Below, piece after piece: positions 1-64,000 of a stretch of 64,000 bases of DNA. The notes beneath the pieces are model-generated. The model was not told the origin of the DNA. It searched no databases and worked only from the letters and a program-made list of their open reading frames with translations. Position 1 is the first letter of the stretch; every line of letters starts with the position of its first letter. This DNA comes from an uncultured Rhodospirillales bacterium (GTDB lineage: Bacteria; Pseudomonadota; Alphaproteobacteria; ATCC43930; CGMCC-115725). The stretch is from contig CAIJOA010000014.1 of the NCBI GenBank assembly GCA_903822185.1, forward strand, positions 1-64,000, given 5' to 3'. The position numbers and the translations under genes are program-made.

Positions 1-227
1 AGCAACCGCTCCAACGCGGTGATCGCCGCTTCAAGATCGCCGCGCTGCGCCGCGGCTTCCGCATAGCGCAGATTGATATCGACGCTGGCTGGATTGCGGA
101 CCAACGCATCGAACAACGCCGTGAAATTCCCGTTATCCGGGTCGGCGTCCGCTGCCCACGCTGCGCCTAACGGTGCAAGCGTCAGCACAAGGCAAATATT
201 CGCCGCTTTGATTCCGAAACGCATCAT
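1..227 (-). CDS. Exported TPR-type protein, N-terminal part
   Basis: The gene runs off the left edge, so only about 75 N-terminal residues are visible. They begin with a signal peptide: a charged start, a hydrophobic core ICLVLTLAPLGAAWA and an Ala-rich cleavage region. A helical stretch follows with a TPR-like rhythm (LRYAEAAAQRGDLEAAITALERL). Two adjacent ATG codons (227 and 224) could start it. It lies about 90 bases downstream of the cyclase stop on the same strand and may be the last gene of that operon. TPR repeats usually mediate protein contacts; the rest of the protein is not visible, so no function is assigned. Confidence 0.7.
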   Translation of the reverse strand, partial: MMRFGIKAANICLVLTLAPLGAAWAADADPDNGNFTALFDALVRNPASVDINLRYAEAAAQRGDLEAAITALERL

Positions 228-316
228 CCCCGACCGATCTCTCTTCCGCGTTGCCCTTGACCCCCCAAGAACAACCCGCGACGGCGATCATACCACGCCG
301 TGACTCTCTGTATGTC

Positions 317-2269
317 TCAATGTGCTGGTAATAGCTTTGCCTCGGCGTCGGGTAAGACCGTAAAGCCGGTGACGGTACTCAGCGCGCCGGTGGCGAAAAG
401 CGATTGTAAGGGCGTCAGGTCTTCCGACGGCAACGCCGCTGCGGTGCTGGCGCCGATGGCCAGATCGACACCTTGGTTTGCGGCGATCTCGACGAGCCGC
501 GCGGCGACATTCACGGAATCGCCGATCACCGAATAATCGAAACGATGATGCGATCCCATATTGCCGATGCAGCATTCGCCGGTGTTGATCCCGATCGCCA
601 TCTGCAGCGACAGTTTCAGATCGAGCGAACCGTTTAGCTCGTCATTCACCGCGCCCAGCGCATGCCGCATCGCGATCGCTGCCTGTACCGCGTTCAGCGC
701 GTGTGCCGGATTATCGATCGGCGCATTCCAATAGGCCATGATGCAATCGCCGATATATTTATCGATCGTGCCGCGATGGGCGAGGATGATGTCGGTCATC
801 GGCGAGAAGAACGCGTTCAGCAAGGCGGTCACGTCCCGCGGATCGAGATTCTTCGATAAGGCCGAAAATCCCCGGATGTCGCAGAACATGACGGTGATGA
901 TGCGGTTTTCGCCGCCCAACCGCAGGCGTTCGGGATGGGCCGCTAATTCATCGACCAGCGCCGGTGCGAGATAGCGCGAAAAGGCCGTGCGTAAACGGCG
1001 CTGCGCCGCTTCGCTGCGAAGATAGCGCAGCAGGGCGATGCCGGACGAAGTCAGGATTGCCATCTCGGCTCCAGCCACGGGATCGAGCAGCAGCCAATCC
1101 TGCGTGAAGGCCCACCACGATGCCGCAAACCAACTCACGACGATCAAGCTGGTGAAGGGGCCCGACCAGGTCAGGCCCCAAAACATCCCGACCAGCGCAA
1201 TCGACGTGATCAGGATCACCGCCGCGATCAACTCGCCGCCGCGCAGCCAATCGGGACGCGATAGCCAGCTATTGCCGAGAAGATCGGCGAGCGCTTGCGC
1301 GTGTATATCGATGCCCGCGACGGTTCGGCCGAGCGGCGTCGGCCAATAATCGGGAAGACCCGATGCCGTTGCTCCGACGAGAATGAATTTGCCCGTGATC
1401 GCCGATGGCTCGAAACGCCCAGCGAGAACATCGGCTGCCGCGATATGCTTGAAACCACCGCCGTAATAAAGCCGCGCCGCACCGTCGGGTTCGAGGGCGG
1501 TCGTCTTGTTGCCGATCCGCAGCAATCCATCGCGCAGCGTGTAGCTCCGCGTGCCGGTGCCGACGCGGATCAGTTCGAGATCGAAACTGGGATAAAGCTT
1601 GTCGCCAAGCCGTGCGATCATCGCCGTATGCCGCACCCGGCCATCGGCATCGGGAAAGACATTGAGGAAGCCGACGCCGGCAGCCGCATCGTTGAGGGTC
1701 GCGATGGGCGTGATCGCGCCGGCATAGCTGATCGCCTTGCCGAGCGTGTCCGCGCCCAGGATCGAAAAGCCTGCTTTGGCTTTCGGCACTTGGGCGCAGG
1801 TGTCTTGCGTCAAAGCGGTGCCGACGACGACCGGCACCTGCGCCATCGCTTGCGCCATTCGAACGTCATGGTCGGGCAGGCCGGCGAGAAGCTTGGCCAG
1901 CGGTTCGGATGGCGCGCCGTCCGCTTCCAACACGCCCTGTGCCTGAACCGGCGAAGTTCGGTCCGGTTCGGCGAGAAGAATATCCAATCCGATCGCCGCG
2001 GGCTTCGCCGCGGCCAGTTGTTCGATGAGGGTCGCGAGCCGCGTGCGCGGCCAGGGCCATTGGCCCAGTTCGGCAAGACTGTGATCGTCGATCTCGACGA
2101 TCAGGATCGGCAGATCGCCAGCCGGGCGCGGGACGGCGCGTTGATAAAAATCGAAGACCGCGCTCGAGAGTCTTGTGACTGGCCCGTCATCGAGCCGGCT
2201 CAACGTGCCGATGGCGACCGCGACTGAACCGGCAATCGTTAAGGCGAGGCCGATGTCGCGGAACCGCAT
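317..2269 (-). CDS. CHASE2-domain class III adenylate/guanylate cyclase
   Basis: A 650-residue membrane cyclase. An N-terminal membrane anchor (about residues 8-27) is followed by a long periplasmic CHASE2-type sensor (about 45-330), then a cluster of three hydrophobic segments (about 345-420) and a cytoplasmic class III cyclase domain (about 455-640). The catalytic pattern is intact: the metal Asp in FCDIRGFS, the second Asp in DKYIGDCIMAYWNAP, and the Asn and Arg of VIGDSVNVAARL. It should turn ATP (possibly GTP) into a cyclic nucleotide in response to a periplasmic signal. It starts 1 base after the stop of the Crp-type gene, whose product has an intact cyclic-nucleotide pocket, so enzyme and receptor look like one unit. 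Confidence 0.93.
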   Translation of the reverse strand: MRFRDIGLALTIAGSVAVAIGTLSRLDDGPVTRLSSAVFDFYQRAVPRPAGDLPILIVEIDDHSLAELGQWPWPRTRLATLIEQLAAAKPAAIGLDILLAEPDRTSPVQAQGVLEADGAPSEPLAKLLAGLPDHDVRMAQAMAQVPVVVGTALTQDTCAQVPKAKAGFSILGADTLGKAISYAGAITPIATLNDAAAGVGFLNVFPDADGRVRHTAMIARLGDKLYPSFDLELIRVGTGTRSYTLRDGLLRIGNKTTALEPDGAARLYYGGGFKHIAAADVLAGRFEPSAITGKFILVGATASGLPDYWPTPLGRTVAGIDIHAQALADLLGNSWLSRPDWLRGGELIAAVILITSIALVGMFWGLTWSGPFTSLIVVSWFAASWWAFTQDWLLLDPVAGAEMAILTSSGIALLRYLRSEAAQRRLRTAFSRYLAPALVDELAAHPERLRLGGENRIITVMFCDIRGFSALSKNLDPRDVTALLNAFFSPMTDIILAHRGTIDKYIGDCIMAYWNAPIDNPAHALNAVQAAIAMRHALGAVNDELNGSLDLKLSLQMAIGINTGECCIGNMGSHHRFDYSVIGDSVNVAARLVEIAANQGVDLAIGASTAAALPSEDLTPLQSLFATGALSTVTGFTVLPDAEAKLLPAH

Positions 2270-2270
2270 C

Positions 2271-2996
2271 TCAGGAACGGAAATGCTCGACCATGCGGCC
2301 CAGCGCCGCGAGGTCGGTGATCACCAGCCGGTCGCCGTCGCGTTCCAGCAATTTGCGGCGGGTCAGATCGGCCAGGGTGCGGGCCACAGTTTCGCGCGCG
2401 GTGCTGGCCCGCGCCGCGATGGCATGATGGCGCGGTATCGGTTGCAGCACGGCCGTGTTGGGCGGGGAATCGCCCCCGGTTCGGGCTTGGCGCAGCAAAT
2501 CCGCATAAATCCGGTTCTGCGCCGCGAGAGTGCTTAGATCCATGATCCGCGCGCTGGATGCGCGGACGATTTCGGTCAGATGGCGCATCATCAGCATCGC
2601 TGCCTGCGGTTGCAGCGTAAGATATTCGCGAAACACCGATGCGGGCAGCCGCGCCGTCAGTGTGCGGGTGGCGGCCAATACGGTTGCCGATCGCGGCTCG
2701 CCGTCGATCGCCGCCATCTCGCCGAAATAGCCGCCATCCGATAGTTCATCGAACGCGACCTCGCCGCTGCCTTTCAGCGTGTAATTGATAATGCGCGCCC
2801 GGCCTTTGATGATGAAATACACATCGTCGGAAATGCCGTCGCGGCCGAGGATTTCGGCCCGTGCGTTCCACCAATGCCAGATACAACGCTGCTCGTAACG
2901 CTGACGCGTGGCCGCGTCGGCGACCGCGAAAAGATCGACATGCGCCAGGCTTTGCTCAACGACCGGCGGCTTTCGCGGTGTCTTCGACAATGCCAA
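2271..2996 (-). CDS. Crp/Fnr-type cyclic-nucleotide-responsive regulator
   Basis: About 241 residues from a TTG at 2996, preceded at good spacing by GGAAAG. The reading frame is open back to 3257, but that extension overlaps another gene in a different frame and makes the protein too long for the family. The N-terminal beta-roll carries GEMAAIDGEPRSATV, where Glu, Arg and Ser match the cAMP phosphate-binding residues of E. coli Crp (E72, R82, S83). The C-terminal helix-turn-helix has ARETVARTL, matching the R-E-T-V-x-R recognition helix that reads TGTGA. The gene abuts the cyclase. A TTGACT at 3078-3083 could be part of its own promoter, with only a poor -10. Starts at 2990 or 3011 are alternatives. 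Confidence 0.9.
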   Translation of the reverse strand: MALSKTPRKPPVVEQSLAHVDLFAVADAATRQRYEQRCIWHWWNARAEILGRDGISDDVYFIIKGRARIINYTLKGSGEVAFDELSDGGYFGEMAAIDGEPRSATVLAATRTLTARLPASVFREYLTLQPQAAMLMMRHLTEIVRASSARIMDLSTLAAQNRIYADLLRQARTGGDSPPNTAVLQPIPRHHAIAARASTARETVARTLADLTRRKLLERDGDRLVITDLAALGRMVEHFRS

Positions 2997-3136
2997 GAAT
3001 TGCTTTCCCACGAGACCGCGCCGGATGTGTCCGCGCGAATCCGAATGATGTCCGAATGCAATTCTAGTCTCGGCACAAGTCAAAATATCTAAGGAAAAGC
3101 ACGGATATACGCGGTCATAACGATCCGCCGGATTCT

Positions 3137-3412
3137 CTAAGACGGTGAATTCAAAGACGACGCTACTTTGAGGATCAGCGTTGCAACGGCTAAGAGAAGA
3201 AAAGCGATCAAAGACCAAAGCACCCGGCTCGACAGGGTCCGCGCCCAGGGCGCCCAAACCGCCTGGGCATCGGCCAGATGCGGCCAGGCCGCACCGATCA
3301 GCAGCATGACGGCGATACCGCCGAGGAAATCCGCATAAACCGGCCGCGCGACAAGCTGCTTTGCTGGCTTTTTGTTCATCGGATTATCGCTGATAACGGG
3401 ATTGAGCGGCAT
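3137..3412 (-). CDS. Small two-helix membrane protein
   Basis: Up to 91 residues, with two predicted membrane helices: FLGGIAVMLLIGAAWPHLA and VLWSLIAFLLLAVATLIL. The start is uncertain. ATG 3412 overlaps the preceding small gene by 29 bases, while ATG 3379 (protein starting MNKKPAK) lies 4 bases after that gene's stop and gives a typical charged N-terminus of 80 residues. I do not recognise the family. Position between the palindrome at 3610-3629 and the Crp/cyclase pair suggests it is co-transcribed with them and might act at the membrane with the cyclase, which is inference only. Confidence 0.6.
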   Translation of the reverse strand: MPLNPVISDNPMNKKPAKQLVARPVYADFLGGIAVMLLIGAAWPHLADAQAVWAPWARTLSSRVLWSLIAFLLLAVATLILKVASSLNSPS

Positions 3413-3557
3413 GGGCCGTCGAAACGACGGTTGAGCTCAGAGAGCTCGCGGTGGCCCCCGCGATACCCATCAGGCGATCAAACGTCGAAACGCTGGTCGC
3501 ACCGACGATGGTTAGACCAATCCAACCGAAGATGATGCTCGGAATGACGAGGCGCAT
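3384..3557 (-). CDS. Short exported or membrane-anchored peptide, 57 aa
   Basis: A 57-residue frame starting MRLVIPSIIFGWIGLTIVGA, preceded by GGGGGA 4 bases before ATG 3557. The first 20 residues are hydrophobic like a signal peptide or single membrane helix; the remainder is rich in Ser, Thr and Ala and ends SAHAAQSRYQR-like (visible end: STAHAAQSRYQR). It is the first gene after the TGTGA-N6-TCACA palindrome and so would be first in the putative Crp/cyclase transcript. No family recognised. Length and lack of homology evidence keep confidence moderate. Confidence 0.5.
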   Translation of the reverse strand: MRLVIPSIIFGWIGLTIVGATSVSTFDRLMGIAGATASSLSSTVVSTAHAAQSRYQR

Positions 3558-3609
3558 GTGTCCCCCACAGGATCGCGTCTCGTACTTCTAGGCGTATGAG
3601 GGACTGGCC

Positions 3610-3629
3610 GCTGTGACGGCCGTCACAGC
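3610..3629. promoter_or_regulatory. Perfect 20-base palindrome, Crp-type operator
   Basis: GCTGTGACGGCCGTCACAGC is a perfect inverted repeat containing TGTGA-N6-TCACA, the consensus bound by E. coli Crp. It lies 53 bases upstream of the first small gene of the minus-strand module that encodes a Crp-type regulator and a cyclase. No T-run follows on either strand, so a terminator for the upstream ABC operon (ends 3669) is less likely. Placement suits activation from near -40, or autoregulation. Confidence 0.7.
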
Positions 3630-3668
3630 GATAGGGAACTTTGTTTAATCTCGGGAAAAGCGGCTGGT

Positions 3669-4430
3669 CTAACGCCCGCGCCAGCGCAGAAGCCAGAATT
3701 CCAGCAGGCTGACGAGCTGTACGCTGGCGTAACCGATCAATCCAAACAGCAGGACGCCGGCGAAAAGGTCGGGGGTTCGGAACGAACGGGCCTGCAGCAT
3801 GATCCAGTGGCCGAGGCCAGGACTGCCGGACAGGATTTCGCCGGTCACGGAAAGAATGAGCGCGATGGTCAGGCTCAGCCGCATGCCGGCGAGGATTTCG
3901 GGCATGGCGTTAGGCAAGGCGATGGTGAGGATGAACTGGCGGCGGCTGAGCCGCATCAAGCGGGCGACCTCGTACAGCCGCGGCTTCACCGTCGCGAAAC
4001 CGTTGATGGTCGCCAGCAAGGTCGGCCAGAGCGCGCCGAAGCCGATGACGGCAAGGACCATATTCTCGGTCAGGCCGAAGAACGCGATCAGCACCGGGAA
4101 CAGCGCCGATGCCGGCAGCGGCCGGAAGAATTCGAGCGTCGGCGCCAGATAGGCGCGCGCGGTCGCGGAAATGCCGATGGCCGAGCCGATGAGAATTCCG
4201 CCGAACGACGCGAGCAGCCAGCCGAAGAACATATGCTGCAGCGTCAGCAGCACGCGGCCGCCCAGCCCGCCACGGTCGATATCGAACAGCAGCGCCGCCC
4301 AGGCGCGATCGGGCGGCGGCAGGAAGATCGGCGAGACCAGATGCAGGTTCGAGACGAGCTGCCACAACGCGACGATCAGCGCGGCAACGATGGCGCTCGC
4401 CAACAGCAGCAACGCACGGCGCGGCATCAT
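3669..4430 (-). CDS. ABC importer permease (SsuC/TauC/NrtB family)
   Basis: A 253-residue inner-membrane permease beginning MMPRRALLLLASAIV, with about six hydrophobic segments and the family loop LYEVARLMRLSRRQFILTIALP followed by ILAGMRLSLTIALILSVTGE. The frame extends upstream but that part is Arg-rich out-of-frame sequence; ATG 4430 overlaps the stop of the upstream permease (ATGATG/TGA), giving translational coupling. Members of this family import sulfonates, nitrate, cyanate, thiamine precursors or aromatic acids; substrate cannot be read from the permease. Together with the second permease it would form a heterodimeric channel. Confidence 0.9.
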   Translation of the reverse strand: MMPRRALLLLASAIVAALIVALWQLVSNLHLVSPIFLPPPDRAWAALLFDIDRGGLGGRVLLTLQHMFFGWLLASFGGILIGSAIGISATARAYLAPTLEFFRPLPASALFPVLIAFFGLTENMVLAVIGFGALWPTLLATINGFATVKPRLYEVARLMRLSRRQFILTIALPNAMPEILAGMRLSLTIALILSVTGEILSGSPGLGHWIMLQARSFRTPDLFAGVLLFGLIGYASVQLVSLLEFWLLRWRGR

Positions 4431-5200
4431 GGCGGCGCTGCCCGCGACGCGCCGCCGAACAACCGGCGTTGCGCGACCGACAAAAGACCGTTGATCAGCC
4501 AGCCAATAATTCCGATCCAGAACAGATAAGCAAAGACCAGATCGGGCCGCAGCGCTTCCTGCGCGCGCATCATCGCATAGCCGAGGCCGAGCGGATTGGC
4601 GGCGATCTCGACCGTGACGGCGACGACCAGCGCCGCGCCGACGGCGATACGGAAGCCGACGAAAATGCCGGGCAAGGCCGCGGGAATGACGACCTTCACG
4701 ATGCGTGCGGCAAGCCCCATGCGCAGCAGCCGCGCGACCTCCAGAAGCCGCGGCTTCACCCCGCGCACCGCCGCGATGGTCAGCAGCAGCACCGGCCAAA
4801 ACGAGGTCTTGGCGATCAGCGATATTTCCATCGCATAGCCGAGCCCGAAGATCAGCAAGGCGATCGGGATAAGCGCGACAGACGGAATCGGCCGCAACGC
4901 CTCGATGGTCACTTCGGCCAGACGCTCGACGATCAGGAACAACCCCATCACCGTTCCGAAGACGAGACCAAGGCTCGCGCCAATCATTAGACCACCAAAC
5001 GCGGCGAGCAGCGTCTGCCCAGTCGCGCGCAGCATTGAGCCGTCGATCAACGCGGCCCCCGCCGCGGTGACGACCTCGCTGGGCCAGGGCAGGCTGCTGC
5101 TATGATAATGCGTGACGCGTGCGGCGATCTCGGCACCGACCACGACGACCGCCGGCACGACGATGCCGCGCAGATCGACCCGGCGCAGTCGCGTGGTCAC
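4427..5200 (-). CDS. ABC importer permease (SsuC/TauC/NrtB family), second subunit
   Basis: A 257-residue permease starting at GTG 5200, which overlaps the stop of the ATPase gene as GTGA. Hydrophobic segments begin at GIVVPAVVVVGAEIA; the conserved coupling loop is LLEVARLLRMGLAARIVKVVIP followed by GIFVGFRIAVGAALVVAVTVE. It is a paralogue of the next gene (3669-4430), and the pair presumably forms a heterodimer in the inner membrane. The open frame reaches 5398, but the extension lies inside the ATPase gene. Confidence 0.9.
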   Translation of the reverse strand: MTTRLRRVDLRGIVVPAVVVVGAEIAARVTHYHSSSLPWPSEVVTAAGAALIDGSMLRATGQTLLAAFGGLMIGASLGLVFGTVMGLFLIVERLAEVTIEALRPIPSVALIPIALLIFGLGYAMEISLIAKTSFWPVLLLTIAAVRGVKPRLLEVARLLRMGLAARIVKVVIPAALPGIFVGFRIAVGAALVVAVTVEIAANPLGLGYAMMRAQEALRPDLVFAYLFWIGIIGWLINGLLSVAQRRLFGGASRAAPP

Positions 5201-5976
5201 GTCTCCGCCCCGCGGATGAATTCCAGCAAGGTCCGCCGCAACTGCATGAAGGCAGGCTGTTCCGGTGTCGTCTGCTGATCGCGCGGATAGGGCAGATCGA
5301 CGTCGTAGGTTGCGGCGATGCGGCCGGGATGCGGCTTCATCGCGACGACGCGATGGCCTAGATAGATCGCCTCTTCGAGATCGTGAGTGACGAAGCACAC
5401 TGTCGTCCCGCTATCCGCGACGATTTTTAAAACTTGGTCCTGAAGGTCTTGGCGGGTGATGGCATCGAGCGCGCCGAACGGCTCGTCCATCAGCAACAGT
5501 TTCGGCTCCTGCGCAAGGCAGCGCGCGATCTGCAGCCGCTGCTGCATACCGCCCGAAAGCTGCGACGGATATTTGTCGGCGTGCTCGGCGAGCCCGACAC
5601 GGGCCAGCACGGCGGCGATGCGTTCTGCGCGCTCGGCACGCGGCGTGCCCATCGTCTCATAGACGAGCGCGATATTGCCGGCGGCGGTGCGCCAGGGCAG
5701 CAACGCGTCGCCGTAATCCTGAAACACGACCGCGACGTCGCGCTGCGGCCCGGCAACCGGCTTGCCTTCATAGGAGACGGTGCCGCTGCCCGGCGGCAAC
5801 AAGCCGGCGGCCAAGCGCAGCAACGTCGTCTTGCCGCAGCCCGATGGGCCGACGATGCAAAGAAATTCGCCTTTATAGATTTCGAGATTGATGCCGGTCA
5901 GGATCGGGCGGCCACCGATCGCGACGTCGATATCGCGAAAAGCGATCAGCGGCGGTTCGGCCGAAGGTGCCGTCAA
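5197..5976 (-). CDS. ABC importer ATPase (SsuB/TauB/NrtD family)
   Basis: A 259-residue cytoplasmic ATPase with Walker A GPSGCGKTT, Q-loop VFQDYGDALLPWRT, signature LSGGMQQRLQIARCL, Walker B LLLMDEPFGALD and switch His in FVTHDLEEAI. The LLPW and DEPFGALD details are typical of the nitrate/sulfonate/taurine importer group. It stands between the binding protein (13 bases upstream) and the two permeases, with which it overlaps, completing a four-gene importer transcribed from about 6928. Confidence 0.93.
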   Translation of the reverse strand: MTAPSAEPPLIAFRDIDVAIGGRPILTGINLEIYKGEFLCIVGPSGCGKTTLLRLAAGLLPPGSGTVSYEGKPVAGPQRDVAVVFQDYGDALLPWRTAAGNIALVYETMGTPRAERAERIAAVLARVGLAEHADKYPSQLSGGMQQRLQIARCLAQEPKLLLMDEPFGALDAITRQDLQDQVLKIVADSGTTVCFVTHDLEEAIYLGHRVVAMKPHPGRIAATYDVDLPYPRDQQTTPEQPAFMQLRRTLLEFIRGAET

Positions 5977-5989
5977 ATCTGCACCGGGA

Positions 5990-6928
5990 TCATGGCGCGA
6001 TCAGGCGTGCCGCGGTCAGTTTCGTGCGCAGACGATCCTGTTCGTTCATTGCATCGAGCCACCATTGCAGATCGGCGGTTTTGATCTTCGCCGTCATCGG
6101 GGCCAGCAGCATGGTCGCCGTGACCTCGGGCTTGAGGTTGAGCGTCTTGGTGATGATCTCTTTGGTCTTTTCCGGATTGGCTTCGGCAAAGGCGACGGCT
6201 TCTTCGGTGGCGGCGCGGATCGCGGCCACTTCCTGTTTGTGCGATTCAGCCCAGGCGCGGGTCGATGCGTTGACCAGCGCGGGCACGCTGGTGCCAAGTT
6301 CGCCATAGAAATACGAAAGAATTTTTCCCGAGCCGTCGGCGGCGATCGCGCTCATGAACGGGTCGGGAATGAGAACCGCGTCGAGATTGCCGGCCTTAAG
6401 GACGTTCGGCATTTCGGCATAGGCGATTTCGACGATCGTGATTTCCTTCGGATTGACGCCTTTCAGCACAAGCCAATGCTCGAAAGCGATCTCCGAAATA
6501 CCGCCGATGGTGCTGGTGCCGATCCGCTTGCCCTTAAGGTCGGCCGGGGTGTTGATGTTCGCACCGTTGCGGACGACGACACCGCTATCTTTGGTGCCGG
6601 GCGCAAAAAGCGACAGATTGGTCAATGCGACGAGATCGATCCCGCCGTCCGCCGCTTGGATCAGCGTCGAAGCGCCGACCGTGCCGACCTGCATCGAGTT
6701 AGAGACGAGGCTGGGCACGATCACATTGCCGCCGCGCATCAAGGTCAGCTCGACATCGAGTCCGTGCTTGGCGAAGAAGCCCTGATCCTTGGCGATCCAG
6801 TCCGGCACGTTGCCGTTCACCGCCGTATAGCCGAGGGTGATTTTGTCGAGCGCGGTGGCCGGCAGCGCGGCAACAAACAGGCCGCCGAGAAAGGCCATCG
6901 CCGCGAGCGTTTTATCAATCGGTTTCAT
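5990..6928 (-). CDS. Periplasmic binding protein, NMT1/SsuA-like
   Basis: A 312-residue exported protein beginning MKPIDKTLAAMAFLGGLFVAALPATA, a signal peptide ending near ATA-L. An upstream in-frame ATG (6988) exists, but AGGAAAC sits at correct spacing before ATG 6928. The mature part shows the NMT1/SsuA pattern: ITLGYTAVNGNVPDWIAKDQGFFAKHGLDVEL, then DLKGKRIGTSTIGGISEIAF and a hinge near KAGNLDAVLIPDPF. It is first in the ABC operon and sets its specificity; an organic acid or sulfonate is a reasonable guess, unproven. Confidence 0.9.
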   Translation of the reverse strand: MKPIDKTLAAMAFLGGLFVAALPATALDKITLGYTAVNGNVPDWIAKDQGFFAKHGLDVELTLMRGGNVIVPSLVSNSMQVGTVGASTLIQAADGGIDLVALTNLSLFAPGTKDSGVVVRNGANINTPADLKGKRIGTSTIGGISEIAFEHWLVLKGVNPKEITIVEIAYAEMPNVLKAGNLDAVLIPDPFMSAIAADGSGKILSYFYGELGTSVPALVNASTRAWAESHKQEVAAIRAATEEAVAFAEANPEKTKEIITKTLNLKPEVTATMLLAPMTAKIKTADLQWWLDAMNEQDRLRTKLTAARLIAP

Positions 6929-7027
6929 GGTGTTTCCTGTCCCCTGATCGCGGCCCGCGTGCATCTTTTTGTCCGCCGTCATACCCATCGCCGAATGGTA
7001 AAATGGCGCTGCGCTGTGAGGGCGGTA

Positions 7028-7047
7028 TGTCCCTTGAAAAGAGGACA
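7028..7047. promoter_or_regulatory. Inverted repeat upstream of ABC operon, possible operator
   Basis: TGTCC-N10-GGACA (5-base arms) lies about 100 bases upstream of the binding-protein start and just downstream of the LuxR-type gene stop. A regulator site for the importer operon is possible, with the adjacent LuxR-type protein the obvious candidate. The arms are short and chance cannot be excluded. Confidence 0.3.
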
Positions 7048-7072
7048 GTCCCGTCGTCGGCGCGGACGGGCG

Positions 7073-7861
7073 TCAGCGCATTACGAGACGGGCGAGTTCA
7101 TAGGCGCTGGTAACCCCCAACCGCTGATAGGCGCGCTTGCGATAGGTCAGGATCGACGAGACGCCGATGCCGAGATCGAGTGCCGCGCCCTCAGCGGTGA
7201 TGCCGACCGCTGCCCGCGCGCAGGTTTCGCGTTCGCGTCGGGTGAGGGCGGGAAACAGCCGGCCGAAGCGGCTTTCCAATTCCTCGATCGCGCCCCGTGT
7301 CGAAAGCGAGCCGTGCCCGGCCAGTGCCTCGTTGCGGTCGATCATCGGCATCAGCAGCCGGGCGAAACCACTCAGCAGCCTCAACTCGTCCTTGGCGAAG
7401 CCACCGTTGCCGCGCCGCCGCGCCACGGTCATGCAGCGCCATCCGGGGCCGGCGCGGCGCACGAACGAGACGCGCTCGACGATGTCGGAATGTTCCAGCA
7501 TCCGGCGATAGCGTTGGGCGACGATGTCGCGCGGCACGACGCGGATCTGAACCGTCGCTTGCGGCTCGGCGGTGGCGTCCATCGCCTGTTGGATCGGGTC
7601 TTGAGGCAGGAACTGCCGCGCATACATGCCGTCGGCGACATGGGGTTTTTCGGGCTCGCAGACATGGATCAAAGGCCGGACGCCGCCTTTGCCGCGGTCG
7701 ATATCGAAGACATAAAAGCGATCGACAGGGGTCAATTGCTTGACCGCCGCGGTCGCGGCGGTGGCGAATCCTTCGGAGCCGAGCGCGCCGACGGCCAGCG
7801 CGTGCGCGGCAATCACGGCCGATGCGATCGGTTGCGATTCAACATATTCGAGGCTCGCCAT
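7073..7861 (-). CDS. LuxR-family transcriptional regulator
   Basis: About 262 residues from ATG 7861 (MASLEYVES); an earlier in-frame ATG at 7876 is possible. The last 60 residues form a LuxR/GerE helix-turn-helix: LTRRERETCARAAVGITAEG, then ALDLGIGVSSILTYRKRAYQ and RLGVTSAYELARLV. The first 190 residues do not show an obvious receiver or autoinducer-binding motif. It lies between the ABC operon and the divergent flavin monooxygenase gene and probably controls one or both. Confidence 0.87.
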   Translation of the reverse strand: MASLEYVESQPIASAVIAAHALAVGALGSEGFATAATAAVKQLTPVDRFYVFDIDRGKGGVRPLIHVCEPEKPHVADGMYARQFLPQDPIQQAMDATAEPQATVQIRVVPRDIVAQRYRRMLEHSDIVERVSFVRRAGPGWRCMTVARRRGNGGFAKDELRLLSGFARLLMPMIDRNEALAGHGSLSTRGAIEELESRFGRLFPALTRRERETCARAAVGITAEGAALDLGIGVSSILTYRKRAYQRLGVTSAYELARLVMR

Positions 7862-8059
7862 CGGCCATCCTCCCAAGGCGACCGTTTGTCGGCGCCATCA
7901 TTCGTTCCGGCACCGGGGTGCCGCGTCTTGCTGGGATTGTACCCGGAAATGGCCGACGCGCCTAGGTAACTCCGGCGCTGTCCCTTTGCGTGTGGACATA
8001 TCCGCCGCGGCGATTTGCGTATCAAGATGCGCGGATGGCGCGTTGGTACGGAGAATGCG

Positions 8060-9088
8060 ATGAAGTTTGGGCTTTTCATGGGAATCTGGGAAAACCCCAA
8101 CGCCGAGCACGATCTTCACAAGATTCTGCATCAGGTCGTCGATTACATCATCAGTGCCGAAAAGCTTGGCTATATCTCGGCCTTTCTGACCGAGCATCAT
8201 TTCACCGGCTTGCCGCAGATACCATCTTCGCTGACCGTACTCTCCTATCTGGCGGCGCGTACGACGACGATGCGGCTCGGCACGGCGGTGACGATTCTGC
8301 CGTGGCACAATCCGCTGCTGCTGGCCGAGGAGATCGGCACGCTCGATCTTCTATCCAATGGCCGGTTCGATTGCGGCGTCGGCCGCGGCTTTCGCTATAC
8401 CGAATGCCGCGGCTTCGGCATCCCGGTCGAAGAACTGGGGCCGCGCTTCGACGAGGCGCTCGAGATCCTGCAGCAGGCATGGACCGCGCCGGGGCGTTTC
8501 TCCCATCACGGCAAATATTGGAATTTCGACGATGCGATCATCGATCCGCGCTCGATCCAAAAGCCGCATCCGCCGGTCTGGGTATCGGCGGCCAGCGATG
8601 GTTCGATCCAACGTACGGCGAAGCTCGATTACAATCTGCTGCTGGCCCAATTCGGGGACGCGAAGCAGATCGGGACGCGGGTGAAGTGCTTTAAAGACGC
8701 GACCGAAGCCTGCGGCCGCGCGTTCGATCCGATGAAGGTGGGCGTGACCCGCGCCTTCCACATGACCGACAGCGAAGCGGAAACGCGCGAAGCGCTCGAC
8801 CATCATTATCATGTCCTGGCGAACAACCGGAAATTGTCGTCCGACCCGAACAGCCCCGGCGCCTATTTCGTGCCGAACGCGACCGGTAATGCCGACGACA
8901 CCTGGCTGATCGGCACGCGCGACCAGATCGTGCGCCGCATCGAGGCGCTACAGGCCGAGGGCGTCGAATATATCATGCTGCTCGACACCGCCGGCGACAT
9001 CGCGTCGTTGGAACGCTTCGCCGCCGAGATCGCGCCGCTCTTCGACAGCGAGATGGGAAAGGTTTCCCAGAAACGCGGCGCTGCCTGA
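8060..9088 (+). CDS. Luciferase-like flavin monooxygenase
   Basis: A 342-residue TIM-barrel protein starting MKFGLFMGIWENP at ATG 8060, with GGAGAA upstream. Features of the bacterial luciferase-like group include FLTEHHFTGLPQIPSS, a run RLGTAVTILPWHNPLLLAEEI, and GRFDCGVGRGFRYTE. It would use FMNH2 or F420-type flavin to oxidise a small substrate in the cytoplasm. The divergent LuxR-type gene and the neighbouring SsuA-type importer suggest a sulfonate- or organic-acid-scavenging set, as with SsuD, but sequence alone does not settle the substrate. Confidence 0.9.
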   Translation: MKFGLFMGIWENPNAEHDLHKILHQVVDYIISAEKLGYISAFLTEHHFTGLPQIPSSLTVLSYLAARTTTMRLGTAVTILPWHNPLLLAEEIGTLDLLSNGRFDCGVGRGFRYTECRGFGIPVEELGPRFDEALEILQQAWTAPGRFSHHGKYWNFDDAIIDPRSIQKPHPPVWVSAASDGSIQRTAKLDYNLLLAQFGDAKQIGTRVKCFKDATEACGRAFDPMKVGVTRAFHMTDSEAETREALDHHYHVLANNRKLSSDPNSPGAYFVPNATGNADDTWLIGTRDQIVRRIEALQAEGVEYIMLLDTAGDIASLERFAAEIAPLFDSEMGKVSQKRGAA

Positions 9089-9453
9089 TCTGCCGGTTCA
9101 TGAGTATTCGCGCCAAAACTCTGTAGAGGAGGTAAATCGGCCGCGATTCGGACGGCAGGGAACCCCGTTCTCCTTATTCGGCTCTGAACGTTGTCAAATA
9201 CAACGGTTGGTATCAGTATAGATTCAAATACATAGACCTTCCGGGGGCGGTTTCAATGTGCCCCGGCGGGCTGATACTGCAGAGACGCGGTGCGTCATGG
9301 GGAATAAATTGAGCCGGTTGCCTGGAAAGCCGTACGGGGTAGGGATTCCTGTAACCGATCCCTGCGATTTCCCGGTTCGCCATGCTTCCTTCGGTGCTCG
9401 ACGTTGGTGATACGTCGCATCCTTTGGCCCGCACTTCGCGGATCGGTATATCG
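9089..9453. other. 365-base non-coding gap ahead of glycan locus
   Basis: No convincing gene. It holds an AGGAGG at about 9126-9131 with no suitable start, a TTGTCA at 9191-9196 with a TATAGA-like element about 20 bases on, and TCAAATAC repeated directly at 9195-9202 and 9224-9231 (29-base period). A promoter and operator for the plus-strand glycan genes could lie here, at low confidence. Confidence 0.35.
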
Positions 9454-10533
9454 ATGACCCGCACGTATGTCATCGCGGAGGCGGGCGTCAATCACGATGG
9501 GTCGGTCGATGACGCGCTTCGGCTGATCGATGCAGCGAGCGATGCCGGCGCGGACTGCGTCAAGTTTCAGACGTTTCGGGCGGATGCGCTGGCGTCGCGG
9601 TTTGCGGAAAAGGCCGCTTATCAGAAATCCGCGACTGATCCCGCGCAATCGCAGCAGGAGATGTTGCGGCAGCTCGAGCTTCCGGCTTCGGCTTATCCGC
9701 GGTTGATCAAGCGGGCGCAGGAACGCAGGGTTGAATTCCTTTCGACGCCGTTTGATCCCATGTCGGTCGATTTCCTGATCCGGGACCTCGGTATGAAACG
9801 GATCAAGATCGGTTCGGGTGATATGAACAACGCCCCGATGCTGTTGGAGGTCGCGAAGGCCGGTTGCGAGGTCATCCTTTCGACCGGCATGGCAGATCTC
9901 GCCGAGGTCGAGGAGGCGCTATCCGTTCTTGCCTTCGGGTATGCCGCCAATACTGAGCAACCTTCGCGCGCGCGTTTCGCGACAGCATGGCAACGATCTG
10001 CCGTACGTGCGTCCTTACAAGGCAAAGTAACGCTCCTTCATTGCACCAGTGCATATCCGGCACATCCGGAAACCGTCAATCTGAAGGCGATGACGACTCT
10101 CGCCGAACATTTTGGTCTCCCGGTCGGCTATTCGGATCATACGCTCGGCATTGAAGTGTCCATGGCAGCCGTAGCCCGCGGCGCTGTGATGATCGAGAAA
10201 CATTTGACGCTGGATGTCGGCCGGTCAGGTCCTGATCATGCCGCCTCCCTTGAGCCTCGCGCATTTGCGCAAATGACCGCGGGTATTCGAATCGTCGAGG
10301 CGGCATTGGGCGATGGGCGCAAGATTCCCAACGACGTCGAACGCTCAACGGCGACGGTCGCGCGGAAAGCATTGGTTACCGCACGGGCGATCGAAGCGGG
10401 TGAGAGCTTCACGGCGGAAAACATTGCGTTGAAGCGACCGGCCCACGGCATGGCGCCGATTGCTTTTTGGGATGTCATCGGCAAAACGGCCAAACGTGCT
10501 TACGGTCCCGATGAAGCGATCGATCCGCCATGA
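9454..10533 (+). CDS. neuB: NeuB-type nonulosonic acid synthase (copy 1)
   Basis: A 359-residue synthase starting MTRTYVIAEAGVNHDGS. It condenses phosphoenolpyruvate with a hexosamine-derived aldose to give a nine-carbon 2-keto-3-deoxy sugar acid (sialic, legionaminic or related). Canonical motifs are intact: KFQTFRAD, STPFDPMS, KIGSGDMNNAPML, the metal His in LLHCTSAYPAHPETVNL, the second metal His in GYSDHTLG, and MIEKHLTLD. A C-terminal SAF (antifreeze-like) domain spans about residues 300-355. The neighbouring PtmE-like gene hints at legionaminic acid. Of the three NeuB-like proteins in this locus it is the only fully canonical one. Confidence 0.93.
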   Translation: MTRTYVIAEAGVNHDGSVDDALRLIDAASDAGADCVKFQTFRADALASRFAEKAAYQKSATDPAQSQQEMLRQLELPASAYPRLIKRAQERRVEFLSTPFDPMSVDFLIRDLGMKRIKIGSGDMNNAPMLLEVAKAGCEVILSTGMADLAEVEEALSVLAFGYAANTEQPSRARFATAWQRSAVRASLQGKVTLLHCTSAYPAHPETVNLKAMTTLAEHFGLPVGYSDHTLGIEVSMAAVARGAVMIEKHLTLDVGRSGPDHAASLEPRAFAQMTAGIRIVEAALGDGRKIPNDVERSTATVARKALVTARAIEAGESFTAENIALKRPAHGMAPIAFWDVIGKTAKRAYGPDEAIDPP

Positions 10534-10576
10534 TCGATTTGAAAATGCATATTAAAGTGCACAGAATGATTGTGTT

Positions 10577-11623
10577 ATGAAGAAAATCGACGAGATACTT
10601 ATTCCGCCGACCATGCAGGTTCTGCAGGCGCTCGATCGGTTGGACCGCGGCGCTGCGCAGGCCGTGCTTGTGGTGGATGAGGGCGGTCATCTTCTCGGCG
10701 TTGTCACCGACGGGGATGTTCGTCGCGGTCTTCTGCGTGGCGTGACGTTGGATCGGCCCGTTTCCGATGTGATGAATACGACGCCGCTCACCTGCGCCGT
10801 GAATACGAGCCCGGAAATGGCGCGGGTCTTGATGCAGGAACATACGATCCATCAGCTTCCCGTCATCGACGCGGCGGGACGCGTAACCGATCTGATCACG
10901 ATCGATTCGACTCTTAAGACGATACACCAGGATACGACGGTAATTCTCATGGCCGGTGGGCTTGGCAGCCGCTTGCGTCCCCTCACCGATTCGACGCCAA
11001 AACCGCTCTTGCCGATCGGCGGGCGGCCGTTGCTTGAAATAACGATCTCGTTGCTGGCGCGTCAGGGTTTCGAACGGTTTTTAATATCGCTCAATTACAA
11101 AGCGGAAATGTTCCGCGACTTTTTTGCCGACGGGGAACGCCTCGGTGTGCAGATCGACTATATCGAGGAAAGCGAGAAGCTTGGAACGGCAGGTGCCTTG
11201 CGGCTTTTGCCGGAACGGCCTTCCTCGCCGTTTATCGTGATGAACGGGGATGTTCTCACCACGCTGGATGCGCGGCGTCTCATATCGTTTCATCGCGAAC
11301 AACGGGCGGTCGCGACCATGTGCGTGCGGGAGTACGAATGGCGCATACCTTACGGCGTTGTGTGCATCGATAACGGTCGTTTGGCAGGGTTCGACGAAAA
11401 GCCATCGCGAAGCGAATTCGTCAATGCTGGAATTTATGTACTCGCGCCCGAAGCACTCGACTATATTCCGGCATCGGGCGCGGTTGATATGCCGACGCTT
11501 TTTCAGGCTATTGGGCAAAAGGTCGAAAGCCCGTCGATCTATCCCTTGAGAGAGCACTGGCTCGATGTCGGCCATCTTGCTGATTTGCAACGTGCGCAGG
11601 ATGAGGTTCATCTTTTTGTATAA
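10577..11623 (+). CDS. CBS-domain sugar-1-phosphate nucleotidyltransferase (PtmE-like)
   Basis: 348 residues: two CBS motifs (about 1-115, with VVDEGGHLLGVVTDGDVRRG and LPVIDAAGRVTDLITID) fused to a nucleotidyltransferase domain (about 120-348) with VILMAGGLGSRLRPLTDSTP KPLLPIGG-type start and VMNGDVLTTLD. This architecture is that of Campylobacter PtmE, a glucosamine-1-phosphate guanylyltransferase feeding GDP-linked intermediates into legionaminic acid synthesis. It directly follows NeuB copy 1. Other sugar-1-phosphate substrates are possible, and the later legionaminic dehydratase and aminotransferase genes are not in this window. Confidence 0.87.
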   Translation: MKKIDEILIPPTMQVLQALDRLDRGAAQAVLVVDEGGHLLGVVTDGDVRRGLLRGVTLDRPVSDVMNTTPLTCAVNTSPEMARVLMQEHTIHQLPVIDAAGRVTDLITIDSTLKTIHQDTTVILMAGGLGSRLRPLTDSTPKPLLPIGGRPLLEITISLLARQGFERFLISLNYKAEMFRDFFADGERLGVQIDYIEESEKLGTAGALRLLPERPSSPFIVMNGDVLTTLDARRLISFHREQRAVATMCVREYEWRIPYGVVCIDNGRLAGFDEKPSRSEFVNAGIYVLAPEALDYIPASGAVDMPTLFQAIGQKVESPSIYPLREHWLDVGHLADLQRAQDEVHLFV

Positions 11624-11652
11624 TCGTTCGGCGACGGCAATCGGTAAGCTTG

Positions 11653-13437
11653 ATGGATATCGCTAAGGGTGGCGTCGCGCCGGCGACGCGCCGCGACCTT
11701 TATGTCGCGTTTCGAAACGCCCTCTTGTCGGGCAGCCAGTACGATTGGACGCTGCCGGAACATGTAGATCAGTCCGCGGAGGCAGAGCTACCGCTTGTTA
11801 CCGTGACCAGGCTGGTCGAAGATCGTGCCAATTATAAGCCGGACGCTCGGGATAATATCCGCACTTATCTCGCAGCGATTGCGGCCAAGTCCGGCGCAAA
11901 AATCCGCGCATCGACCCTCGCCGGCAATCCAGGCCGGTTGATATCCGGCGGCGAAGCGGCGCCGCGTATCAGTGACGACTTCATTTATTTCGGCAGCAAC
12001 GGCGGCACGGACGGCGAAGCGTCTCTCGCCATCGACACGGATGCCGGAGGATGTGCGGTTCTGCACTGTCTCGCCTATATCACGGCGACCGCTGCGGATC
12101 ATTTTTACGTTTCGCTGGAAGACGCCCGTTCGGATTTGTCCGAAGCCATTCGCATTGGATCGGGTGGCGTGACGATGGTGCGGGATTTTTACGCGCTGGA
12201 CATCGGCGGGCGCACGCCGCGTCTTTATTCGCTCGCGGTGGGTGGCGGGTTTTTTTCCGTCTATATCAACGGCGCGCTGGTCTGGCGCCGAAAACGGCCG
12301 GATGCACAACGCCCTGCCGGACTTGCGTTTAAGCTTTTGGGCCGTACGTCGAGCGCGAGCACGGATGGCGGTGTCTTCGAATACGAGTTCTGGTCGCTCG
12401 ACGCGCCCTTCACCGGGTTTGACACTGACGAGCAAGCACATCTCGAGGCCTGGGCAGGCAGCCTTGCCGCCAAGGCAGCGGTTTTTCCGTTGTATCAACT
12501 GACACGTTCGATCAGCGATTTTTCGCTGGATACGAATGAGGCTGCTGTCATTCGCGCGATGACCGAGGCGATGGGCACCATCAAAGGTCATCCCGATTGG
12601 ATGTTTCAGACGCTGGAAAAGGCGCTGTCGCCCGAAGGACGCGCACGCTGGACGTCGGTTGCCCGCGGCTTGACCCCGGCACCGATCATTGATGTCGAAA
12701 ACGTCTCGGTCAGCTTTTCACGTAACCCTTCGGCCGATCTATCCTTGTGGCGGCAACTGCGGCGACGGCCAACCAACCATTTTCCGGTTTTGAGCGGGGT
12801 CAATTTTCAGGCCTATCCGGGCGATGTCGTCGGTGTGATCGGTCATAACGGCGCCGGGAAAAGTACGCTGTTGCGCACGCTCGCCGGCCTCGTGCCGATC
12901 AAGACCGGCAAAATCCTGGTGCGCGGGAATCACATGCTGCTGCGGGGCGGGCTTGGGCTGCGGCTCGAATTGAGCGGCCGCGAGAACATTGTCAGCCTCG
13001 GCATTTATATGGGGCTGTCCTATCGGCGGATCATGGCGCTGGTCGATGAAATCATCGATTTTGCCGAACTTGCCGATCACATCGACAAGCCGGCGAAATA
13101 TTACTCGGACGGGATGCTGTCGCGGCTCGTCTTCTCGACAGCGACCAGCGTTTCTCCCGAAATCCTGATGCTCGACGAGTTGTTGGGGGCGGGCGACATC
13201 AAGTTCCAGGACAAGGCGCAGAAACGGCTACGCGAATTCATGAACCGCTCCAAGCTGGTGATTGTCGTCACGCACAGCGTCGCCTTCGTGCGAGAGCAGT
13301 GCAATAAGGCGATGGTGCTGTCGAACGGGCGGCAGATTTATTTCGGCGAACCCGTGCAGGCTGTTTCGACCTATCTGGCCGATCTCCATCTCTCGCCGGC
13401 CGATGCCGGCAAGATCGACGCCACGACGCATTTCTAG
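11653..13437 (+). CDS. Polysaccharide-export ABC ATPase with extra N-terminal domain
   Basis: 594 residues, about twice the size of KpsT. The C-terminal part (from about 343) is a KpsT/Wzt-type ATPase: Walker A GHNGAGKST (about 397), signature YYSDGMLSRL (Asp in place of the usual Ser/Gly) and Walker B ILMLDELLGAGD. The first 340 residues are unlike KpsT and include, at about 108-250, beta-rich sequence with RLYSLAVGGGFFSVYINGAL reminiscent of laminin-G/concanavalin-like sandwiches. Wzt proteins carry a glycan-binding domain at the C-terminus; here one may sit at the N-terminus. ATG 11653 follows an in-frame TTG. The permease gene comes 19 bases later. Confidence 0.88.
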   Translation: MDIAKGGVAPATRRDLYVAFRNALLSGSQYDWTLPEHVDQSAEAELPLVTVTRLVEDRANYKPDARDNIRTYLAAIAAKSGAKIRASTLAGNPGRLISGGEAAPRISDDFIYFGSNGGTDGEASLAIDTDAGGCAVLHCLAYITATAADHFYVSLEDARSDLSEAIRIGSGGVTMVRDFYALDIGGRTPRLYSLAVGGGFFSVYINGALVWRRKRPDAQRPAGLAFKLLGRTSSASTDGGVFEYEFWSLDAPFTGFDTDEQAHLEAWAGSLAAKAAVFPLYQLTRSISDFSLDTNEAAVIRAMTEAMGTIKGHPDWMFQTLEKALSPEGRARWTSVARGLTPAPIIDVENVSVSFSRNPSADLSLWRQLRRRPTNHFPVLSGVNFQAYPGDVVGVIGHNGAGKSTLLRTLAGLVPIKTGKILVRGNHMLLRGGLGLRLELSGRENIVSLGIYMGLSYRRIMALVDEIIDFAELADHIDKPAKYYSDGMLSRLVFSTATSVSPEILMLDELLGAGDIKFQDKAQKRLREFMNRSKLVIVVTHSVAFVREQCNKAMVLSNGRQIYFGEPVQAVSTYLADLHLSPADAGKIDATTHF

Positions 13438-13456
13438 CCGATATGAGCAATAGCGG

Positions 13457-14317
13457 ATGAACAGCATCGACGATAACGCGGAACTGTCGAAGTGGATGGA
13501 GATCACGCCCGCCGGGCGTCGAACCAGTTCGGTGACGCATGATGAGCGCTGGCGGGATTTGCACATGCATCTCTGGCAGGTCGCGTTCATGGTGCGCTGG
13601 AACCTGATGGAGAAATCCTTCGGTCGGGCGCTGGGCCGGGCCTGGATCATTCTCGATCCGATGATGCAGGCGGCTCTCTATCTTTTCCTGCTGATCCTGA
13701 TTTTTCGCGTCAACGATTCGGATATCTCTTTCACTTTCCTCCTCGTGACGCTGACCTTCTGGCGCCTTCATGCCAATCTGCTGTCGGCGGCACCGACGCT
13801 TTTTACCTCGAAGGGTCCGGTTCTGCAGCAGAGCAGTTTCCCCGCCCGATTGATCGTCTATGAATTCATCCTCACCGAGGTCGCTTTCTTCTGCATCAAT
13901 CTGGTGGTGGCGCTGGGCGTTATTCTGGCGTTCGGTGTCCGACCCAATCTTTTGTGGCTTCTGGTGCCCGTCATTTTTCTGATCCAGCTGGTCTTCAGCA
14001 GCGCGCTGGTCATTTTCGTCGGATTGCTGGGCGCGGTCGTGCGCGACGTCGGCCCGGTTCTGGTCTTCTTCGTGACGGTCTGGTTTTATCTCTCGCCCGT
14101 GATTTACGGCGTTTCGCGCGTCCCGGCGTCGCTTGAGCGTTTCATGTATCTCAACCCGTTTGCGATCATCATGCCGGCTTATCAGGCGATCTTCTTCGGC
14201 GGGGTGATGCCGTCGGCCTGGGCCCTGGGCGCCGTGTTCGTCAGCTCGTTGATACTGCTGGTTCTGGGCTTGCGCCTCCTCAGCCATGCGCAGCATCGGA
14301 TTTATCGATTTCTTTGA
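13457..14317 (+). CDS. Polysaccharide-export ABC permease (KpsM/Wzm-like)
   Basis: 286 residues of the ABC-2 type. A cytoplasmic N-terminus (about 60 residues) precedes ARG-type coupling sequence KSFGRALGRAWIILDPMMQA and six hydrophobic segments, ending AYQAIFFGGVMPSAW and a last helix. Such permeases flip capsular or O-antigen polysaccharide chains across the inner membrane with a KpsT/Wzt ATPase, which is encoded immediately upstream. Its presence shows the locus makes an ABC-dependent surface polysaccharide rather than only flagellin glycans. Confidence 0.92.
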   Translation: MNSIDDNAELSKWMEITPAGRRTSSVTHDERWRDLHMHLWQVAFMVRWNLMEKSFGRALGRAWIILDPMMQAALYLFLLILIFRVNDSDISFTFLLVTLTFWRLHANLLSAAPTLFTSKGPVLQQSSFPARLIVYEFILTEVAFFCINLVVALGVILAFGVRPNLLWLLVPVIFLIQLVFSSALVIFVGLLGAVVRDVGPVLVFFVTVWFYLSPVIYGVSRVPASLERFMYLNPFAIIMPAYQAIFFGGVMPSAWALGAVFVSSLILLVLGLRLLSHAQHRIYRFL

Positions 14318-14397
14318 TGCCGGCTCGCGCGCCAACTTGATGGGGCTTGCGTACATCGGTATCGTATTTCGCGGAATATCGTTTGAATGGGTGTCAT

Positions 14398-15471
14398 ATG
14401 AGCAATGTTCGGATCGGCGCTAAAGATGTCGGCGTCGGTCAGCAGGCTTTCGTCGTTGCGGAAATGGCTTGGTCGCACGATGGATTGGTCGAAAAAGCGC
14501 GCGATATAATCGCGGGCGCCGCGCGCGCAGGCGCCGACGCGATCAATTTTCATTTGACCAGCCTACCCGATTACATGGTGCCGTTTTACGGCGCGGGGCC
14601 TGGCCGGCTTTCGGGCGGGAACGATACCCTCGACGTTTATCGCTATCTCGAAAAAATCAATCTTACCTTCGAGGTTTGGCCCGATCTTGTCGCCTTTGCC
14701 CGTCAAAGCGGTTTGGCGGTCAGCATCATGTGCAACGACGAGCCGAGTGTCGCTTTCGCGATCGCGAATGTCGCGCCGGATATGTTGATGATTCATCCGT
14801 CGTGCGTTGGCGATGAGCGGCTTTTGCGCAGCATGGCCGCTTACGGCCGGCCTTTCGTGATCTACACCGGCGGGCTGCATCTCGGCGAAATTGAAAACGC
14901 CGTTCGGTGGGCGACCCTCGAAGGGAATAATAATCTCGTTCTACAGCACGGCTTCCAGAGCTATCCGACGGCGATTGCCGACAACCACCTTCGCGCCATT
15001 CGAACGCTGAAGTCGCAGTTCGGGTTTCCTGTCGCTTTCGCCGATCACACGGATGGCGACGATCCCATGGCGATGATCGTTCCGTTGTTGGCGGTGGCGA
15101 TGGGGGCGGATGTCGTCGAAAAGCACATCACCCACGACCGGACGCTGAAAGGCGAAGATTTCGAAGCTGCCTTCTCGCCCGATCAATTCGCTGTTTTCGT
15201 CGATCGTTTGCGTCAGTCCGAAAGGAGCTTTGGGCAAAGCAGCTGGCAACCGCTCTCCGAGCGGCAGTTGAAGTATCGTTCGGTGGTTCGCAAACGCGCT
15301 GTCGCGGCGGCCCCGATCGCCGCCGGAACCAAATTGACCCGTGACATCATCACCTTCAAACGGGCCGATATCGGCCTTTATCCGGAAGAGATATCCAATC
15401 TCGATGGAAACATTGTGGTGGCACGCGATCTGGAAACCAATGCCCCGATTGTTTGGGAGGTGTTGCGTTGA
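14398..15471 (+). CDS. Divergent NeuB-like synthase (copy 2)
   Basis: 357 residues from ATG 14398 (MSNVRIGAKDVGV). The NeuB barrel and C-terminal SAF domain (about 295-357) are recognisable: AEMAWSHDG, metal His in LQHGFQSYPT, second metal His in FADHTDGDD, VVEKHITHDR and KGEDFEAAFSPD. But KFQ is replaced by NFHLTS and KIGSGD by a segment reading LMIHPSCVGD, so two substrate-phosphate lysines are missing. It probably uses an unusual acceptor. The next three genes (cytidylyltransferase, oxidoreductase, class III aminotransferase) overlap or nearly abut and look like a dedicated sub-pathway. Confidence 0.85.
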   Translation: MSNVRIGAKDVGVGQQAFVVAEMAWSHDGLVEKARDIIAGAARAGADAINFHLTSLPDYMVPFYGAGPGRLSGGNDTLDVYRYLEKINLTFEVWPDLVAFARQSGLAVSIMCNDEPSVAFAIANVAPDMLMIHPSCVGDERLLRSMAAYGRPFVIYTGGLHLGEIENAVRWATLEGNNNLVLQHGFQSYPTAIADNHLRAIRTLKSQFGFPVAFADHTDGDDPMAMIVPLLAVAMGADVVEKHITHDRTLKGEDFEAAFSPDQFAVFVDRLRQSERSFGQSSWQPLSERQLKYRSVVRKRAVAAAPIAAGTKLTRDIITFKRADIGLYPEEISNLDGNIVVARDLETNAPIVWEVLR

Positions 15472-16232
15472 ATGCAACAACGGCCGTCTTTTTATCGGTG
15501 CGTGATAAAGCCACTCGTCTTCCCGGCAAAGTCGTGCACCCGATTTGCGGTCGGCCGGCGATCGAACATCTGATCGACCGCGTCAAGCAAGCGCACGAGC
15601 CGGACATGGTTGTGCTTACGACCTCAACGCATCGCGGCGACGACGGGCTTGAAGCGATTGCCAAGAAAAATGGCATTCGTTGTTTCCGCGGCAGTGAAGA
15701 CGATAAGCTCGTCCGCTATCGCGATGCCGCTTTCGCGCATAGCGTCGATTTCTTTGCCGTGGTGGATGGCGACGATCTCTTCGCCGACTCCGTGTTCATC
15801 GACCAGATCGTCGGGACATGGAAGAAAGAGCGCGGCGACTATATCATCGTCGATGGCCTGCCTTTGGGAGCGACGGCTTTCGGCGTCGATCGCCAAGCGT
15901 TGATAAAGGTGATCGACCGCAAGGCCGAAGACAACACCGAGGTCTGGGGTGGCTATTTTACGAATTTCGGCGGATTGCAATGCCGGTTTCTATCGCCGGA
16001 AAACTCAAACTTTGCGCGGCCCGAATGGCGCATGACTCTCGACTATCCCGAGGATTTGGCTTTTTTCTGTGCGGTCTTCGATGCGCTTTATCGACCCGGA
16101 CAGGTCTTCAGTTTTGACGAGATCGTGCGTTTTCTGAACGAGCATCCCGAGGTCGCCGCTCTCAATCGGGACAGCCAAAAGAAATATGAAGAGAACCTGG
16201 CGAAAGCGGCGCCGGTTCGATTCGATTCGTAG
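15468..16232 (+). CDS. SpsF-like cytidylyltransferase
   Basis: 254 residues with a TTG start at 15468 that overlaps the stop of the preceding synthase (TTGA) and is preceded by GGGAGG at 7 bases. The N-terminus VFLSVRDKATRLPGKVV matches the nucleotidyltransferase loop of the SpsF/KdsB/NeuA group (usually QARMGSTRLPGKV), with RDKATR substituting for the common Arg-Met-Gly-Ser. VVDGDDLFAD carries metal-binding Asp residues. It likely activates the product of synthase copy 2 as a CMP-sugar. A second, more NeuA-like enzyme is at 21187. Confidence 0.82.
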   Translation: MNATTAVFLSVRDKATRLPGKVVHPICGRPAIEHLIDRVKQAHEPDMVVLTTSTHRGDDGLEAIAKKNGIRCFRGSEDDKLVRYRDAAFAHSVDFFAVVDGDDLFADSVFIDQIVGTWKKERGDYIIVDGLPLGATAFGVDRQALIKVIDRKAEDNTEVWGGYFTNFGGLQCRFLSPENSNFARPEWRMTLDYPEDLAFFCAVFDALYRPGQVFSFDEIVRFLNEHPEVAALNRDSQKKYEENLAKAAPVRFDS

Positions 16233-16243
16233 GACTCGGTGTC

Positions 16244-17254
16244 ATGAAGTTTCTGATTGTCGGTCTCGGCTCGATGGGTAAGCGGCGAATTCGCAACTTG
16301 CGCCGCCTCAATGCCGGAGAGATTGCTGGGTTCGATCTTACGGCCGAACGCCGCGATGATGCCGCGAAAACCTATGGAATCAAGGTCTTTGACGATTTAT
16401 CGGATGCGCTGTCGCGCTTTGCCCCTGACGCTCTGGTTGTTTCGACACCGCCCGACCTACATCTGGGTTTCGCCATCCGCGCCCTCAAAGAAGGCAAGCA
16501 TGTATTTTGCGAAGCGGGAACCACGACGGAAGGAATTCCTGAAGTGCTGGCGCTTGCCGAACGCGGTCGGCTCGTCGCGGCGCCTTCCTGCACGATGCGA
16601 TTTCAGCACTCCATCAAGAAAATGAAATCGCTGCTGACAGCCGGAACGATCGGCAAGATTCTGGCTTACACGCATCACTCGGGCCAATATCTGCCTGATT
16701 GGCATCCCTTTGAAGATTATCGCGCTTTCTACGCTTCGCGCCGTGAAACGGGTGCCTGCCGCGAAATCGTCGCCTTCGAATTGACGTGGCTGAACTGGCT
16801 CATGGATGCTGAGGTCCGCACTGTCACCGCGCTCGTCGGCAAGGTCAGCACGCTCGACTGCGACATCGATGATGTCTATCAAATGGCGCTGCGCTATAGC
16901 AACGGTGCGCTCTGCCATCTGATGATCGACGCGATCTCCCGTGTCGCGACCCGTTCGCTTCGTATTCTCGGCGAAACCGGGACTCTGGAATGGAACGCCG
17001 GGGCGCGGCTTCTGCGTCATTACGATGCTGCGACACAGGTTTGGACTGATTATCCGGAGCCAGTGCCGGTTATTGAACCCGGCTACTCCGGAATGTCTGC
17101 CGAAGGCATGTATGATGAAGAAATGGACGCTTTCGTGCGTGCGTGTCGTGGCGAAGCGTCCTATCCGCACAGCTTTGCCGAGGATCTGCAAATCTTGACG
17201 ACTCTCGTCGATGGCGAGAAAGAATCGGCAAGACTCATCTCAAACAAGGCTTGA
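16244..17254 (+). CDS. Gfo/Idh/MocA-type sugar oxidoreductase
   Basis: 336 residues. The N-terminal Rossmann fold begins MKFLIVGLGSMGKRRIRNL; the family's EKP-type loop appears as GKHVFCEAGTTTEGI. Position 12 bases after the cytidylyltransferase and overlapping the aminotransferase (TGATG) points to NAD(P)-dependent oxidation or reduction of a sugar that is then aminated. In oxidoreductase-aminotransferase pairs of this kind the keto sugar passes from one to the other; the exact substrate is unknown. The catalytic Lys of EKP is Glu-Ala-Gly here, which is unusual. Confidence 0.87.
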   Translation: MKFLIVGLGSMGKRRIRNLRRLNAGEIAGFDLTAERRDDAAKTYGIKVFDDLSDALSRFAPDALVVSTPPDLHLGFAIRALKEGKHVFCEAGTTTEGIPEVLALAERGRLVAAPSCTMRFQHSIKKMKSLLTAGTIGKILAYTHHSGQYLPDWHPFEDYRAFYASRRETGACREIVAFELTWLNWLMDAEVRTVTALVGKVSTLDCDIDDVYQMALRYSNGALCHLMIDAISRVATRSLRILGETGTLEWNAGARLLRHYDAATQVWTDYPEPVPVIEPGYSGMSAEGMYDEEMDAFVRACRGEASYPHSFAEDLQILTTLVDGEKESARLISNKA

Positions 17255-18564
17255 TGCAGATGGCTGATACTCCGTCCCGCTACAACAACAGCACCCATCG
17301 CCTGATCCCTGGCGGCGCCCATACTTACAGCAAAGGCGATGACCAGTTTCCGGCCAACGGGCCGCGGTTTCTCAATCGGGGCGAAGGAAGCCGCGTCTGG
17401 GACGAGACCGGCCGCGAATTCCTCGATTGGACTTCCGGGCTGCGGACGATGTCGTTGGGCTATGGGGTGCGGCCGGTGCTCGATGCGGCCATCGCACAAA
17501 TGGAGCTGGGGTCGAATTTCGGCCGCCCCAGTTCAATCGAAACGGAATTCGCGGCTGAACTGATCGATGTCATTCCCTGTGCGGACATGGTGAAGTTCGC
17601 GAAGAACGGTTCGACGGTGACAACGGCCGCGGTCAAGCTCGCCCGTGTCTATACAGGGCGCGATTATATTGCCCTGTGTGCCGATCATGCTTTCTTTTCC
17701 TATGACGACTGGTTCATCGGTGCGACGGTGATGAACGCTGGCGTCCCCAAGGCGATCCAGGATCTGTCTCTGACATTCCGCTACAACGACATCGCGAGCG
17801 TCGAGGCACTTTTCGCGAGTCATCCGGGGAAAATCGCCTGCGTCATTCTCGAAGCCGCGACGATGGATCATCCCGCGCCTGGCTTCTTCGAAAAGCTTGA
17901 GGAAATTTGCCGCCGCGAGGGCGCGGTCCTCATTCTCGACGAAATGATCACCGGCTTCCGGTGGCATCTGAATGGCGCGCAAAAATATTATGGCATCACG
18001 CCAGACCTCGCGACTTTTGGAAAAGGCATGGCCAATGGTTTCGCCGTGTCGGCGCTGGTCGGCCGTCGCGAGATCATGGAACTCGGCGGAATCGATCATG
18101 ACCGCGAGCGCGTTTTCTTGATATCGACGACGCATGGGGCCGAAAATCACGCGCTGGCGGCTGCGCGCGCAACGTTGAAGATCTGCCGCGAAGAAGGCGT
18201 ACAGGATCATATGTGGGCTATCGGCGGCAGCCTCATCGCGGGCCTCAATGAAGCGGCGAAAGAAGCGGGTCTTGCCGAGGTCTTCGTGGCCGGTGGTGTG
18301 CCCTGTAGTCCTTGGTATTCGCTGACCGCGCCCAAACCCGAGAACTCTCTGCCGTTGCGGACCTTGTTCCTTCAGGAAATGGCCGAGCGCGGCGTCATCG
18401 CCAATTATCTGGCGCCCAGCTGGAGTCATCGCCAAGCCGATGTCGATCGCACGGTCGAGGCCGCGCGGGGGAGTCTTCCGGTCGTGAGCCGGGCGCTGGA
18501 AGATGGATATGAAAAGTACCTGAAAGGGCCTTCGATCAAGCCCGTCTTCCGTCCATTCAACTGA
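17254..18564 (+). CDS. Class III (GSA-aminomutase-like) aminotransferase
   Basis: 436 residues from ATG 17254 (alternative 17260), overlapping the previous stop as TGATG. The fold of glutamate-1-semialdehyde aminomutase is clear: RLIPGGAHTYSKGD, KFAKNGSTVTTAAVKLAR, ILDEMITGFRWHLNGAQ with the PLP-stacking Asp, and FGKGMANGFAVSALVGRRE carrying the PLP Lys. Enzymes of this family occur in nonulosonic acid and spore-coat-type sugar clusters rather than in haem synthesis when placed like this. It would add an amino group to a sugar ketone made by the adjacent oxidoreductase. Confidence 0.9.
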   Translation: MQMADTPSRYNNSTHRLIPGGAHTYSKGDDQFPANGPRFLNRGEGSRVWDETGREFLDWTSGLRTMSLGYGVRPVLDAAIAQMELGSNFGRPSSIETEFAAELIDVIPCADMVKFAKNGSTVTTAAVKLARVYTGRDYIALCADHAFFSYDDWFIGATVMNAGVPKAIQDLSLTFRYNDIASVEALFASHPGKIACVILEAATMDHPAPGFFEKLEEICRREGAVLILDEMITGFRWHLNGAQKYYGITPDLATFGKGMANGFAVSALVGRREIMELGGIDHDRERVFLISTTHGAENHALAAARATLKICREEGVQDHMWAIGGSLIAGLNEAAKEAGLAEVFVAGGVPCSPWYSLTAPKPENSLPLRTLFLQEMAERGVIANYLAPSWSHRQADVDRTVEAARGSLPVVSRALEDGYEKYLKGPSIKPVFRPFN

Positions 18565-18595
18565 GCTTCGGGCGCGGCACCGAACATTTCATGCC

Positions 18596-20539
18596 ATGAC
18601 GGCGGCGCCTTCGACCAACAATACCCTCCTGAGAATTCTAGGACGGCAGTATCTGTCCTTTTACATTCTGTGGCGCGGCCTGCATTTTGTTGCGCTGCGT
18701 ACTAGCGGTTGGCTTGGCGGAGGCCGGCAACGGATTGCCGCATTACGGGCGATGGTCGAAGCTGCAAAAGATCAGACCTACGTCATTCTGAATCCGGCGT
18801 CGCGCCCGACCGATCTCCGGCGATGGGTTTCTGGCATTGCGCGCGGTGACAATTATCGCTTCGTCGCAACGGGCCTGGCGCGTGATCGGCTGGGGCTTCC
18901 GATCGACCGCACGATCTTGCTCGATGACGCGCGTATCGTGCCGGAAGCCGATATGGCGATTCATGCGGCGTGGCAGGCGCTGACGGAACACCGACGCGAT
19001 CACTTTGCCAGCCCCGACGAGGCCGAGGCGATGAGGATGCTGGAAGTCGCTTATACCGGCGTCGAGATTGCCTTGCGTCGGCTCGATTGGACCTTGGATC
19101 GGTTACCGGCGCACGACCGTGCGCCAATTTTCGTCGTGCCCGACGAGGTCGATGCGGCGAGCATCGTGCGTTTGATCGAGGGGCGGGCAACGCGCGGTGC
19201 GCCCGCGGTTGCGTTTCCGACGAGCGTCGAATCATCGCCCCGCCGTCGCGATGGTGTTACTCTCAGGGCTTGTTGCGCGGTGTTACGCCATCTCCAGGAG
19301 CGACGCGCCGCTCGCTTGATTCGTCGTTGCCACGACACTGTTCAATTGATCGTCGTCGATACGCAGCCCGATACGCCTTATTGGCATGCCGCAATGGCGC
19401 TGGTGGATGAGGGGAAGCGGCGGGGCCGGCACTCCTTAATACTGACGTCGTTTTGGCAGGTTGTGCTGCGGTGCAGGCACCGTGGCGTTCTGCACATGAT
19501 TCTCAACGTCGCGCTCTTGCCGTGCGGTGATCGCCGGATTGTTGCCGCTCGGAACCAGCATTTTTTGGATCGGGCTCGGTTACTATGCGGGCGCTTTGCC
19601 GGTGATCCAGCCTCGGCGTCGGCGCTGGGTTGGCTTGCGTCGTCTCATCGCGCAATCGATCTCGATGCTGCTTGGGCCCTTCGCGATTTTGCGCGAAGGC
19701 TGGTGGCGCGGCTTGGCAAGGCGAAGCTTTTCGTCATGCCGCATTGGGGTACGCTGGCGGAACTCGTTGGGATGGAATTCCAGGCCTATGGTGGTCAGGT
19801 CGTCAGCGCACCGGTCGTCACCGTGTCGGATAAGCCCGGATCGATTATCGGCTGGGAGAACATCGACACGATCGCCGCCTATGGCCGCCATTGCGTCGAT
19901 AGCTTTTGCAGCGCAGGCTACCGGGAAAGCCACTTGCCGATAACCGGCAATATCGGCTTCGACAAACTGGTGACGGCAAGCCGGGATGTGGCTGCAGCCC
20001 GCAACCGGGTCGAGGGCCTGCTGCGCGAGAGTTTGCCATCGAATGTGCCTTTGATCGCGATCGTGACCAGCGGCATCGATCGGCAAGAAGAAAAATGGGT
20101 TTCCGTTCTGGCAGATATGTCTAGGGACGGCCATTTCGTCGTCATTCGTAAACTGCATCCAAGTCTCGTCTATGCACAGCCGGAAATCAGGGGCTCCATC
20201 CTTAAGACGCTCAATGCGGGCGCGGTCGAAGACCTTCTCGCGATTGCAGATGTGGTCCTGACGGACAATTCGACGGCGGGTGCACAAGCTGTGCTGATGA
20301 GTAAGTCATTGGTCGTCGTCAATTTCACCGCCAAGCCGTTTCCGGCGAACGATTACGCCGAGGCTGGTGTTGCGCTGCTTGTGTCCGACATCGGCATGTT
20401 GGAGAGTACGATTCTTGCTGCATTGGCCGGCCGAAAACCGGAGCCGTCTGCACAAGCCGCGTTCATTGGCGATTACAACGGCCCCAATGACGGACATGCG
20501 GCGCGCCGGGTGTGGGACCTGCTGGAGGATGCTCCATGA
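18596..20539 (+). CDS. Large GT-B-like protein, putative glycosyltransferase A
   Basis: 647 residues. The N-terminal half is not recognised. The C-terminal half reads like a GT-B glycosyltransferase or CDP-glycerol-transferase fold: FVMPHWGTLAELVG, ITGNIGFDKL, a basic VIRKLHPSLVY, DVVLTDNSTAGAQAVLMSKS and an end motif NGPNDGHAARRVWDLL. The same segments recur in the protein at 29804 (VGSVNFDK, VIKVHPAD, FNGPCDGK) and, more weakly, at 26364 (FGPSDGNSAAR). The end motif also resembles the YGDG-RI end of NeuC. It overlaps the following methyltransferase (ATGA). Polymerising or capping the exported glycan is a reasonable guess. Confidence 0.7.
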   Translation: MTAAPSTNNTLLRILGRQYLSFYILWRGLHFVALRTSGWLGGGRQRIAALRAMVEAAKDQTYVILNPASRPTDLRRWVSGIARGDNYRFVATGLARDRLGLPIDRTILLDDARIVPEADMAIHAAWQALTEHRRDHFASPDEAEAMRMLEVAYTGVEIALRRLDWTLDRLPAHDRAPIFVVPDEVDAASIVRLIEGRATRGAPAVAFPTSVESSPRRRDGVTLRACCAVLRHLQERRAARLIRRCHDTVQLIVVDTQPDTPYWHAAMALVDEGKRRGRHSLILTSFWQVVLRCRHRGVLHMILNVALLPCGDRRIVAARNQHFLDRARLLCGRFAGDPASASALGWLASSHRAIDLDAAWALRDFARRLVARLGKAKLFVMPHWGTLAELVGMEFQAYGGQVVSAPVVTVSDKPGSIIGWENIDTIAAYGRHCVDSFCSAGYRESHLPITGNIGFDKLVTASRDVAAARNRVEGLLRESLPSNVPLIAIVTSGIDRQEEKWVSVLADMSRDGHFVVIRKLHPSLVYAQPEIRGSILKTLNAGAVEDLLAIADVVLTDNSTAGAQAVLMSKSLVVVNFTAKPFPANDYAEAGVALLVSDIGMLESTILAALAGRKPEPSAQAAFIGDYNGPNDGHAARRVWDLLEDAP

Positions 20540-21171
20540 ACGGTTTGAAAGAGGAAACACCCCGCGACCGGTTGTGGGACAACTGGAATAGTCGCGGCGG
20601 TCCTCGTTACCCCAACGAGAAAGTCGTCCAATTCACTTTCCGCCATTTTCCGGCGAGCGCGCGTGCTAGTACGCGAACGCTGGATTTAGGGTGTGGCTCG
20701 GGAATCAATTCTTGGTTTTTGGCGCGCGAAGGATTTCCCGTCGTCGGTACGGATATATCCTCGATCGGCCTCGCCAATGCGGGCGACCTTCTCGGAAATG
20801 CTGATTTGGCCGGCAGTTTCGTCGCAGCGGATGCGTGGGCGCAGCCATTTCCCGATGCTTCGTTCGACTATATCCTGTGCATCCGCATGCTAGAACTTTT
20901 GCCGGAGCCGACGCAGCAAGAAGAACTCGTCGCTGAATGTGCGCGCCTGCTGCGCGCCGGCGGCAGGGCCATGTTTTTGTTCGCGTCGCCTTTGGACTAT
21001 GGTTGCCAGCATCCGGAGATGAGCTACTGCCGCTTTTATCCGCCGAGCGAACAGCGTGTCGCTGAATTATTCGGCGGAAGATTTTCGCAAGTCGATATCG
21101 ATATTTATCAAACGACCTACGAAAATCGAAAGTTCGCCGAGCATAATTTTCTTATAACGACGCAAAAGTAA
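20536..21171 (+). CDS. SAM-dependent class I methyltransferase
   Basis: 211 residues from ATG 20536, overlapping the preceding stop as ATGA. Motif I is TLDLGCGSGINSWFLAREG, followed by acidic VVGTDIS and FPDASFDYILCIRMLELLPE, typical of Methyltransf_11 proteins acting on small molecules or sugars. Given the neighbours it may methylate a hydroxyl or amino group on the surface glycan. The substrate cannot be read from sequence. Confidence 0.87.
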   Translation: MNGLKEETPRDRLWDNWNSRGGPRYPNEKVVQFTFRHFPASARASTRTLDLGCGSGINSWFLAREGFPVVGTDISSIGLANAGDLLGNADLAGSFVAADAWAQPFPDASFDYILCIRMLELLPEPTQQEELVAECARLLRAGGRAMFLFASPLDYGCQHPEMSYCRFYPPSEQRVAELFGGRFSQVDIDIYQTTYENRKFAEHNFLITTQK

Positions 21172-21186
21172 TTTCCGGAAAACGGC

Positions 21187-21921
21187 ATGGCCCGATCGAA
21201 TCCCATCATTGCTTATATCCCGGCCAAGGGCTGCTCGCGTGGTCTGCCGAACAAAAACCTCGCCTTGCTCGCCGGCAAGCCGCTGGTCGAACATACGATC
21301 GAGTTCGCCTGCACAGCACATTTGTTCGATGCGATCTATCTCTCCACCGATTCGCCTGAAATTCGAGCGATCGGGCAAGCGCATCAAGTGCGTGTACTGG
21401 ATCGGCCGGTCGATCTGGCGTCCGATACGGCACGGGTTGCCGATGTGCTGGCCCATGATCTCAAGGCCATCAAAGAGGATATTCCCGACCTCGCGCTGAT
21501 CGCCTGCCTCATTCCGACATCGCCTTTGCGACGTCTCCAGGATTTGAATGCCGCGATCGACCTGCTTGATGCCCATCCGGACGCTCCGAGCGTTGTCAGC
21601 TTGAGCCTTTTGCCGTTTCCACTGGCGCAAATTATGTCCATGAATGACAAGACAAAAACCATTTCGGCGCCGTTCGGCCTTGAAGGCATAACGACGCAAT
21701 CTCAACGGCAGTCGCACCCGACCTTTCACTATCCGAACGGCGCGATTGTTGTCATCCGAACGGCAAGTTTCGAACAGTCTCAGGCTTTTTATTTCGAGAA
21801 TGCGAGCGTCGGCCTGCCGCTCGACCCCATAAGCAGTATCGATATCGACTCAAGCGCCGATCTGGCCCGCGCGGAATTCGAACTCCGGAGCCGGAACTTT
21901 GGTCATGGGAAAGACCTCTAA
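21187..21921 (+). CDS. neuA: Acylneuraminate cytidylyltransferase (NeuA-like)
   Basis: 244 residues. The CMP-sialate synthetase signature is present as IPAKGCSRGLPNKNLALLAG (usual: IPARGGSKGLPxKN), with later LSTDSPEIRAIG and SIDIDSSADLARAEF. It activates a nonulosonic acid with CTP before transfer. Sited 15 bases after a methyltransferase and ahead of NeuB copy 3, it could serve copy 1 or copy 3. Cytoplasmic, Mg-dependent. Confidence 0.92.
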   Translation: MARSNPIIAYIPAKGCSRGLPNKNLALLAGKPLVEHTIEFACTAHLFDAIYLSTDSPEIRAIGQAHQVRVLDRPVDLASDTARVADVLAHDLKAIKEDIPDLALIACLIPTSPLRRLQDLNAAIDLLDAHPDAPSVVSLSLLPFPLAQIMSMNDKTKTISAPFGLEGITTQSQRQSHPTFHYPNGAIVVIRTASFEQSQAFYFENASVGLPLDPISSIDIDSSADLARAEFELRSRNFGHGKDL

Positions 21922-22033
21922 GGGCTTCTGAGTCGCTCTCGAGTCTTTACTCGGTTCCGGTGCGCTTCTAGCATTGAGGAACCTACAATCTAAGCGCCGT
22001 TCACTATGCCGCGAATCGAACAAGGCTTTTGAT

Positions 22034-23146
22034 ATGTCGAACCGGAATGCAATACGCATTGGCAATGCAGAAGTCGGCAATGGAGGCGCGACGTTCGTTG
22101 TCATCGAACTGGGCGTAACGCATGGCAATGACGAGGAACTGGCCGCGACCATGATTCGCGAGGCGAAGCGGGCTGGCGCGGATGCGGTAAAATGCGAGGT
22201 CATCAATCCCGATCGTCTTGTCGCTGCAGACTATCGTGATCGCCTCGAATACAGCTATGTCGCTTATTCGGGCAAAAAGGTCGTCGAGAATTATTATAAT
22301 CTCATCCGCCAGGTCACGATGCCGCTCGAAATGCTGGCGCGATTGAAACGCTATGCCGACGAACTACAGATGCCGTTCTTTGGAACGGCCTTCGATTTCG
22401 AGTCGGTGGATTTTCTCAAATCGATTGGAAGCTGTGCGATCAAACTGGCCTCGCCCGAAATCGTGCAATTTCCGCTGTTGGATCATGCTGTTCGTTCCGG
22501 CCTTCCTGTCCTGCTGGACTCCGGCAAGGCGACCACGGTCGAGATCGGCGCCGCTGTATCACGGGCGCGTCTTCAGGACGGGGCAGCCGTGGTGGTGATG
22601 CATAATCCTTCGGGCTATCCCGCGGCGGATAAAGACGTCCATCTTCGCATGATCCCGACCCTGCAGAACGCGTTCGACGTTCCCGTCGGATTATCTTGTC
22701 ATAGCCGGGGTTCCAGCGTGAGCTTCGCTGCAGTCGGTATCGGTGCCGATGTGATCGAAAAGCCTGTGACGGACGACAACACGCAGGATGGCGACGAACA
22801 TATTTTCTCCCTGAATATCGGCGAGATCGCGCCGTTCGTCGCGACGATCCGGCAACTGGATCTGGCAAAAGGAATGGCGAACCGCGATCCAGAATTGGCG
22901 CTGGAAACCGATCATCAGCGGAATACCTACCGCCAATCGCTCGTTGCCGTTCGAGATATGAAAGCCGGGAATCGGATCACGCGGGAAGATTTTCGGTTCG
23001 CTCGGCCCGGCTGGGGCATCCTCGCCGCCGATGGAGAAAAGGCGATCGGAAGAACCATCATCCGCTCTATTCGCGCAGACCATACCATTCACTGGCAAGA
23101 CCTCGCGCCTGCCGATGCCGTACCTTCAAACAAGGCGAAGCCATGA
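22034..23146 (+). CDS. Divergent NeuB-like synthase (copy 3)
   Basis: 370 residues from ATG 22034 (MSNRNAIRIGNAEVGN). NeuB motifs are shifted: IELGVTHGND, VKCEVIN (Lys kept, Phe-Gln lost), GTAFDFESVDFL, IKLASPEI (Lys kept), metal His in VMHNPSGYP, second metal His in GLSCHSRG, then VIEKPVTDDNTQDGDEH where canonical enzymes have EKH. A SAF domain closes the protein (about 310-366). Metal ligands are retained, so activity is likely, but with a different acceptor from copy 1. It overlaps the PIG-L deacetylase by ATGA, suggesting a substrate or product that is de-N-acetylated. Confidence 0.83.
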   Translation: MSNRNAIRIGNAEVGNGGATFVVIELGVTHGNDEELAATMIREAKRAGADAVKCEVINPDRLVAADYRDRLEYSYVAYSGKKVVENYYNLIRQVTMPLEMLARLKRYADELQMPFFGTAFDFESVDFLKSIGSCAIKLASPEIVQFPLLDHAVRSGLPVLLDSGKATTVEIGAAVSRARLQDGAAVVVMHNPSGYPAADKDVHLRMIPTLQNAFDVPVGLSCHSRGSSVSFAAVGIGADVIEKPVTDDNTQDGDEHIFSLNIGEIAPFVATIRQLDLAKGMANRDPELALETDHQRNTYRQSLVAVRDMKAGNRITREDFRFARPGWGILAADGEKAIGRTIIRSIRADHTIHWQDLAPADAVPSNKAKP

Positions 23147-23811
23147 AAGTGATGGCGATTGCCGTTCATCCTGATGACGAGACGTTGGGATGCGGAGGGA
23201 CGTTGCTCAAGCATATGATGGCCGGTGATTCGCTACATTGGGTCATCGCAACCGAAATGAACCCGAACGACTATTCGTCCGCCGCGCGAGCGCGCCAGCA
23301 ACAACAAGTCGATGACGTTTACAAAAGCTATCCTTTCAGCACACTCGACTGGCTACGGCTGCCGACGACGCGCATCGAAACGCTTTCTCTGAACGGCATC
23401 ATCGGCGAGCTCGAATCGTCGATCGATCGAATTCGTCCCGACATCGTTTATGCGCCGTTCTATGGGGATTCACATTCGGATCATCGCGTGATCTTCGATG
23501 CCTTGATGGGGATTTTGCGGCCGACCTATATGCTGCCGCGGGGCGTGCGAAAGGTTCTGTCCTGCGAGGTCATGTCGGAAACGGAAGCGGCGACACCGGG
23601 TGTCAGGCCGGCGTTCGTACCGAACTTGTTCGTCGATATCAGTGCGACAATTGAACGAAAGCTCGAACTCTTTTCGCTTTATCAAACGGAAGTACATCCA
23701 GAACCTGGCCCGCGCAGTCTTTCGGCGATCCGGGCGCAGGCACGGTTTAGGGGCGCGACGATTGGGGTGCCTTATGCGGAAAGCTTCGTAACGCTTCGGG
23801 AAATAGCCTGA
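23143..23811 (+). CDS. PIG-L/LmbE-family deacetylase
   Basis: 222 residues. The zinc motif HPDDETLGCGGTLLKH is near the N-terminus, with the later His in YGDSHSDHRVIFDA. PIG-L enzymes remove N-acetyl groups from sugars such as GlcNAc conjugates. Overlap with synthase copy 3 and proximity to NeuC and WbqC suggest it frees an amino group on a nonulosonic acid precursor or product so that another acyl group can be added. Confidence 0.9.
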   Translation: MKVMAIAVHPDDETLGCGGTLLKHMMAGDSLHWVIATEMNPNDYSSAARARQQQQVDDVYKSYPFSTLDWLRLPTTRIETLSLNGIIGELESSIDRIRPDIVYAPFYGDSHSDHRVIFDALMGILRPTYMLPRGVRKVLSCEVMSETEAATPGVRPAFVPNLFVDISATIERKLELFSLYQTEVHPEPGPRSLSAIRAQARFRGATIGVPYAESFVTLREIA

Positions 23812-23822
23812 ACCGCCGTACG

Positions 23823-24527
23823 ATGGGCAAGGTTGTTGCGATCCATCAGCCCCAATATCTGCCGTGGCTTCCTTTTTTCGATAAGGCGGACCGTGCTGAT
23901 GTCTTCGTTTTTCTCGACAACGTCCAGTTTCAGCGCCGTGGTGTTCAGAATCGGAATGCAATCAAAGGGGCGCAGGGGCGGATTAACCTGACAGTTCCAG
24001 TGGCCCATGCAGACTATCATGCACGTATCGATGAAATTGCGGTCGCGGAGACCGCTTGGCGTCACAAGCATATCGAAGGTATCCGCCACTGTTATACACG
24101 CGCGCCGTTTTTGTCTCTGTTCGAGGAGGAGTTGCGCGGGCTTATTGAACAGCCGTGGCGGCTTCTTGCCGATCTTAATATCGCGGTATCGATCTGGTTT
24201 TTTCGCCAGATGAAAATCGATTGCCAGATTCTCCGGGCTTCGGCGCTCGACTGCAGCGGTCAAAAGGGTGATCTTATTCTTAACCTTTGCGATGCCGTCG
24301 GTGCGACAACTTACTTGTCGGGCCGAGGCGCCGAAGGGTATCAAGACGAAGTGGAATTCAGCGCGCGGGGTATCGAATTGCGCTATCAAAATTACGCGGT
24401 TCAGCCTTATACGCAGCTTCATTCGCATCTTGGCTTCATGGCAGATTTAAGCGCACTCGACCTTGTTCTGAATGAAGGCCCCCTCGCGGCAGATATTCTC
24501 CGCGCCGGGCGAAGAGATCTATCGTGA
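23823..24527 (+). CDS. WbqC-family protein
   Basis: 234 residues with the WbqC pattern: AIHQPQYLPWLPFFDKADRA, FVFLDNVQFQRRGVQNRN and an aromatic-rich C-terminal half. WbqC proteins occur in O-antigen and nonulosonic acid clusters, where a role in modifying or acylating sugars has been proposed; biochemistry is sparse. It lies between a deacetylase and a methyltransferase and overlaps the latter as GTGA. Confidence 0.87.
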   Translation: MGKVVAIHQPQYLPWLPFFDKADRADVFVFLDNVQFQRRGVQNRNAIKGAQGRINLTVPVAHADYHARIDEIAVAETAWRHKHIEGIRHCYTRAPFLSLFEEELRGLIEQPWRLLADLNIAVSIWFFRQMKIDCQILRASALDCSGQKGDLILNLCDAVGATTYLSGRGAEGYQDEVEFSARGIELRYQNYAVQPYTQLHSHLGFMADLSALDLVLNEGPLAADILRAGRRDLS

Positions 24528-25180
24528 CCGACGACCGGCCAGATCGGACGCACGGTGGCCTCGACGGCTTGCGTGCCTTTTGGGATCAGCGTGCCGATCA
24601 GGGTAAGACCGATTGCGACCGCGTCGATCAATCGCCGCGCGCGCAATATATGCGCTTCGACGCTTTCCTACGTTTCAATGACGCATCCGGTTGCTCGATA
24701 CTCGATGTTGGCTGCGGGACGGGTGATTTCTTCGAGCATCTGCGCGCGCGCAATATTCGATGTGACTACACCGGCATCGATCTGTCGGATCGCATGGTCA
24801 CCCGCGCCCGCGAAAGATTTCCCGATCAGCAGTTTTTGGTTGCCGATTCGTTGGATGGATTGTCGGGTCGGAAATTCGATTACACGATTGCGATCGGCAT
24901 TCATAACGTGAAGACGGAAGGCGCCCGCGATATTCTTATCACTTCGATGCGCCAGCAATTCGCGCTCTGCACAAAAGCCGCGCATCTTAGTCTTCTCACC
25001 GATCGATACGGCGGTTTTGGCCCACAAGCGCAAGCCTGGCGTGCCGAGGAAATTCTTTCCGAAGCACTAGCAATAAGTCCCTATGTCACGCTGCGGCACG
25101 ACTATTTGCCAAACGATTTTAGTGTCACTTTGTGTCGGAAACCGTTGATTGACGTGTTCCCGCCCCCGGTCGCGAGGTAG
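24524..25180 (+). CDS. SAM-dependent class I methyltransferase
   Basis: 218 residues with GTG start at 24524 overlapping the WbqC stop. Motif I is ILDVGCGTGDFFEHL, followed by YTGIDLSDRMVTRARERF. It is not closely similar to the methyltransferase at 20536, so the glycan may carry two different methyl groups. Four bases separate its stop from the NeuC start. Confidence 0.85.
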   Translation: MTDDRPDRTHGGLDGLRAFWDQRADQGKTDCDRVDQSPRAQYMRFDAFLRFNDASGCSILDVGCGTGDFFEHLRARNIRCDYTGIDLSDRMVTRARERFPDQQFLVADSLDGLSGRKFDYTIAIGIHNVKTEGARDILITSMRQQFALCTKAAHLSLLTDRYGGFGPQAQAWRAEEILSEALAISPYVTLRHDYLPNDFSVTLCRKPLIDVFPPPVAR

Positions 25181-25184
25181 GGCG

Positions 25185-26348
25185 ATGGCCGATCGGCGGA
25201 TATGCTTTATTACCGGCGCAAGATCCGAATACGATATCTTGTTTCCGGTTATCCGTGCCTGTCAGGAAACGCCAGGCCTGTCGCCGTTTGTCATTGCCGG
25301 TGCGGGGCATCTCTCGCGGCTCCATGGTCATACAATCGACCTGATCGAGGCCGATGGCGTGACGATCGCCGCCACCATCGAATCGCTTTTGGCATCAGAT
25401 AGCTGGAACGGGCGCGCGCTTTCCTTCGGCAGCTTTTTCGAAGGGCTATGCCGTGCTCTGCCGCAACACAAAGCCGATCTTCTGGTTGTTGCGGGGGACC
25501 GCGAGGAAGCGCTCGCTGGTGCGTTGGCGGGGAATTTTCTCCGGACGCCGGTGGCGCATCTTTTCGGCGGCGATCGCTGTATCGCCTCCGATGTCGATGA
25601 AGTCTTCCGGCCGGCAATCTCGAAACTTGCTCATCTTCATTTCGCTGCCAATGAGGCACATCGAGATCGCCTCATCAAAATGGGCGAATCGGCCGACCAT
25701 GTTTGGAATGTCGGGGCAACGAGCCTCGATCGTCTGGCGGATGAGCCACTTTTGAACCTCGCCGCGCTCGAAAGCCATTTCGGAACGCCGTTAACATCGC
25801 CATATTTTCTGGTCATTCATCACCCCAGTCCCGCCTTTAACGCCGATGCGACGGCCGCGGAAATGGAAGCCGTGCTCGACGGTGTGCTGGCGGCCGGGTA
25901 TCCCGTCTTTTGTAGCTATCCGAATTTCGATCCGGGAAACATCGCGATGCGTGAGGTGATCGAGCGTGCGCGCGTCCGCCATCAGAACCTCTATATCTTT
26001 TCGACCTTGCCACGCGCGATCTTCGTTAATCTCTTTCGGCACTGCGCGGCGATCGTGGGAAATTCCTCGGCGATTCTGATCGAAGCGCCGTTTTTGAAAG
26101 TGCCCGGAGTATTGGTCGGGCCGCGGCAGGACTTGCGGGATAGGGGGGGGAACATCATCCCCGTCGGTTTCGACGCAGTCGCAATCGCCGCGGCTTGCCG
26201 TCACGCCGCTGACAATGCTGATTTTCGCGCACGCGTGAAAGCCGATCCGAGTCCTTATGGTGATGGGGCATCCGCGCGTCGCATTGCCGAGCTGCTGGCT
26301 CATGTACCGGTTGGTCCGGAGCTTCTTATAAAAACGATGACGTATTAG
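25185..26348 (+). CDS. neuC: Hydrolysing UDP/GDP-sugar 2-epimerase (NeuC/LegG-like)
   Basis: 387 residues from ATG 25185 (MADRRICFITGARSEYD). The WecB/NeuC GT-B fold is clear: ITGARSEYDILFPVIRACQ, VVAGDREEALAGALAG, HLFGGDR, VIHHPSPAF, IVGNSSAILIEAP and the end motif SPYGDGASARRIAELL. The hydrolysing members release the 2-epimerised aldose that NeuB enzymes consume. Together with NeuB copy 1 and NeuA it completes the core sialic/legionaminic set. Confidence 0.88.
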   Translation: MADRRICFITGARSEYDILFPVIRACQETPGLSPFVIAGAGHLSRLHGHTIDLIEADGVTIAATIESLLASDSWNGRALSFGSFFEGLCRALPQHKADLLVVAGDREEALAGALAGNFLRTPVAHLFGGDRCIASDVDEVFRPAISKLAHLHFAANEAHRDRLIKMGESADHVWNVGATSLDRLADEPLLNLAALESHFGTPLTSPYFLVIHHPSPAFNADATAAEMEAVLDGVLAAGYPVFCSYPNFDPGNIAMREVIERARVRHQNLYIFSTLPRAIFVNLFRHCAAIVGNSSAILIEAPFLKVPGVLVGPRQDLRDRGGNIIPVGFDAVAIAAACRHAADNADFRARVKADPSPYGDGASARRIAELLAHVPVGPELLIKTMTY

Positions 26349-26363
26349 CGATCGGGCGAGTTC

Positions 26364-28838
26364 TTGGCAGATAATATTCTTCTATGGGTCAGTCCCGGCG
26401 GGAATGATCTTGATCGCAAGGCCGTAGAGGCGATAGCGCCGGATCTGATCGTTCGGCTTTCGAACGCCGAGATGTGGCCGAAAGAGATCGGTGGAATTCC
26501 GGTCAAACAGATCTACGAATTGATCGACGGCGGCCAAGCGGCAGATTGTGCGCATCTGGACTTGCTCGACTGGTTGAGTGCGGCGTCGCATGTTCGTGGC
26601 GCAGACGGACGGCAGCTTGGTGAAGTACGGACCGCCAGCGGCTTTCCGCTGTGGTGGTGTGTTGACCAGTCGTTGTCCGAAAGCATCGGGCTCAAATTGC
26701 GGACGGTTGAAAGTCTCTCCTCGCTGCTGAAGGTGGCCACGCCACGACGGATGACGGTGTGGGGAAGTAACGCGGACCATGGCTGGCTCCGGCAGACTGT
26801 CGCCGAATTCCTTGAGGCGCGCGGCGCTTCAGGTGCCAATATCGAAATTATCCTGGCACCAGCTTGGCGCGCTGCCGAGATTGCGCAGAAAAGCCATTGG
26901 GAAAAGGCGGGGTTATCTCTGACCTCCTTTTGGAGTCCCCTCGGCGCCGATCAAAACGAGCCCGTTGAATGGGTCGGGCAGGGTGAAACCGTTGCGGACG
27001 GCATGGTCTTTCGTACTTACGCCGAAAAGGCCTTTTTTCAGTCGTCGGTGGGAGGCACTGTCATGGAAGCGCGGTTGCGCTGGCGCCGTGGCGAAGGTTT
27101 CGGCACTGCCTTTGAACTGGGCGATGGACGGTATTCGCAACGCGTTTCAATTGCCGATGGCAGCGTTCGGCTGGGAAGCGATCAAATCTATCGCATCGAT
27201 ACGAGCATCTTCCGTAACTATCGCCTTGAACTGCGTGGCGCCCTATCGCGTCTGTATGTCGATGGGACTTTTGTTCTCGAATTGGCGGGCCGTCGAGGGG
27301 GATGGGCGCGTAAAATTTGGGGGCATCTCGACGCCAACAATCTTACCACCACGGAATGGGCGTACGTCATCGGTGGCTCAAGGGTTTCAGACCTATCGCA
27401 TCAGTCCGCCGGTTCGGATGCCGGGAATACACCCCTGGCGACCTTGTTGACCTTGCCGCCTTCGTCTGGCCATGACTTACCGTCGCGTATTCAGGCTTCT
27501 CCCGAGCCGGGGGGCGTCGTCGTCATGGGATGGGGAAGTGGTCTCTCTTGTTACACGAAGACGTCGGGCCTGACGGTCGATGACGCCTTTGCTGAGAATA
27601 TTCTCGACGGTTTGACGATGGCCGGCATGCCGGCTTCATTTCTTTCGATCGGGCAACCGCATCCGCGGTTGAACGATGTTTTTAAGACCACGGATGGTAT
27701 CGCGCAGTTAAGGCGCTGGTGGCCCGAAGAGGGAAAGCCGGATACGGCGCTCACGGAACTTCAAACCGCTTGGTGGGCCTGGCGCGGCAAACCGGCTATC
27801 GTCGGGCGTTTTCCTCATCATCAAGGCGTCGAGACCGACACGCTGGCCGCGAATTTTATCGAAGGACTTTTGCCGGATTTTGCCAGTGCGGTGAAGGATG
27901 CCGCTGCTCTGGGCCGGTATGTTGACTCGGCCCGCCCGCGCGCCGTCATTTTCAGCCATTTCGCGTCTTCGCACCGGCATATGATCGAGCCGTTGCGTCA
28001 ACGGGGCATTCGCACCATCGCGAATACCATCGGTCTTCAGTTCCAGCGGCAACTTTTTTATGGACTTGAAGGGGAACATCCGGATTGTCCGCGTGCCGAT
28101 GCCTATTTCGTCTGGGGGGAGATGCAGGCAGACCGGCTCAGGCCGCGCTGCCCGACTTGTCAGATCGGTGTTCCGGGGCGAACCCGGCAGGACAGTTTTG
28201 TTGAAGCAGCGCGCGCCGCGACGGATCGTGGCTGGCTCAAGCGCATCGGTTTGGATCCTCAGATCGAGCGCGTGATCGTCTTCGGCGATGTGCTTCGAAG
28301 CACGATCAAAGAAAACATCCTGGCGGAAGAAACCTGGATCGAAACGGTCAGGGCACTTCTGGAAAGCGTCGCTGATCGGCCGGATATCGCGGTCGTCGTC
28401 AAGCCGTGGGCCGGTGATCATCTGCTACGCCTCCGGCAGATCGTTCACAAAATAGGCGACGCAAAGCTGCACGTCTTCGATCCTTATACGATGCCTTTCC
28501 ATAATGCCGATCTGCTGAAACATGCGGTCACGGTGGTCAGCTCGCCGACCAGCCTTCTTGCCGAATTTGCTTCAATGGGGGGATTGCCGCTCCTGCTGCG
28601 TCTTCCCGAAACGGAATTTTATTACGGCGCCGAAACGCATAATCAGTGTGCGGCGTTTTGCCAAGAAGTTCGCTCGATTGGCGATCTTCCTGAAGCTATC
28701 CGACAGCTTCTCGCATCACCGATGACCACGAAACCCGACGCGGCTGCGCGAGAACGAGGGCTACGTCCTTATTTCGGCCCTTCCGACGGGAACAGCGCCG
28801 CGCGCTTCACCACGATGACGAAGACTGTCATAATGTGA
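26364..28838 (+). CDS. Very large protein with beta-sandwich insert, putative glycosyltransferase B
   Basis: 824 residues from a TTG at 26364 (weak GGGCGAG upstream). Three parts are visible: an N-terminal unknown region (1-210); a beta-rich stretch (about 215-340) with YRLELRGALSRLYVDGTFVL, similar in rhythm to the N-terminal region of the export ATPase at 11653 and to laminin-G-like domains; and a C-terminal half with YFVWGEMQADRLRP, VVVKPWAGDHLLRLRQI, VVSSPTSLLAEFASMGG and the final FGPSDGNSAARF, resembling GT-B transferases of the CDP-glycerol or capsule-polymerase type. It overlaps the next gene (GTGA). A glycan-binding transferase is inferred. Confidence 0.65.
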   Translation: MADNILLWVSPGGNDLDRKAVEAIAPDLIVRLSNAEMWPKEIGGIPVKQIYELIDGGQAADCAHLDLLDWLSAASHVRGADGRQLGEVRTASGFPLWWCVDQSLSESIGLKLRTVESLSSLLKVATPRRMTVWGSNADHGWLRQTVAEFLEARGASGANIEIILAPAWRAAEIAQKSHWEKAGLSLTSFWSPLGADQNEPVEWVGQGETVADGMVFRTYAEKAFFQSSVGGTVMEARLRWRRGEGFGTAFELGDGRYSQRVSIADGSVRLGSDQIYRIDTSIFRNYRLELRGALSRLYVDGTFVLELAGRRGGWARKIWGHLDANNLTTTEWAYVIGGSRVSDLSHQSAGSDAGNTPLATLLTLPPSSGHDLPSRIQASPEPGGVVVMGWGSGLSCYTKTSGLTVDDAFAENILDGLTMAGMPASFLSIGQPHPRLNDVFKTTDGIAQLRRWWPEEGKPDTALTELQTAWWAWRGKPAIVGRFPHHQGVETDTLAANFIEGLLPDFASAVKDAAALGRYVDSARPRAVIFSHFASSHRHMIEPLRQRGIRTIANTIGLQFQRQLFYGLEGEHPDCPRADAYFVWGEMQADRLRPRCPTCQIGVPGRTRQDSFVEAARAATDRGWLKRIGLDPQIERVIVFGDVLRSTIKENILAEETWIETVRALLESVADRPDIAVVVKPWAGDHLLRLRQIVHKIGDAKLHVFDPYTMPFHNADLLKHAVTVVSSPTSLLAEFASMGGLPLLLRLPETEFYYGAETHNQCAAFCQEVRSIGDLPEAIRQLLASPMTTKPDAAARERGLRPYFGPSDGNSAARFTTMTKTVIM

Positions 28839-29845
28839 CGTATCGGGCGGTTTTGGACTTGGGCGATATATCAATAAGAAAAATGATGCGCTACCGCTTC
28901 ACCGAAGTTTTTGCCGAAAGTGGATTGCGAGGTGCGGTACGCCGGCTGTCGGCGCGCTGGCTTGCCGCGGCTGCGCGGCATCTTAATCGCCGGAGTCAGC
29001 GCATCCTGTCGCGCAATCGTCTTGGGCTGGCCTCGGCAGTATTACGCGCGCGCCTGGCGAATAATGCGGTCCTCAAGGATGCAGGCAAGGGCAGACGCTG
29101 TTTCGTTCTCGCTTCGGGCCCTTCGACATTGGACCAGGATTTACGTGTGCTGAAGGGCGAGTCGATCATCGCCGCCAATGAAATGTTCTTGCGTTTGCAG
29201 AAGGACGAACTTGCTGCAACGGCGCTTATTTTTCTCGATACAGCTTATCTGAAACCGACCCCGGGCTATCAGAAGTTCCTGCGGGATTTCGCGGCAGCGG
29301 CAGCGGGTATGAAGGCCGTCCCTTTTCTCCCGGTCGAAGCGGAAGCTATGCCGGCGGTATCGGGCCTCTTTCTCGATGGTGCCGCGCACTACATCGCCTA
29401 TGTCGGACAGTTGTTGGATTGCGAGTCCGATGGAGTCCAGCAATGGCTTGATTTTACCGCGCCGCTTCCCGGCCTTTATACCTCGACCCACGCGGCGATT
29501 GCTCTGGCGCTCTATATGGGTTTTGCCGAGATACATATTCTCGGTCTCGATATGGATTATCTGGCCAATCCGGCCAATCCGATCGGCCACGGCTATGGCG
29601 CAAACCCATATAACGAGTATGACCGGATATCGGCAGGCGCCGCGTTTCGTCGTTCCGTCGGGTGGAGCTATGCCGATCTTCTCGCGCGGTCGGCTGAGGA
29701 ACTTCGAGCCTTCGACCGGTTGTTGGCTCTCGCGCAACAGCGGGGACAGCGTATTTTCAACCTTAGTCCGACCAGCATCGTCGAATCCTTTGAACGCAGG
29801 ACGTTAGAGTCCCTCGACCTCGGCCGGTCGGACGCCGCGAGGTAA
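28835..29845 (+). CDS. GT42/Maf-like putative nonulosonic acid transferase
   Basis: 336 residues (GTG 28835 overlapping the previous stop; ATG 28883 is an alternative). At about residue 89 it has CFVLASGPSTLDQDLRVLKG with IIAANEMFLRL, and at about 218-240 YTSTHAAIALALYMGFAEIH followed by ILGLDMDY, then ELRAFDRLLALAQQRGQRIF with NLSPTSIV. This order matches the GPSL ... TSG-AIALGYKEIYLSGIDFY ... CPNS pattern of GT42 sialyltransferases (CstI/CstII) and the related Maf/DUF115 flagellin transferases. With CMP-sugar synthetases nearby, transfer of a nonulosonic acid is a strong inference. Its 3-prime end overlaps the convergent gene by 42 bases. Confidence 0.75.
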   Translation: MTYRAVLDLGDISIRKMMRYRFTEVFAESGLRGAVRRLSARWLAAAARHLNRRSQRILSRNRLGLASAVLRARLANNAVLKDAGKGRRCFVLASGPSTLDQDLRVLKGESIIAANEMFLRLQKDELAATALIFLDTAYLKPTPGYQKFLRDFAAAAAGMKAVPFLPVEAEAMPAVSGLFLDGAAHYIAYVGQLLDCESDGVQQWLDFTAPLPGLYTSTHAAIALALYMGFAEIHILGLDMDYLANPANPIGHGYGANPYNEYDRISAGAAFRRSVGWSYADLLARSAEELRAFDRLLALAQQRGQRIFNLSPTSIVESFERRTLESLDLGRSDAAR

Positions 29846-32032
29846 TCGCCCGGAAGTTTGCTCGATGGCATGCTGCAAAATATTGGCGATACGTGGCACC
29901 GTCTTACCGTCGCATGGCCCGTTGAAGCGATGAAGATTATCGGCCGTGCGCGCTAGAAGTGCGGCCCTCTCGGCGGGATCAAATATATATTTGTGGGTTA
30001 GTGTCGCGATGTCGGCTGGATTGGTGCATTCGGCGGCGATGCCTTCGCGTGCGAAATCGAGGATACGCGGCGTCGTCGTAAAATCGCAGACGAGGGTTGG
30101 CGTCCCCAAAATCGCCGCGGTAATGATGATGTTCGATCGCTGACAAATCAGAAGGCTCGCTTCGCTCAACAAGGCGTCGAGATCACAACTTCCGATAATC
30201 GCAACGTTAGCTTCGGGGGCAACTGCTTCGGCCAGACGTTCGAAAGCGGCGATAGAATCGGCCGGATGAACTTTGATGACCAAACAAAGCTGCTTATCCG
30301 CACGAAGAGCAGCCAAAATCGCCGAAATATCTTCAATCTGTTGGGCTCTCTGTTCGGTCGCGATCACGACGAGGGGGCGTTGGCCACGATTTGGAATAAG
30401 TTTTTCCACGATCGTGTGATCATGCGTAGAATCGTGCTGAACGGTCTTATCGAAATTGACCGATCCGACGATCTGGATTGAAGCGTCGGTACATCCCGCT
30501 TTTTTCATGCGATCCGCCGCTTGCGCGCCATAGACCAAGTGCCGGCCCGCAGGCCAGAAGCGCGATTCTGGATGATCTCCGATCAGAAGATTGAGATAAC
30601 CGAACCAGGGTAGAGACCTTGCTTCGGCAATCCGGCCCACCAAAATCGGCAGACGAACCGGCTCAGGAACGCTGAAGACGGCTTTTGGTCCAAGCCGGTC
30701 AAAAATTTCCTCGATCCGTGTCGCACGGTGTCGCCGCCATTGGTTCAGGACAATGCCGCGGCGAAAGAAGATGCAGCTCAACAGTCCACGATAGAGGGTC
30801 CGACCGGGGCCAAAAGCCCAGGCAAAAAGTTTTTCGCGTGACCGGTCGCGTTGTAGAATCTGGAGCAGGCGCTCCGATATGCTGGGCTGAAACAACAGCG
30901 CGGGACAGCCTATCTGTCTCGTATGTTCGACGACGAAGTCGCTCGAACTCAGGACGAGCAAGCGAAAACCGCGGGCCATCAATTCTTCGATGACCGGCAT
31001 GGCAGGGCCGAGAAATAAATTGAAGCCCGCATCCTCGACGACGACCAGAAGATCAATCGCCTCGATATTTGCCAGCCAATCATGCTGTACGTTTGAACGA
31101 GAAATATAAGCGCGCCACCGTTGCAACAGGTGGGGACGGTAGCTCAGCCAGATAAAACGCGGTTTACGCGTCGCTTTGCGTGCGGGCTTGGCGAACCAAC
31201 GGAAGAAGCTTCGGAGAAGCCGCTTGAGAAATCCGCGAATCTTTCTTTTGAGAAAGAGTTCTTTTTGACCATCCTGCCGGGCATACCATCGGAAAAACAC
31301 CCGGAGCGGCGACTTGAAAGGCTTGCGTGGCGGTGAAAGCCATGACGGCCTTTTGAACTTTCCGTGCTGCTTTTGCTGGCGCCGCGCTATTTTCCGCACA
31401 AGCCTCCACAGGGAACGCTGTGCGAAGTGAAGGATATCGTGCCATTGCAGCTGCAATTGGAAGAGAGGTTTCCGTACCCACCAAGCAAGGACGCGGTTCA
31501 GAAAGCCGGATCGGCTGTCTTGATTACGGCGCAACGCCGACACCGTTCCCGTGTCATCGATCGGGTGATCGAACCACAACTTTTCGACAGCTCGGTGCAG
31601 AGAAGTCAGTGCGGCAGGAAGAACGATAAAGACCATGAAGGGGCCTTCTGCGTTTTCCAGGGAGTCCGTCAGCGCTGCGGCGAGAAAGCTATCGGCCCCG
31701 AGATCATGATAGATGAGCTCATAATCGAGACGGGCCTCGGGCGCCAAGCCCGCTACAAAGGCATCGACCGTGTCGTATCCATGTGCGCATAGAGCGAGTT
31801 CATTGACGGGAAGCAGTTCTTCTCGCCAATAGCGCATTCTCCAGTCGATACCGGCATGAAAGAGATCGTAATCGAATGAGATCAGCTTGCCGTCGGGATG
31901 AGACGCAAGAAAACCCTCGATCTCGGATTTAACCTCGGTCGGCTCGATGTGGCCATCGACGCTGAAGGCAGTTGTCAGCCAAACGCCGGGCCGAACGACG
32001 ATCGTTCTTGCACGGGATGAAAGCCGCTTCAT
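29804..32032 (-). CDS. Large GT-B-like protein, putative glycosyltransferase C
   Basis: 742 residues from ATG 32032; a TTG at 32092 would add 20 residues and overlap the upstream gene by 26 bases. The N-terminal 200 residues contain LISFDYDLFHAGIDWRMRYW and are unrecognised. A strongly basic middle (about 215-300) is rich in Lys, Arg and Trp. The C-terminal 350 residues parallel the protein at 18596: VGSVNFDKTV, LVIKVHPADS, LLICQRSNIIITAAILGTP and FNGPCDGKTVPRIANIL. It converges on the GT42-like gene with a 42-base tail overlap. Membrane- or polymer-associated glycosyl transfer is inferred. Confidence 0.7.
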   Translation of the reverse strand: MKRLSSRARTIVVRPGVWLTTAFSVDGHIEPTEVKSEIEGFLASHPDGKLISFDYDLFHAGIDWRMRYWREELLPVNELALCAHGYDTVDAFVAGLAPEARLDYELIYHDLGADSFLAAALTDSLENAEGPFMVFIVLPAALTSLHRAVEKLWFDHPIDDTGTVSALRRNQDSRSGFLNRVLAWWVRKPLFQLQLQWHDILHFAQRSLWRLVRKIARRQQKQHGKFKRPSWLSPPRKPFKSPLRVFFRWYARQDGQKELFLKRKIRGFLKRLLRSFFRWFAKPARKATRKPRFIWLSYRPHLLQRWRAYISRSNVQHDWLANIEAIDLLVVVEDAGFNLFLGPAMPVIEELMARGFRLLVLSSSDFVVEHTRQIGCPALLFQPSISERLLQILQRDRSREKLFAWAFGPGRTLYRGLLSCIFFRRGIVLNQWRRHRATRIEEIFDRLGPKAVFSVPEPVRLPILVGRIAEARSLPWFGYLNLLIGDHPESRFWPAGRHLVYGAQAADRMKKAGCTDASIQIVGSVNFDKTVQHDSTHDHTIVEKLIPNRGQRPLVVIATEQRAQQIEDISAILAALRADKQLCLVIKVHPADSIAAFERLAEAVAPEANVAIIGSCDLDALLSEASLLICQRSNIIITAAILGTPTLVCDFTTTPRILDFAREGIAAECTNPADIATLTHKYIFDPAERAALLARTADNLHRFNGPCDGKTVPRIANILQHAIEQTSGRLPRGVRPAEVEGL

Positions 32033-32066
32033 GGCGCGGGCGAAAACTTCACGATGATCCCGACGG

Positions 32067-33083
32067 TCAGTCTTGTGCTTCGGTGCAGGCAACGGCCAGG
32101 CTTTTTTCCCATCGAGCCAGCCGCGTCAGTATGTCGGGGCGGCCTTCACGCGCTCGGTGAACCAAGAGCCCGGATCTATCGTTCACCGGCTGGTCAGCAC
32201 GATAGGCTTCGCGCAGGCGCGGCGGCAGGATATCGATCGGCCCCGGCAAAGGAAGATCGTTCTTGAACGCGAAATCGCTTGGGAATCCACCGAAGCGCAT
32301 CGTCATGAACTGCTTGCCCTGCTTGTTTGGCGCGCGTCCATGCCAGACATCGTTCATGAACAAATAAACGTCGCCTACCTTACCGCGGATTTCCTCGACG
32401 CGTTTAATCAGGCGCCGCTTTACCATATCGTTGAAGAATTCGATCTTCCTGCATTCCGGCCGGATGAAGACGTTCTTGTTCTCGATATAATTCTTTTTGG
32501 TCGTGTAGCTTTTCTCGCCGAACATGAAGTCCCAAATCGGATCATAGGGCAGGTAGTGCGTTCCGCCGGTCAGGACCGTCGTGCCGCCCGACCACGCCGG
32601 CGACATATCGTCGAGAAAGACGCCGAGGGTGAATTCGCCCGGCGTGTCCCGGTGCCATTCGTGCGGCAGTTGAAAATCGTCGATACCGTCATCGATCCCC
32701 GAGGCGCGGCGGACCAAATCGACCCGCATTCGATAGTGCCGCCCGAACGCTCGTTCGATTGTCTGTTCGACCACGGCGTTGGTCAGTACGGCTTCGATGA
32801 TGTCGGCGGCGGCCTTCGACTGGAACGCCGGAAATAGCATCGTATGCATTTCGGGAGTCAGGGAATAGCTGTATCCGGCCGCAGTATGGTCCGCGCCGGT
32901 GATCTGCTCACGCGCGCGATAGGCGACATCTTGGTCGAGAAGAGTTGCCATCTCGGCGCGGCGCGGCAGGACGAAATCGGGGGACAGAATCCCCTCGAAT
33001 ACGTAATAACCGTCATTCTCGAGACTGCGCAGGCTGGTGTTGACCGCCGCCGCCACGCCCCGATCCGCCACTGCAACGCTCAT
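32067..33083 (-). CDS. Phytanoyl-CoA dioxygenase (PhyH) family protein
   Basis: 338 residues from ATG 33083, preceded at 9 bases by AGGAGG; an in-frame ATG at 33104 lies upstream of that site and is rejected. The Fe(II)/2-oxoglutarate facial triad is visible: His and Asp in PHEWHRDTPGEFTLGVFLDD and the distal His in FMNDVWHGRAPNKQGKQF. Family members hydroxylate acyl-CoAs, amino acids or small secondary metabolites. It is upstream of the large GT-B protein on the same strand. A role in hydroxylating a glycan substituent is possible but unsupported. Confidence 0.88.
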   Translation of the reverse strand: MSVAVADRGVAAAVNTSLRSLENDGYYVFEGILSPDFVLPRRAEMATLLDQDVAYRAREQITGADHTAAGYSYSLTPEMHTMLFPAFQSKAAADIIEAVLTNAVVEQTIERAFGRHYRMRVDLVRRASGIDDGIDDFQLPHEWHRDTPGEFTLGVFLDDMSPAWSGGTTVLTGGTHYLPYDPIWDFMFGEKSYTTKKNYIENKNVFIRPECRKIEFFNDMVKRRLIKRVEEIRGKVGDVYLFMNDVWHGRAPNKQGKQFMTMRFGGFPSDFAFKNDLPLPGPIDILPPRLREAYRADQPVNDRSGLLVHRAREGRPDILTRLARWEKSLAVACTEAQD

Positions 33084-33165
33084 CGATTCATGCCTCCTCA
33101 TCACGGCTCCACCGCGATCCCCGCGCGACTATGAATGGCTTAAATTGGTCTGGTCAATTAAAACA

Positions 33166-33184
33166 TGTTAGCACAGTCCGCTCA
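33166..33184 (+). repeat. Upstream element of duplicated locus, copy 1
   Basis: TGTTAGCACAGTCCGCTC resembles TGTTAGCATGGTCCCTCC at 33447. Each lies 43-46 bases before an ATG opening related proteins (MVDKIRSY and MPNQIRSY), which supports tandem duplication with a period of about 280 bases. Confidence 0.5.
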
Positions 33185-33211
33185 TCCGCATGAACGCATG
33201 ACGGGGAAAAT

Positions 33212-33429
33212 ATGGTCGATAAAATAAGGTCTTATTGGCTCGATCCGGCAGGCTTTTTTGCTGCGGGTGAGGATCATCAGGTGGCCGAACGCATGGAGGC
33301 TTCTACCCAAGAACGGGTCGCGAGTTATGCCTCGCCGTAAAAAATATTGCCTCGATCGGCGCGCCGGCAAAGGACGATAATTTTGCGGTATGGTCCGCTG
33401 CACACGGGGCTTTGATTGGCAGGAATTAG
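33212..33429 (+). pseudogene. Broken first copy of duplicated methyltransferase-like gene
   Basis: ATG 33212 has a good GGGGAA site and opens MVDKIRSYWLDPAGFF, then VAERMEASTQERVASYASP and TAA at 33338. In another frame the sequence continues KNIASIGAPAKDDNFAVWSA to a stop at 33427-33429. Joined across that shift it aligns with the start of the next gene (MPNQIRSYFIRPERFF ... ERIAVSMQQLVAAYS ... NKHIASIGGG). It is therefore a truncated, frameshifted duplicate of the N-terminal third. A short functional 42-residue peptide is less likely. Confidence 0.65.
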
Positions 33430-33446
33430 GGACGTTCACCGAAAGC

Positions 33447-33465
33447 TGTTAGCATGGTCCCTCCC
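33447..33465 (+). repeat. Upstream element of duplicated locus, copy 2
   Basis: TGTTAGCATGGTCCCTCC, the partner of the element at 33166. The conserved distance to the following start codon suggests both were once promoter or leader sequence of the same gene. Confidence 0.5.
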
Positions 33466-33489
33466 ATAGGAAGGCCGCTGACGCTCTGG

Positions 33490-34239
33490 ATGCCCAACCA
33501 AATTAGGTCTTACTTCATTCGTCCCGAGAGATTTTTTTTGCGTCGCGAGCTTGATCCAGCCTCGGAACGCATCGCCGTGTCGATGCAGCAGCTGGTGGCG
33601 GCATATTCGCTGCAAAATAAACATATCGCATCGATCGGTGGTGGTGATCTTCCTTAGGAAATGCATTTTTACGAAAATGGATGCAAACTTACTTTATTCG
33701 ATATCGACGAGAACAATTTACTCGAATCGAAACTTTTAGAATATGTGTCGGATCAACCGACGGAGATGATCTACCATATCGGGGATTTTTCGAACTTCGA
33801 TACGTCACAGGAAAAAACCAGGTTTGACGTCCTTTATCTTTCCAGCTTTACGCCCGACGAGTTACACCGCTTCGAAATCAATGCGCGGATCGATCCTTCA
33901 GATCGTGTCGGAAATTTTCCCGCGTGGATCACGGCGAATCCGTTCTCGCCGTTGGTGATCAATGCGCTGGCCATGTTGAAGGTTGGTGGTTTGCTGATTC
34001 TGCAGTCTTATATGGGCGGCGTTGATCATCGCGCCCATACTGGATATTTGGAAGCGTGCCGTGTGCAATTACGCCGTGCGGGTATGACCCTGCTCGACGT
34101 CTATGCCTTTCAAGAAACCTTGGGCATCAAACTGTTTGTTGCCGTCAAAGGTGCGGAAATCATCCCCCGTGGGCGGCTGACGAAATTTCACGGTCGTTCC
34201 GGGGTGTCCGAACCGATCGATCATCTCTTCTGCGCCTAA
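33490..34239 (+). pseudogene. Methyltransferase-like gene interrupted by an in-frame TAG
   Basis: One frame runs from ATG 33490 (or 33454) to 34239 with a single TAG at 33655-33657. The two halves read IASIGGGDLP-stop-EMHFYENGCKLTLFDIDENN, which joins into a nucleotide-binding loop and acidic strand like a SAM methyltransferase; later LKVGGLLILQSYMGG fits motif strand IV-V. A CAG-to-TAG change would explain the break. The C-terminal half (ATG 33667) could still be translated but would lack the SAM loop. Codon usage is AT-richer than in the flanking genes. Confidence 0.7.
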
Positions 34240-34334
34240 CGGTTTCATCAGGAATGGGCGCCCCATTGTTTGACCCCATCGCCGTCGGCGTTTAAATGTC
34301 GATGGGCAATGATGGGGAAATGAGGGGGTCGTCG

Positions 34335-35339
34335 ATGCGTCGCATGTTGTTCCGTGTTTTGGGGACGGCGATCCTGGGGCTCTCTTTAGCCGGTCGTGGC
34401 CATGCCGAGACGCTGAAGGTCGGATATCCCACCGCCGCGCCGGCATCGCCGATCTTCATTGCCAAGGAAAAAGGCTACTACGCGGCGCAGGGTTTGGATG
34501 TGGAACTCGTGCCGTTCGATGCAGCGGGGCCGATCGCAGTGGCGGTGACATCGGGGTCGCTTGATTTCGCGTTGGCCGGCGGCACGGCGAGCTTCTTCAG
34601 CCTCGCCAGCCAGGGTGCGATCAAGATCATCGCCGGCGCGGTCCATGAGGTGCCGGGCTTTCATGCGGCGGTGGTCGTTGCATCGAATAAGGGTTACGAG
34701 TCCGGCGTGAAAAGCTTCAAGGACATGGCCGGGCGCACGGTCGCGACGACGCAGATCGGCTCGTCGTTCTATTACGCGCTGGGGCAGATCTCGGACAAAT
34801 ATGCGATCGACCTCAAATCGCTGCGCATTATCCAGACCCAGGCCAACGCCAACACCGTTTCGACCATCGCCGGCGGCGCGGCCGATATCGGTGTCGGCAC
34901 CTATACCGGCTTCAGCGCACTGCTGGATCGGGGTGGCGCGAAGCTGCTGGGGTTCGTCGGCGACGAAACGCCATGGCAGTTTGCGGTCATCATCACCTCG
35001 ACCAAAATGGCGCGCGACAATTCCGACACGGTCGAACGCTGGCTGAAGGCGTTTCGGGGTGCGACCAAGGACTATCACGACGCCTTCACCAACGCCCAGG
35101 AGAAGCGCGAGGACCAGGCAACCGCGCCCGAAATCCTCGGCATCATGTCGAAGAACATGGGCCAGACGCCCGATCAGATCCGGCCCAGCATCGGCTATGT
35201 GGATGCCCAGGCGCGGCTCGATGTCGCCGATATCCGCCGCCAGGTCGCGTGGCTTGGCGCGCACGGCCTGCTCAAAGGGAATACAGACGCCGACGCGATG
35301 ATCGCGTCGCGCTACATCATCCCCTGGCCCGGACAGTGA
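34335..35339 (+). CDS. Orphan periplasmic binding protein, NMT1/TauA-like (1)
   Basis: 334 residues from ATG 34335 with GAGGGGG upstream; the earlier in-frame ATG gives a poor signal peptide. The signal peptide MRRMLFRVLGTAILGLSLAG is followed by TLKVGYPTAAPASPIFIAKE, LDFALAGGTASFFSLASQGA and GRTVATTQIGSSFYYALGQI. It is a clear paralogue of the proteins at 36500 and 39681, but has no permease or ATPase beside it. It may dock to a shared transporter elsewhere, such as that at 3669-5976. Confidence 0.88.
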   Translation: MRRMLFRVLGTAILGLSLAGRGHAETLKVGYPTAAPASPIFIAKEKGYYAAQGLDVELVPFDAAGPIAVAVTSGSLDFALAGGTASFFSLASQGAIKIIAGAVHEVPGFHAAVVVASNKGYESGVKSFKDMAGRTVATTQIGSSFYYALGQISDKYAIDLKSLRIIQTQANANTVSTIAGGAADIGVGTYTGFSALLDRGGAKLLGFVGDETPWQFAVIITSTKMARDNSDTVERWLKAFRGATKDYHDAFTNAQEKREDQATAPEILGIMSKNMGQTPDQIRPSIGYVDAQARLDVADIRRQVAWLGAHGLLKGNTDADAMIASRYIIPWPGQ

Positions 35340-35450
35340 TCACCCGTTGAAAGGCACGCTGAAACAGGGTGACGGTTTTGCTGGCAAAAGCCGGCTTTGA
35401 TCGATCAAACTATCGCCGGCTCAATCAATCGGCGCGTTGAAGGTAGTGTG

Positions 35451-36488
35451 ATGCGAAAGCTTTTCGTTGCCGTATTTTCCCTGGTTGCTGCGGGTTTCTC
35501 CCCGGCCTTTGCGGAAACGCCCGCGACGGTGACGATGGGTGTCATCAATATCCAAGCGGCGACGCCGATCTATCTCGCGGTCGAGAAGGGATATTTCAAA
35601 GACGCCGGCGTCAATGTCGTGATCGAGCCGATTGAATCGACTGGCGGCGCGATGCCGCTCTTGGCCAGCGGAAAGCTACAGCTTGTCGTCGGCGGATTGA
35701 ACGCGTCTTACTGGAACGCGCTCGGCAAGGATCTGCCGGTGATCCTCGCCTTCGGCACCGCCTCGAGCCCAGTTTATACCGTGCTGATGATCCGCCCCGA
35801 TCTGGCCGGCACAATCAAGACCGCCGCCGATTTCAAAGGCCGTTCCATCGCGTCGAACGCGCCGGGCGTCACCTCGGTCTATCAATTGGCCAAGCTGCTC
35901 GAGAGCGCGAACCTCACGCTCAAGGATGCGGATGTCCGCTACATCCCGCTGACGCAGATGGGCATCGCACTCAACAATTACGCCATTGACGCGGCGCTGA
36001 TGTCGCCGCCCTTCAGCGACCGCGCGCTCGATCAGAAGATCGCGGTGAAGTGGATCGATTTTGACGACTTCGTCAAACCGCAACCGACGGTCCTCGGCGC
36101 CTTCACTGCCAACAGCGATTGGACCAAGCAGAGCCGGGATCAGGCCAAGCGGGTTTTCCTCGCCGTTGGGCGCGGCTCACGCGACTATTGCCAGGCCTAT
36201 CATCACGGCCCCAATCGCGGCGAGGTCGAGGATGTGATGGTGAAATACAAGCTCGCCCGCGATCGTGAATCGGTTGATGGCATCGCCTGGCAATCGCGCG
36301 ATCCGAACGGCGGGCTCAGCGCCGCCAGCCTCGAAGACATTCAGGACGTGTTCTTCAAGGAACATCTGATCGAACAGAAGTTCCCGGTAAAACGCATCGT
36401 CGATGAAAGCTTCGCCGCAGACGTCGCGAAAGAACTCGGCCCGTTCGAGGTGGTGAACAAGGACAGCAAGGATATGGGCTGCCGCTAA
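35451..36488 (+). CDS. Orphan periplasmic binding protein, NMT1-like (2)
   Basis: 345 residues from ATG 35451 (AAGGTAGTG upstream). The signal peptide MRKLFVAVFSLVAAGFSPAF ends before AETP. Mature motifs are TVTMGVINIQAATPIYLAVE, EPIESTGGAMPLLASGKLQL and DFKGRSIASNAPGVTSVYQL. It belongs to the same fold as its neighbours but is more distant than the 34335/36500/39681 trio. Transcribed in line with 34335, convergent with 36500. Confidence 0.87.
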   Translation: MRKLFVAVFSLVAAGFSPAFAETPATVTMGVINIQAATPIYLAVEKGYFKDAGVNVVIEPIESTGGAMPLLASGKLQLVVGGLNASYWNALGKDLPVILAFGTASSPVYTVLMIRPDLAGTIKTAADFKGRSIASNAPGVTSVYQLAKLLESANLTLKDADVRYIPLTQMGIALNNYAIDAALMSPPFSDRALDQKIAVKWIDFDDFVKPQPTVLGAFTANSDWTKQSRDQAKRVFLAVGRGSRDYCQAYHHGPNRGEVEDVMVKYKLARDRESVDGIAWQSRDPNGGLSAASLEDIQDVFFKEHLIEQKFPVKRIVDESFAADVAKELGPFEVVNKDSKDMGCR

Positions 36489-36499
36489 CGCGCTTTATC

Positions 36500-37510
36500 T
36501 CAGCGCGCGGCGACTTCCTGGACGAAACGGCGATCGATTACATCCTCGACGTTGGTCTTGGTTTTCAACATGCCTTGGGCGAAATACCAGTCCAACTGCC
36601 GTTGTACATCGACGACATTGAGCCGCGCATAGGGATCATAGAAGCCAAGGGCGAGCCGCACCTGATCGACCGGCTGGCCCATGTGACGGCTCAGTAATTC
36701 GAGAATCGCGGCAGCTCCCGGTCCTTCCATGGGTTTGCCGTCTTTGCCGAGGAACGCCACCACGTAATCCGCGCAGCCCCGCCGCCAGGCGCGTAGGAAA
36801 CGCTGGATCGTCTCGGGCCGATCCTTGGCGAATTTGGCCGAGGTCCAGATTGCCGCGATCTGCATCGGCATCTCTTCATCGGTCCAGCCGATCAGCTTCA
36901 CCTTGCCGGCCGCGACCAGCGGATCGGCGACGCTGGAGTTGAGCACGCCGGCATCGGCTTGACCGCCGACCAGTGCAGCCGCCACGTTGCCCATTGATTG
37001 CAGCGGCAGCGTCCGGATCGATTTGAGGTCGGCACCGTATTTTTCGGCGATCAGCGCATAGGCGTAGTGATAGGTCGAGCCGATCTGAGTCAGTCCGACC
37101 GAACGGCCGGTCATATCCTTGAATGACTTGAACCCGCCTGCATAAGCGTCGTTCGACGCCAGCACGGCCGAGGTATGAAAGCCCGGCGCGGTGTTGCTCG
37201 ATCCGCCGATGAGGCGCAGGCCGCCTTGCGCCGCCATCTGATAGAGCGCGCTGGTGACGCCGGCCGCGCCGATATCGACATCACCCGACAAGGTCGCAAC
37301 CGCGACCGGCTGACCCGCGTCGAAATAGACGTAATTCATGTCGAACCCTTCGTCGGCGAAATAGCCGCGATCGGCCGCCAGATATTGCGGCACGTTGCTC
37401 GAAAATTTCAGCGCACCCAGCGTAAGTTTTTCGTTCGCCTGTGCGCCAGCCGCCGATACGGCGAGAGCGGCGAAACCTAAAAGAACGGCGCAGCGAATCG
37501 TATTGATCAT
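36500..37510 (-). CDS. Orphan periplasmic binding protein, NMT1/TauA-like (3)
   Basis: 336 residues. GGGGAG lies 8 bases before ATG 37510; the GTG two codons earlier is too close to it. The signal peptide is MINTIRCAVLLGFAALAVSA. VYFDAGQPVAVATLSGDVDI, GGFKSFKDMTGRSVGLTQIG and the C-terminal LDWYFAQGMLKTKTNVEDVI match the other orphans. Its 3-prime end meets that of 35451 with an 11-base gap. Confidence 0.88.
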   Translation of the reverse strand: MINTIRCAVLLGFAALAVSAAGAQANEKLTLGALKFSSNVPQYLAADRGYFADEGFDMNYVYFDAGQPVAVATLSGDVDIGAAGVTSALYQMAAQGGLRLIGGSSNTAPGFHTSAVLASNDAYAGGFKSFKDMTGRSVGLTQIGSTYHYAYALIAEKYGADLKSIRTLPLQSMGNVAAALVGGQADAGVLNSSVADPLVAAGKVKLIGWTDEEMPMQIAAIWTSAKFAKDRPETIQRFLRAWRRGCADYVVAFLGKDGKPMEGPGAAAILELLSRHMGQPVDQVRLALGFYDPYARLNVVDVQRQLDWYFAQGMLKTKTNVEDVIDRRFVQEVAAR

Positions 37511-37602
37511 CTTCACGTCTCCCCGCGAACGGCGTCCTTTAGCGGCCGCCGTTCAGATTTATTTTCCGGCCGCGCGGTTATCCGCGTCGTGCCGCCGTTA
37601 CC

Positions 37603-38361
37603 TCAAAGATATTTCGTCGGGCGCCGGATGGTGCGCCAGAAATGCGCAACCGGGCTGTTGTCGTTGCCGAGGCCTTCGGCCGGCTGGCGGAAATGCCGGC
37701 CGATGATGTCGATGAAAGGTTCGAAGGTCACGACCACATTGGGGTCGAAAGCGTAAAGGTCATGCACGGTGATCATGCGCGCCGTCATGTACCATTTATG
37801 ATTCCGCGCCGCCTTGTAGGCGTCTTGGATGTATTGGTCGGGCACGTATTCCTTGCCGAAATGTTTGACGTACATTTCGGGATATTTGTAGCCGACCGAT
37901 TCATCGGGGAAGAAACGCACGGCCTGATGCGCGCGAATGGCCCAGCTCACTTCTTCATCGACATAAGGTTCGATCAGTTGCGCGCCCCAATAGCCGTGAT
38001 CGCTCTTGATGAAGATGGCGTTGGCGACATCGTGCAGCAGGCAGGCGAGCACGGTTTTTTCCGGCATCCCCGATTTGAGCGCCAGATTCGCACTTTGCAG
38101 CAGATGGTTCGTGCCCTTCGACCGGTACTTGAAGAAATCGAGTAGCGTCGGCCGGTCCGGCATCTTCGGCAGGCGCGGATCGTCGGTCATCAAGAAATAT
38201 TTGCCGGCTTTGGTCGTGAGGTCGAAGCCCATGCCCGATGCGCCCAGTACGCCGTCGGCCATATTGAACAGGGCCGATTTCGACAGCAACACGTCGAGCT
38301 CGTCACTCATTTTTTGTTCGAGAGCGTCGGCGCGTTCTTCCAGCGAAGCCTGTGCGGTCAT
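37603..38361 (-). CDS. HD-domain hydrolase-like protein
   Basis: 252 residues. Central HD signature: HLLQSANLALKSGMPEKTV followed by ACLLHDVANAIF, then SDHGYWGAQLIEPYVDEEVS and AIRAHQAVRFFPDE, giving His/His-Asp/Asp residues for metal binding. Such proteins hydrolyse phosphoesters or act on small catabolites. The C-terminus is aromatic-rich. Neighbours (dienelactone hydrolase, UbiD remnant, binding proteins) suggest a catabolic rather than signalling task. Confidence 0.78.
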   Translation of the reverse strand: MTAQASLEERADALEQKMSDELDVLLSKSALFNMADGVLGASGMGFDLTTKAGKYFLMTDDPRLPKMPDRPTLLDFFKYRSKGTNHLLQSANLALKSGMPEKTVLACLLHDVANAIFIKSDHGYWGAQLIEPYVDEEVSWAIRAHQAVRFFPDESVGYKYPEMYVKHFGKEYVPDQYIQDAYKAARNHKWYMTARMITVHDLYAFDPNVVVTFEPFIDIIGRHFRQPAEGLGNDNSPVAHFWRTIRRPTKYL

Positions 38362-38502
38362 CGATGTTTCTCCCTTTGAATTCGTTCGTAATCTTGTTGC
38401 GGAAAGTCTATCGCGCCCGGCAATCGGTTCGCAAGCAGGGCTTTTCCCGCAGCGGGATCGGCTTTAGCCTACCCGCACGGGTGGGAAACGAGGAAGGCCA
38501 CG

Positions 38503-39210
38503 ATGGCTGAAACGATCGATATCGATGTGGACGGCAAGACGGTCGCCGCGGTGCTGGGCATGCCGCAGGGCGGTGGAATCCATCCCGGTATCCTCGTCAT
38601 GCACCATCAGGAAGGCCTCAGCCCTTTCACCCGCAATCTCGTCGATAAGCTTGCCGGGCTCGGTTGCGTGGCGCTGGCCGTGGACAGCTATCATCCGTTT
38701 CCGCCCGGCACCGACATGAAGACGTGCCGCGAGGGCGTGACCGATCCGCAGATGATGCGCGACACCGCGGCCGGTGTTGCCTATCTGCGATCGTCGTCCC
38801 GGGTGCAGCGCGATAATCTTGCCGTCATCGGTCATTGCATGGGTGGACGCACGGCGTTGCTCGCCGCCGAGACAATGCCGGTCTTCAACGGTGTCGTCGT
38901 CTATTACGGCGGTGGTGTCTTCAAGCCGGTCGCCGGCGGCTCAAGCGTCGGTGATCGCCTGGGCGAACTCCGCTGCCCGGTGATCGGCTTTTGGGGCGGC
39001 CGCGATCGCGTCATTCCGAACGATCAGGTCGATCGGATCGAGGCGAAACTAACCGAGGCGGCCGTGCCCCACGAATTTCATCGCTACCCCGACGCCAATC
39101 ACGCTTTCGCCAACTTCACCGTACCGGAAGACTATCGCGCAGATGCCGACCGCCATTCCTGGCAATGCACGGTAGAATTCCTCCGCCGGACGCTGAAGCT
39201 TGCCGCTTAA
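38503..39210 (+). CDS. Dienelactone hydrolase family protein
   Basis: 235 residues. The alpha/beta-hydrolase triad is visible: nucleophile Cys in VIGHCMGGRTALLA, Asp in FWGGRDRVIPNDQ and His in YPDANHAFANF. Cys in place of Ser is the hallmark of dienelactone hydrolases, which open enol-lactones in aromatic ring degradation. Its last 4 bases overlap the convergent UbiD remnant. Confidence 0.9.
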   Translation: MAETIDIDVDGKTVAAVLGMPQGGGIHPGILVMHHQEGLSPFTRNLVDKLAGLGCVALAVDSYHPFPPGTDMKTCREGVTDPQMMRDTAAGVAYLRSSSRVQRDNLAVIGHCMGGRTALLAAETMPVFNGVVVYYGGGVFKPVAGGSSVGDRLGELRCPVIGFWGGRDRVIPNDQVDRIEAKLTEAAVPHEFHRYPDANHAFANFTVPEDYRADADRHSWQCTVEFLRRTLKLAA

Positions 39211-39690
39211 TGAAGGCGCGGCTTTAAGGCCCACTCGCCGTTCGGCAGGCGATGGACGAGGTCTTTCTGCCGCATCTTTTCCAGCTCCAGCGCGACATCG
39301 CGGCCGTCACGGGTGCCGACGCCTTCCATGATCTGCAGGAAAAATTTCGGGCCGGCCTCCAGTGCCTGCGCGACGGTCTGATAACGCGCCGGCGTGTTGG
39401 CCATGCGGGGCGGCGTCGGACGCCAATGCTCGATATCGTTGGGCGTGTCGTGCGGCGCGGTGCAATCGAAAGCGATCTTCGCCACCGTGTTGTTGGCGTC
39501 GATCGTGTGGTCGAGTCCGGCGAAGGGGCTGTGGAAATCATTGCCGACGATCAGATCCTTGTCGGGGCGGAATCGCGTCGTCATCGCCCAATTGATCTCG
39601 TCATGCGAGAAGATATCGACATCGTCATCGACGATCGTGACCATCTTCACATTCATTAGCGAGAACAGCGCAGAGATCGCCTGGCGCCCA
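39207..39690 (-). pseudogene. C-terminal remnant of UbiD-family decarboxylase
   Basis: About 155 residues matching only the end of UbiD proteins: ALFSLMNVKMVTIVDDDVDI, FSHDEINWAMTTRFRPDKDL, then GLDHTIDANNTVAKIAFDCT and a C-terminal LVHRLPNGEW. Intact UbiD decarboxylases have about 450-500 residues. Upstream (beyond about 39690) the minus-strand frame is antisense to a binding protein, so the first two thirds of the gene have been lost at a sequence junction. Confidence 0.8.
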
Positions 39691-40520
39691 ACCTCGTCGT
39701 CTTCGACGCGGCGCAGCCGATCGCCGTCGCGACCGCCTCCGGTGATCTCGATATCGGCACCAGCGGCCTGACCGCGGCGATGTATTCGCTCGCGGCGCAA
39801 GGCACGTTACGCATCATTGGGGCGCAGGTGCGTGAATCGCCGGGTTTCCATACGACGGCCTTCATTGCATCGAACAGCGCCTATGAGGCGGGTCTCAAGA
39901 CGGTCAAGGATCTGCCCGGCCATCTCGTCGCCATTCCCCAGATCGGCTCGTCCTACCAATACGCGCTCAGTCTTCTCGGACCGAAATACGGTCTCGACCT
40001 CAGCAGCATCAAATATACGGCGGTACAATCGATGCCGAATATCGGGTCGGCTGTTGCCGGCGACAAAGCCGATGCCGGCATTCTCAATACGGCGGTGACG
40101 ATGCCGCTGCTCGATCGCGGTCAGATCAAGTTGCTGGCCTGGGTCGGCGATGAAGCCCCGTTCCAGATCGCGGGTCTTTGGACTTCGACCAAGCTCGCCA
40201 ACAGCAACAAGGATTATATCGACCGTTTCCTGCGCGCTTATAAGAAAGGCGCGAAAGATTTTCACGACGCTTTCACCGGCGCTGATGGCACACGACAGGA
40301 CCAAGCAAGCGCGCCGGAGATTTATGCGATTCTTCAGAAATACGTGAAGCTGTCGCTCGACCAGATCAAGCTCGGCATTTCCTATCACGATCCCGAAGCG
40401 CGCCTCGACGTGAAGGATGTGCGCCGGCAAATCGAATGGTTCGTCTCGCAAGGGATGCTGAAAGGGAACATCGACGTCGATACGATGATCGACAAACGTT
40501 ATGCCGTGGCGTTGCCTTGA
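39681..40520 (+). pseudogene. N-terminally truncated periplasmic binding protein (4)
   Basis: The frame is homologous to 36500 from LAPNLVVFDAAQPIAVATAS onward (39681), continuing DLDIGTSGLTAAMYSLAAQG to the normal C-terminus, but signal peptide and first lobe start are missing. In-frame TAG lies at 39657 and no start codon precedes ATG 39780, so any product would be about 246 residues and cytoplasmic. It abuts the UbiD remnant head-to-head, both cut at nearly the same base. Confidence 0.78.
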
Positions 40521-40580
40521 GAACCGAAACATGGACTAGTGACTAACGAATATATCTGAAAAAGCTGTCCCTAATGACCT

Positions 40581-40649
40581 TCCGTTGTAACGCAACGGAC
40601 TTATAGTCTCGGTCGTTGCCGCCGTTCATCCTGGAGGATCGAACGGCGG
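40581..40649 (+). other. Two adjacent hairpins upstream of exported protein gene
   Basis: TCCGTTG-N5-CAACGGA (40581-40599) forms a 7-base stem. CCGCCGTTC (40619-40627) pairs with GAACGGCGG (40641-40649), extended by ATCC/GGAT with one bulged C and a TGGA loop. The second ends about 45 bases before ATG 40695 and lacks a T-run, so leader structure is likelier than termination. Confidence 0.45.
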
Positions 40650-40694
40650 TGGGTTCCGCTCCGTCGCGGAATTCCATTCACACAAGGGGACTTC

Positions 40695-41057
40695 ATGAAA
40701 TACGGCCTTATCGCCGCGGGCTTTGCGTCCGCGATCCTGTTTGCTGTGCCGGCATTTGCTGGCGATCAAGACTTCACGCTGGTCAACAAGACCGGTTACG
40801 AAGTCGCCGAGGTTTATGTTTCGCCGGCCCATGCCAAGCGCTGGGGCAGCGATATCATGGGCAGCGACGTGCTGTCGAACGGCAGCAGCGTCGATATCAA
40901 ATTCTCGCCGAATGCCTCTGCCTGCAAATACGATCTGAAAGTCATCTATTCGGACAAAGACGAAGCCGAATGGGGCGATGTCGATCTCTGCACCATTTCT
41001 CAGATCACGATCCATTGGAATAAGAAGTCGGGCGAAAGCACGGCCGAAGTCGAATAA
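40695..41057 (+). CDS. Small exported protein of unknown function
   Basis: 120 residues with a clear signal peptide MKYGLIAAGFASAILFAVPA cleaved near AFA-G. The mature part (about 97 residues) has DFTLVNKTGYEVAEVYVSPA, a WGSDIMGSDVLSNGSSVDI stretch and two cysteines (in ASACKYDL and VDLCTIS) that could form a disulfide. Similar small exported proteins occur in alphaproteobacteria without known function. A strong terminator follows its stop, so it is a single-gene transcript with a structured leader. Confidence 0.82.
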   Translation: MKYGLIAAGFASAILFAVPAFAGDQDFTLVNKTGYEVAEVYVSPAHAKRWGSDIMGSDVLSNGSSVDIKFSPNASACKYDLKVIYSDKDEAEWGDVDLCTISQITIHWNKKSGESTAEVE

Positions 41058-41064
41058 TGTCGAT

Positions 41065-41103
41065 GTCCCCGGCTTGTCTCAACGGCAAGCCGGGGACGTT
41101 TTA
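41065..41103 (+). terminator. Rho-independent terminator
   Basis: GTCCCCGGCTTG (41065-41076) and CAAGCCGGGGAC (41086-41097) form a perfect 12-base stem with a 9-base loop, followed by GTTTTA. It lies 8 bases after the stop of the small exported protein gene. Confidence 0.85.
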
Positions 41104-41127
41104 TCGACCTGGCGTATTGGGTTACTC

Positions 41128-41910
41128 ATGATCACGAAAACCGGCATCGCCATTGTCGTTTTCCTTCTCGCCGGGTTTGGCGCGGTTCACGCGGCCGACG
41201 CGCCGGTGCAGTTAAAGCCATCGACAGCAATCGCGCCGGATATCGAAGCCTTTCCGCGCCTGGTCGCAGCGCCCGGCGATAACGCCGCGGTTCGAATCAA
41301 TCAGGCGCTCGATCGCCGCGATGCGGTGGTGAAAAAGGCAGCGAAGGATTGCCGCAAGCAAAGCGACCGGCCGGCAGAGGCCGATTGGAGCCGCTCGATC
41401 ACAGTGACCATGCGCGGTCCGGCCTATATCAGTTTCACGGCGAACGATTCCTGATTCTGCGGCGGCGCGCATCCCGATTCCAGCGCCATGGCATTGGTCT
41501 ATGACCTTCAAACCGGCGCGCCGGTGAACTGGGCGAGGCTGTTGCCAGCTGCTTTGGTTAAAGGCACCAGCCTCGACAATGCCGGCGACGGCACCTCGAT
41601 CGGTCTTGTCTCGTCGCCGGTGCTGCAGGACCTCATGGTCAAAGCGGAAATGGCCGACGCCGCCAATCCCCTCGATCCGGATTGCAAAGATGTCGTGAGC
41701 GATCCCGAGGTGAAGCTCAGCTTATGGCCGGATGCAAAAGCTGGCGGGCTTGCGGTCCAGCCGGCCAGCTTGATTCATGCAGTGGCGGCGTGCGGCGACA
41801 GCGTCGTCATTCCGACGGCGACGCTTCGCAAATTGGGCGTCTCGGCGGCTTTGCTCGATGCGATCGATGTCGCGCATACGGCAGGCTTTTACGACCGCGA
41901 CCAGCCCTAG
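41128..41910 (+). pseudogene. Exported protein gene interrupted by in-frame TGA
   Basis: ATG 41128 opens a signal peptide MITKTGIAIVVFLLAGFGAV HA-type; the frame reads to YISFTANDS, then TGA (41452-41454), then FCGGAHPDSSAMALVYDLQT and onward to 41910 in the same frame. The join is seamless, so a single 260-residue exported protein is interrupted by one stop, possibly from TGG or TGC. No selenocysteine context is evident. The protein family is not recognised. If the stop is real the N-terminal 108 residues alone are exported. Confidence 0.7.
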
Positions 41911-41916
41911 CGCTGC

Positions 41917-42699
41917 CTAGCGCCAGTCTTTCGGGGCGCACATCTTCAACCGACTACCCTCGACAGGCACGATATCGACCTCGACGCCATAGACCTCGCG
42001 CATCGTCGCGGCAGTGATAATTGCATCCGGTGTGCCGATCCGGTCGAGGCGATGATCGTGCAGCACCGCGACATGATCGGCGCAAGCGAAGGCCTGTTCC
42101 GGGTGATGAGTCGCGAAGATAACCGCGAGGCCCTGCGCGGCGAGGCGTTTGACTTGGGCCAGCACGCGAATCTGATTGCCGAAATCGAGATTGGCCGTCG
42201 GCTCGTCGAGCACCAAGACGCGCGGTTGTTGCGCCAAGGCGCGGGCAATCAAGGCAAGCTGACGTTCGCCGCCGCTGATCTTCAGCCAACTACGATGCGC
42301 CAGGGCAGTCATGCCAAGCGAAGCGAGCGCTTCATCGGCGATGGCGCGATCTTCGGCGCTGGGAGGCGCGAAGGCGGCGTGATGCGCGGTGCGCCCCATC
42401 AACACCATCTCGGCGACGGTGAAGGCGAAGAGCCCTGCGCCGCTCTGCGGTACGTAGCCGAAAGCCAGGGCACGGCGGCGCGGATTCCAGGCCGCCGTAT
42501 CGTCGCCGTCGATGCGAACGGTGCCGGCCAAAGGCGGCAGAAGACCCAGCATCGTCTTGAGCAAGGTCGATTTGCCGCCGCCGTTCGGGCCGAGCAAACA
42601 CAGCACCTCGCCGGGGCGCAGCGAGAAGCTGACGCCGTCGCCGACGCGGTGGCCGGGATAACCGAAGCTGAGATTTTCGACGGCGAGACCGTCGCTCAC
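41917..42699 (-). CDS. FecE-type ABC ATPase, likely molybdate/tungstate
   Basis: 260 residues from GTG 42699, overlapping the permease stop (GTGA). Walker A LLGPNGGGKSTLLKTM, signature ISGGERQLALIARAL, Walker B VLVLDEPTANLD and H-loop FATHHPEQAF are intact. The Gly-rich Walker A and the aligned FecCD permease mark it as an iron-siderophore/B12/Mol-type importer ATPase. It is last in the minus-strand operon that begins with modA. Confidence 0.9.
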   Translation of the reverse strand: MSDGLAVENLSFGYPGHRVGDGVSFSLRPGEVLCLLGPNGGGKSTLLKTMLGLLPPLAGTVRIDGDDTAAWNPRRRALAFGYVPQSGAGLFAFTVAEMVLMGRTAHHAAFAPPSAEDRAIADEALASLGMTALAHRSWLKISGGERQLALIARALAQQPRVLVLDEPTANLDFGNQIRVLAQVKRLAAQGLAVIFATHHPEQAFACADHVAVLHDHRLDRIGTPDAIITAATMREVYGVEVDIVPVEGSRLKMCAPKDWR

Positions 42700-43760
42700 C
42701 ACGCACCATGCCGGCCGCGTGCGAGCAGCCATAGGAAAACCGGAGTGCCGATCACGGCGGTCAGAACGCCCAGAGGTAATTCAACGACGCCGATCGTGCG
42801 CGCCACCGTATCGACCGCCAGCAGATAGGCCGCGCCGAAGACGATGGTCATCGGCAGCAGCCGCGCGAAAGCGGGGCCGACGATTAGCCGCGCCAGATGC
42901 GGGACGAGAAGACCGACCCAGCCAACGATGCCGCTGACCGATACCGCCGCCGCCGTCATCAGTGTTGCGCCGATCACCACGGCGCCGCGCACCCATCGTA
43001 CATCGACGCCCAGCGCGGTCGCTTCTTCTTCGCCGAGACTCATCACGTCGAGACGCCAGCGCAGCAGCACCAGCGGAATCACCGCGACGAGGACAGTCGG
43101 GGCCAGCACCATCAGATCGGCGCGATTGAACGAGGCGAGGCTGCCAAGCAGCCAGAAGGTAATGGCCGGCAGTTGATTCAGCGGATCGGCAAGGAACTTC
43201 AGCAGAGCGACGCCCGAACCGAACAGCGCGCCGACGACCACGCCGGTCAGGACTAACACCAGGATCGGATCGCGGCCGCTGATCGTCGCGGCGAGGCCAT
43301 AGACCATGCCGACGGCGGTCAACCCGCCGGCGAAGGACATCGCCTCGATGCCGATGACGGGCAGCGACAGATAGATGCCGAGCACGGCACCCAACGCCGC
43401 GCCCGATGACACGCCGAGGATGTCGGGTGAGACCAGCGGATTGCGAAAGAGGCTTTGATAGGCGCTGCCAGACGAGGCAAGCGCGGTGCCGACCAATAAG
43501 GCGGCGAAGATGCGCGGTCCGCGTATCTGCCAGATCACGGTCTGTGCCGCGTCCGATACGGTTCCGCTCTTCAGCCCGAAACTTACGGCGAGATCGGACA
43601 GCGTGACGGGATAGGCACCGACCGTGACAGCGAAAGCGGTCAGAACCAACAGCGCGATGACGGCAAGGCCAATGGCCCAGCCGAAACCAGCCTCAGCCGG
43701 CTTTGCCGAGGAGTTGGTCGAGCTGTGCGTCGGTGGGGGCTTGTTGATAGAAGAGCTCAT
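42696..43760 (-). CDS. FecCD-type ABC permease, likely molybdate/tungstate
   Basis: 354 residues with many membrane segments; FecCD hallmarks are FAALLVGTALASSGSAYQSL, NPLVSPDILGVSSGAALGAV and IVGWVGLLVPHLARLIVGP. ATG 43760 overlaps the binding-protein gene by 68 bases and the first 28 residues are polar, so a later start is possible. It forms the homodimeric channel of the transporter with the ATPase at 41917. Confidence 0.9.
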   Translation of the reverse strand: MSSSINKPPPTHSSTNSSAKPAEAGFGWAIGLAVIALLVLTAFAVTVGAYPVTLSDLAVSFGLKSGTVSDAAQTVIWQIRGPRIFAALLVGTALASSGSAYQSLFRNPLVSPDILGVSSGAALGAVLGIYLSLPVIGIEAMSFAGGLTAVGMVYGLAATISGRDPILVLVLTGVVVGALFGSGVALLKFLADPLNQLPAITFWLLGSLASFNRADLMVLAPTVLVAVIPLVLLRWRLDVMSLGEEEATALGVDVRWVRGAVVIGATLMTAAAVSVSGIVGWVGLLVPHLARLIVGPAFARLLPMTIVFGAAYLLAVDTVARTIGVVELPLGVLTAVIGTPVFLWLLARGRHGAW

Positions 43761-44718
43761 AAAAGCGCTTGGTCTCGGCGCGCAAATCTTCGGGGAACAA
43801 TCGAGGATAGAGCAATTTCGCCAGCCAGCGTATCCCGATCACGCGATTGACGCCCGGCGGTTCATCGACCCAACCGAACGGATACAGCGGCTCGAGATAG
43901 ACATGCTTGTCCTTCACGGCCTTCACGCCTTGCCAGGCCGGATCGGCCATGACGCTGCTCATGAAGTCGCGGTTGATCGTGACGATCACGTCAGGCTGCC
44001 AAGCCAGCACCTGTTCCAGCGAGACGTCGGCGAGATTGCCAGCACTCGTTCCCGGCGCGACCACATTCTGCGCGCCGAGGATTTCCAGCGCCTCGGCATT
44101 GATCGAACCGCGCACGTCGGTTTCAAGGCCGCGCGGGCCGCGCGCCATATAGGCTTTCGGCCGCTCGGCGGCGGGCACGGTCGCGATGCGTTTTTGAAGG
44201 TCGATCAGCGCCTCTTCGGTATAACGCGCGAGTGTTTCCGCGCGCGCCGAAACGCCCAACACATTGCCGGCGGTGCGCAGCAACTTCGGTGTATCGAGCA
44301 GCGAGCCGCCGATCAGCACATAAGGAATATGCGTCTGTTCCTGCACGCGATCGGCCAGCGACACGTATGTCGGTCCGACCGTGCCGACATCGAGAACGAG
44401 GTCCGGCTTGGCGGCGATGACGGCTTCGAGATTGGCGGTGTTGCCGCGTCCGGTCAGGCGGCCGATCACCGGCAGCGCGCCATAGTTGTTGATCATGAAG
44501 GACGCGGATTCGGGCGAGATCCGATGCGTCCAACCAGCAAGCTTTTCCGGCGCGAGAATATAAATCAGCGATTCGGCGGGGGGACCGGCCGGCCAGGCGT
44601 GCGTGATTTTATCGGGGATTTCGACGGTGCGACCGCCGGCGTCGGTGAAGGAGCGGGCATCGGCTTGTGTGCCCCATGCCAGCAGACAGAAAAGAACCAA
44701 GGCGATGAGCCGCGTCAT
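43693..44718 (-). CDS. FecB/MolA-like periplasmic binding protein
   Basis: 341 residues from ATG 44718 (MTRLIALVLFCLLAWGTQA, signal peptide); an upstream in-frame ATG at 44757 gives a worse N-terminus. Class III binding fold: VIGRLTGRGNTANLEAVIAA, KPDLVLDVGTVG, then INAEALEILGAQNVV and the C-terminal VNRVIGIRWLAKLLYPRLFP. The last pattern occurs in MolA-type molybdate/tungstate receptors as well as haem and siderophore receptors. Location 51 bases downstream of modA favours an oxyanion. Confidence 0.87.
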   Translation of the reverse strand: MTRLIALVLFCLLAWGTQADARSFTDAGGRTVEIPDKITHAWPAGPPAESLIYILAPEKLAGWTHRISPESASFMINNYGALPVIGRLTGRGNTANLEAVIAAKPDLVLDVGTVGPTYVSLADRVQEQTHIPYVLIGGSLLDTPKLLRTAGNVLGVSARAETLARYTEEALIDLQKRIATVPAAERPKAYMARGPRGLETDVRGSINAEALEILGAQNVVAPGTSAGNLADVSLEQVLAWQPDVIVTINRDFMSSVMADPAWQGVKAVKDKHVYLEPLYPFGWVDEPPGVNRVIGIRWLAKLLYPRLFPEDLRAETKRFYELFYQQAPTDAQLDQLLGKAG

Positions 44719-44769
44719 GGACCGATCGATACTTCGGGGATCATGAACGCGGCTCATCGTTTTGTACCT

Positions 44770-45552
44770 TTATTTCAGAACAGCGAAGCCTTGTTTCTCG
44801 AAGAACGGCTTGGCTTTATCCGAATGAAGATAGGCCAGGAACTTCGTCGCGTCCGGGTTCTTGCTGCTCGCGGTCAGGGCGATTGGATAGATGATCGGGG
44901 GATAGGTATCGGCCGGGAAGGGGGCGGCAACCTTCACGCCCTTATCGGCGGCGGCGTCGGTCTGATAGACGATGCCAAACGGCGCTTCCTTGCGCGAGAC
45001 GAAGGCAAGCGCGGCGTGCACGTCTTCGGCGCGGGCGACTTTGCTCTCTACCGAATCCCAAACGCCGAGCTTTTGCAGCGCGGCTTTGCCGTACTTGCCG
45101 GCGGGAACCGCATCGGGATCGCCCATCGCGAGATGGCCATCGCCGAGCAACTTAGCCAACGGGAAGCCTTGTTTGATCTCGACCTTCGCGGTGCTGTCAG
45201 CGGGTTCGATCAGAACGAGGACGTTGCCGAGCAGATCCTTGCGGGTCGCAGTCTGGATCTTGTCGTTCTTCTGCACATCGTTCATCCAGTCCTGGTCGGC
45301 CGAAATGAAGATGTCGGCCGGTGCGCCGCTGTCGAGCTGCTTGGCGAGCGCCGAGCTAGACGCGTAAGACGCATTCACTTTCGCGCCGCCGGTCTTCTGG
45401 TAGTCGGCGATGGCGTCGTCGAGCGCGTTCTTGAGGCTTGCGGCGGCGAAGACCAAAACGTCATCGGCGAAAGCCGGTGCGGAGAAAATAGACGCGCCGA
45501 GGACGAGGGCCGCGGCGGCGACAACGGTTCGGAATTGGGTGGGGAAACGCAC
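44770..45552 (-). CDS. modA: Molybdate-binding periplasmic protein ModA
   Basis: 260 residues. The signal peptide includes TVVAAAALVLGASIFSAPAFA. ModA signatures follow: LVFAAASLKNALDDAI with the oxyanion-binding Ser, YASSSALAKQLDSGAPADIF and ISADQDWMNDV, then MGDPDAVPAGKYGKAALQKL. No modB or modC lies here; instead a FecB/FecCD/FecE-type transporter follows in the same operon. Divergent to mop with a palindrome between. Confidence 0.93.
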   Translation of the reverse strand: MRFPTQFRTVVAAAALVLGASIFSAPAFADDVLVFAAASLKNALDDAIADYQKTGGAKVNASYASSSALAKQLDSGAPADIFISADQDWMNDVQKNDKIQTATRKDLLGNVLVLIEPADSTAKVEIKQGFPLAKLLGDGHLAMGDPDAVPAGKYGKAALQKLGVWDSVESKVARAEDVHAALAFVSRKEAPFGIVYQTDAAADKGVKVAAPFPADTYPPIIYPIALTASSKNPDATKFLAYLHSDKAKPFFEKQGFAVLK

Positions 45553-45615
45553 GACGGACCTCCAAGTGATTCGGGGCAGATGATTCAGGCATGGCCAACG
45601 ATACTGGCTGCGCTA

Positions 45616-45631
45616 TATATCATTAGATATA
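45616..45631. promoter_or_regulatory. ModE-like palindrome between modA and mop
   Basis: TATATC-ATTA-GATATA has perfect 6-base arms and lies in the 104-base gap between divergent modA and mop. AT-rich TATAT palindromes in this setting resemble ModE molybdate-repressor boxes (E. coli and Rhodobacter types), so joint repression of both transcripts by molybdate is inferred. No modE gene is in the window. Confidence 0.6.
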
Positions 45632-45656
45632 CTGAATCAACCGAAGGAAGGCCGCC

Positions 45657-45863
45657 ATGAAACTCAGCGCGCGTAATCAGTTGCCCGGCAAAGTCGTGGA
45701 AGTAACGAAGGGCGTCACGACGTCCAATATCCGCGTCGATATCGGCGGCGGTCAGATTGTCACGTCGTCGATCACCAACACGGCGGTGGACGATCTTGCC
45801 TTGAAGACCGGCGACAGCGTCACCGTCATTATCAAATCGTCCGACGTTATTATCGGCAAATAA
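45657..45863 (+). CDS. mop: Molybdenum-pterin-binding protein Mop (single TOBE)
   Basis: 68 residues forming one Mop/TOBE domain: MKLSARNQLPGKVVEVTKGV, then VRVDIGGG-type strand (NIRVDIGGGQIVTSSITN) and VIIKSSDVIIGK. Mop proteins assemble as hexamers and store molybdate or tungstate in the cytoplasm. GGAAGG precedes the ATG. Its divergent partner is modA. Confidence 0.95.
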   Translation: MKLSARNQLPGKVVEVTKGVTTSNIRVDIGGGQIVTSSITNTAVDDLALKTGDSVTVIIKSSDVIIGK

Positions 45864-45881
45864 CCCTGCCGGAAGGCCGGG

Positions 45882-46238
45882 CTAGCTTCGCTCGATCGCG
45901 GCGCTGAGCTCGGGTTTGCGGAAGGGTTTGTAGAGGACGCGATCGGCGCCGAAGGCTTCCGACAGCGTCAGCACCGTGTTGCCGGACATTTCCTGGCCGC
46001 CACCGGACATGGCGACGATCCAGATGTCGGGATTCTGGCGGCGGATGCGTTTGATGACGTCGATCCCATCGGTGCCGGGCATGACGATGTCCGTCACCAG
46101 GACGTCGAAGGTGGATTCGCTGACGAGTGCCACGCCGCGCTCGGGATCGCTCTCGGTGACGATCTCATGCGGCGGGGTGAGCATGCGGGCAATGTTGCGC
46201 AGCATGTCGGGCTGATCGTCGATCACAAGAATGCGCAT
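45882..46238 (-). CDS. Single-domain response regulator
   Basis: 118 residues from ATG 46238 (MRILVIDDQPDMLRN). Receiver features are complete: acidic pair in VIDDQPD, phospho-acceptor Asp in VLVTDIVMPGTDG, Thr/Ser position in VAMSGGG and Lys in VLYKPFRKPEL. No output domain, so it probably acts by protein contact or phosphorelay. The open frame upstream of 46238 lacks coding character. The region upstream is a long gap shared with the MarR gene. Confidence 0.9.
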   Translation of the reverse strand: MRILVIDDQPDMLRNIARMLTPPHEIVTESDPERGVALVSESTFDVLVTDIVMPGTDGIDVIKRIRRQNPDIWIVAMSGGGQEMSGNTVLTLSEAFGADRVLYKPFRKPELSAAIERS

Positions 46239-46692
46239 GGAAGCCTCTGTGAGAGCTGGCACGGCCGAGTTGAAGGACTGTACGACGCCCTCGTTCGCTC
46301 TCCGGATCCCGAGAACTGGTTCCCTGGGGAGGCCGACGCAACGAGAGGCAGTAATGCCCGGTTCGGACCGGTCGAATCGTCGCCCAATCCGATTTTTGCC
46401 ATGTTGCTGACAACATGACTGGGTAGGTGATTCTCTTGGCAACGTTTCAAGTCGCGAGACAACCGCAATATGCTTCTCAACTCACAAAGCTGCACAAGGC
46501 CCGCACACGTAGAAGGTGTGACGAAACGGTACTGTTACAGAAAAACCGTTGCTAATCAATTTTGCGGGCGCACGAGAGCTTAATTTTCTCTTTTTCAGTG
46601 TCTCTTGAGGTCATGCCCCGTTAATTTTGCTTAAATCATCCTGTACGATCGTTAAAACATCCCAGAGAACTCAGAAAATTGAACCCGTTGCC
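46239..46692. other. 454-base divergent intergenic region
   Basis: No gene is supported. It separates the minus-strand receiver gene from the plus-strand MarR gene. The part from about 46550 to 46680 is AT-rich (TTAATTTTCTCTTTTTC, GTTAATTTTGCTTAAATC) and probably holds the marR promoter. No repeats or tRNA were found. Confidence 0.4.
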
Positions 46693-47148
46693 GTGACAAC
46701 GCCCCCTACTTCATCACCGCGTCGTGCCCGAACGTCCCGCGCCATCGCCGAGCTTATGGAACAGCTCTGGAATGCGATGTCCAATCACGCGATCAACCAA
46801 GGGATGAAACCGGCCCAATGGACCGCGCTGCGTTACCTGGCCCAGGCGAACGAGAGCGCTTGCCACGTCGGCGCCTTCGCCCAATTCCACCGGACCACAC
46901 CTAGCAGCGCCTCCCAAACCATGACTGCGCTGGAAAAACGTAATCTGGTCGTCAAACGGAAGGGCGAGGACAACCGGCAGCGGATTCTGGCCCTGACGGC
47001 CGAGGGCGAGCAGCTTTTGAAAGACGATCCGATGCTGGGGCTCGCCGCGACGATCGCTACTCTTTCGGACGAGCAGCTTGCGACCATGGCCGAGGTCATG
47101 AACACACTTTTGCGCACGCCGATCGCCCCGCCGAAGGTCGATAAGTAG
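46693..47148 (+). CDS. MarR-family transcriptional regulator
   Basis: About 151 residues from GTG 46693; the frame is open to 46627 (TTG), so the start is uncertain. The winged helix-turn-helix reads MKPAQWTALRYLAQANESAC, FAQFHRTTPSSASQTMTALE and the wing KRNLVVKRKGEDNRQRILAL, all standard for MarR. It probably dimerises and binds a palindrome; an AGTTAG-N12-CTAACT repeat lies 47 bases downstream, ahead of the pilus operon. Confidence 0.9.
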   Translation: MTTPPTSSPRRARTSRAIAELMEQLWNAMSNHAINQGMKPAQWTALRYLAQANESACHVGAFAQFHRTTPSSASQTMTALEKRNLVVKRKGEDNRQRILALTAEGEQLLKDDPMLGLAATIATLSDEQLATMAEVMNTLLRTPIAPPKVDK

Positions 47149-47194
47149 TAGTCCCTAGAGGCAAAAGCCCCGGTTACTGCGGAAAGCCCATAAG

Positions 47195-47218
47195 AGTTAG
47201 TTAAAATGCGCGCTAACT
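47195..47218. promoter_or_regulatory. Inverted repeat, possible MarR operator
   Basis: AGTTAG (47195-47200) and CTAACT (47213-47218) are perfect 6-base arms with a 12-base spacer, between the marR stop and the pilus operon. An AT-rich tract follows (47229-47259) that could be the pilus promoter. Regulator identity is inferred from adjacency. Confidence 0.45.
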
Positions 47219-47260
47219 TACTGATCCCGTAATTATTTGTTTAAGTATCTAATCTAATTT

Positions 47261-47316
47261 CCAGACCTGCACATCGCGGCTCTTCGCCCGTGATTCTCGC
47301 TCTTAAAGAGGTCTGG
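47261..47316 (+). promoter_or_regulatory. Leader stem covering the ribosome binding site of the pilus operon
   Basis: CCAGACCT (47261-47268) is exactly complementary to AGGTCTGG (47309-47316), which ends 1 base before ATG 47318. The ribosome binding site AAAGAGG (47305-47311) overlaps the second arm. Pairing in mRNA would hide it, suggesting translational control, for instance by temperature or a bound factor. The loop is 40 bases. Confidence 0.45.
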
Positions 47317-47317
47317 A

Positions 47318-47947
47318 ATGTTTGCCATTTTTTCTCGCCGCTTGCGCCGCCTGACGAGCATTGTTGCCGTCGCTGCGCTTCTCCTCGGCGGTTCTTTGCC
47401 GGCTGCGCGGGCAACGACCACGGCGACTTCGTCGATCCTCGTCACCGCGACCGTGCTGCAGGCCTGCATCGTCGTCGCCCTGCCGATGGTGTTCGGCAAT
47501 TACGATCCAACCTCCGCCACGCCGACAAACGGCTCGACGACGCTTGTCGTCACCTGCACCTTGGGCACGCCCTACAATGTCGGGCTCAGCACCGGCAGTG
47601 GCACGGGCGCGACCGTCGCGTCGCGCAAGATGACGTTCGGCTCCAACACCCTCAATTACAGCCTCTATTCGGATAGCGGTCATTCGACGGTGTGGGGGCC
47701 GACGATCGGCACGAACACCGTCGCCGCGACTTCGACGGGTTTGCCGACGACCTACAACGTCTATGGCCAGATCCCGGCGCAGCAGGCAGCCAGCACCGGC
47801 GCTTACACCGATAGCGTCACCGTCACCGTTACCTACTGGGCAGATTGGGCAGCCGATCCATGCGCATCCTTGCCGATTGCCGTCCGATTCTTTTGGGCTT
47901 CGCGCTGCTGGCATGTTCGTTTGGCACCAGCCTTGCCGGCGATCTGA
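47318..47947 (+). CDS. Spore coat U (SCPU) domain pilin-like protein (1)
   Basis: 209 residues with a signal peptide (LTSIVAVAALLLGGSLPAA). SCPU/Csu-type features include an early Cys in VLQACIVVALPMVFGNYDP and partner VTCTLGTPYNVGLSTGSG, then RKMTFGSNTLNYSLYSD and YTDSVTVTVTY. The paralogue at 50899 stops right after TVTVTY; here that position reads TGG and the frame runs on 28 codons into the chaperone gene, an apparent stop loss that overlaps it by 88 bases. Likely a pilus subunit. Confidence 0.87.
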   Translation: MFAIFSRRLRRLTSIVAVAALLLGGSLPAARATTTATSSILVTATVLQACIVVALPMVFGNYDPTSATPTNGSTTLVVTCTLGTPYNVGLSTGSGTGATVASRKMTFGSNTLNYSLYSDSGHSTVWGPTIGTNTVAATSTGLPTTYNVYGQIPAQQAASTGAYTDSVTVTVTYWADWAADPCASLPIAVRFFWASRCWHVRLAPALPAI

Positions 47948-48582
47948 AGCTGAGCACGATCCGCGTCGATCTTTCCGACAAGCAGCCCAGCGCATCGCTG
48001 ACTATCACCAACGCGGGTGCCGAGAAAACCCTCATTCAGATGCGTCTCTGGGCCTGGAGCCAAAAAGACGACGCCGACGCCCTGACGCCGACCAACGATC
48101 TGATCGCCAATCCGCCGATCGCCGAACTCGCGCCGAACGGGAAGCAACTCGTCCGCATCGGCTACATGGGCAAGCATCAGATGACGGCCGAACAAGCCTA
48201 TCGGCTCTATGTCGAAGAAGTGCCGATCATCGATAAATCGGGCGACGCCGGCATTCACACCTATCTGAAGATCATCATGCCGGTGTTCATCGCCGCGACC
48301 GAAAAGGCCACCGCGCCAGCCCTGACTGCGATGTGGTCGCAGTCTGCCGGCGGTCAGCCCACGCTTCTGGTGCAAAACCGCCGAAGCGAGCATATGCGTA
48401 TCACCAAATATTCATTCGCCGGCGTCAACTCGGGGAAGAACGAATTCGGTGGGCTTCATTATGTGCTGGCCGGCGCGCAGATCGCGCTGCCTGTCGATGG
48501 TGTTGTCGGTACACCGAAATCGGTGTCGCTGACCACGACCGACGGCGTGCTCGACCTTCCCTTGGAAACTCTGAAGCAATAA
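47860..48582 (+). CDS. Periplasmic pilus chaperone (CsuC/FimC-like)
   Basis: 240 residues from ATG 47860 (MRILADCRPILLGFALLACS, signal peptide). Immunoglobulin-like chaperone pattern: LKLSTIRVDLSDKQPSASLT, LIQMRLWAWSQ, then NGKQLVRIGYMGK and YRLYVEEVPI. It escorts SCPU subunits through the periplasm to the usher. The short strand pattern and neighbouring SCPU genes place it in the archaic (sigma) chaperone-usher group. Confidence 0.92.
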   Translation: MRILADCRPILLGFALLACSFGTSLAGDLKLSTIRVDLSDKQPSASLTITNAGAEKTLIQMRLWAWSQKDDADALTPTNDLIANPPIAELAPNGKQLVRIGYMGKHQMTAEQAYRLYVEEVPIIDKSGDAGIHTYLKIIMPVFIAATEKATAPALTAMWSQSAGGQPTLLVQNRRSEHMRITKYSFAGVNSGKNEFGGLHYVLAGAQIALPVDGVVGTPKSVSLTTTDGVLDLPLETLKQ

Positions 48583-48586
48583 TGCG

Positions 48587-50899
48587 ATGCTTCGGCTGTT
48601 GGCGCGCATCGTTTTTGGCTGCCTGTGGCTGTTAACCATGCCTTTAACCGCTCATGCCGATTCGACGCCGACGCCGCAAAAATTCGAGCGCATGATCTTG
48701 GCGCTCGTTATCAATTCGACTCGTGTTGAAGAATCCGCGTTGGTTCTCAAAGACCCCGGCGGATTTTATGTCGCGCGTGAAACGCTCACCGACGGGCGGC
48801 TGATCGTTTCGCCGCAAGCGCGCACGATTGCCGATTCCGGGGTCGATTACGTCGCGCTCGGTTCGCTGCCGGGGGTTACCGTCGCGCTCGATACCGCCGC
48901 GCAGGAATTGCAGATCACCGCGACCGGCGATGCTATCACGCGCCAGGTCATCGATATGTCGCCGCGGATGGCCAGCGCTTTCCACACCGACACGAAGGGC
49001 GGCTTTCTCAATTACGACGCGTTGGCTCAGGCCGGCTCGAGCCAATATTTCGCTGGTATCGTCGATGGCGGCGCGTCGATTGCCGACGGCATGCTCCTGA
49101 CCTCGGGAATCGGGAAGCAATCGCGTACCGATTCGTCCTTCAAGCGGCTCGAAAGCGCCTGGGTTCACGACGTGCCGTCCGAGATGATGCGGGTGAAGGT
49201 TGGCGATGCGATCTCGCGCGGCGGTGACTGGGGCCATCCGACACGCTTCGGCGGCGTTCAGGTCGCGACCAATTTCACGGTGCAGCCCGGCTTCATTCCA
49301 TTTCCGCTGCCGAATTTTTCCGGCTCGGCATCACTGCCTTCGACCGTCGATGTCTTCATCAACAACACCCTGCGCACGCGCAGCTCGGTCGATCAGGGAC
49401 CCTTCTCGCTCAACCAGATCCCGACGATCACCGGCGGTGGTGAAGCCAGCATCGTCGTCACCGATCTGCTCGGCCGGCAACAGGTCGTCAACACGCCGTT
49501 CTATGTCACGCCGTCGTTGCTGAAAGATGGTCTGTCCGACTTCTCGTATGAAGTCGGATCGCAGCGGATGAATCTCGGCCTCGAAAGCAATCACTACAGT
49601 CACCTGGTTGGTTCGGCGACGCATCGCTACGGCATCAACGACAACCTGACCGGCGAAGGTCATGCCGAAATCATCGGGTCGCATAAGGCGGCCGGCGGCG
49701 CCCTGACGGCGAATATGTTCGATTGGGGAATCCTGCAAGGCGACGCGGCGGTCGGCGGCGACTCACACCATCGTGGCGTTCTCGCCGGCATCGGCTTCTC
49801 GCGGCAAATGGCGGGCTGGAATTTCGGCCTGACCGAACGTTGGCGCTCCGAAGGCTTTGCCGCGTCGCAATCCCTTGCCAGCAATTCCGTCGGCGAGCTG
49901 CGTAACGAGACGGTCGGCAATCTGGGCGTATCGCTTGGCGATTTCGGTTCCATCTCCGCCTCGATGGCGCGCGATACCTATTTCAATAGCGCGCCCGCGA
50001 CCATCGGCTCGCTGACCTGGACCAAGTCCCTCACACAATGGGCTTTCGTCAGCGGCTATGCCACCTCGGCCAAGCAGACGACCAGCAATACGACGCTTGG
50101 CGTTTCGATGAGCTTCTTGTTCAGCGGCGGCAACTCGATCTCGACCGATAGCAGCGTCACCAATGGCCAGCCGCAAGGCATGATCACAGCCCGCCACAGC
50201 GACGGTCCCGAAACCGGTCTTACCTATGGCCTGACCGCCAGCCGCGGCATGTTCAACCGGCTCTATGGCGACATCACCGCGCGTACGCAGCATGGCGATT
50301 TCGGCGGCGCCGTCGATCAGTTCAACGGCCAAACCAACGAGCGTCTGACCGCAAGCGGTGGTTTTGCCTTTGCTGACGGCACCGTCTTCGCCTCGCGCCG
50401 GCTCGACGATTCTTTCGCCGTCGTCACCGTGCCGGGTTTCCCCGACGTTACGGTGACGCAAGAAAATCGGCCTGTCGGCAAGACCGATTCGCAAGGCCGC
50501 ATCCTGCTGCCGCGCCTGATTTCGTACTATCCCAACAAGATCGGTCTCGACGGCGCCGAACTGCCGATCACGGCCGAGATCGATCAGTTGGAGCAGACGG
50601 TCACGCCGACCTATCGCAGCCCGATTCATCTGGTGTTCGATGCCCATGCCGCCGCGCCGCGGCTCGTCGTCGTGCAGCGTCCTGATGGCGAACCGATTAC
50701 CGCCGGCGTGCAAATCAAACGTCTCAGCGACGGCAAGCTTTATCGCGCCGCGTTCGACGGCGAGGCTTATCTCGATGTCGGGGCGGATGCCGACGGCAAT
50801 CGTTTCGTGGCGCAAGACGGCGGCGGCGCTTGCCGCTTCACGCTGCCGCCCGCCATTCTGGGCGAAGTCCGCAGTGTCGTGACATGCGGGCACGCGTGA
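48587..50899 (+). CDS. Outer-membrane pilus usher (CsuD/FimD-like)
   Basis: 770 residues starting 5 bases after the chaperone stop. Signal peptide LLARIVFGCLWLLTMPLTAH; an N-terminal domain, then the usher barrel with GFIPFPLPNFSGSASLPSTV, DVFINNTLRTRSSVDQGPFS, IVVTDLLGRQQVVNTPFYV and C-terminal domains with FPDVTVTQENRPVGKTDSQG. It forms the secretion pore for the pilus. Length is slightly shorter than FimD, as usual for archaic ushers. The stop overlaps the next ATG (TGATG). Confidence 0.93.
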   Translation: MLRLLARIVFGCLWLLTMPLTAHADSTPTPQKFERMILALVINSTRVEESALVLKDPGGFYVARETLTDGRLIVSPQARTIADSGVDYVALGSLPGVTVALDTAAQELQITATGDAITRQVIDMSPRMASAFHTDTKGGFLNYDALAQAGSSQYFAGIVDGGASIADGMLLTSGIGKQSRTDSSFKRLESAWVHDVPSEMMRVKVGDAISRGGDWGHPTRFGGVQVATNFTVQPGFIPFPLPNFSGSASLPSTVDVFINNTLRTRSSVDQGPFSLNQIPTITGGGEASIVVTDLLGRQQVVNTPFYVTPSLLKDGLSDFSYEVGSQRMNLGLESNHYSHLVGSATHRYGINDNLTGEGHAEIIGSHKAAGGALTANMFDWGILQGDAAVGGDSHHRGVLAGIGFSRQMAGWNFGLTERWRSEGFAASQSLASNSVGELRNETVGNLGVSLGDFGSISASMARDTYFNSAPATIGSLTWTKSLTQWAFVSGYATSAKQTTSNTTLGVSMSFLFSGGNSISTDSSVTNGQPQGMITARHSDGPETGLTYGLTASRGMFNRLYGDITARTQHGDFGGAVDQFNGQTNERLTASGGFAFADGTVFASRRLDDSFAVVTVPGFPDVTVTQENRPVGKTDSQGRILLPRLISYYPNKIGLDGAELPITAEIDQLEQTVTPTYRSPIHLVFDAHAAAPRLVVVQRPDGEPITAGVQIKRLSDGKLYRAAFDGEAYLDVGADADGNRFVAQDGGGACRFTLPPAILGEVRSVVTCGHA

Positions 50900-51381
50900 T
50901 GAAACGAACAAGACTCATCGCGCTGCTATTGCCGTTGTTGCTCGCCGTCGGCGCGGGGCCGGCGTCGGCCCTTTCCGTGGTCACCTGTCTTGTGCTGACG
51001 AATGCTGTCGCTTTCGGCTTTTATGATCCGACAGCGGCGGCCGGACAGACCGCCGCCGGAAACGTCAACGTCACCTGCGCTCTCGTCGGGTCGAACACGA
51101 CGGTCGCCTATACGATCGCCTTGAGTAAAGGGTCGGGAAGCTTCGCGCAGCGCACGATGAAATTCGGCTCGATCCCGCTCAACTACAATCTCTATACGTC
51201 GTCAGGCTATGGCACGATCTGGGGAGACGGCACCAGCAGCACGTCGATGGTTTCGGACAGCATGTCGATCGATGGGCTGGGCACGATCAATAATTATCCG
51301 GTCTATGCCATGATGCCCGGATCGCAAGTCCTGACGACGGGACTCTATTCCGACTCGATCACGGTGACCGTGACTTACTGA
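50899..51381 (+). CDS. Spore coat U (SCPU) domain pilin-like protein (2)
   Basis: 160 residues from ATG 50899, coupled to the usher. Signal peptide MKRTRLIALLLPLLLAVGAG; mature part with VVTCLVLTNAVAFGFYDPTA, GNVNVTCALVGSNTTVAYT, RTMKFGSIPLNYNLYTSSGY and terminal DSITVTVTY-stop. Disulfide and strand layout match the first SCPU protein. Probably the tip or minor subunit. Normal stop supports the view that the first copy has lost its stop. Confidence 0.88.
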   Translation: MKRTRLIALLLPLLLAVGAGPASALSVVTCLVLTNAVAFGFYDPTAAAGQTAAGNVNVTCALVGSNTTVAYTIALSKGSGSFAQRTMKFGSIPLNYNLYTSSGYGTIWGDGTSSTSMVSDSMSIDGLGTINNYPVYAMMPGSQVLTTGLYSDSITVTVTY

Positions 51382-51390
51382 AGACCAGTC

Positions 51391-51735
51391 TTACTGGGGA
51401 TAAGTTTCGAGGTCGGTTTCGGCAGCGACGATCTGCGCCGGCGCATGGGCATCGCATGTCATCAGCACGGGATGCGGGTGCGTATGTTTCAAAGCCGCAA
51501 CCAGCGTCTGCACCGCAGCGCAAAAATTACCCGACGATAGAACGACGCCGCCGACTGTCATCTCCGCGATACGGCCGTCTATCTGCGGTTTCGGCGCACC
51601 CGCAATCGCTGCCCATTCCACAATTGTGCCGCCCAGCGTTGCCGCCGGCGCTGCGACCCAATGATGTTGGGGCGCGTTGGCGGGAGCAACGACGGTGACG
51701 GATACGGCAAAGGCGGCGGCAACGAGAAGGCTCAT
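51391..51735 (-). CDS. Small exported protein of unknown function
   Basis: 114 residues. N-terminus MSLLVAAAFAVSVTVVAPAN looks like a signal peptide without many positive charges; the rest contains two Cys (SGNFCAAVQ and LMTCDAH) and several His (APQHHW, KHTHPHPV). No family recognised. It converges on the second SCPU gene with a 9-base gap. Confidence 0.5.
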   Translation of the reverse strand: MSLLVAAAFAVSVTVVAPANAPQHHWVAAPAATLGGTIVEWAAIAGAPKPQIDGRIAEMTVGGVVLSSGNFCAAVQTLVAALKHTHPHPVLMTCDAHAPAQIVAAETDLETYPQ

Positions 51736-52101
51736 GCAGCGACCCTAAAGTTTCGCCGCCGCGCAATACAAGGTTAAAACCCTCATCGAAGGCCCGTTAA
51801 CATTCTTTATTTCGGGCATTTTCGACGCTGTCTTAACGCCGCATCGCGCGCCGCCGCGCCGCCACAATGCATTCATCCCTAAATGGAAGACTCTTACTTT
51901 TCCCCGGTTCTGCGGGCTTTTCCGGCCTATTGTCCGTTTTTCGCGTGGTTAAGAAACGCGAATCATCTTCAACTTGCGGGACATTGAATCCGATTGTTCG
52001 GTTAACGCCGCGACACTGGCCGCGCGTTTGCTTGGGGCCGCGTTTTGGCATCCGCACCGTCTGCCATTATCATCGCCCGCGCGATCACGGGGAGGACGAC
52101 A
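51736..52101. other. 366-base intergenic gap
   Basis: No gene supported. Contains an AT-rich segment around 51770-51830 (CCCGTTAACATTCTTTATTTCGGG-like hairpin arms CCCG/CGGG) and ends with GGGGAGG before ATG 52102. Promoters for the flanking divergent genes likely sit here. Confidence 0.35.
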
Positions 52102-52770
52102 ATGCCGACAGAAGCCAAAATCATTGCGATCATCGGCGGCACCGGCGCCGAGGGCAGCGGTATCGCCTTGCGCCTCGCCCAAGCGGGACATCACATCATT
52201 ATCGGTTCGCGTGACGGCGCCAAGGCCGCGACGGCGGCGGCGGAACTGGCGGGCGAGATCGGCGGCAGCGGCCTTAACGGCATGGACAATATCGCTGCTG
52301 CGCAAGCGGCCGAGATCGTTATCGTCACCGTGCCCTTCGCGGCACAGCGCGCCACCGTCGCCGATTTGCGCGATGTCCTGGCCGGCAAAATCCTCGTCGA
52401 TGCGACCGCGCCGCTGATGCCGCCGAAGGTCAGCCGCGTTCAGTTGCCGCCCGGCGGCTCTGCCGTGGCGGCGCTGCAGGAAATGCTGGGCGAAACCGTA
52501 CGCGTCGTCTCGGCGTTCCAGAACGTGTCGGCGGAAAAGCTGCGTCATCTCGGCAGCTCGGTCGATTGCGATGTTCTGGTCTGCGCCGACGATGCCCCGG
52601 CCCGGCAGGTAGTGATCGATCTCGTCGATCAGATGGGGTTGCGCGGCATCGATGCCGGCCCGATCGCCAATTCAGCGGCGGCCGAGGCGCTGACCTCGCT
52701 TCTCATCTGGATCAATCGCAAATACAAAGTCCCCGGTTCGGGCATCCGCATCACCGGCATCGATAAATAG
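52102..52770 (+). CDS. NADP-dependent oxidoreductase, F420-reductase-like (NpdG type)
   Basis: 222 residues from ATG 52102 with GGGGAGG upstream. Rossmann start IIAIIGGTGAEGSGIALRLA, then GHHIIIGSRDGAKA and VIVTVPFAAQRATVADL, with VVSAFQNVSAEKL and a helical C-terminus, as in F420H2:NADP oxidoreductases. In bacteria without confirmed F420 these proteins may act on other cofactors; the luciferase-like enzyme at 8060 is another possible F420 user. Confidence 0.82.
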   Translation: MPTEAKIIAIIGGTGAEGSGIALRLAQAGHHIIIGSRDGAKAATAAAELAGEIGGSGLNGMDNIAAAQAAEIVIVTVPFAAQRATVADLRDVLAGKILVDATAPLMPPKVSRVQLPPGGSAVAALQEMLGETVRVVSAFQNVSAEKLRHLGSSVDCDVLVCADDAPARQVVIDLVDQMGLRGIDAGPIANSAAAEALTSLLIWINRKYKVPGSGIRITGIDK

Positions 52771-52791
52771 CGGGCGCGGCAGGGGACGAAG

Positions 52792-54462
52792 ATGGCTCAG
52801 TCGATCGAATGGCAGCGTGAAGCCGATATCGTCGTCGTCGGATCGGGCGCGGCCGGCCTTCCGGCGGCCATCGTCGCGCGCGAGGCCGGTGCGTCGGTTA
52901 TCGTCATCGAAGCCGAAGCCGATATCGGCGGCCACGCCATCACCAGCGGCGGCAATGTCCCGCTGGGCGGCGGCACCAGCGCGCAGCGCAAATACGGCAT
53001 CGAGGATTCACCCGATCTGCTGTTCGCGGACCTGACCGATTGGTCGGTGGTGCAGCCGAACGGCTTTCCCGACTATCGCTACAATGATCGCGAAATCATC
53101 CGCGCCTTCGCCGATAACAGCGCCGCGTCTTACGAATGGCTGGTCGCGCACGGGGTTATTTTCGCGGATAAGGCGCCCGACGATCGCGGCGGCTATTCGG
53201 TTGGGAATTCAGCGCCGCGCGAAATGCATTCGGTGCCGGTCGATTGGCCGCTGGTGCAGACGGGCCAACCGGCGACGCCGGAGCAACGCCTGACCTTCTC
53301 GACCGGCAACGGGTTGATGCGGCCGCTGGAAGCCGCAGCAAAGAAAGCCGGCGTTGAGATTCTGCTGCGGCATCGCATGACCGCGCTGCATCGCCCGGAC
53401 GGGAAGAATGGCCGCGTCACCGGCATCGCCGTCGATCATCAAGGCAAGACGCTGAATATTCGGGCGAAGAAAGCGGTGATCCTCGGCACCGGCGGCGGAA
53501 CCGGCAATGTCGAATTCCGGCGCATGTTCGATCCACGCCTGACGGAAGAATATTGCGGCCTCGCCGGCATGCCCTGGTCGAATCAGGATGCGAGCGGCGA
53601 ACTGGCCGCGATGGAGATCGGCGCATCGCTCTGGGGCCTCTACAATCAGGTCGGCGAATTCAGCCTCTCGATCACCAAGCCGGGCCAAATCGGCTGCCGC
53701 TACGGCTATCGCAATCTGCAATGGATGCCCGGCAGCCCGGTGTTCGATCGTGCCGGCGCCTCGGGCTTGAAGGTCGCCGACTGGCAGGACATCGTTCTCG
53801 TCAACATGCTGGGCAAGCGTTTCTATGACGAAACCGGCGAGCAGTTCACGGCGAACAATTACAAATCGATCGATCCTTATGTGATCGGCGATTACCGCAA
53901 CGCCCGGAACGTCAAATACGAAGCGCGCAACTTCCTCAATGCGGCGCTGGCCGGCATCGGCGACAGCCATAACGGCGGCGGGCCGATCTGGGCGATCTTC
54001 GATACCGATGCGGTCGCGCGTGAAGGATGGAATCCGGTGCCGCCGAACGTCGATATCGCGGCGGGCCTGTTCTTTAGCGCGGATACGCTCGGCGATCTCG
54101 CCCACGAGATCGAGATGAAGCATCAGCGCGTGCCGATGCCGCCCGAGGCGCTGGAAGCGACCATCGCGCGCTATAATTCATTCGTCGATAGCGGCGTCGA
54201 TGCCGACTTCGAGAAGCCGTCGCCGCGCTACAAGATCGCGAAGCCGCCTTTCTACGCGGCCTGGGCGACGCCGGTCGTGCACGACGCGCGCGCAGGGCTG
54301 CGCATCAACGCGTCATGCCAAGTTGTCGATCTCAGGGGACAAGTCATCCCCGGTCTTTATTGCGGCGGTGAATCGGCCGGCGGTTTCAGCCAGCACGGCC
54401 TGGCCCGCGCGATTTGCCAGGGCTTCATCGCCGGCGCGAAAGCGGTCGCCGAAACGGCGTGA
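52792..54462 (+). CDS. FAD-dependent dehydrogenase (fumarate reductase/ketosteroid dehydrogenase fold)
   Basis: 556 residues. Dinucleotide-binding start DIVVVGSGAAGLPAAIVARE with VIVIEAEADIGGHAITSGGN; later VILGTGGGTGNVEFRRMFDP and the C-terminal FAD loop PGLYCGGESAGGFSQHGLAR. It belongs to the FAD_binding_2 group that includes fumarate reductase flavoproteins and 3-ketosteroid dehydrogenases. Lack of a signal peptide suggests a cytoplasmic catabolic dehydrogenase. It sits in a catabolic run with FAH and amidohydrolase genes. Confidence 0.87.
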   Translation: MAQSIEWQREADIVVVGSGAAGLPAAIVAREAGASVIVIEAEADIGGHAITSGGNVPLGGGTSAQRKYGIEDSPDLLFADLTDWSVVQPNGFPDYRYNDREIIRAFADNSAASYEWLVAHGVIFADKAPDDRGGYSVGNSAPREMHSVPVDWPLVQTGQPATPEQRLTFSTGNGLMRPLEAAAKKAGVEILLRHRMTALHRPDGKNGRVTGIAVDHQGKTLNIRAKKAVILGTGGGTGNVEFRRMFDPRLTEEYCGLAGMPWSNQDASGELAAMEIGASLWGLYNQVGEFSLSITKPGQIGCRYGYRNLQWMPGSPVFDRAGASGLKVADWQDIVLVNMLGKRFYDETGEQFTANNYKSIDPYVIGDYRNARNVKYEARNFLNAALAGIGDSHNGGGPIWAIFDTDAVAREGWNPVPPNVDIAAGLFFSADTLGDLAHEIEMKHQRVPMPPEALEATIARYNSFVDSGVDADFEKPSPRYKIAKPPFYAAWATPVVHDARAGLRINASCQVVDLRGQVIPGLYCGGESAGGFSQHGLARAICQGFIAGAKAVAETA

Positions 54463-54530
54463 TCGCGCTTGCCCGTCGCCGTCCTTTTCGCCAATCTTCG
54501 CGCCATAAATCGTAAGCTTCGGAGGGTAAC

Positions 54531-55475
54531 GTGAGACTGATTTCCTATTCGCATCAACGCCAGCACGGCGTCGGCGTCATGGTCAATATGGACGGCTTCG
54601 TCGCTTTGCCGCTCGTCGCGCCGGAACTGCCGCGGACGATGCGGGGCCTCCTCGAGATGGAAGGCGGGCTTGAGAAAGCCATCGCCGCGGCGAAGGACAA
54701 GCCGGTCGATCTCTGCATCGGCGAAGTCCATCTCGATCCGGTCGTCACCGACCCGCAGGCGATCTGGTGCCTTGCGCTCAACTATAAACTTCACATCGAA
54801 GAAACCGGCCTCACCACCTCGCCCAAATATCCGCAAATCTTTCTGCGCATGCCCTGCACCCAGGTCGGCCATGGCGAGCCGATCGTTTGTCCCGACCCTT
54901 CGGTCGCCGTCAAATATGAATATGAGGGTGAGCTGGCTGTCATCATCGGCAAGGGCGGACGGCACATCCCGGTCGAGAAGGCACTCGATCATGTCGCCGG
55001 CTACTCCTGCTACAACGAAGGCTCGGTCCGCGAATATCAGGGCCACAACCGGCAATTTGGTCTTGGCAAGAATTTCGAGCAGTCGGGAAGCTTCGGTCCC
55101 TGGCTGATGACCGCCGACGAATTCGGCGATCCGTCGAAAAAGCGCGTCATCACCCGCGTCAACGGTATCGAGCGCCAGAACGCGACCACGGACCTGATGG
55201 TCTTCGACGTGCCGCATCTGATCAATTACCTGTCGCAGGGCTATTACCTGCGTCCCGGCGACGTGATCGTCACCGGCTCGCCGGGCTCGCTGCCACCGCA
55301 CAAGGGCGAGACGCCGCCGGCCAATAGCGGCGGCGTCTATGTCGCCGGCATGGTCCAGATGAAGCCGGGCGATATCTGCGAGGTCGAGATTCCCGATCTC
55401 GGCATTCTCAGCAACCCGGTCGCGGCCGATGCCCCGGCGACATACCAGACCAAACTCTATACGCCGTCGCTGTAG
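54531..55475 (+). CDS. Fumarylacetoacetate hydrolase (FAH) family protein
   Basis: 314 residues with GTG start after GGAGGG. FAH core: IWCLALNYKLHIEETGLTT, YEGELAVIIGKGGRHIPVEK, FGLGKNFEQSGSFGPWLMTA and GDVIVTGSPGSLPPHKGE, giving the acidic metal ligands. Family members cleave C-C bonds of acylpyruvates or hydrate dienoates in aromatic pathways. A true fumarylacetoacetase is separately encoded at 60591. Confidence 0.9.
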   Translation: MRLISYSHQRQHGVGVMVNMDGFVALPLVAPELPRTMRGLLEMEGGLEKAIAAAKDKPVDLCIGEVHLDPVVTDPQAIWCLALNYKLHIEETGLTTSPKYPQIFLRMPCTQVGHGEPIVCPDPSVAVKYEYEGELAVIIGKGGRHIPVEKALDHVAGYSCYNEGSVREYQGHNRQFGLGKNFEQSGSFGPWLMTADEFGDPSKKRVITRVNGIERQNATTDLMVFDVPHLINYLSQGYYLRPGDVIVTGSPGSLPPHKGETPPANSGGVYVAGMVQMKPGDICEVEIPDLGILSNPVAADAPATYQTKLYTPSL

Positions 55476-55609
55476 GCCACGGCTAACCACCCTTTCCGCC
55501 TTAATCGGGCGGGAAGGGCGGCATCGGTCGGGCCATCGTGGTTGACCGTCGCACACTATCGTACGTAGAATTGGCCTTTATCGGGCGATAAACGGGCAGG
55601 AGACGAACC

Positions 55610-56653
55610 ATGCATATCATCGATTCCCATTTTCATTGGTGGCCGCGCGCGGTCTTCGAATCCCTGACCAAGCGCAAGGATTTCCCGAAGGCGAAGCCGA
55701 ATTCCAAGGGCGGCTACGACATGTGGGGCCCGACCGGCAAAGAGGAGAAATTCCTCGGCGGCTGGACCGAATGGTTCGATATCGACGATCAGCTCGCGCA
55801 TATGGACAGCCTCGGCCACGACATCGACGTCGTCTGCTCGATCGGGCCGTTGTCGGTCATCTTCTCCGCCATGGAGAAGTCGATGGGCCGCGAATACGCG
55901 ACGATGTGGAATGAAGAGATGTCCGCAGCGCAGCGCAGCCATCCCGGCCGCGTCTGGGCCAGCGCCGCTGTCCCGTTCATCGATTGCCAAACCGCGATCG
56001 AAGTGACCGACCACGCCGTCAACAAGCTTGGTCTCATGGGCGTCAATCTGCCGGGCAGCATCGGCAGCGATCCGCGCATCGACGCCGACCGTCTCGAACC
56101 CTTCTATGACTATGTCGAAAAACTCGGCGTGCCGCTGTTCCTTCATCCGACCGACGCGGTGTTCCAGGACATGCTGTCGGAGGCTTATGGCGGAGCGCTG
56201 TTCCTGTCGCTCGGCCGCGTCATCGAAGTCAGCGTCGCGGCGATGCGCCTCGTCTTCTCGGGCATCATGGAACGTCATCCGAACCTCAAGGTCGTGATGT
56301 CGCATACCGGCGGCGCGCTGCCTTATCAGTCGGGCCGCATGGACAAGAACGGCAAAGCTGCGAAGCTGCCGCAGGACCCCAGCGTCTATATCAAGCGCTT
56401 CTATACCGACACCGTGTCGCCGCATACCGCGGGCATGAAGTTCGCCATCGAATATTACGGCGTCGATCACGTCATGTACGGCACCGACTATCCGTGCTGG
56501 GACCCGGCGACCTGCCTCAAGCTTTTCGCCGAGATCGGCCTGTCGAAGGAAGACCAGCAAAAGGTCTTCTATGACAATGCGCGCCGTATCCTGAACTTGA
56601 AGGACCCGGCGCCGGCACAAACCGGCAAGGCCCGCGAAACCGCGCTCGTCTAA
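55610..56653 (+). CDS. Amidohydrolase-2 family (ACMSD-like decarboxylase)
   Basis: 347 residues. Metal-binding HxH in MHIIDSHFHWW, later His in PLFLHPTDAV, His in KVVMSHTGGALPYQ and Asp in MYGTDYPCWD fit the non-hydrolytic decarboxylase branch (ACMSD, 5-carboxyvanillate decarboxylase). GCAGGAG precedes ATG 55610. With the flavoprotein and FAH genes upstream it likely serves aromatic acid breakdown. A terminator follows. Confidence 0.9.
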   Translation: MHIIDSHFHWWPRAVFESLTKRKDFPKAKPNSKGGYDMWGPTGKEEKFLGGWTEWFDIDDQLAHMDSLGHDIDVVCSIGPLSVIFSAMEKSMGREYATMWNEEMSAAQRSHPGRVWASAAVPFIDCQTAIEVTDHAVNKLGLMGVNLPGSIGSDPRIDADRLEPFYDYVEKLGVPLFLHPTDAVFQDMLSEAYGGALFLSLGRVIEVSVAAMRLVFSGIMERHPNLKVVMSHTGGALPYQSGRMDKNGKAAKLPQDPSVYIKRFYTDTVSPHTAGMKFAIEYYGVDHVMYGTDYPCWDPATCLKLFAEIGLSKEDQQKVFYDNARRILNLKDPAPAQTGKARETALV

Positions 56654-56674
56654 ACGCGTTTATCTTTCGTGCGG

Positions 56675-56713
56675 AGGCCGTAACGGCATTGCCGTTGCGG
56701 CCTTTTCGTTTTT
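56675..56713 (+). terminator. Rho-independent terminator
   Basis: AGGCCGTAACGGCA (56675-56688) pairs with TGCCGTTGCGGCCT (56690-56703) with one wobble, followed by TTTCGTTTTT. It ends the catabolic run after the amidohydrolase stop at 56653. Confidence 0.8.
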
Positions 56714-56792
56714 GGAGCCGATTTCGGCTTTCCGTGCCGCCGCTCTATGCTGCGCGTGGTTCGATGATTTCCAGGAATAGGTAAAACGACGC

Positions 56793-58652
56793 GTGTCGAT
56801 CTTCGACTTCTTTGAAAATCTGCTGCCGCCGACGAGGCAACCGCCCGAGGCCGAGCCGCCATCGGACCTCGCTGCCTTTTATTGGTATTTCGGCCGCCAG
56901 ATCAAAGGCCTCGTCGTCACGCTGTTCATCGCCGGTTCCGTTGTCGCGCTGTTGGATACGACGATTCCGATTTTCATCGGTAAGGCGGTCGCCCTTGTCT
57001 CGCAGGGCAACCCGGCGACGGCGCTACGTGAGTCGTGGCGTCTGCTGCTGCTGATGGCGGTCGTGATGCTCGTCATCCGCCCCGCCGCGCTCGCGTTCCA
57101 GAACACACTGACCAACCAGGCGGTCAATCCGGGCTTCAGCAATCTCGTCCGCTGGCAGAATCATTGGCACATCGTCCGGCAAAGCTGGGCTTTCTTTCAG
57201 AACGATTTCGCCGGACGTATCGCCAACCGCGTCATGCAGACCGGTCCGTCGCTGCGGGAAAGCATCGTCGCCGGCACCAACGCCGTCTGGTACATCCTGG
57301 TCTATGGCACCAGCGCCGTGCTGCTGCTGGGCGCGCACGACATCCGTCTCGCGGTGCCGGTGCTGCTGTGGTTCGCGTGCTATGGTGTCGTGCTCAAAAT
57401 CTTCGTGCCGCGCGTGCGCGTACGGTCGAAGCGCATGTCCGAGGCCCGCTCGGCCCTGACTGGCCGCGTCGTCGATAGCTATACGAATATCCTGACGGTG
57501 AAACTCTTCGCCGATCCGCGCGACGAAGACGCGTTCGTTCGCAGCTCGGTCGATGAACATACCGTCGCCTTCCGCCAGCAATTGCGCATGATTACGCTGT
57601 TCGGCATCACGCTCAATCTGCTCAATGCGGCGATGATCGTCGGCACCGGCGGGGTCGCGCTGTGGCTGTGGAGTAACGGCAACGTCTCTGTCGCCGAAGT
57701 TGCGACGGCGTTACCAATGACTTGGCAGATATCGAACATGGCCGGCTGGGTCGCGCAGAACATTACCTCGATCTTCGAGAACGTCGGCACGGTACAGGAT
57801 GGCATGCGTTCGATCGCGGTGCCGCGCCAGATGGCGGACCGTACCGATGCGAAACAACTACAAGTGACGCAAGGCGCGATCCGTTTCGAGAATCTCGAAT
57901 TCGGCTACGGCACCGAACGCGGCGTGTTGCACGGCGTCGATTTTTCGATCGCGCCGGGCGAACGCGTTGGCCTCGTCGGTCCTTCGGGCGCCGGCAAATC
58001 GACGCTGGTCAATCTGCTGCTGCGTTTCTACGAGCTTGAATCGGGCCGTATCACGATCGACGGCCAGGACATCGCCGGCGTGACGCAGGAAAGCTTACGT
58101 TCTCATATCGCTATGGTGACGCAGGATACCTCGCTGCTCCATCGCTCGATCGGCGATAATATTCGTTACGGCCGGCCCAGCGCGGGCGACGCTGAAATCC
58201 GCGACGCGGCGGCGCGGGCGCATGCGACCGATTTCATCGAGGGTCTGGAAGACTGGCAGCAACGGCGAGGCTTCGACGCCCATGTCGGCGAACGCGGCGT
58301 GAAGCTGTCGGGCGGGCAGCGGCAACGCATCGCCATCGCCCGCGTCATCTTGAAGAACGCGCCGATTCTTATCCTCGACGAAGCAACCTCGGCACTCGAT
58401 TCCGAGGTCGAAGCGGCGATTCAGGAACAGCTCGACGGGCTGATGAAAGGCCGCACGGTCATCGCCATCGCGCATCGTCTCTCGACGATCTCGCGCATGG
58501 ACCGCTTGATCGTGCTCGATCAAGGCCGCATCGTCGAAACTGGCTCGCACGAAGAACTGCTACAGCACGGCGGCACCTACGCGCGGCTGTGGCGCCGGCA
58601 GTCAGGCGGCTTCGACATACGCGACGTCGCGCCGTTGGTGCCGGCGAAGTAG
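56793..58652 (+). CDS. ABC-type exporter (MsbA/half-transporter)
   Basis: 619 residues, GTG start. The N-terminal half has about six membrane helices (first GLVVTLFIAGSVVALLDTTI); the C-terminal half is an ATPase with Walker A VGPSGAGKSTLVNLLLRF, signature KLSGGQRQRIAIARVI, Walker B ILILDEATSALD and H-loop AIAHRLSTIS. Homodimeric exporters of this type move lipids, drugs or peptides; substrate unknown. Confidence 0.9.
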   Translation: MSIFDFFENLLPPTRQPPEAEPPSDLAAFYWYFGRQIKGLVVTLFIAGSVVALLDTTIPIFIGKAVALVSQGNPATALRESWRLLLLMAVVMLVIRPAALAFQNTLTNQAVNPGFSNLVRWQNHWHIVRQSWAFFQNDFAGRIANRVMQTGPSLRESIVAGTNAVWYILVYGTSAVLLLGAHDIRLAVPVLLWFACYGVVLKIFVPRVRVRSKRMSEARSALTGRVVDSYTNILTVKLFADPRDEDAFVRSSVDEHTVAFRQQLRMITLFGITLNLLNAAMIVGTGGVALWLWSNGNVSVAEVATALPMTWQISNMAGWVAQNITSIFENVGTVQDGMRSIAVPRQMADRTDAKQLQVTQGAIRFENLEFGYGTERGVLHGVDFSIAPGERVGLVGPSGAGKSTLVNLLLRFYELESGRITIDGQDIAGVTQESLRSHIAMVTQDTSLLHRSIGDNIRYGRPSAGDAEIRDAAARAHATDFIEGLEDWQQRRGFDAHVGERGVKLSGGQRQRIAIARVILKNAPILILDEATSALDSEVEAAIQEQLDGLMKGRTVIAIAHRLSTISRMDRLIVLDQGRIVETGSHEELLQHGGTYARLWRRQSGGFDIRDVAPLVPAK

Positions 58653-58687
58653 CGCGGCCTATTCTTTTCTCATGCTTCTTTTCTTTC

Positions 58688-58720
58688 GTCACCCTCGGGC
58701 TTGACCCGAGGGTCCATCTC
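58688..58720 (+). repeat. 33-base inverted repeat, left arm (REP-like)
   Basis: Starts GTCACCCTCGGGCTTGAC and ends GGTCCATCTC. It is the exact reverse complement of 59032-59064 and contains its own hairpin CCCTCGGG-N5-CCCGAGGG. It touches the stop codon of the GIY-YIG gene. The motif resembles short palindromic repeats dispersed in alphaproteobacterial genomes. Confidence 0.85.
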
Positions 58721-59008
58721 TCAGGCGATCTGGTCGAAGAGGTCATCCCAGTTCGGGTTGGCTTTCTGAATAAGATCGATCTTCCAGGCACGCGGCCAGC
58801 GCTTCAGATTCTTCTCGCGCTGTAACGCTGTCTGAATGTCATCGTGCTGCTCGGCGAAAACCAGCGTCTTCAAGCCGTACCGCTTCGTGAATCCTTCGAC
58901 GACTCCCTCGCGATGTTCCCATGCGCGACGCGCCATATCGCTCGTGACGCCGATATAGAGCGTCCCGTTGGGTTGATTAGTCATAATGTAAACCCATCCG
59001 CCTTGCAT
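58721..59008 (-). CDS. GIY-YIG nuclease-domain protein, 95 aa
   Basis: 95 residues forming a bare GIY-YIG domain: GWVYIMTNQPNGTLYIGVTS carries the VYI/YIG motifs, followed by Arg in DMARRAWEHREG, GFTKRYGLKTLVF and the conserved Glu in ALQREKNLKRWPRAWKI. The gene exactly fills the space between two 33-base inverted repeats. Such small proteins (YhbQ/UPF0213-like) have nuclease folds of unclear role; the flanking palindromes suggest a mobile or repeat-linked unit. Confidence 0.9.
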   Translation of the reverse strand: MQGGWVYIMTNQPNGTLYIGVTSDMARRAWEHREGVVEGFTKRYGLKTLVFAEQHDDIQTALQREKNLKRWPRAWKIDLIQKANPNWDDLFDQIA

Positions 59009-59031
59009 CTTTGCCTTGTTCGAGTGGTGGG

Positions 59032-59064
59032 GAGATGGACCCTCGGGTCAAGCCCGAGGGTGAC
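59032..59064 (-). repeat. 33-base inverted repeat, right arm (REP-like)
   Basis: Starts GAGATGGACCCTCGGG and ends CCCGAGGGTGAC, perfect reverse complement of 58688-58720. It lies 24 bases upstream of the GIY-YIG start codon. The two arms enclose 311 bases. Confidence 0.85.
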
Positions 59065-59088
59065 AAAAGGGGGGGGTAGGTGCGGGCG

Positions 59089-60144
59089 CTATTGTTTAAG
59101 GGTGAGCTTCTCGATCTTCAACGTCTCGGCGATCTTATCCAACTGCGTATGAACCGCCGGCCGCAGCGCGATGCCGCCCTTTGCCGAAGCGACATACTTC
59201 GCATGCCCGCCTTCGCCGGGATAGCGCACGCGCTCGACGCCGGGCAGCGGCTTTGACTCGCGCATCTCGCGCACGACTTTGTCGTTGTAGCGTTTGAACT
59301 GTTCCGGTGGGCCGAACTTACTGATGTCGAGTGCCATGATCGCCTGGCCGGTGTTCGACGGTGGCGCGCGGTTTCCGGTGCCGGCATCGCGGCCGACCGG
59401 GGTGCCGTTGAGCGCGCCGCCCATCAGCGCAAACACCAGACCGAGGCCATAGCCTTTGTAATCGCCCATAGGTAGCAAGGTGCCTTCGCCGGCACGCTTT
59501 GAATCGGTGATCGGTTTACCGTCTTTGCCGATGACCCAGCCTTCGGGCAACGGCGTGCCGGATTCGGCAGCGGCGCTTATGCGGCCGTTCGAGGCGACGG
59601 TGGTGGCGATGTCGTGAACGATTGGCGGCTCGTCCATGGTCGGGATGGCGACGGCGATGGGGTTCGTGCCCAGCAACGCTTCGAATCCGCCCCAGGGCGC
59701 CATATGATTGATCTCGGCGACGGCGAGATACATACCGATCATGTCATGCGCCAACGGCATCATCGCATAGAGCGCGGCGGCGCCGGCGTGATTGCTCATG
59801 CGCGTGCCGACCCAGCCGATACCATTGGTCTTGGCTTTTTCGATGGCCAGCTTGGCGGCGAAACTCATCACCACCTGGCCCATGCCGTTATCGCCATCGA
59901 CCAGCGCGGTGGACGGCGCTTCCTCGAGGATGCGGACTTTCGGCGTCGGATTTATCGCGCCGGATTTCAACCGGTTGATCGATACCGGCAGCCGCGCGAT
60001 GCCGTGCGTGTCGATGCCGCGCCGGTCGGTCAGGATCATCAGATCGGCGATGGTTTGGGCGTCGCCCTGCGGCACGCCGACCGCCGAGAGTGCGTCGATG
60101 ATGAAGCGCCGTCCGTCATCGGGCATAAAAAAGGCGGAAGCCAT
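59089..60144 (-). CDS. Malate/L-lactate (Ldh2) family dehydrogenase
   Basis: 351 residues. Ldh2 family markers: ADLMILTDRRGIDTHGIARL, VDGDNGMGQVVMSFAAKLAI, SNHAGAAALYAMMPLAHDMI, AWGG-type LGTNPIAVAIPTMDEPPIVH and GDYKGYGLGLVFALMGGALN. These NAD(P)-dependent enzymes oxidise or reduce 2-hydroxy acids such as malate, lactate or ureidoglycolate. Cytoplasmic; substrate not determined. Confidence 0.92.
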   Translation of the reverse strand: MASAFFMPDDGRRFIIDALSAVGVPQGDAQTIADLMILTDRRGIDTHGIARLPVSINRLKSGAINPTPKVRILEEAPSTALVDGDNGMGQVVMSFAAKLAIEKAKTNGIGWVGTRMSNHAGAAALYAMMPLAHDMIGMYLAVAEINHMAPWGGFEALLGTNPIAVAIPTMDEPPIVHDIATTVASNGRISAAAESGTPLPEGWVIGKDGKPITDSKRAGEGTLLPMGDYKGYGLGLVFALMGGALNGTPVGRDAGTGNRAPPSNTGQAIMALDISKFGPPEQFKRYNDKVVREMRESKPLPGVERVRYPGEGGHAKYVASAKGGIALRPAVHTQLDKIAETLKIEKLTLKQ

Positions 60145-60232
60145 GGAATTCCCTCGCTGCGTCTCTTGGTGATCTTTTCAGCGATGATAGTCGTATAACC
60201 AGGGTCTGCCTATCGGCGGCCTTGGGGGAAAA

Positions 60233-60601
60233 ATGACTTTCGCTTATTGGATGATCTTCGTGGCGATGTTCCTGCCGTATCTAACGGTGGTTCTCGCCAA
60301 GTCTGGTGGTATCGACAACAACGCGCCGCGCCGTTTCCTGTCCGAACTAACGGGTTGGCGGCAACGTGCGGATTGGGCGCATCGCAATCATTTCGAGGCG
60401 CTTGCGCCGTTCGCCGCCGCCGTCATCATCGCCGAACTGTCGCATGTCGCGCAAAGCCGCATCGACATCATCGCCGGCACGTTTATCGCGCTGCGCCTGA
60501 CCTATACAGCGATGTACGTCGCCGATTGGGCGGCGTTGCGCTCGATCGTCTGGTCGCTCGGCTTTATCTGCGTGCTGAGCCTCTTTATCCTCAGCGTGTA
60601 G
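60233..60601 (+). CDS. MAPEG-family membrane protein
   Basis: 122 residues with four hydrophobic segments: MIFVAMFLPYLTVVLAK, APFAAAVIIAELSHVA, FIALRLTYTAMYVADW and SIVWSLGFICVLSLFILSV. RAHWAHRNHFEALAPFAAA-type sequence (here ADWAHRNHFEALAPF) is the MAPEG signature. Eukaryotic relatives are glutathione-dependent; the bacterial role is unknown. Tail overlaps fahA by 11 bases. Confidence 0.88.
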   Translation: MTFAYWMIFVAMFLPYLTVVLAKSGGIDNNAPRRFLSELTGWRQRADWAHRNHFEALAPFAAAVIIAELSHVAQSRIDIIAGTFIALRLTYTAMYVADWAALRSIVWSLGFICVLSLFILSV

Positions 60602-61910
60602 GATAAGCGATCGCCGGATCGATCCGGCCACGGCATTCGCCGAAGCCGATCGAGACGAAACCGTCGCGCACGCTGCGCCCGCGGAAGATGATTTCGTCAC
60701 CGTCTTCCAGCCAGATACGTTTTTCATCGCCCGGCAACGGGATCAGCTTCGTGCCGCGATCGGTCGCCTCGGCAAGACAGGCGCGTGACTCGTCCGTCGG
60801 ACCCGACATCGTGCCGCTGCCCAACAGATCGCCCGGCTGAAGATTGCAGCCGTTGCTGGCGTGATGGGTCAGCATCTGCGCCACGGTCCAATAAGAATTC
60901 TGGCCGTTGGTGGCGGTAATCCGTGCCGGGCTTGCGCCGCTTTGGCGCATCTTCGCCGTCAATAGCAACGCTTCCAATTGAATGTCGAGTGAACCTTCCT
61001 TCTGGTCCGTCGCATCGGTGAGATGCGGCAGTGTAGTATCACCGTCGTCGCGCTTGTAAGCCGGCGCGCGGAACGGCGCCATCGCTTCGGCGGTGACGAT
61101 CCAGGGCGAGATCGAGGTCATCAGGCTCTTGCTGAGGAACGGGCCCAGCGGTGTCGATTCCCAACGCTGAATGCTGCGCGCCGACCAATCGTTCAACAGG
61201 CAAAAGCCGAAAATATGATCGGCGGCATCGGCGATCGCGATCGGCGAACCTAGTTCGTTGCCAGGGCCGACGAAGACGCCCAGCTCCAGCTCGAAATCCT
61301 GCGCCGGCTCGGGCGCGAATTTCACCGTGCCGTCAGGCAACTCGAACTGACCATGCGGCCGGGTGAGCGGATGACCGCTGACGCGCACCGATGTGGCGCG
61401 GCTGTGATAGGCGATCGGCAGATGCTTGAAGGCGGGCGGCAGGCCTTTGGTCAGGGACATGCGCCGTGTGTGATCGATCGAGCAGAGATAATCGGTGAAG
61501 CTGCCGATGGCGGCGGGAAGTTGCATGACGGCATCGGCCTGAGGCATCAGCAATCGCTTGCCCAGCGCCTCGACCTTGGCGCGGTCCGGCGCATCGCTGC
61601 GCAACAGGTCCGACAGCTGTGCCCGCAACGCCGAAGCATAGGCGTTGCCCAGCGCCATCAGCGGATTGAGATTGATGCCTGAGGCCGCGCGCGCTGCCTC
61701 CGCGGCGAGGCCGGTGAACAGCCCGGCGGCAAAACCGACCGACAGATCGAAGATCATATCGCCGATGGCGACGCCACAACGCGTCGGTGCGTCACCGGGG
61801 CGGAAGACGCCGAATGGCAGGTTCTGAATCGGAAATTGGCTGTTTGGATCGTTCGCCGATTCGATCCAGCTGCGCCGTTTCGGATCGTGGGTTTCGTTGA
61901 GCCCGGCCAT
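60591..61910 (-). CDS. fahA: Fumarylacetoacetase
   Basis: 439 residues, the usual length for tyrosine-pathway fumarylacetoacetase (EC 3.7.1.2), which splits fumarylacetoacetate into fumarate and acetoacetate. N-terminal SH3-like part with NLPFGVFRPGDAPTRCGVAI; catalytic core SYTDYLCS-type GSFTDYLCSIDHTRRM, PAQDFELELGVFVGPGNELG, GFCLLNDWSARSIQRWESTP and GDLLGSGTMSGPTDESRACL. The homogentisate dioxygenase that normally accompanies it is not in the window. Confidence 0.95.
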   Translation of the reverse strand: MAGLNETHDPKRRSWIESANDPNSQFPIQNLPFGVFRPGDAPTRCGVAIGDMIFDLSVGFAAGLFTGLAAEAARAASGINLNPLMALGNAYASALRAQLSDLLRSDAPDRAKVEALGKRLLMPQADAVMQLPAAIGSFTDYLCSIDHTRRMSLTKGLPPAFKHLPIAYHSRATSVRVSGHPLTRPHGQFELPDGTVKFAPEPAQDFELELGVFVGPGNELGSPIAIADAADHIFGFCLLNDWSARSIQRWESTPLGPFLSKSLMTSISPWIVTAEAMAPFRAPAYKRDDGDTTLPHLTDATDQKEGSLDIQLEALLLTAKMRQSGASPARITATNGQNSYWTVAQMLTHHASNGCNLQPGDLLGSGTMSGPTDESRACLAEATDRGTKLIPLPGDEKRIWLEDGDEIIFRGRSVRDGFVSIGFGECRGRIDPAIAYPTR

Positions 61911-61991
61911 CGTTATCCTCCCGTTCTTACGACGGAAGGCATCCTACCCGAGGCGCTGCGGTTTTTCTGTCCCCGAATAAGGGGGCTCGAA

Positions 61992-62729
61992 TTAAAGGGT
62001 CGGCGGGTCGGTGGCCGGTGGGTCTTTGGCAGGCGGGTCTGAAGGCGCGGGGGCTGCCGGCTCTTTCGCTGCGGAATTATCTGCGGGTTTTGACGGCGCT
62101 GCCGCCGCCGGGGCGTCATCCGCGGGCTTGGGCGTATCGGTCGCCGCTACCGGTGCCGGGGCGGCTGGTTTCGGCGCCTCTTTGGCGTCGGCCTTTGCTT
62201 TGTCCGCGTCCTTGGCGGCTTTGTCTTTGGACGCGTCTGTCTTATCGGCCGGCAACGCCGCACCATAATCGGGCACGATACGCGCCTGCTTGCCGGTGAT
62301 GACCAGAACCTTCTGGCCGATGGCGATTGGTTTGGGTTCGCGCTGCGTCACCGAGATCAGATCGCCGTTCGGCTGGCGCACGATATATTCCCAGCCGGTC
62401 GTGTCGCCCGTGGCGTGTTCGATCGTGGTCCCGACGAGGCTGCCGATGACGCCGCCGGCAACCGCACCCAACGCCGTCTGCGCGCCGCTGACGTCCGGTT
62501 GCGCACCAAGGATGCCGCCGGCCGCCGCGCCCGTGACCGCGCCGACGGTGCCGTCGGCGCTAATCTTCACTTCGCGAAAGCCGATGACGGTGCCTGGCTC
62601 GACCTTGTTGGCCTGCTGAACGGCGCCAGCCGAATAGGTGTCGGGGGAATAGCTGGGCTGGCAGCCGAACAGGGCGGCGGCTGTAACCGCCAGCAAGCCG
62701 CACCGGATAAATTGCTGTATCGCAAGCAT
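61992..62729 (-). CDS. Glycine-zipper outer-membrane lipoprotein (SlyB-like) with Ala/Pro tail
   Basis: 245 residues. Lipoprotein signal ending in lipobox ALFGC; then SlyB-like VIGFREVKISADGTVGAVTG and two glycine-zipper stretches AAAGGILGA and AVAGGVIGSLVGTTIEHA, followed by EYIVRQPNGDLISVTQ. Residues after about 170 form a low-complexity Lys/Asp/Ala then Ala/Pro tail ending DPPAKDPPATDPPTL, longer than in SlyB and likely a periplasm-spanning linker. Confidence 0.87.
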   Translation of the reverse strand: MLAIQQFIRCGLLAVTAAALFGCQPSYSPDTYSAGAVQQANKVEPGTVIGFREVKISADGTVGAVTGAAAGGILGAQPDVSGAQTALGAVAGGVIGSLVGTTIEHATGDTTGWEYIVRQPNGDLISVTQREPKPIAIGQKVLVITGKQARIVPDYGAALPADKTDASKDKAAKDADKAKADAKEAPKPAAPAPVAATDTPKPADDAPAAAAPSKPADNSAAKEPAAPAPSDPPAKDPPATDPPTL

Positions 62730-62793
62730 GTACGGACAAGCCTAGCGGCTTTTAATCCCCACGCAAGAGAGCCCGGCCCAGAGAGGCCGGCCT

Positions 62794-63189
62794 TTAGGCG
62801 TTGCCGACGGCCCGCCGGATAGTCTCGACGAGTAGATCGTTCGCGGCCGGCTTTTCGAAATAAGCGAGCACGTTCAATTCCATGGCACGGTCGCGCATGT
62901 CGCGCTTGTCGCAGCCGCTCATCATCACGACCGGAAGATCCAGCTTGTCGCCCTTGCTCGCGAGGAAGCTGAGGCCGCTCATGCCGGGCAGGTTATGGTC
63001 GAGGATCAGACAACCGCGCGCGTGTGGTTTGTGATCGCGTTCGTAGGATTCGACCGAATCATGTTCTTCGACATTGAGGCCGTATGATTCGAACAGGAAC
63101 TTCAGCGAATCGCGCATCGCTTCATCGTCATCGACGACAATAACCCAAGGCGTTTCGGCAGCGGATGAAGAAAAAAAATCGGGCGACAT
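62794..63189 (-). CDS. Single-domain response regulator (FixJ-type receiver)
   Basis: 131 residues. Acidic VIVVDDDEAMRDSLKFLFES, phospho-acceptor Asp in CLILDHNLPGMSGLSFLAS, MMSGCD and Lys in FEKPAAND complete the receiver. It ends without output domain. The start overlaps the stop of the small gene upstream (ATGA), so the two are translationally coupled. Confidence 0.9.
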   Translation of the reverse strand: MSPDFFSSSAAETPWVIVVDDDEAMRDSLKFLFESYGLNVEEHDSVESYERDHKPHARGCLILDHNLPGMSGLSFLASKGDKLDLPVVMMSGCDKRDMRDRAMELNVLAYFEKPAANDLLVETIRRAVGNA

Positions 63190-63398
63190 CAGTTATATCC
63201 CCAGCCCATCGTCTCGATGGCGTTGGCAGTTGCCGAGGTCGAGAGCGCGCTGCTTTGCAAATCGAGCTGCATCTCGGAACCGCGGACGAGGGCCATCACG
63301 ATCACGCAGGCACCTAAAATGGTCGCCATGGCGGTCATGCCCTCATTTAGTTTCGCGCAGACTCGATTGAGCTTCTGCGCAAGGTCGGCGAAATTCAT
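63189..63398 (-). CDS. Small protein, coupled to receiver gene
   Basis: 69 residues: MNFADLAQKLNRVCAKLNEG, then a hydrophobic helix MATILGACVIVMALVRG and a Ser/Thr/Ala-rich tail. Probably a single-pass membrane or pilin-like small protein. No family recognised. Its stop overlaps the receiver start, and 3 bases separate it from the next small gene, so the three look like one operon. Confidence 0.55.
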   Translation of the reverse strand: MNFADLAQKLNRVCAKLNEGMTAMATILGACVIVMALVRGSEMQLDLQSSALSTSATANAIETMGWGYN

Positions 63399-63401
63399 GG
63401 T

Positions 63402-63560
63402 TCAGGCGGCTTCTTGCTGTGCCTGCATGTCGAAGTCGGCGAAGGTCTCGCCGAGCGCAAGCTCGCCGTCGGCCGTCACGGTTAACACTTGGTTAACGAT
63501 GGCGTCTTCGGTCGCGGCGCAAAAAGCGGGGACGGGAAGGGTGAAAAGCTGGGCGGTCAT
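63402..63560 (-). CDS. Small acidic protein of unknown function, 52 aa
   Basis: 52 residues from ATG 63560 with GGAAG at good spacing; the in-frame ATG at 63626 lacks one. Sequence MTAQLFTLPVPAFCAATEDA with acidic GELALGETFADFDMQAQQE. No family recognised. First gene of the small operon leading to the receiver protein. Confidence 0.5.
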   Translation of the reverse strand: MTAQLFTLPVPAFCAATEDAIVNQVLTVTADGELALGETFADFDMQAQQEAA

Positions 63561-63725
63561 TTTGGCTTCCTTTTCGGCGCGAGCAAATTTGGGCATCGCC
63601 GATGAAGCGAAATTAGGCCGATCCAACTCCCGAAATAATTCGGTTTAGTACGTAGATAAGAGGTCGTTACCGCCCCACTTTGCGGCATTTCCGGGGCAAA
63701 TACCCTTATTTGCGGATTTTGCAGA

Positions 63726-64000
63726 TCAGCCGAGTGTCGGGTCGAGGATGATTTTCCCGGTCGCGGGCGAGGATTCGACCAGCCGATGCGCCTCGACCGC
63801 TTGGCTCAGGGGCATCACCTGCTCAACCAGCACCTTCATTTTACCTTGGGCGGCGGCTTCCAGGGCGGGCAGCGCGTCCTCGTTGCGGCTTTGCGGGCTG
63901 CCGAAGATCGAGATGCGGTGGTCATAGACGTGGAAGAAATTCACCGGGACGATCGGCCCGCCATGCGCGCCTGCTGTCACCAGCCGCCCGTCGAAGCCCA
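63726..64000 (-). CDS. Zinc-type/quinone alcohol dehydrogenase, C-terminal part
   Basis: The gene continues beyond the right edge; about 91 C-terminal residues are visible. FDGRLVTAGAHGGPIVPVNF, FGSPQSRNEDALPALEAAAQ, VMPLSQAVEAHRLVESSPAT and the terminal GKIILDPTLG follow the MDR (medium-chain dehydrogenase) C-terminal pattern, especially A.EAHR.ME....GKI. Substrate unknown. Confidence 0.85.
   Translation of the reverse strand, partial: GFDGRLVTAGAHGGPIVPVNFFHVYDHRISIFGSPQSRNEDALPALEAAAQGKMKVLVEQVMPLSQAVEAHRLVESSPATGKIILDPTLG

Follow-up and report, generated by a model that had tools for sequence, protein, structure and literature searches.

A Polysaccharide-Export ATPase with an N-Terminal Extension of No Detectable Kinship in a Nonulosonic-Acid Gene Island

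The 64-kb window, meaning the whole stretch of DNA that was analyzed, carries a complete gene for an export ATPase with an N-terminal extension (11653 to 13437, + strand; one open coding frame; 594 aa). The extension is what is new here, and the ATPase itself belongs to a known group. The explanation that we tentatively favor, and consider quite possible, is that the gene belongs to a Wzm/Wzt-like exporter in which a lineage-restricted N-terminal domain of about 345 residues is an accessory module for substrate recognition or docking, replacing the C-terminal domain.

Results

The extension is part of one coding frame with the ATPase. The open frame runs from 11650 to 13437 (+) as a single, continuous coding frame from end to end. 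Translation likely starts at the ATG at 11653, which is preceded at a distance of about 5 bases by GGTAAG, a weak ribosome-binding site. With codon log-odds trained on the neighboring genes, each 50-codon block of this frame scored above zero, and the five other frames scored lower. Blocks within the extension had log-odds of 0.19 to 0.31, and its codon score of −1.06 is within the span of the neighboring genes. By this measure, the front half is real coding sequence. The sequence-only reading had put some 340 residues ahead of the ATPase, which was borne out (about 345, in frame), and the string that it quoted, YSLAVGGGFFSVYINGALV, is in the ORF at residues ~192 to 210.

The two halves differ in composition. 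Third-position GC is 0.66 in the extension, 0.76 in the ATPase, and 0.77 in the permease; the extension and its biosynthetic neighbors, which resemble each other at 0.62 to 0.66, lie below both ATPase and permease. At four-fold sites, GC is 0.75 in the extension versus 0.87 in the ATPase (p = 0.009). This shift across the junction is a weak fit to two parts with different histories. It would also suit a recent and functionally neutral fusion, in which the ATPase gene became joined to an unrelated one and the protein copes with the addition, as would the occurrence of the fusion in one genome only and a same-genus transporter that begins at the ATPase proper. However, the 345 codons are still open and have ordinary codon usage, the donor gene is seen nowhere else either, and inspection of the junction gave no clear sign of a start from which the ATPase alone could be made. 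We regard a neutral fusion as quite unlikely.

Judged by its sequence, the ATPase half is a complete, ordinary polysaccharide-export ATPase of the Wzt/TarH type. Pfam, solved-structure, and family alignments define an ATP-binding cassette at 12688 to 13377 (+), residues ~346 to 575. The Pfam ABC_tran match spans residues 381 to 510, related solved ATPases align with residues ~372 to ~575, and when family members are aligned, the fold starts at ~346. The best solved-structure match is TarH (6jbh, 1.1e-41), and RfbE, Wzt, and TagH also match, as do galactan and teichoic-acid exporter families; scores are below the NCBIfam equivalog cut-offs. The catalytic motifs are all intact (Walker A at 397, signature YSDGM at 484, Walker B at 504, D-loop, and H-loop at 540). 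Among seven candidates scored from its own genome, it is the sole ATPase of this type at E ≤ 1e-32.

The gate helix of such exporters, located between ATPase strands 1 and 2, is thought to meet the lipid-linked substrate (PMC6379404). Here, the strand 1-2 loop (residues ~356 to 377; 12715 to 12780; SRNPSADLSLWRQLRRRPTNHF) is Arg-rich and as long as the gate-helix loop of relatives. This is the length found in Wzt and TarH, not the short one of KpsT, and therefore "Wzt/TarH-like" is the better label. Of the earlier designation as a KpsT/Wzt-type export ATPase, the polysaccharide-export ATPase stands, but the KpsT part does not fit the loop length. The loop lies only about 10 to 15 residues past the fusion point, so in sequence the N-terminal domain would be a near neighbor of the entry site. 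Wzt relatives have a conserved central tyrosine in this loop, for which alignment revealed no evident equivalent here, and so the loop's bearing on a lipid carrier is weak.

The C-terminal tail beyond the ATPase is about 20 residues, and the 594-aa protein has no Wzt_C domain after the ATPase. PF14524 (Wzt_C) had no match above its cut-off in the whole genome, the assembly of which is 95% complete. Therefore, this is an exporter without a recognizable carbohydrate-binding domain of the known kind.

The extension itself (residues 1 to 345; 11653 to 12687, +) has no detectable relatives. None turned up in its own genome or, by HMM scoring, in 61 relatives or in 385 class and 398 phylum genomes (overlapping sets), and tblastn found none in plasmids or phages. 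Also negative were exact-peptide scans covering 84,980 species as well as viral contigs; such scans reach close relatives only and would let diverged ones escape. There was no match at useful significance in Pfam, NCBIfam, PHROGs, or PDB sequences. Two apparent relatives were rejected as chance matches. One (L003) adjoins unrelated coding sequence, and the other (H51) is beside a type I secretion operon, with an alignment that spills from the ATPase into the extension.

We also searched with the ATPase part for other extended exporters. At E ≤ 1e-32, this added 122 ATPases, spread over 104 other genomes. The sample consisted of 385 alphaproteobacterial genomes, with hardly any coverage of other classes and phyla. 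Nine of the 122 are in open frames long enough for such an extension (575 or more), and all nine candidates were rejected, the front part being the upstream permease gene in the wrong frame. Transporters from genomes of the same family and of the same order are likewise ordinary, with no N-terminal extension. In the same genus, the ATPase starts directly after the permease gene. Given these 122 ATPases and the same-genus transporter, the extension is unique within the sample. Relatives of the whole transporter, sought via the ATPase, the permease, or the NeuB-like neighbor, were only distant, ordinary ones. The sequence-only reading had proposed looking for the same domain order in other export loci, and none of the 122 ATPases has it; its view that an N-terminal extension on an export ATPase is unusual was upheld, with no other extended relative in the genomes searched. 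Because the fusion is known from one genome only, conservation cannot be used as functional evidence. We found no published precedent for an N-terminally extended ATPase in the open literature, although one may have been described. The census most pertinent to modules of this sort is reportedly that of Mann et al. (2019, Glycobiology), cited in PMC11231755.

The highest 19-residue hydropathy is 1.3 in the extension versus 2.6 in the permease. The extension has no stretch resembling a membrane helix, and since it has no membrane segment it is presumably cytosolic. Its layout is probably one of helical flanks (about 1 to 90 and 256 to 345) around a Gly-rich, possibly beta-rich middle (91 to 255). 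Hydropathy and propensity scales weakly favor helix/sheet/helix. AlphaFold, run without homologues, gave a pLDDT of 34 for the whole protein and 31 for the middle part. Both runs fit flank helices and middle strands, which at pLDDT 31 to 34 is a hint at most, and a fold search with the middle-part model (pLDDT 31) gave noise, as was to be expected. We consider a beta-rich middle between helical flanks plausible.

A more specific proposal is that the extension is a glycan-binding beta sandwich (LamG/ConA-like) that recognizes the finished polymer, which would be a special form of the recognition or docking view. The Gly-rich middle does contain strand-like strings (FFSVYINGALV and VFEYEFWSL), its model is all-strand at very low confidence, and the gene is in a glycan locus and has no C-terminal sensor. 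However, no LamG/ConA-like or other lectin-like profile matched in Pfam, NCBIfam, PHROGs, or the PDB, even at E 10, and the label "laminin-G-like" given to this region earlier is not confirmed. The sole echo is of another family: about 20 residues, GGGFFSVYINGALVWRRKR, resemble an Rdx/SelW hairpin at E 0.008 to 0.1 (TIGR02174, E 0.008, below cut-off). This is the same string that prompted the laminin-G idea, and the hairpin-like string around YSLAVGGGFFSVYINGALVWRRK (12224 to 12286, +) has this weak Rdx/SelW-type likeness. GGGFFSVYINGALVWRRKR fits a beta hairpin and has nothing LamG-specific. With the fold search giving noise as well, we find a glycan-binding sandwich doubtful.

Downstream of the ATPase is a gene for a 286-aa Wzm/KpsM-like permease (13457 to 14317, +; ABC2_membrane, PF01061, 3.4e-9). 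It has weak NF050109 and NF050053 matches, and its relatives are at 21 to 29% identity. Nonulosonic-acid (sialic-acid-like) genes flank the ATPase on both sides, from about 9.4 to 33 kb. Upstream are a NeuB-type synthase (N-acetylneuraminate synthase equivalog) and a CBS-nucleotidyltransferase (9382 to 11623, +). The downstream part (14347 to 29845, +) includes two NeuB-like proteins, two CMP-sugar synthetases, Gfo/Idh, class III aminotransferase, PIG-L, and WbqC proteins, methyltransferases, a 2-epimerase, glycosyltransferase-like proteins, and an MptE/Maf-like protein. In total, the island from 9382 to 29845 has three NeuB-type synthases and two CMP-sugar synthetases, which suggests more than one nonulosonic acid or two-step use.

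Two further roles for the extension can be weighed against this gene content. It might be a protein-docking scaffold, holding glycosyltransferases or terminating enzymes at the exporter and making no contact with the glycan itself. The many assembly enzymes encoded in the island are consistent with this, as are, weakly, the probable helical segments on both flanks, but the extension matches no known interaction-domain profiles, and we think a pure scaffold unlikely. Alternatively, it might be an enzyme, fused to the ATPase, by which the glycan is modified or trimmed ahead of export. In ABC-dependent glycan assembly, diverse fusions of catalytic modules are common (PMC11231755). However, there was no enzyme-family match to the extension, and no recognizable catalytic motif was noticed in it, which leaves a fused enzyme very improbable.

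A second copy of the extension was considered in an 824-aa protein encoded in the island (26364 to 28838, +). The rhythm of the two is alike, with 8/1000 in a shuffle test, but NeuB and an adenylate cyclase, also encoded in the window, score higher, and for this reason the 824-aa protein was withdrawn as evidence. As a separate observation, residues ~200 to 325 of this protein are an orphan stretch with a strand-like rhythm (GTVMEARLRW...YRLELRGALSRLYVDGTFVLEL) and no profile or PDB match. Further along, the protein bears a weak resemblance to proteins of surface-polysaccharide biosynthesis (TIGR04396).

Elsewhere in the window, three NMT1/THI5-like substrate-binding proteins are encoded side by side (34296 to 37516; two + and one −), and a fourth secreted protein, NMT1/THI5-like by appearance, is at 5990 to 6988 (−). 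An outer-membrane usher gene (48587 to 50899, +; PF00577, 5.8e-34) has no recognized chaperone-usher set near it in the regions examined. A CHASE2-adenylate/guanylate cyclase adjoins a Crp-type cyclic-nucleotide-binding regulator at 320 to 3257 (−).

Discussion

The reading that we favor, an accessory recognition or docking module, draws on what is known of related exporters. The sensor of capped O-antigen systems is fused to the ATPase C terminus; it recognizes the terminal sugar and moves when ATP binds (PMC9445017, PMC11231755). The carbohydrate-binding domain recruits the glycan and works even in trans (PMC9445017), so it does not have to be attached at the C terminus. It is this in-trans sensor, together with the loop of gate-helix length near the fusion point, that leads us to an accessory role for the extension. 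The gene product would serve as ATPase subunit in a Wzm/Wzt-like (type V) ABC exporter, and the exported substrate may be a nonulosonic-acid-containing glycan, probably undecaprenyl-linked. Where capped-O-antigen exporters have a carbohydrate-binding domain at the C terminus, this one would instead have an unrelated, cytosolic domain at the N terminus. This extension could bring the glycan, or its finishing enzymes, to the ATPase beside the gate-helix loop. The lipid carrier, and any binding or gating role of the extension, are inferred.

A stronger form of the proposal is that the extension is a new and unrelated glycan-recognition domain, with quality control exerted from the end opposite that of described exporters. 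We consider this somewhat doubtful. In capped-O-antigen exporters as described, the quality-control domain is at the ATPase C terminus (PMC9445017, PMC11231755). If the N-terminal domain does the same job, then this motor has acquired glycan proofreading at least twice, and where the sensor lies with respect to the gate can be asked as a design question that is open to testing. If the extension only docks enzymes, then it is an example of assembly and export coupled in one polypeptide.

Three known systems bear comparison. The closest solved ATPase (6jbh) is from the TarGH/TagGH wall-teichoic-acid exporter, which also has a loop of gate-helix length. However, its ATPase has no N-terminal domain, and its substrate is a Gram-positive one. 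The KpsMT capsule exporter likewise exports polysaccharide by an ABC transporter that lacks a C-terminal carbohydrate-binding domain, and the permease here weakly matches KpsM. However, KpsT has no gate helix (PMC11041684), whereas the present protein has a loop of such length and an N-terminal part. The Wzm/Wzt exporters of E. coli O9a and Aquifex aeolicus share the ATPase fold, the motifs, the gate-helix-length loop, the ABC-2 permease partner, and the glycan locus, and they also have an ATPase with an extra domain of unusual kind. They differ in where that domain is and what it resembles: here it is N-terminal and has no sequence kinship with Wzt_C, and only about 20 residues follow the ATPase. 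The gene order also differs, being ATPase then permease here and permease then ATPase in the relatives examined.
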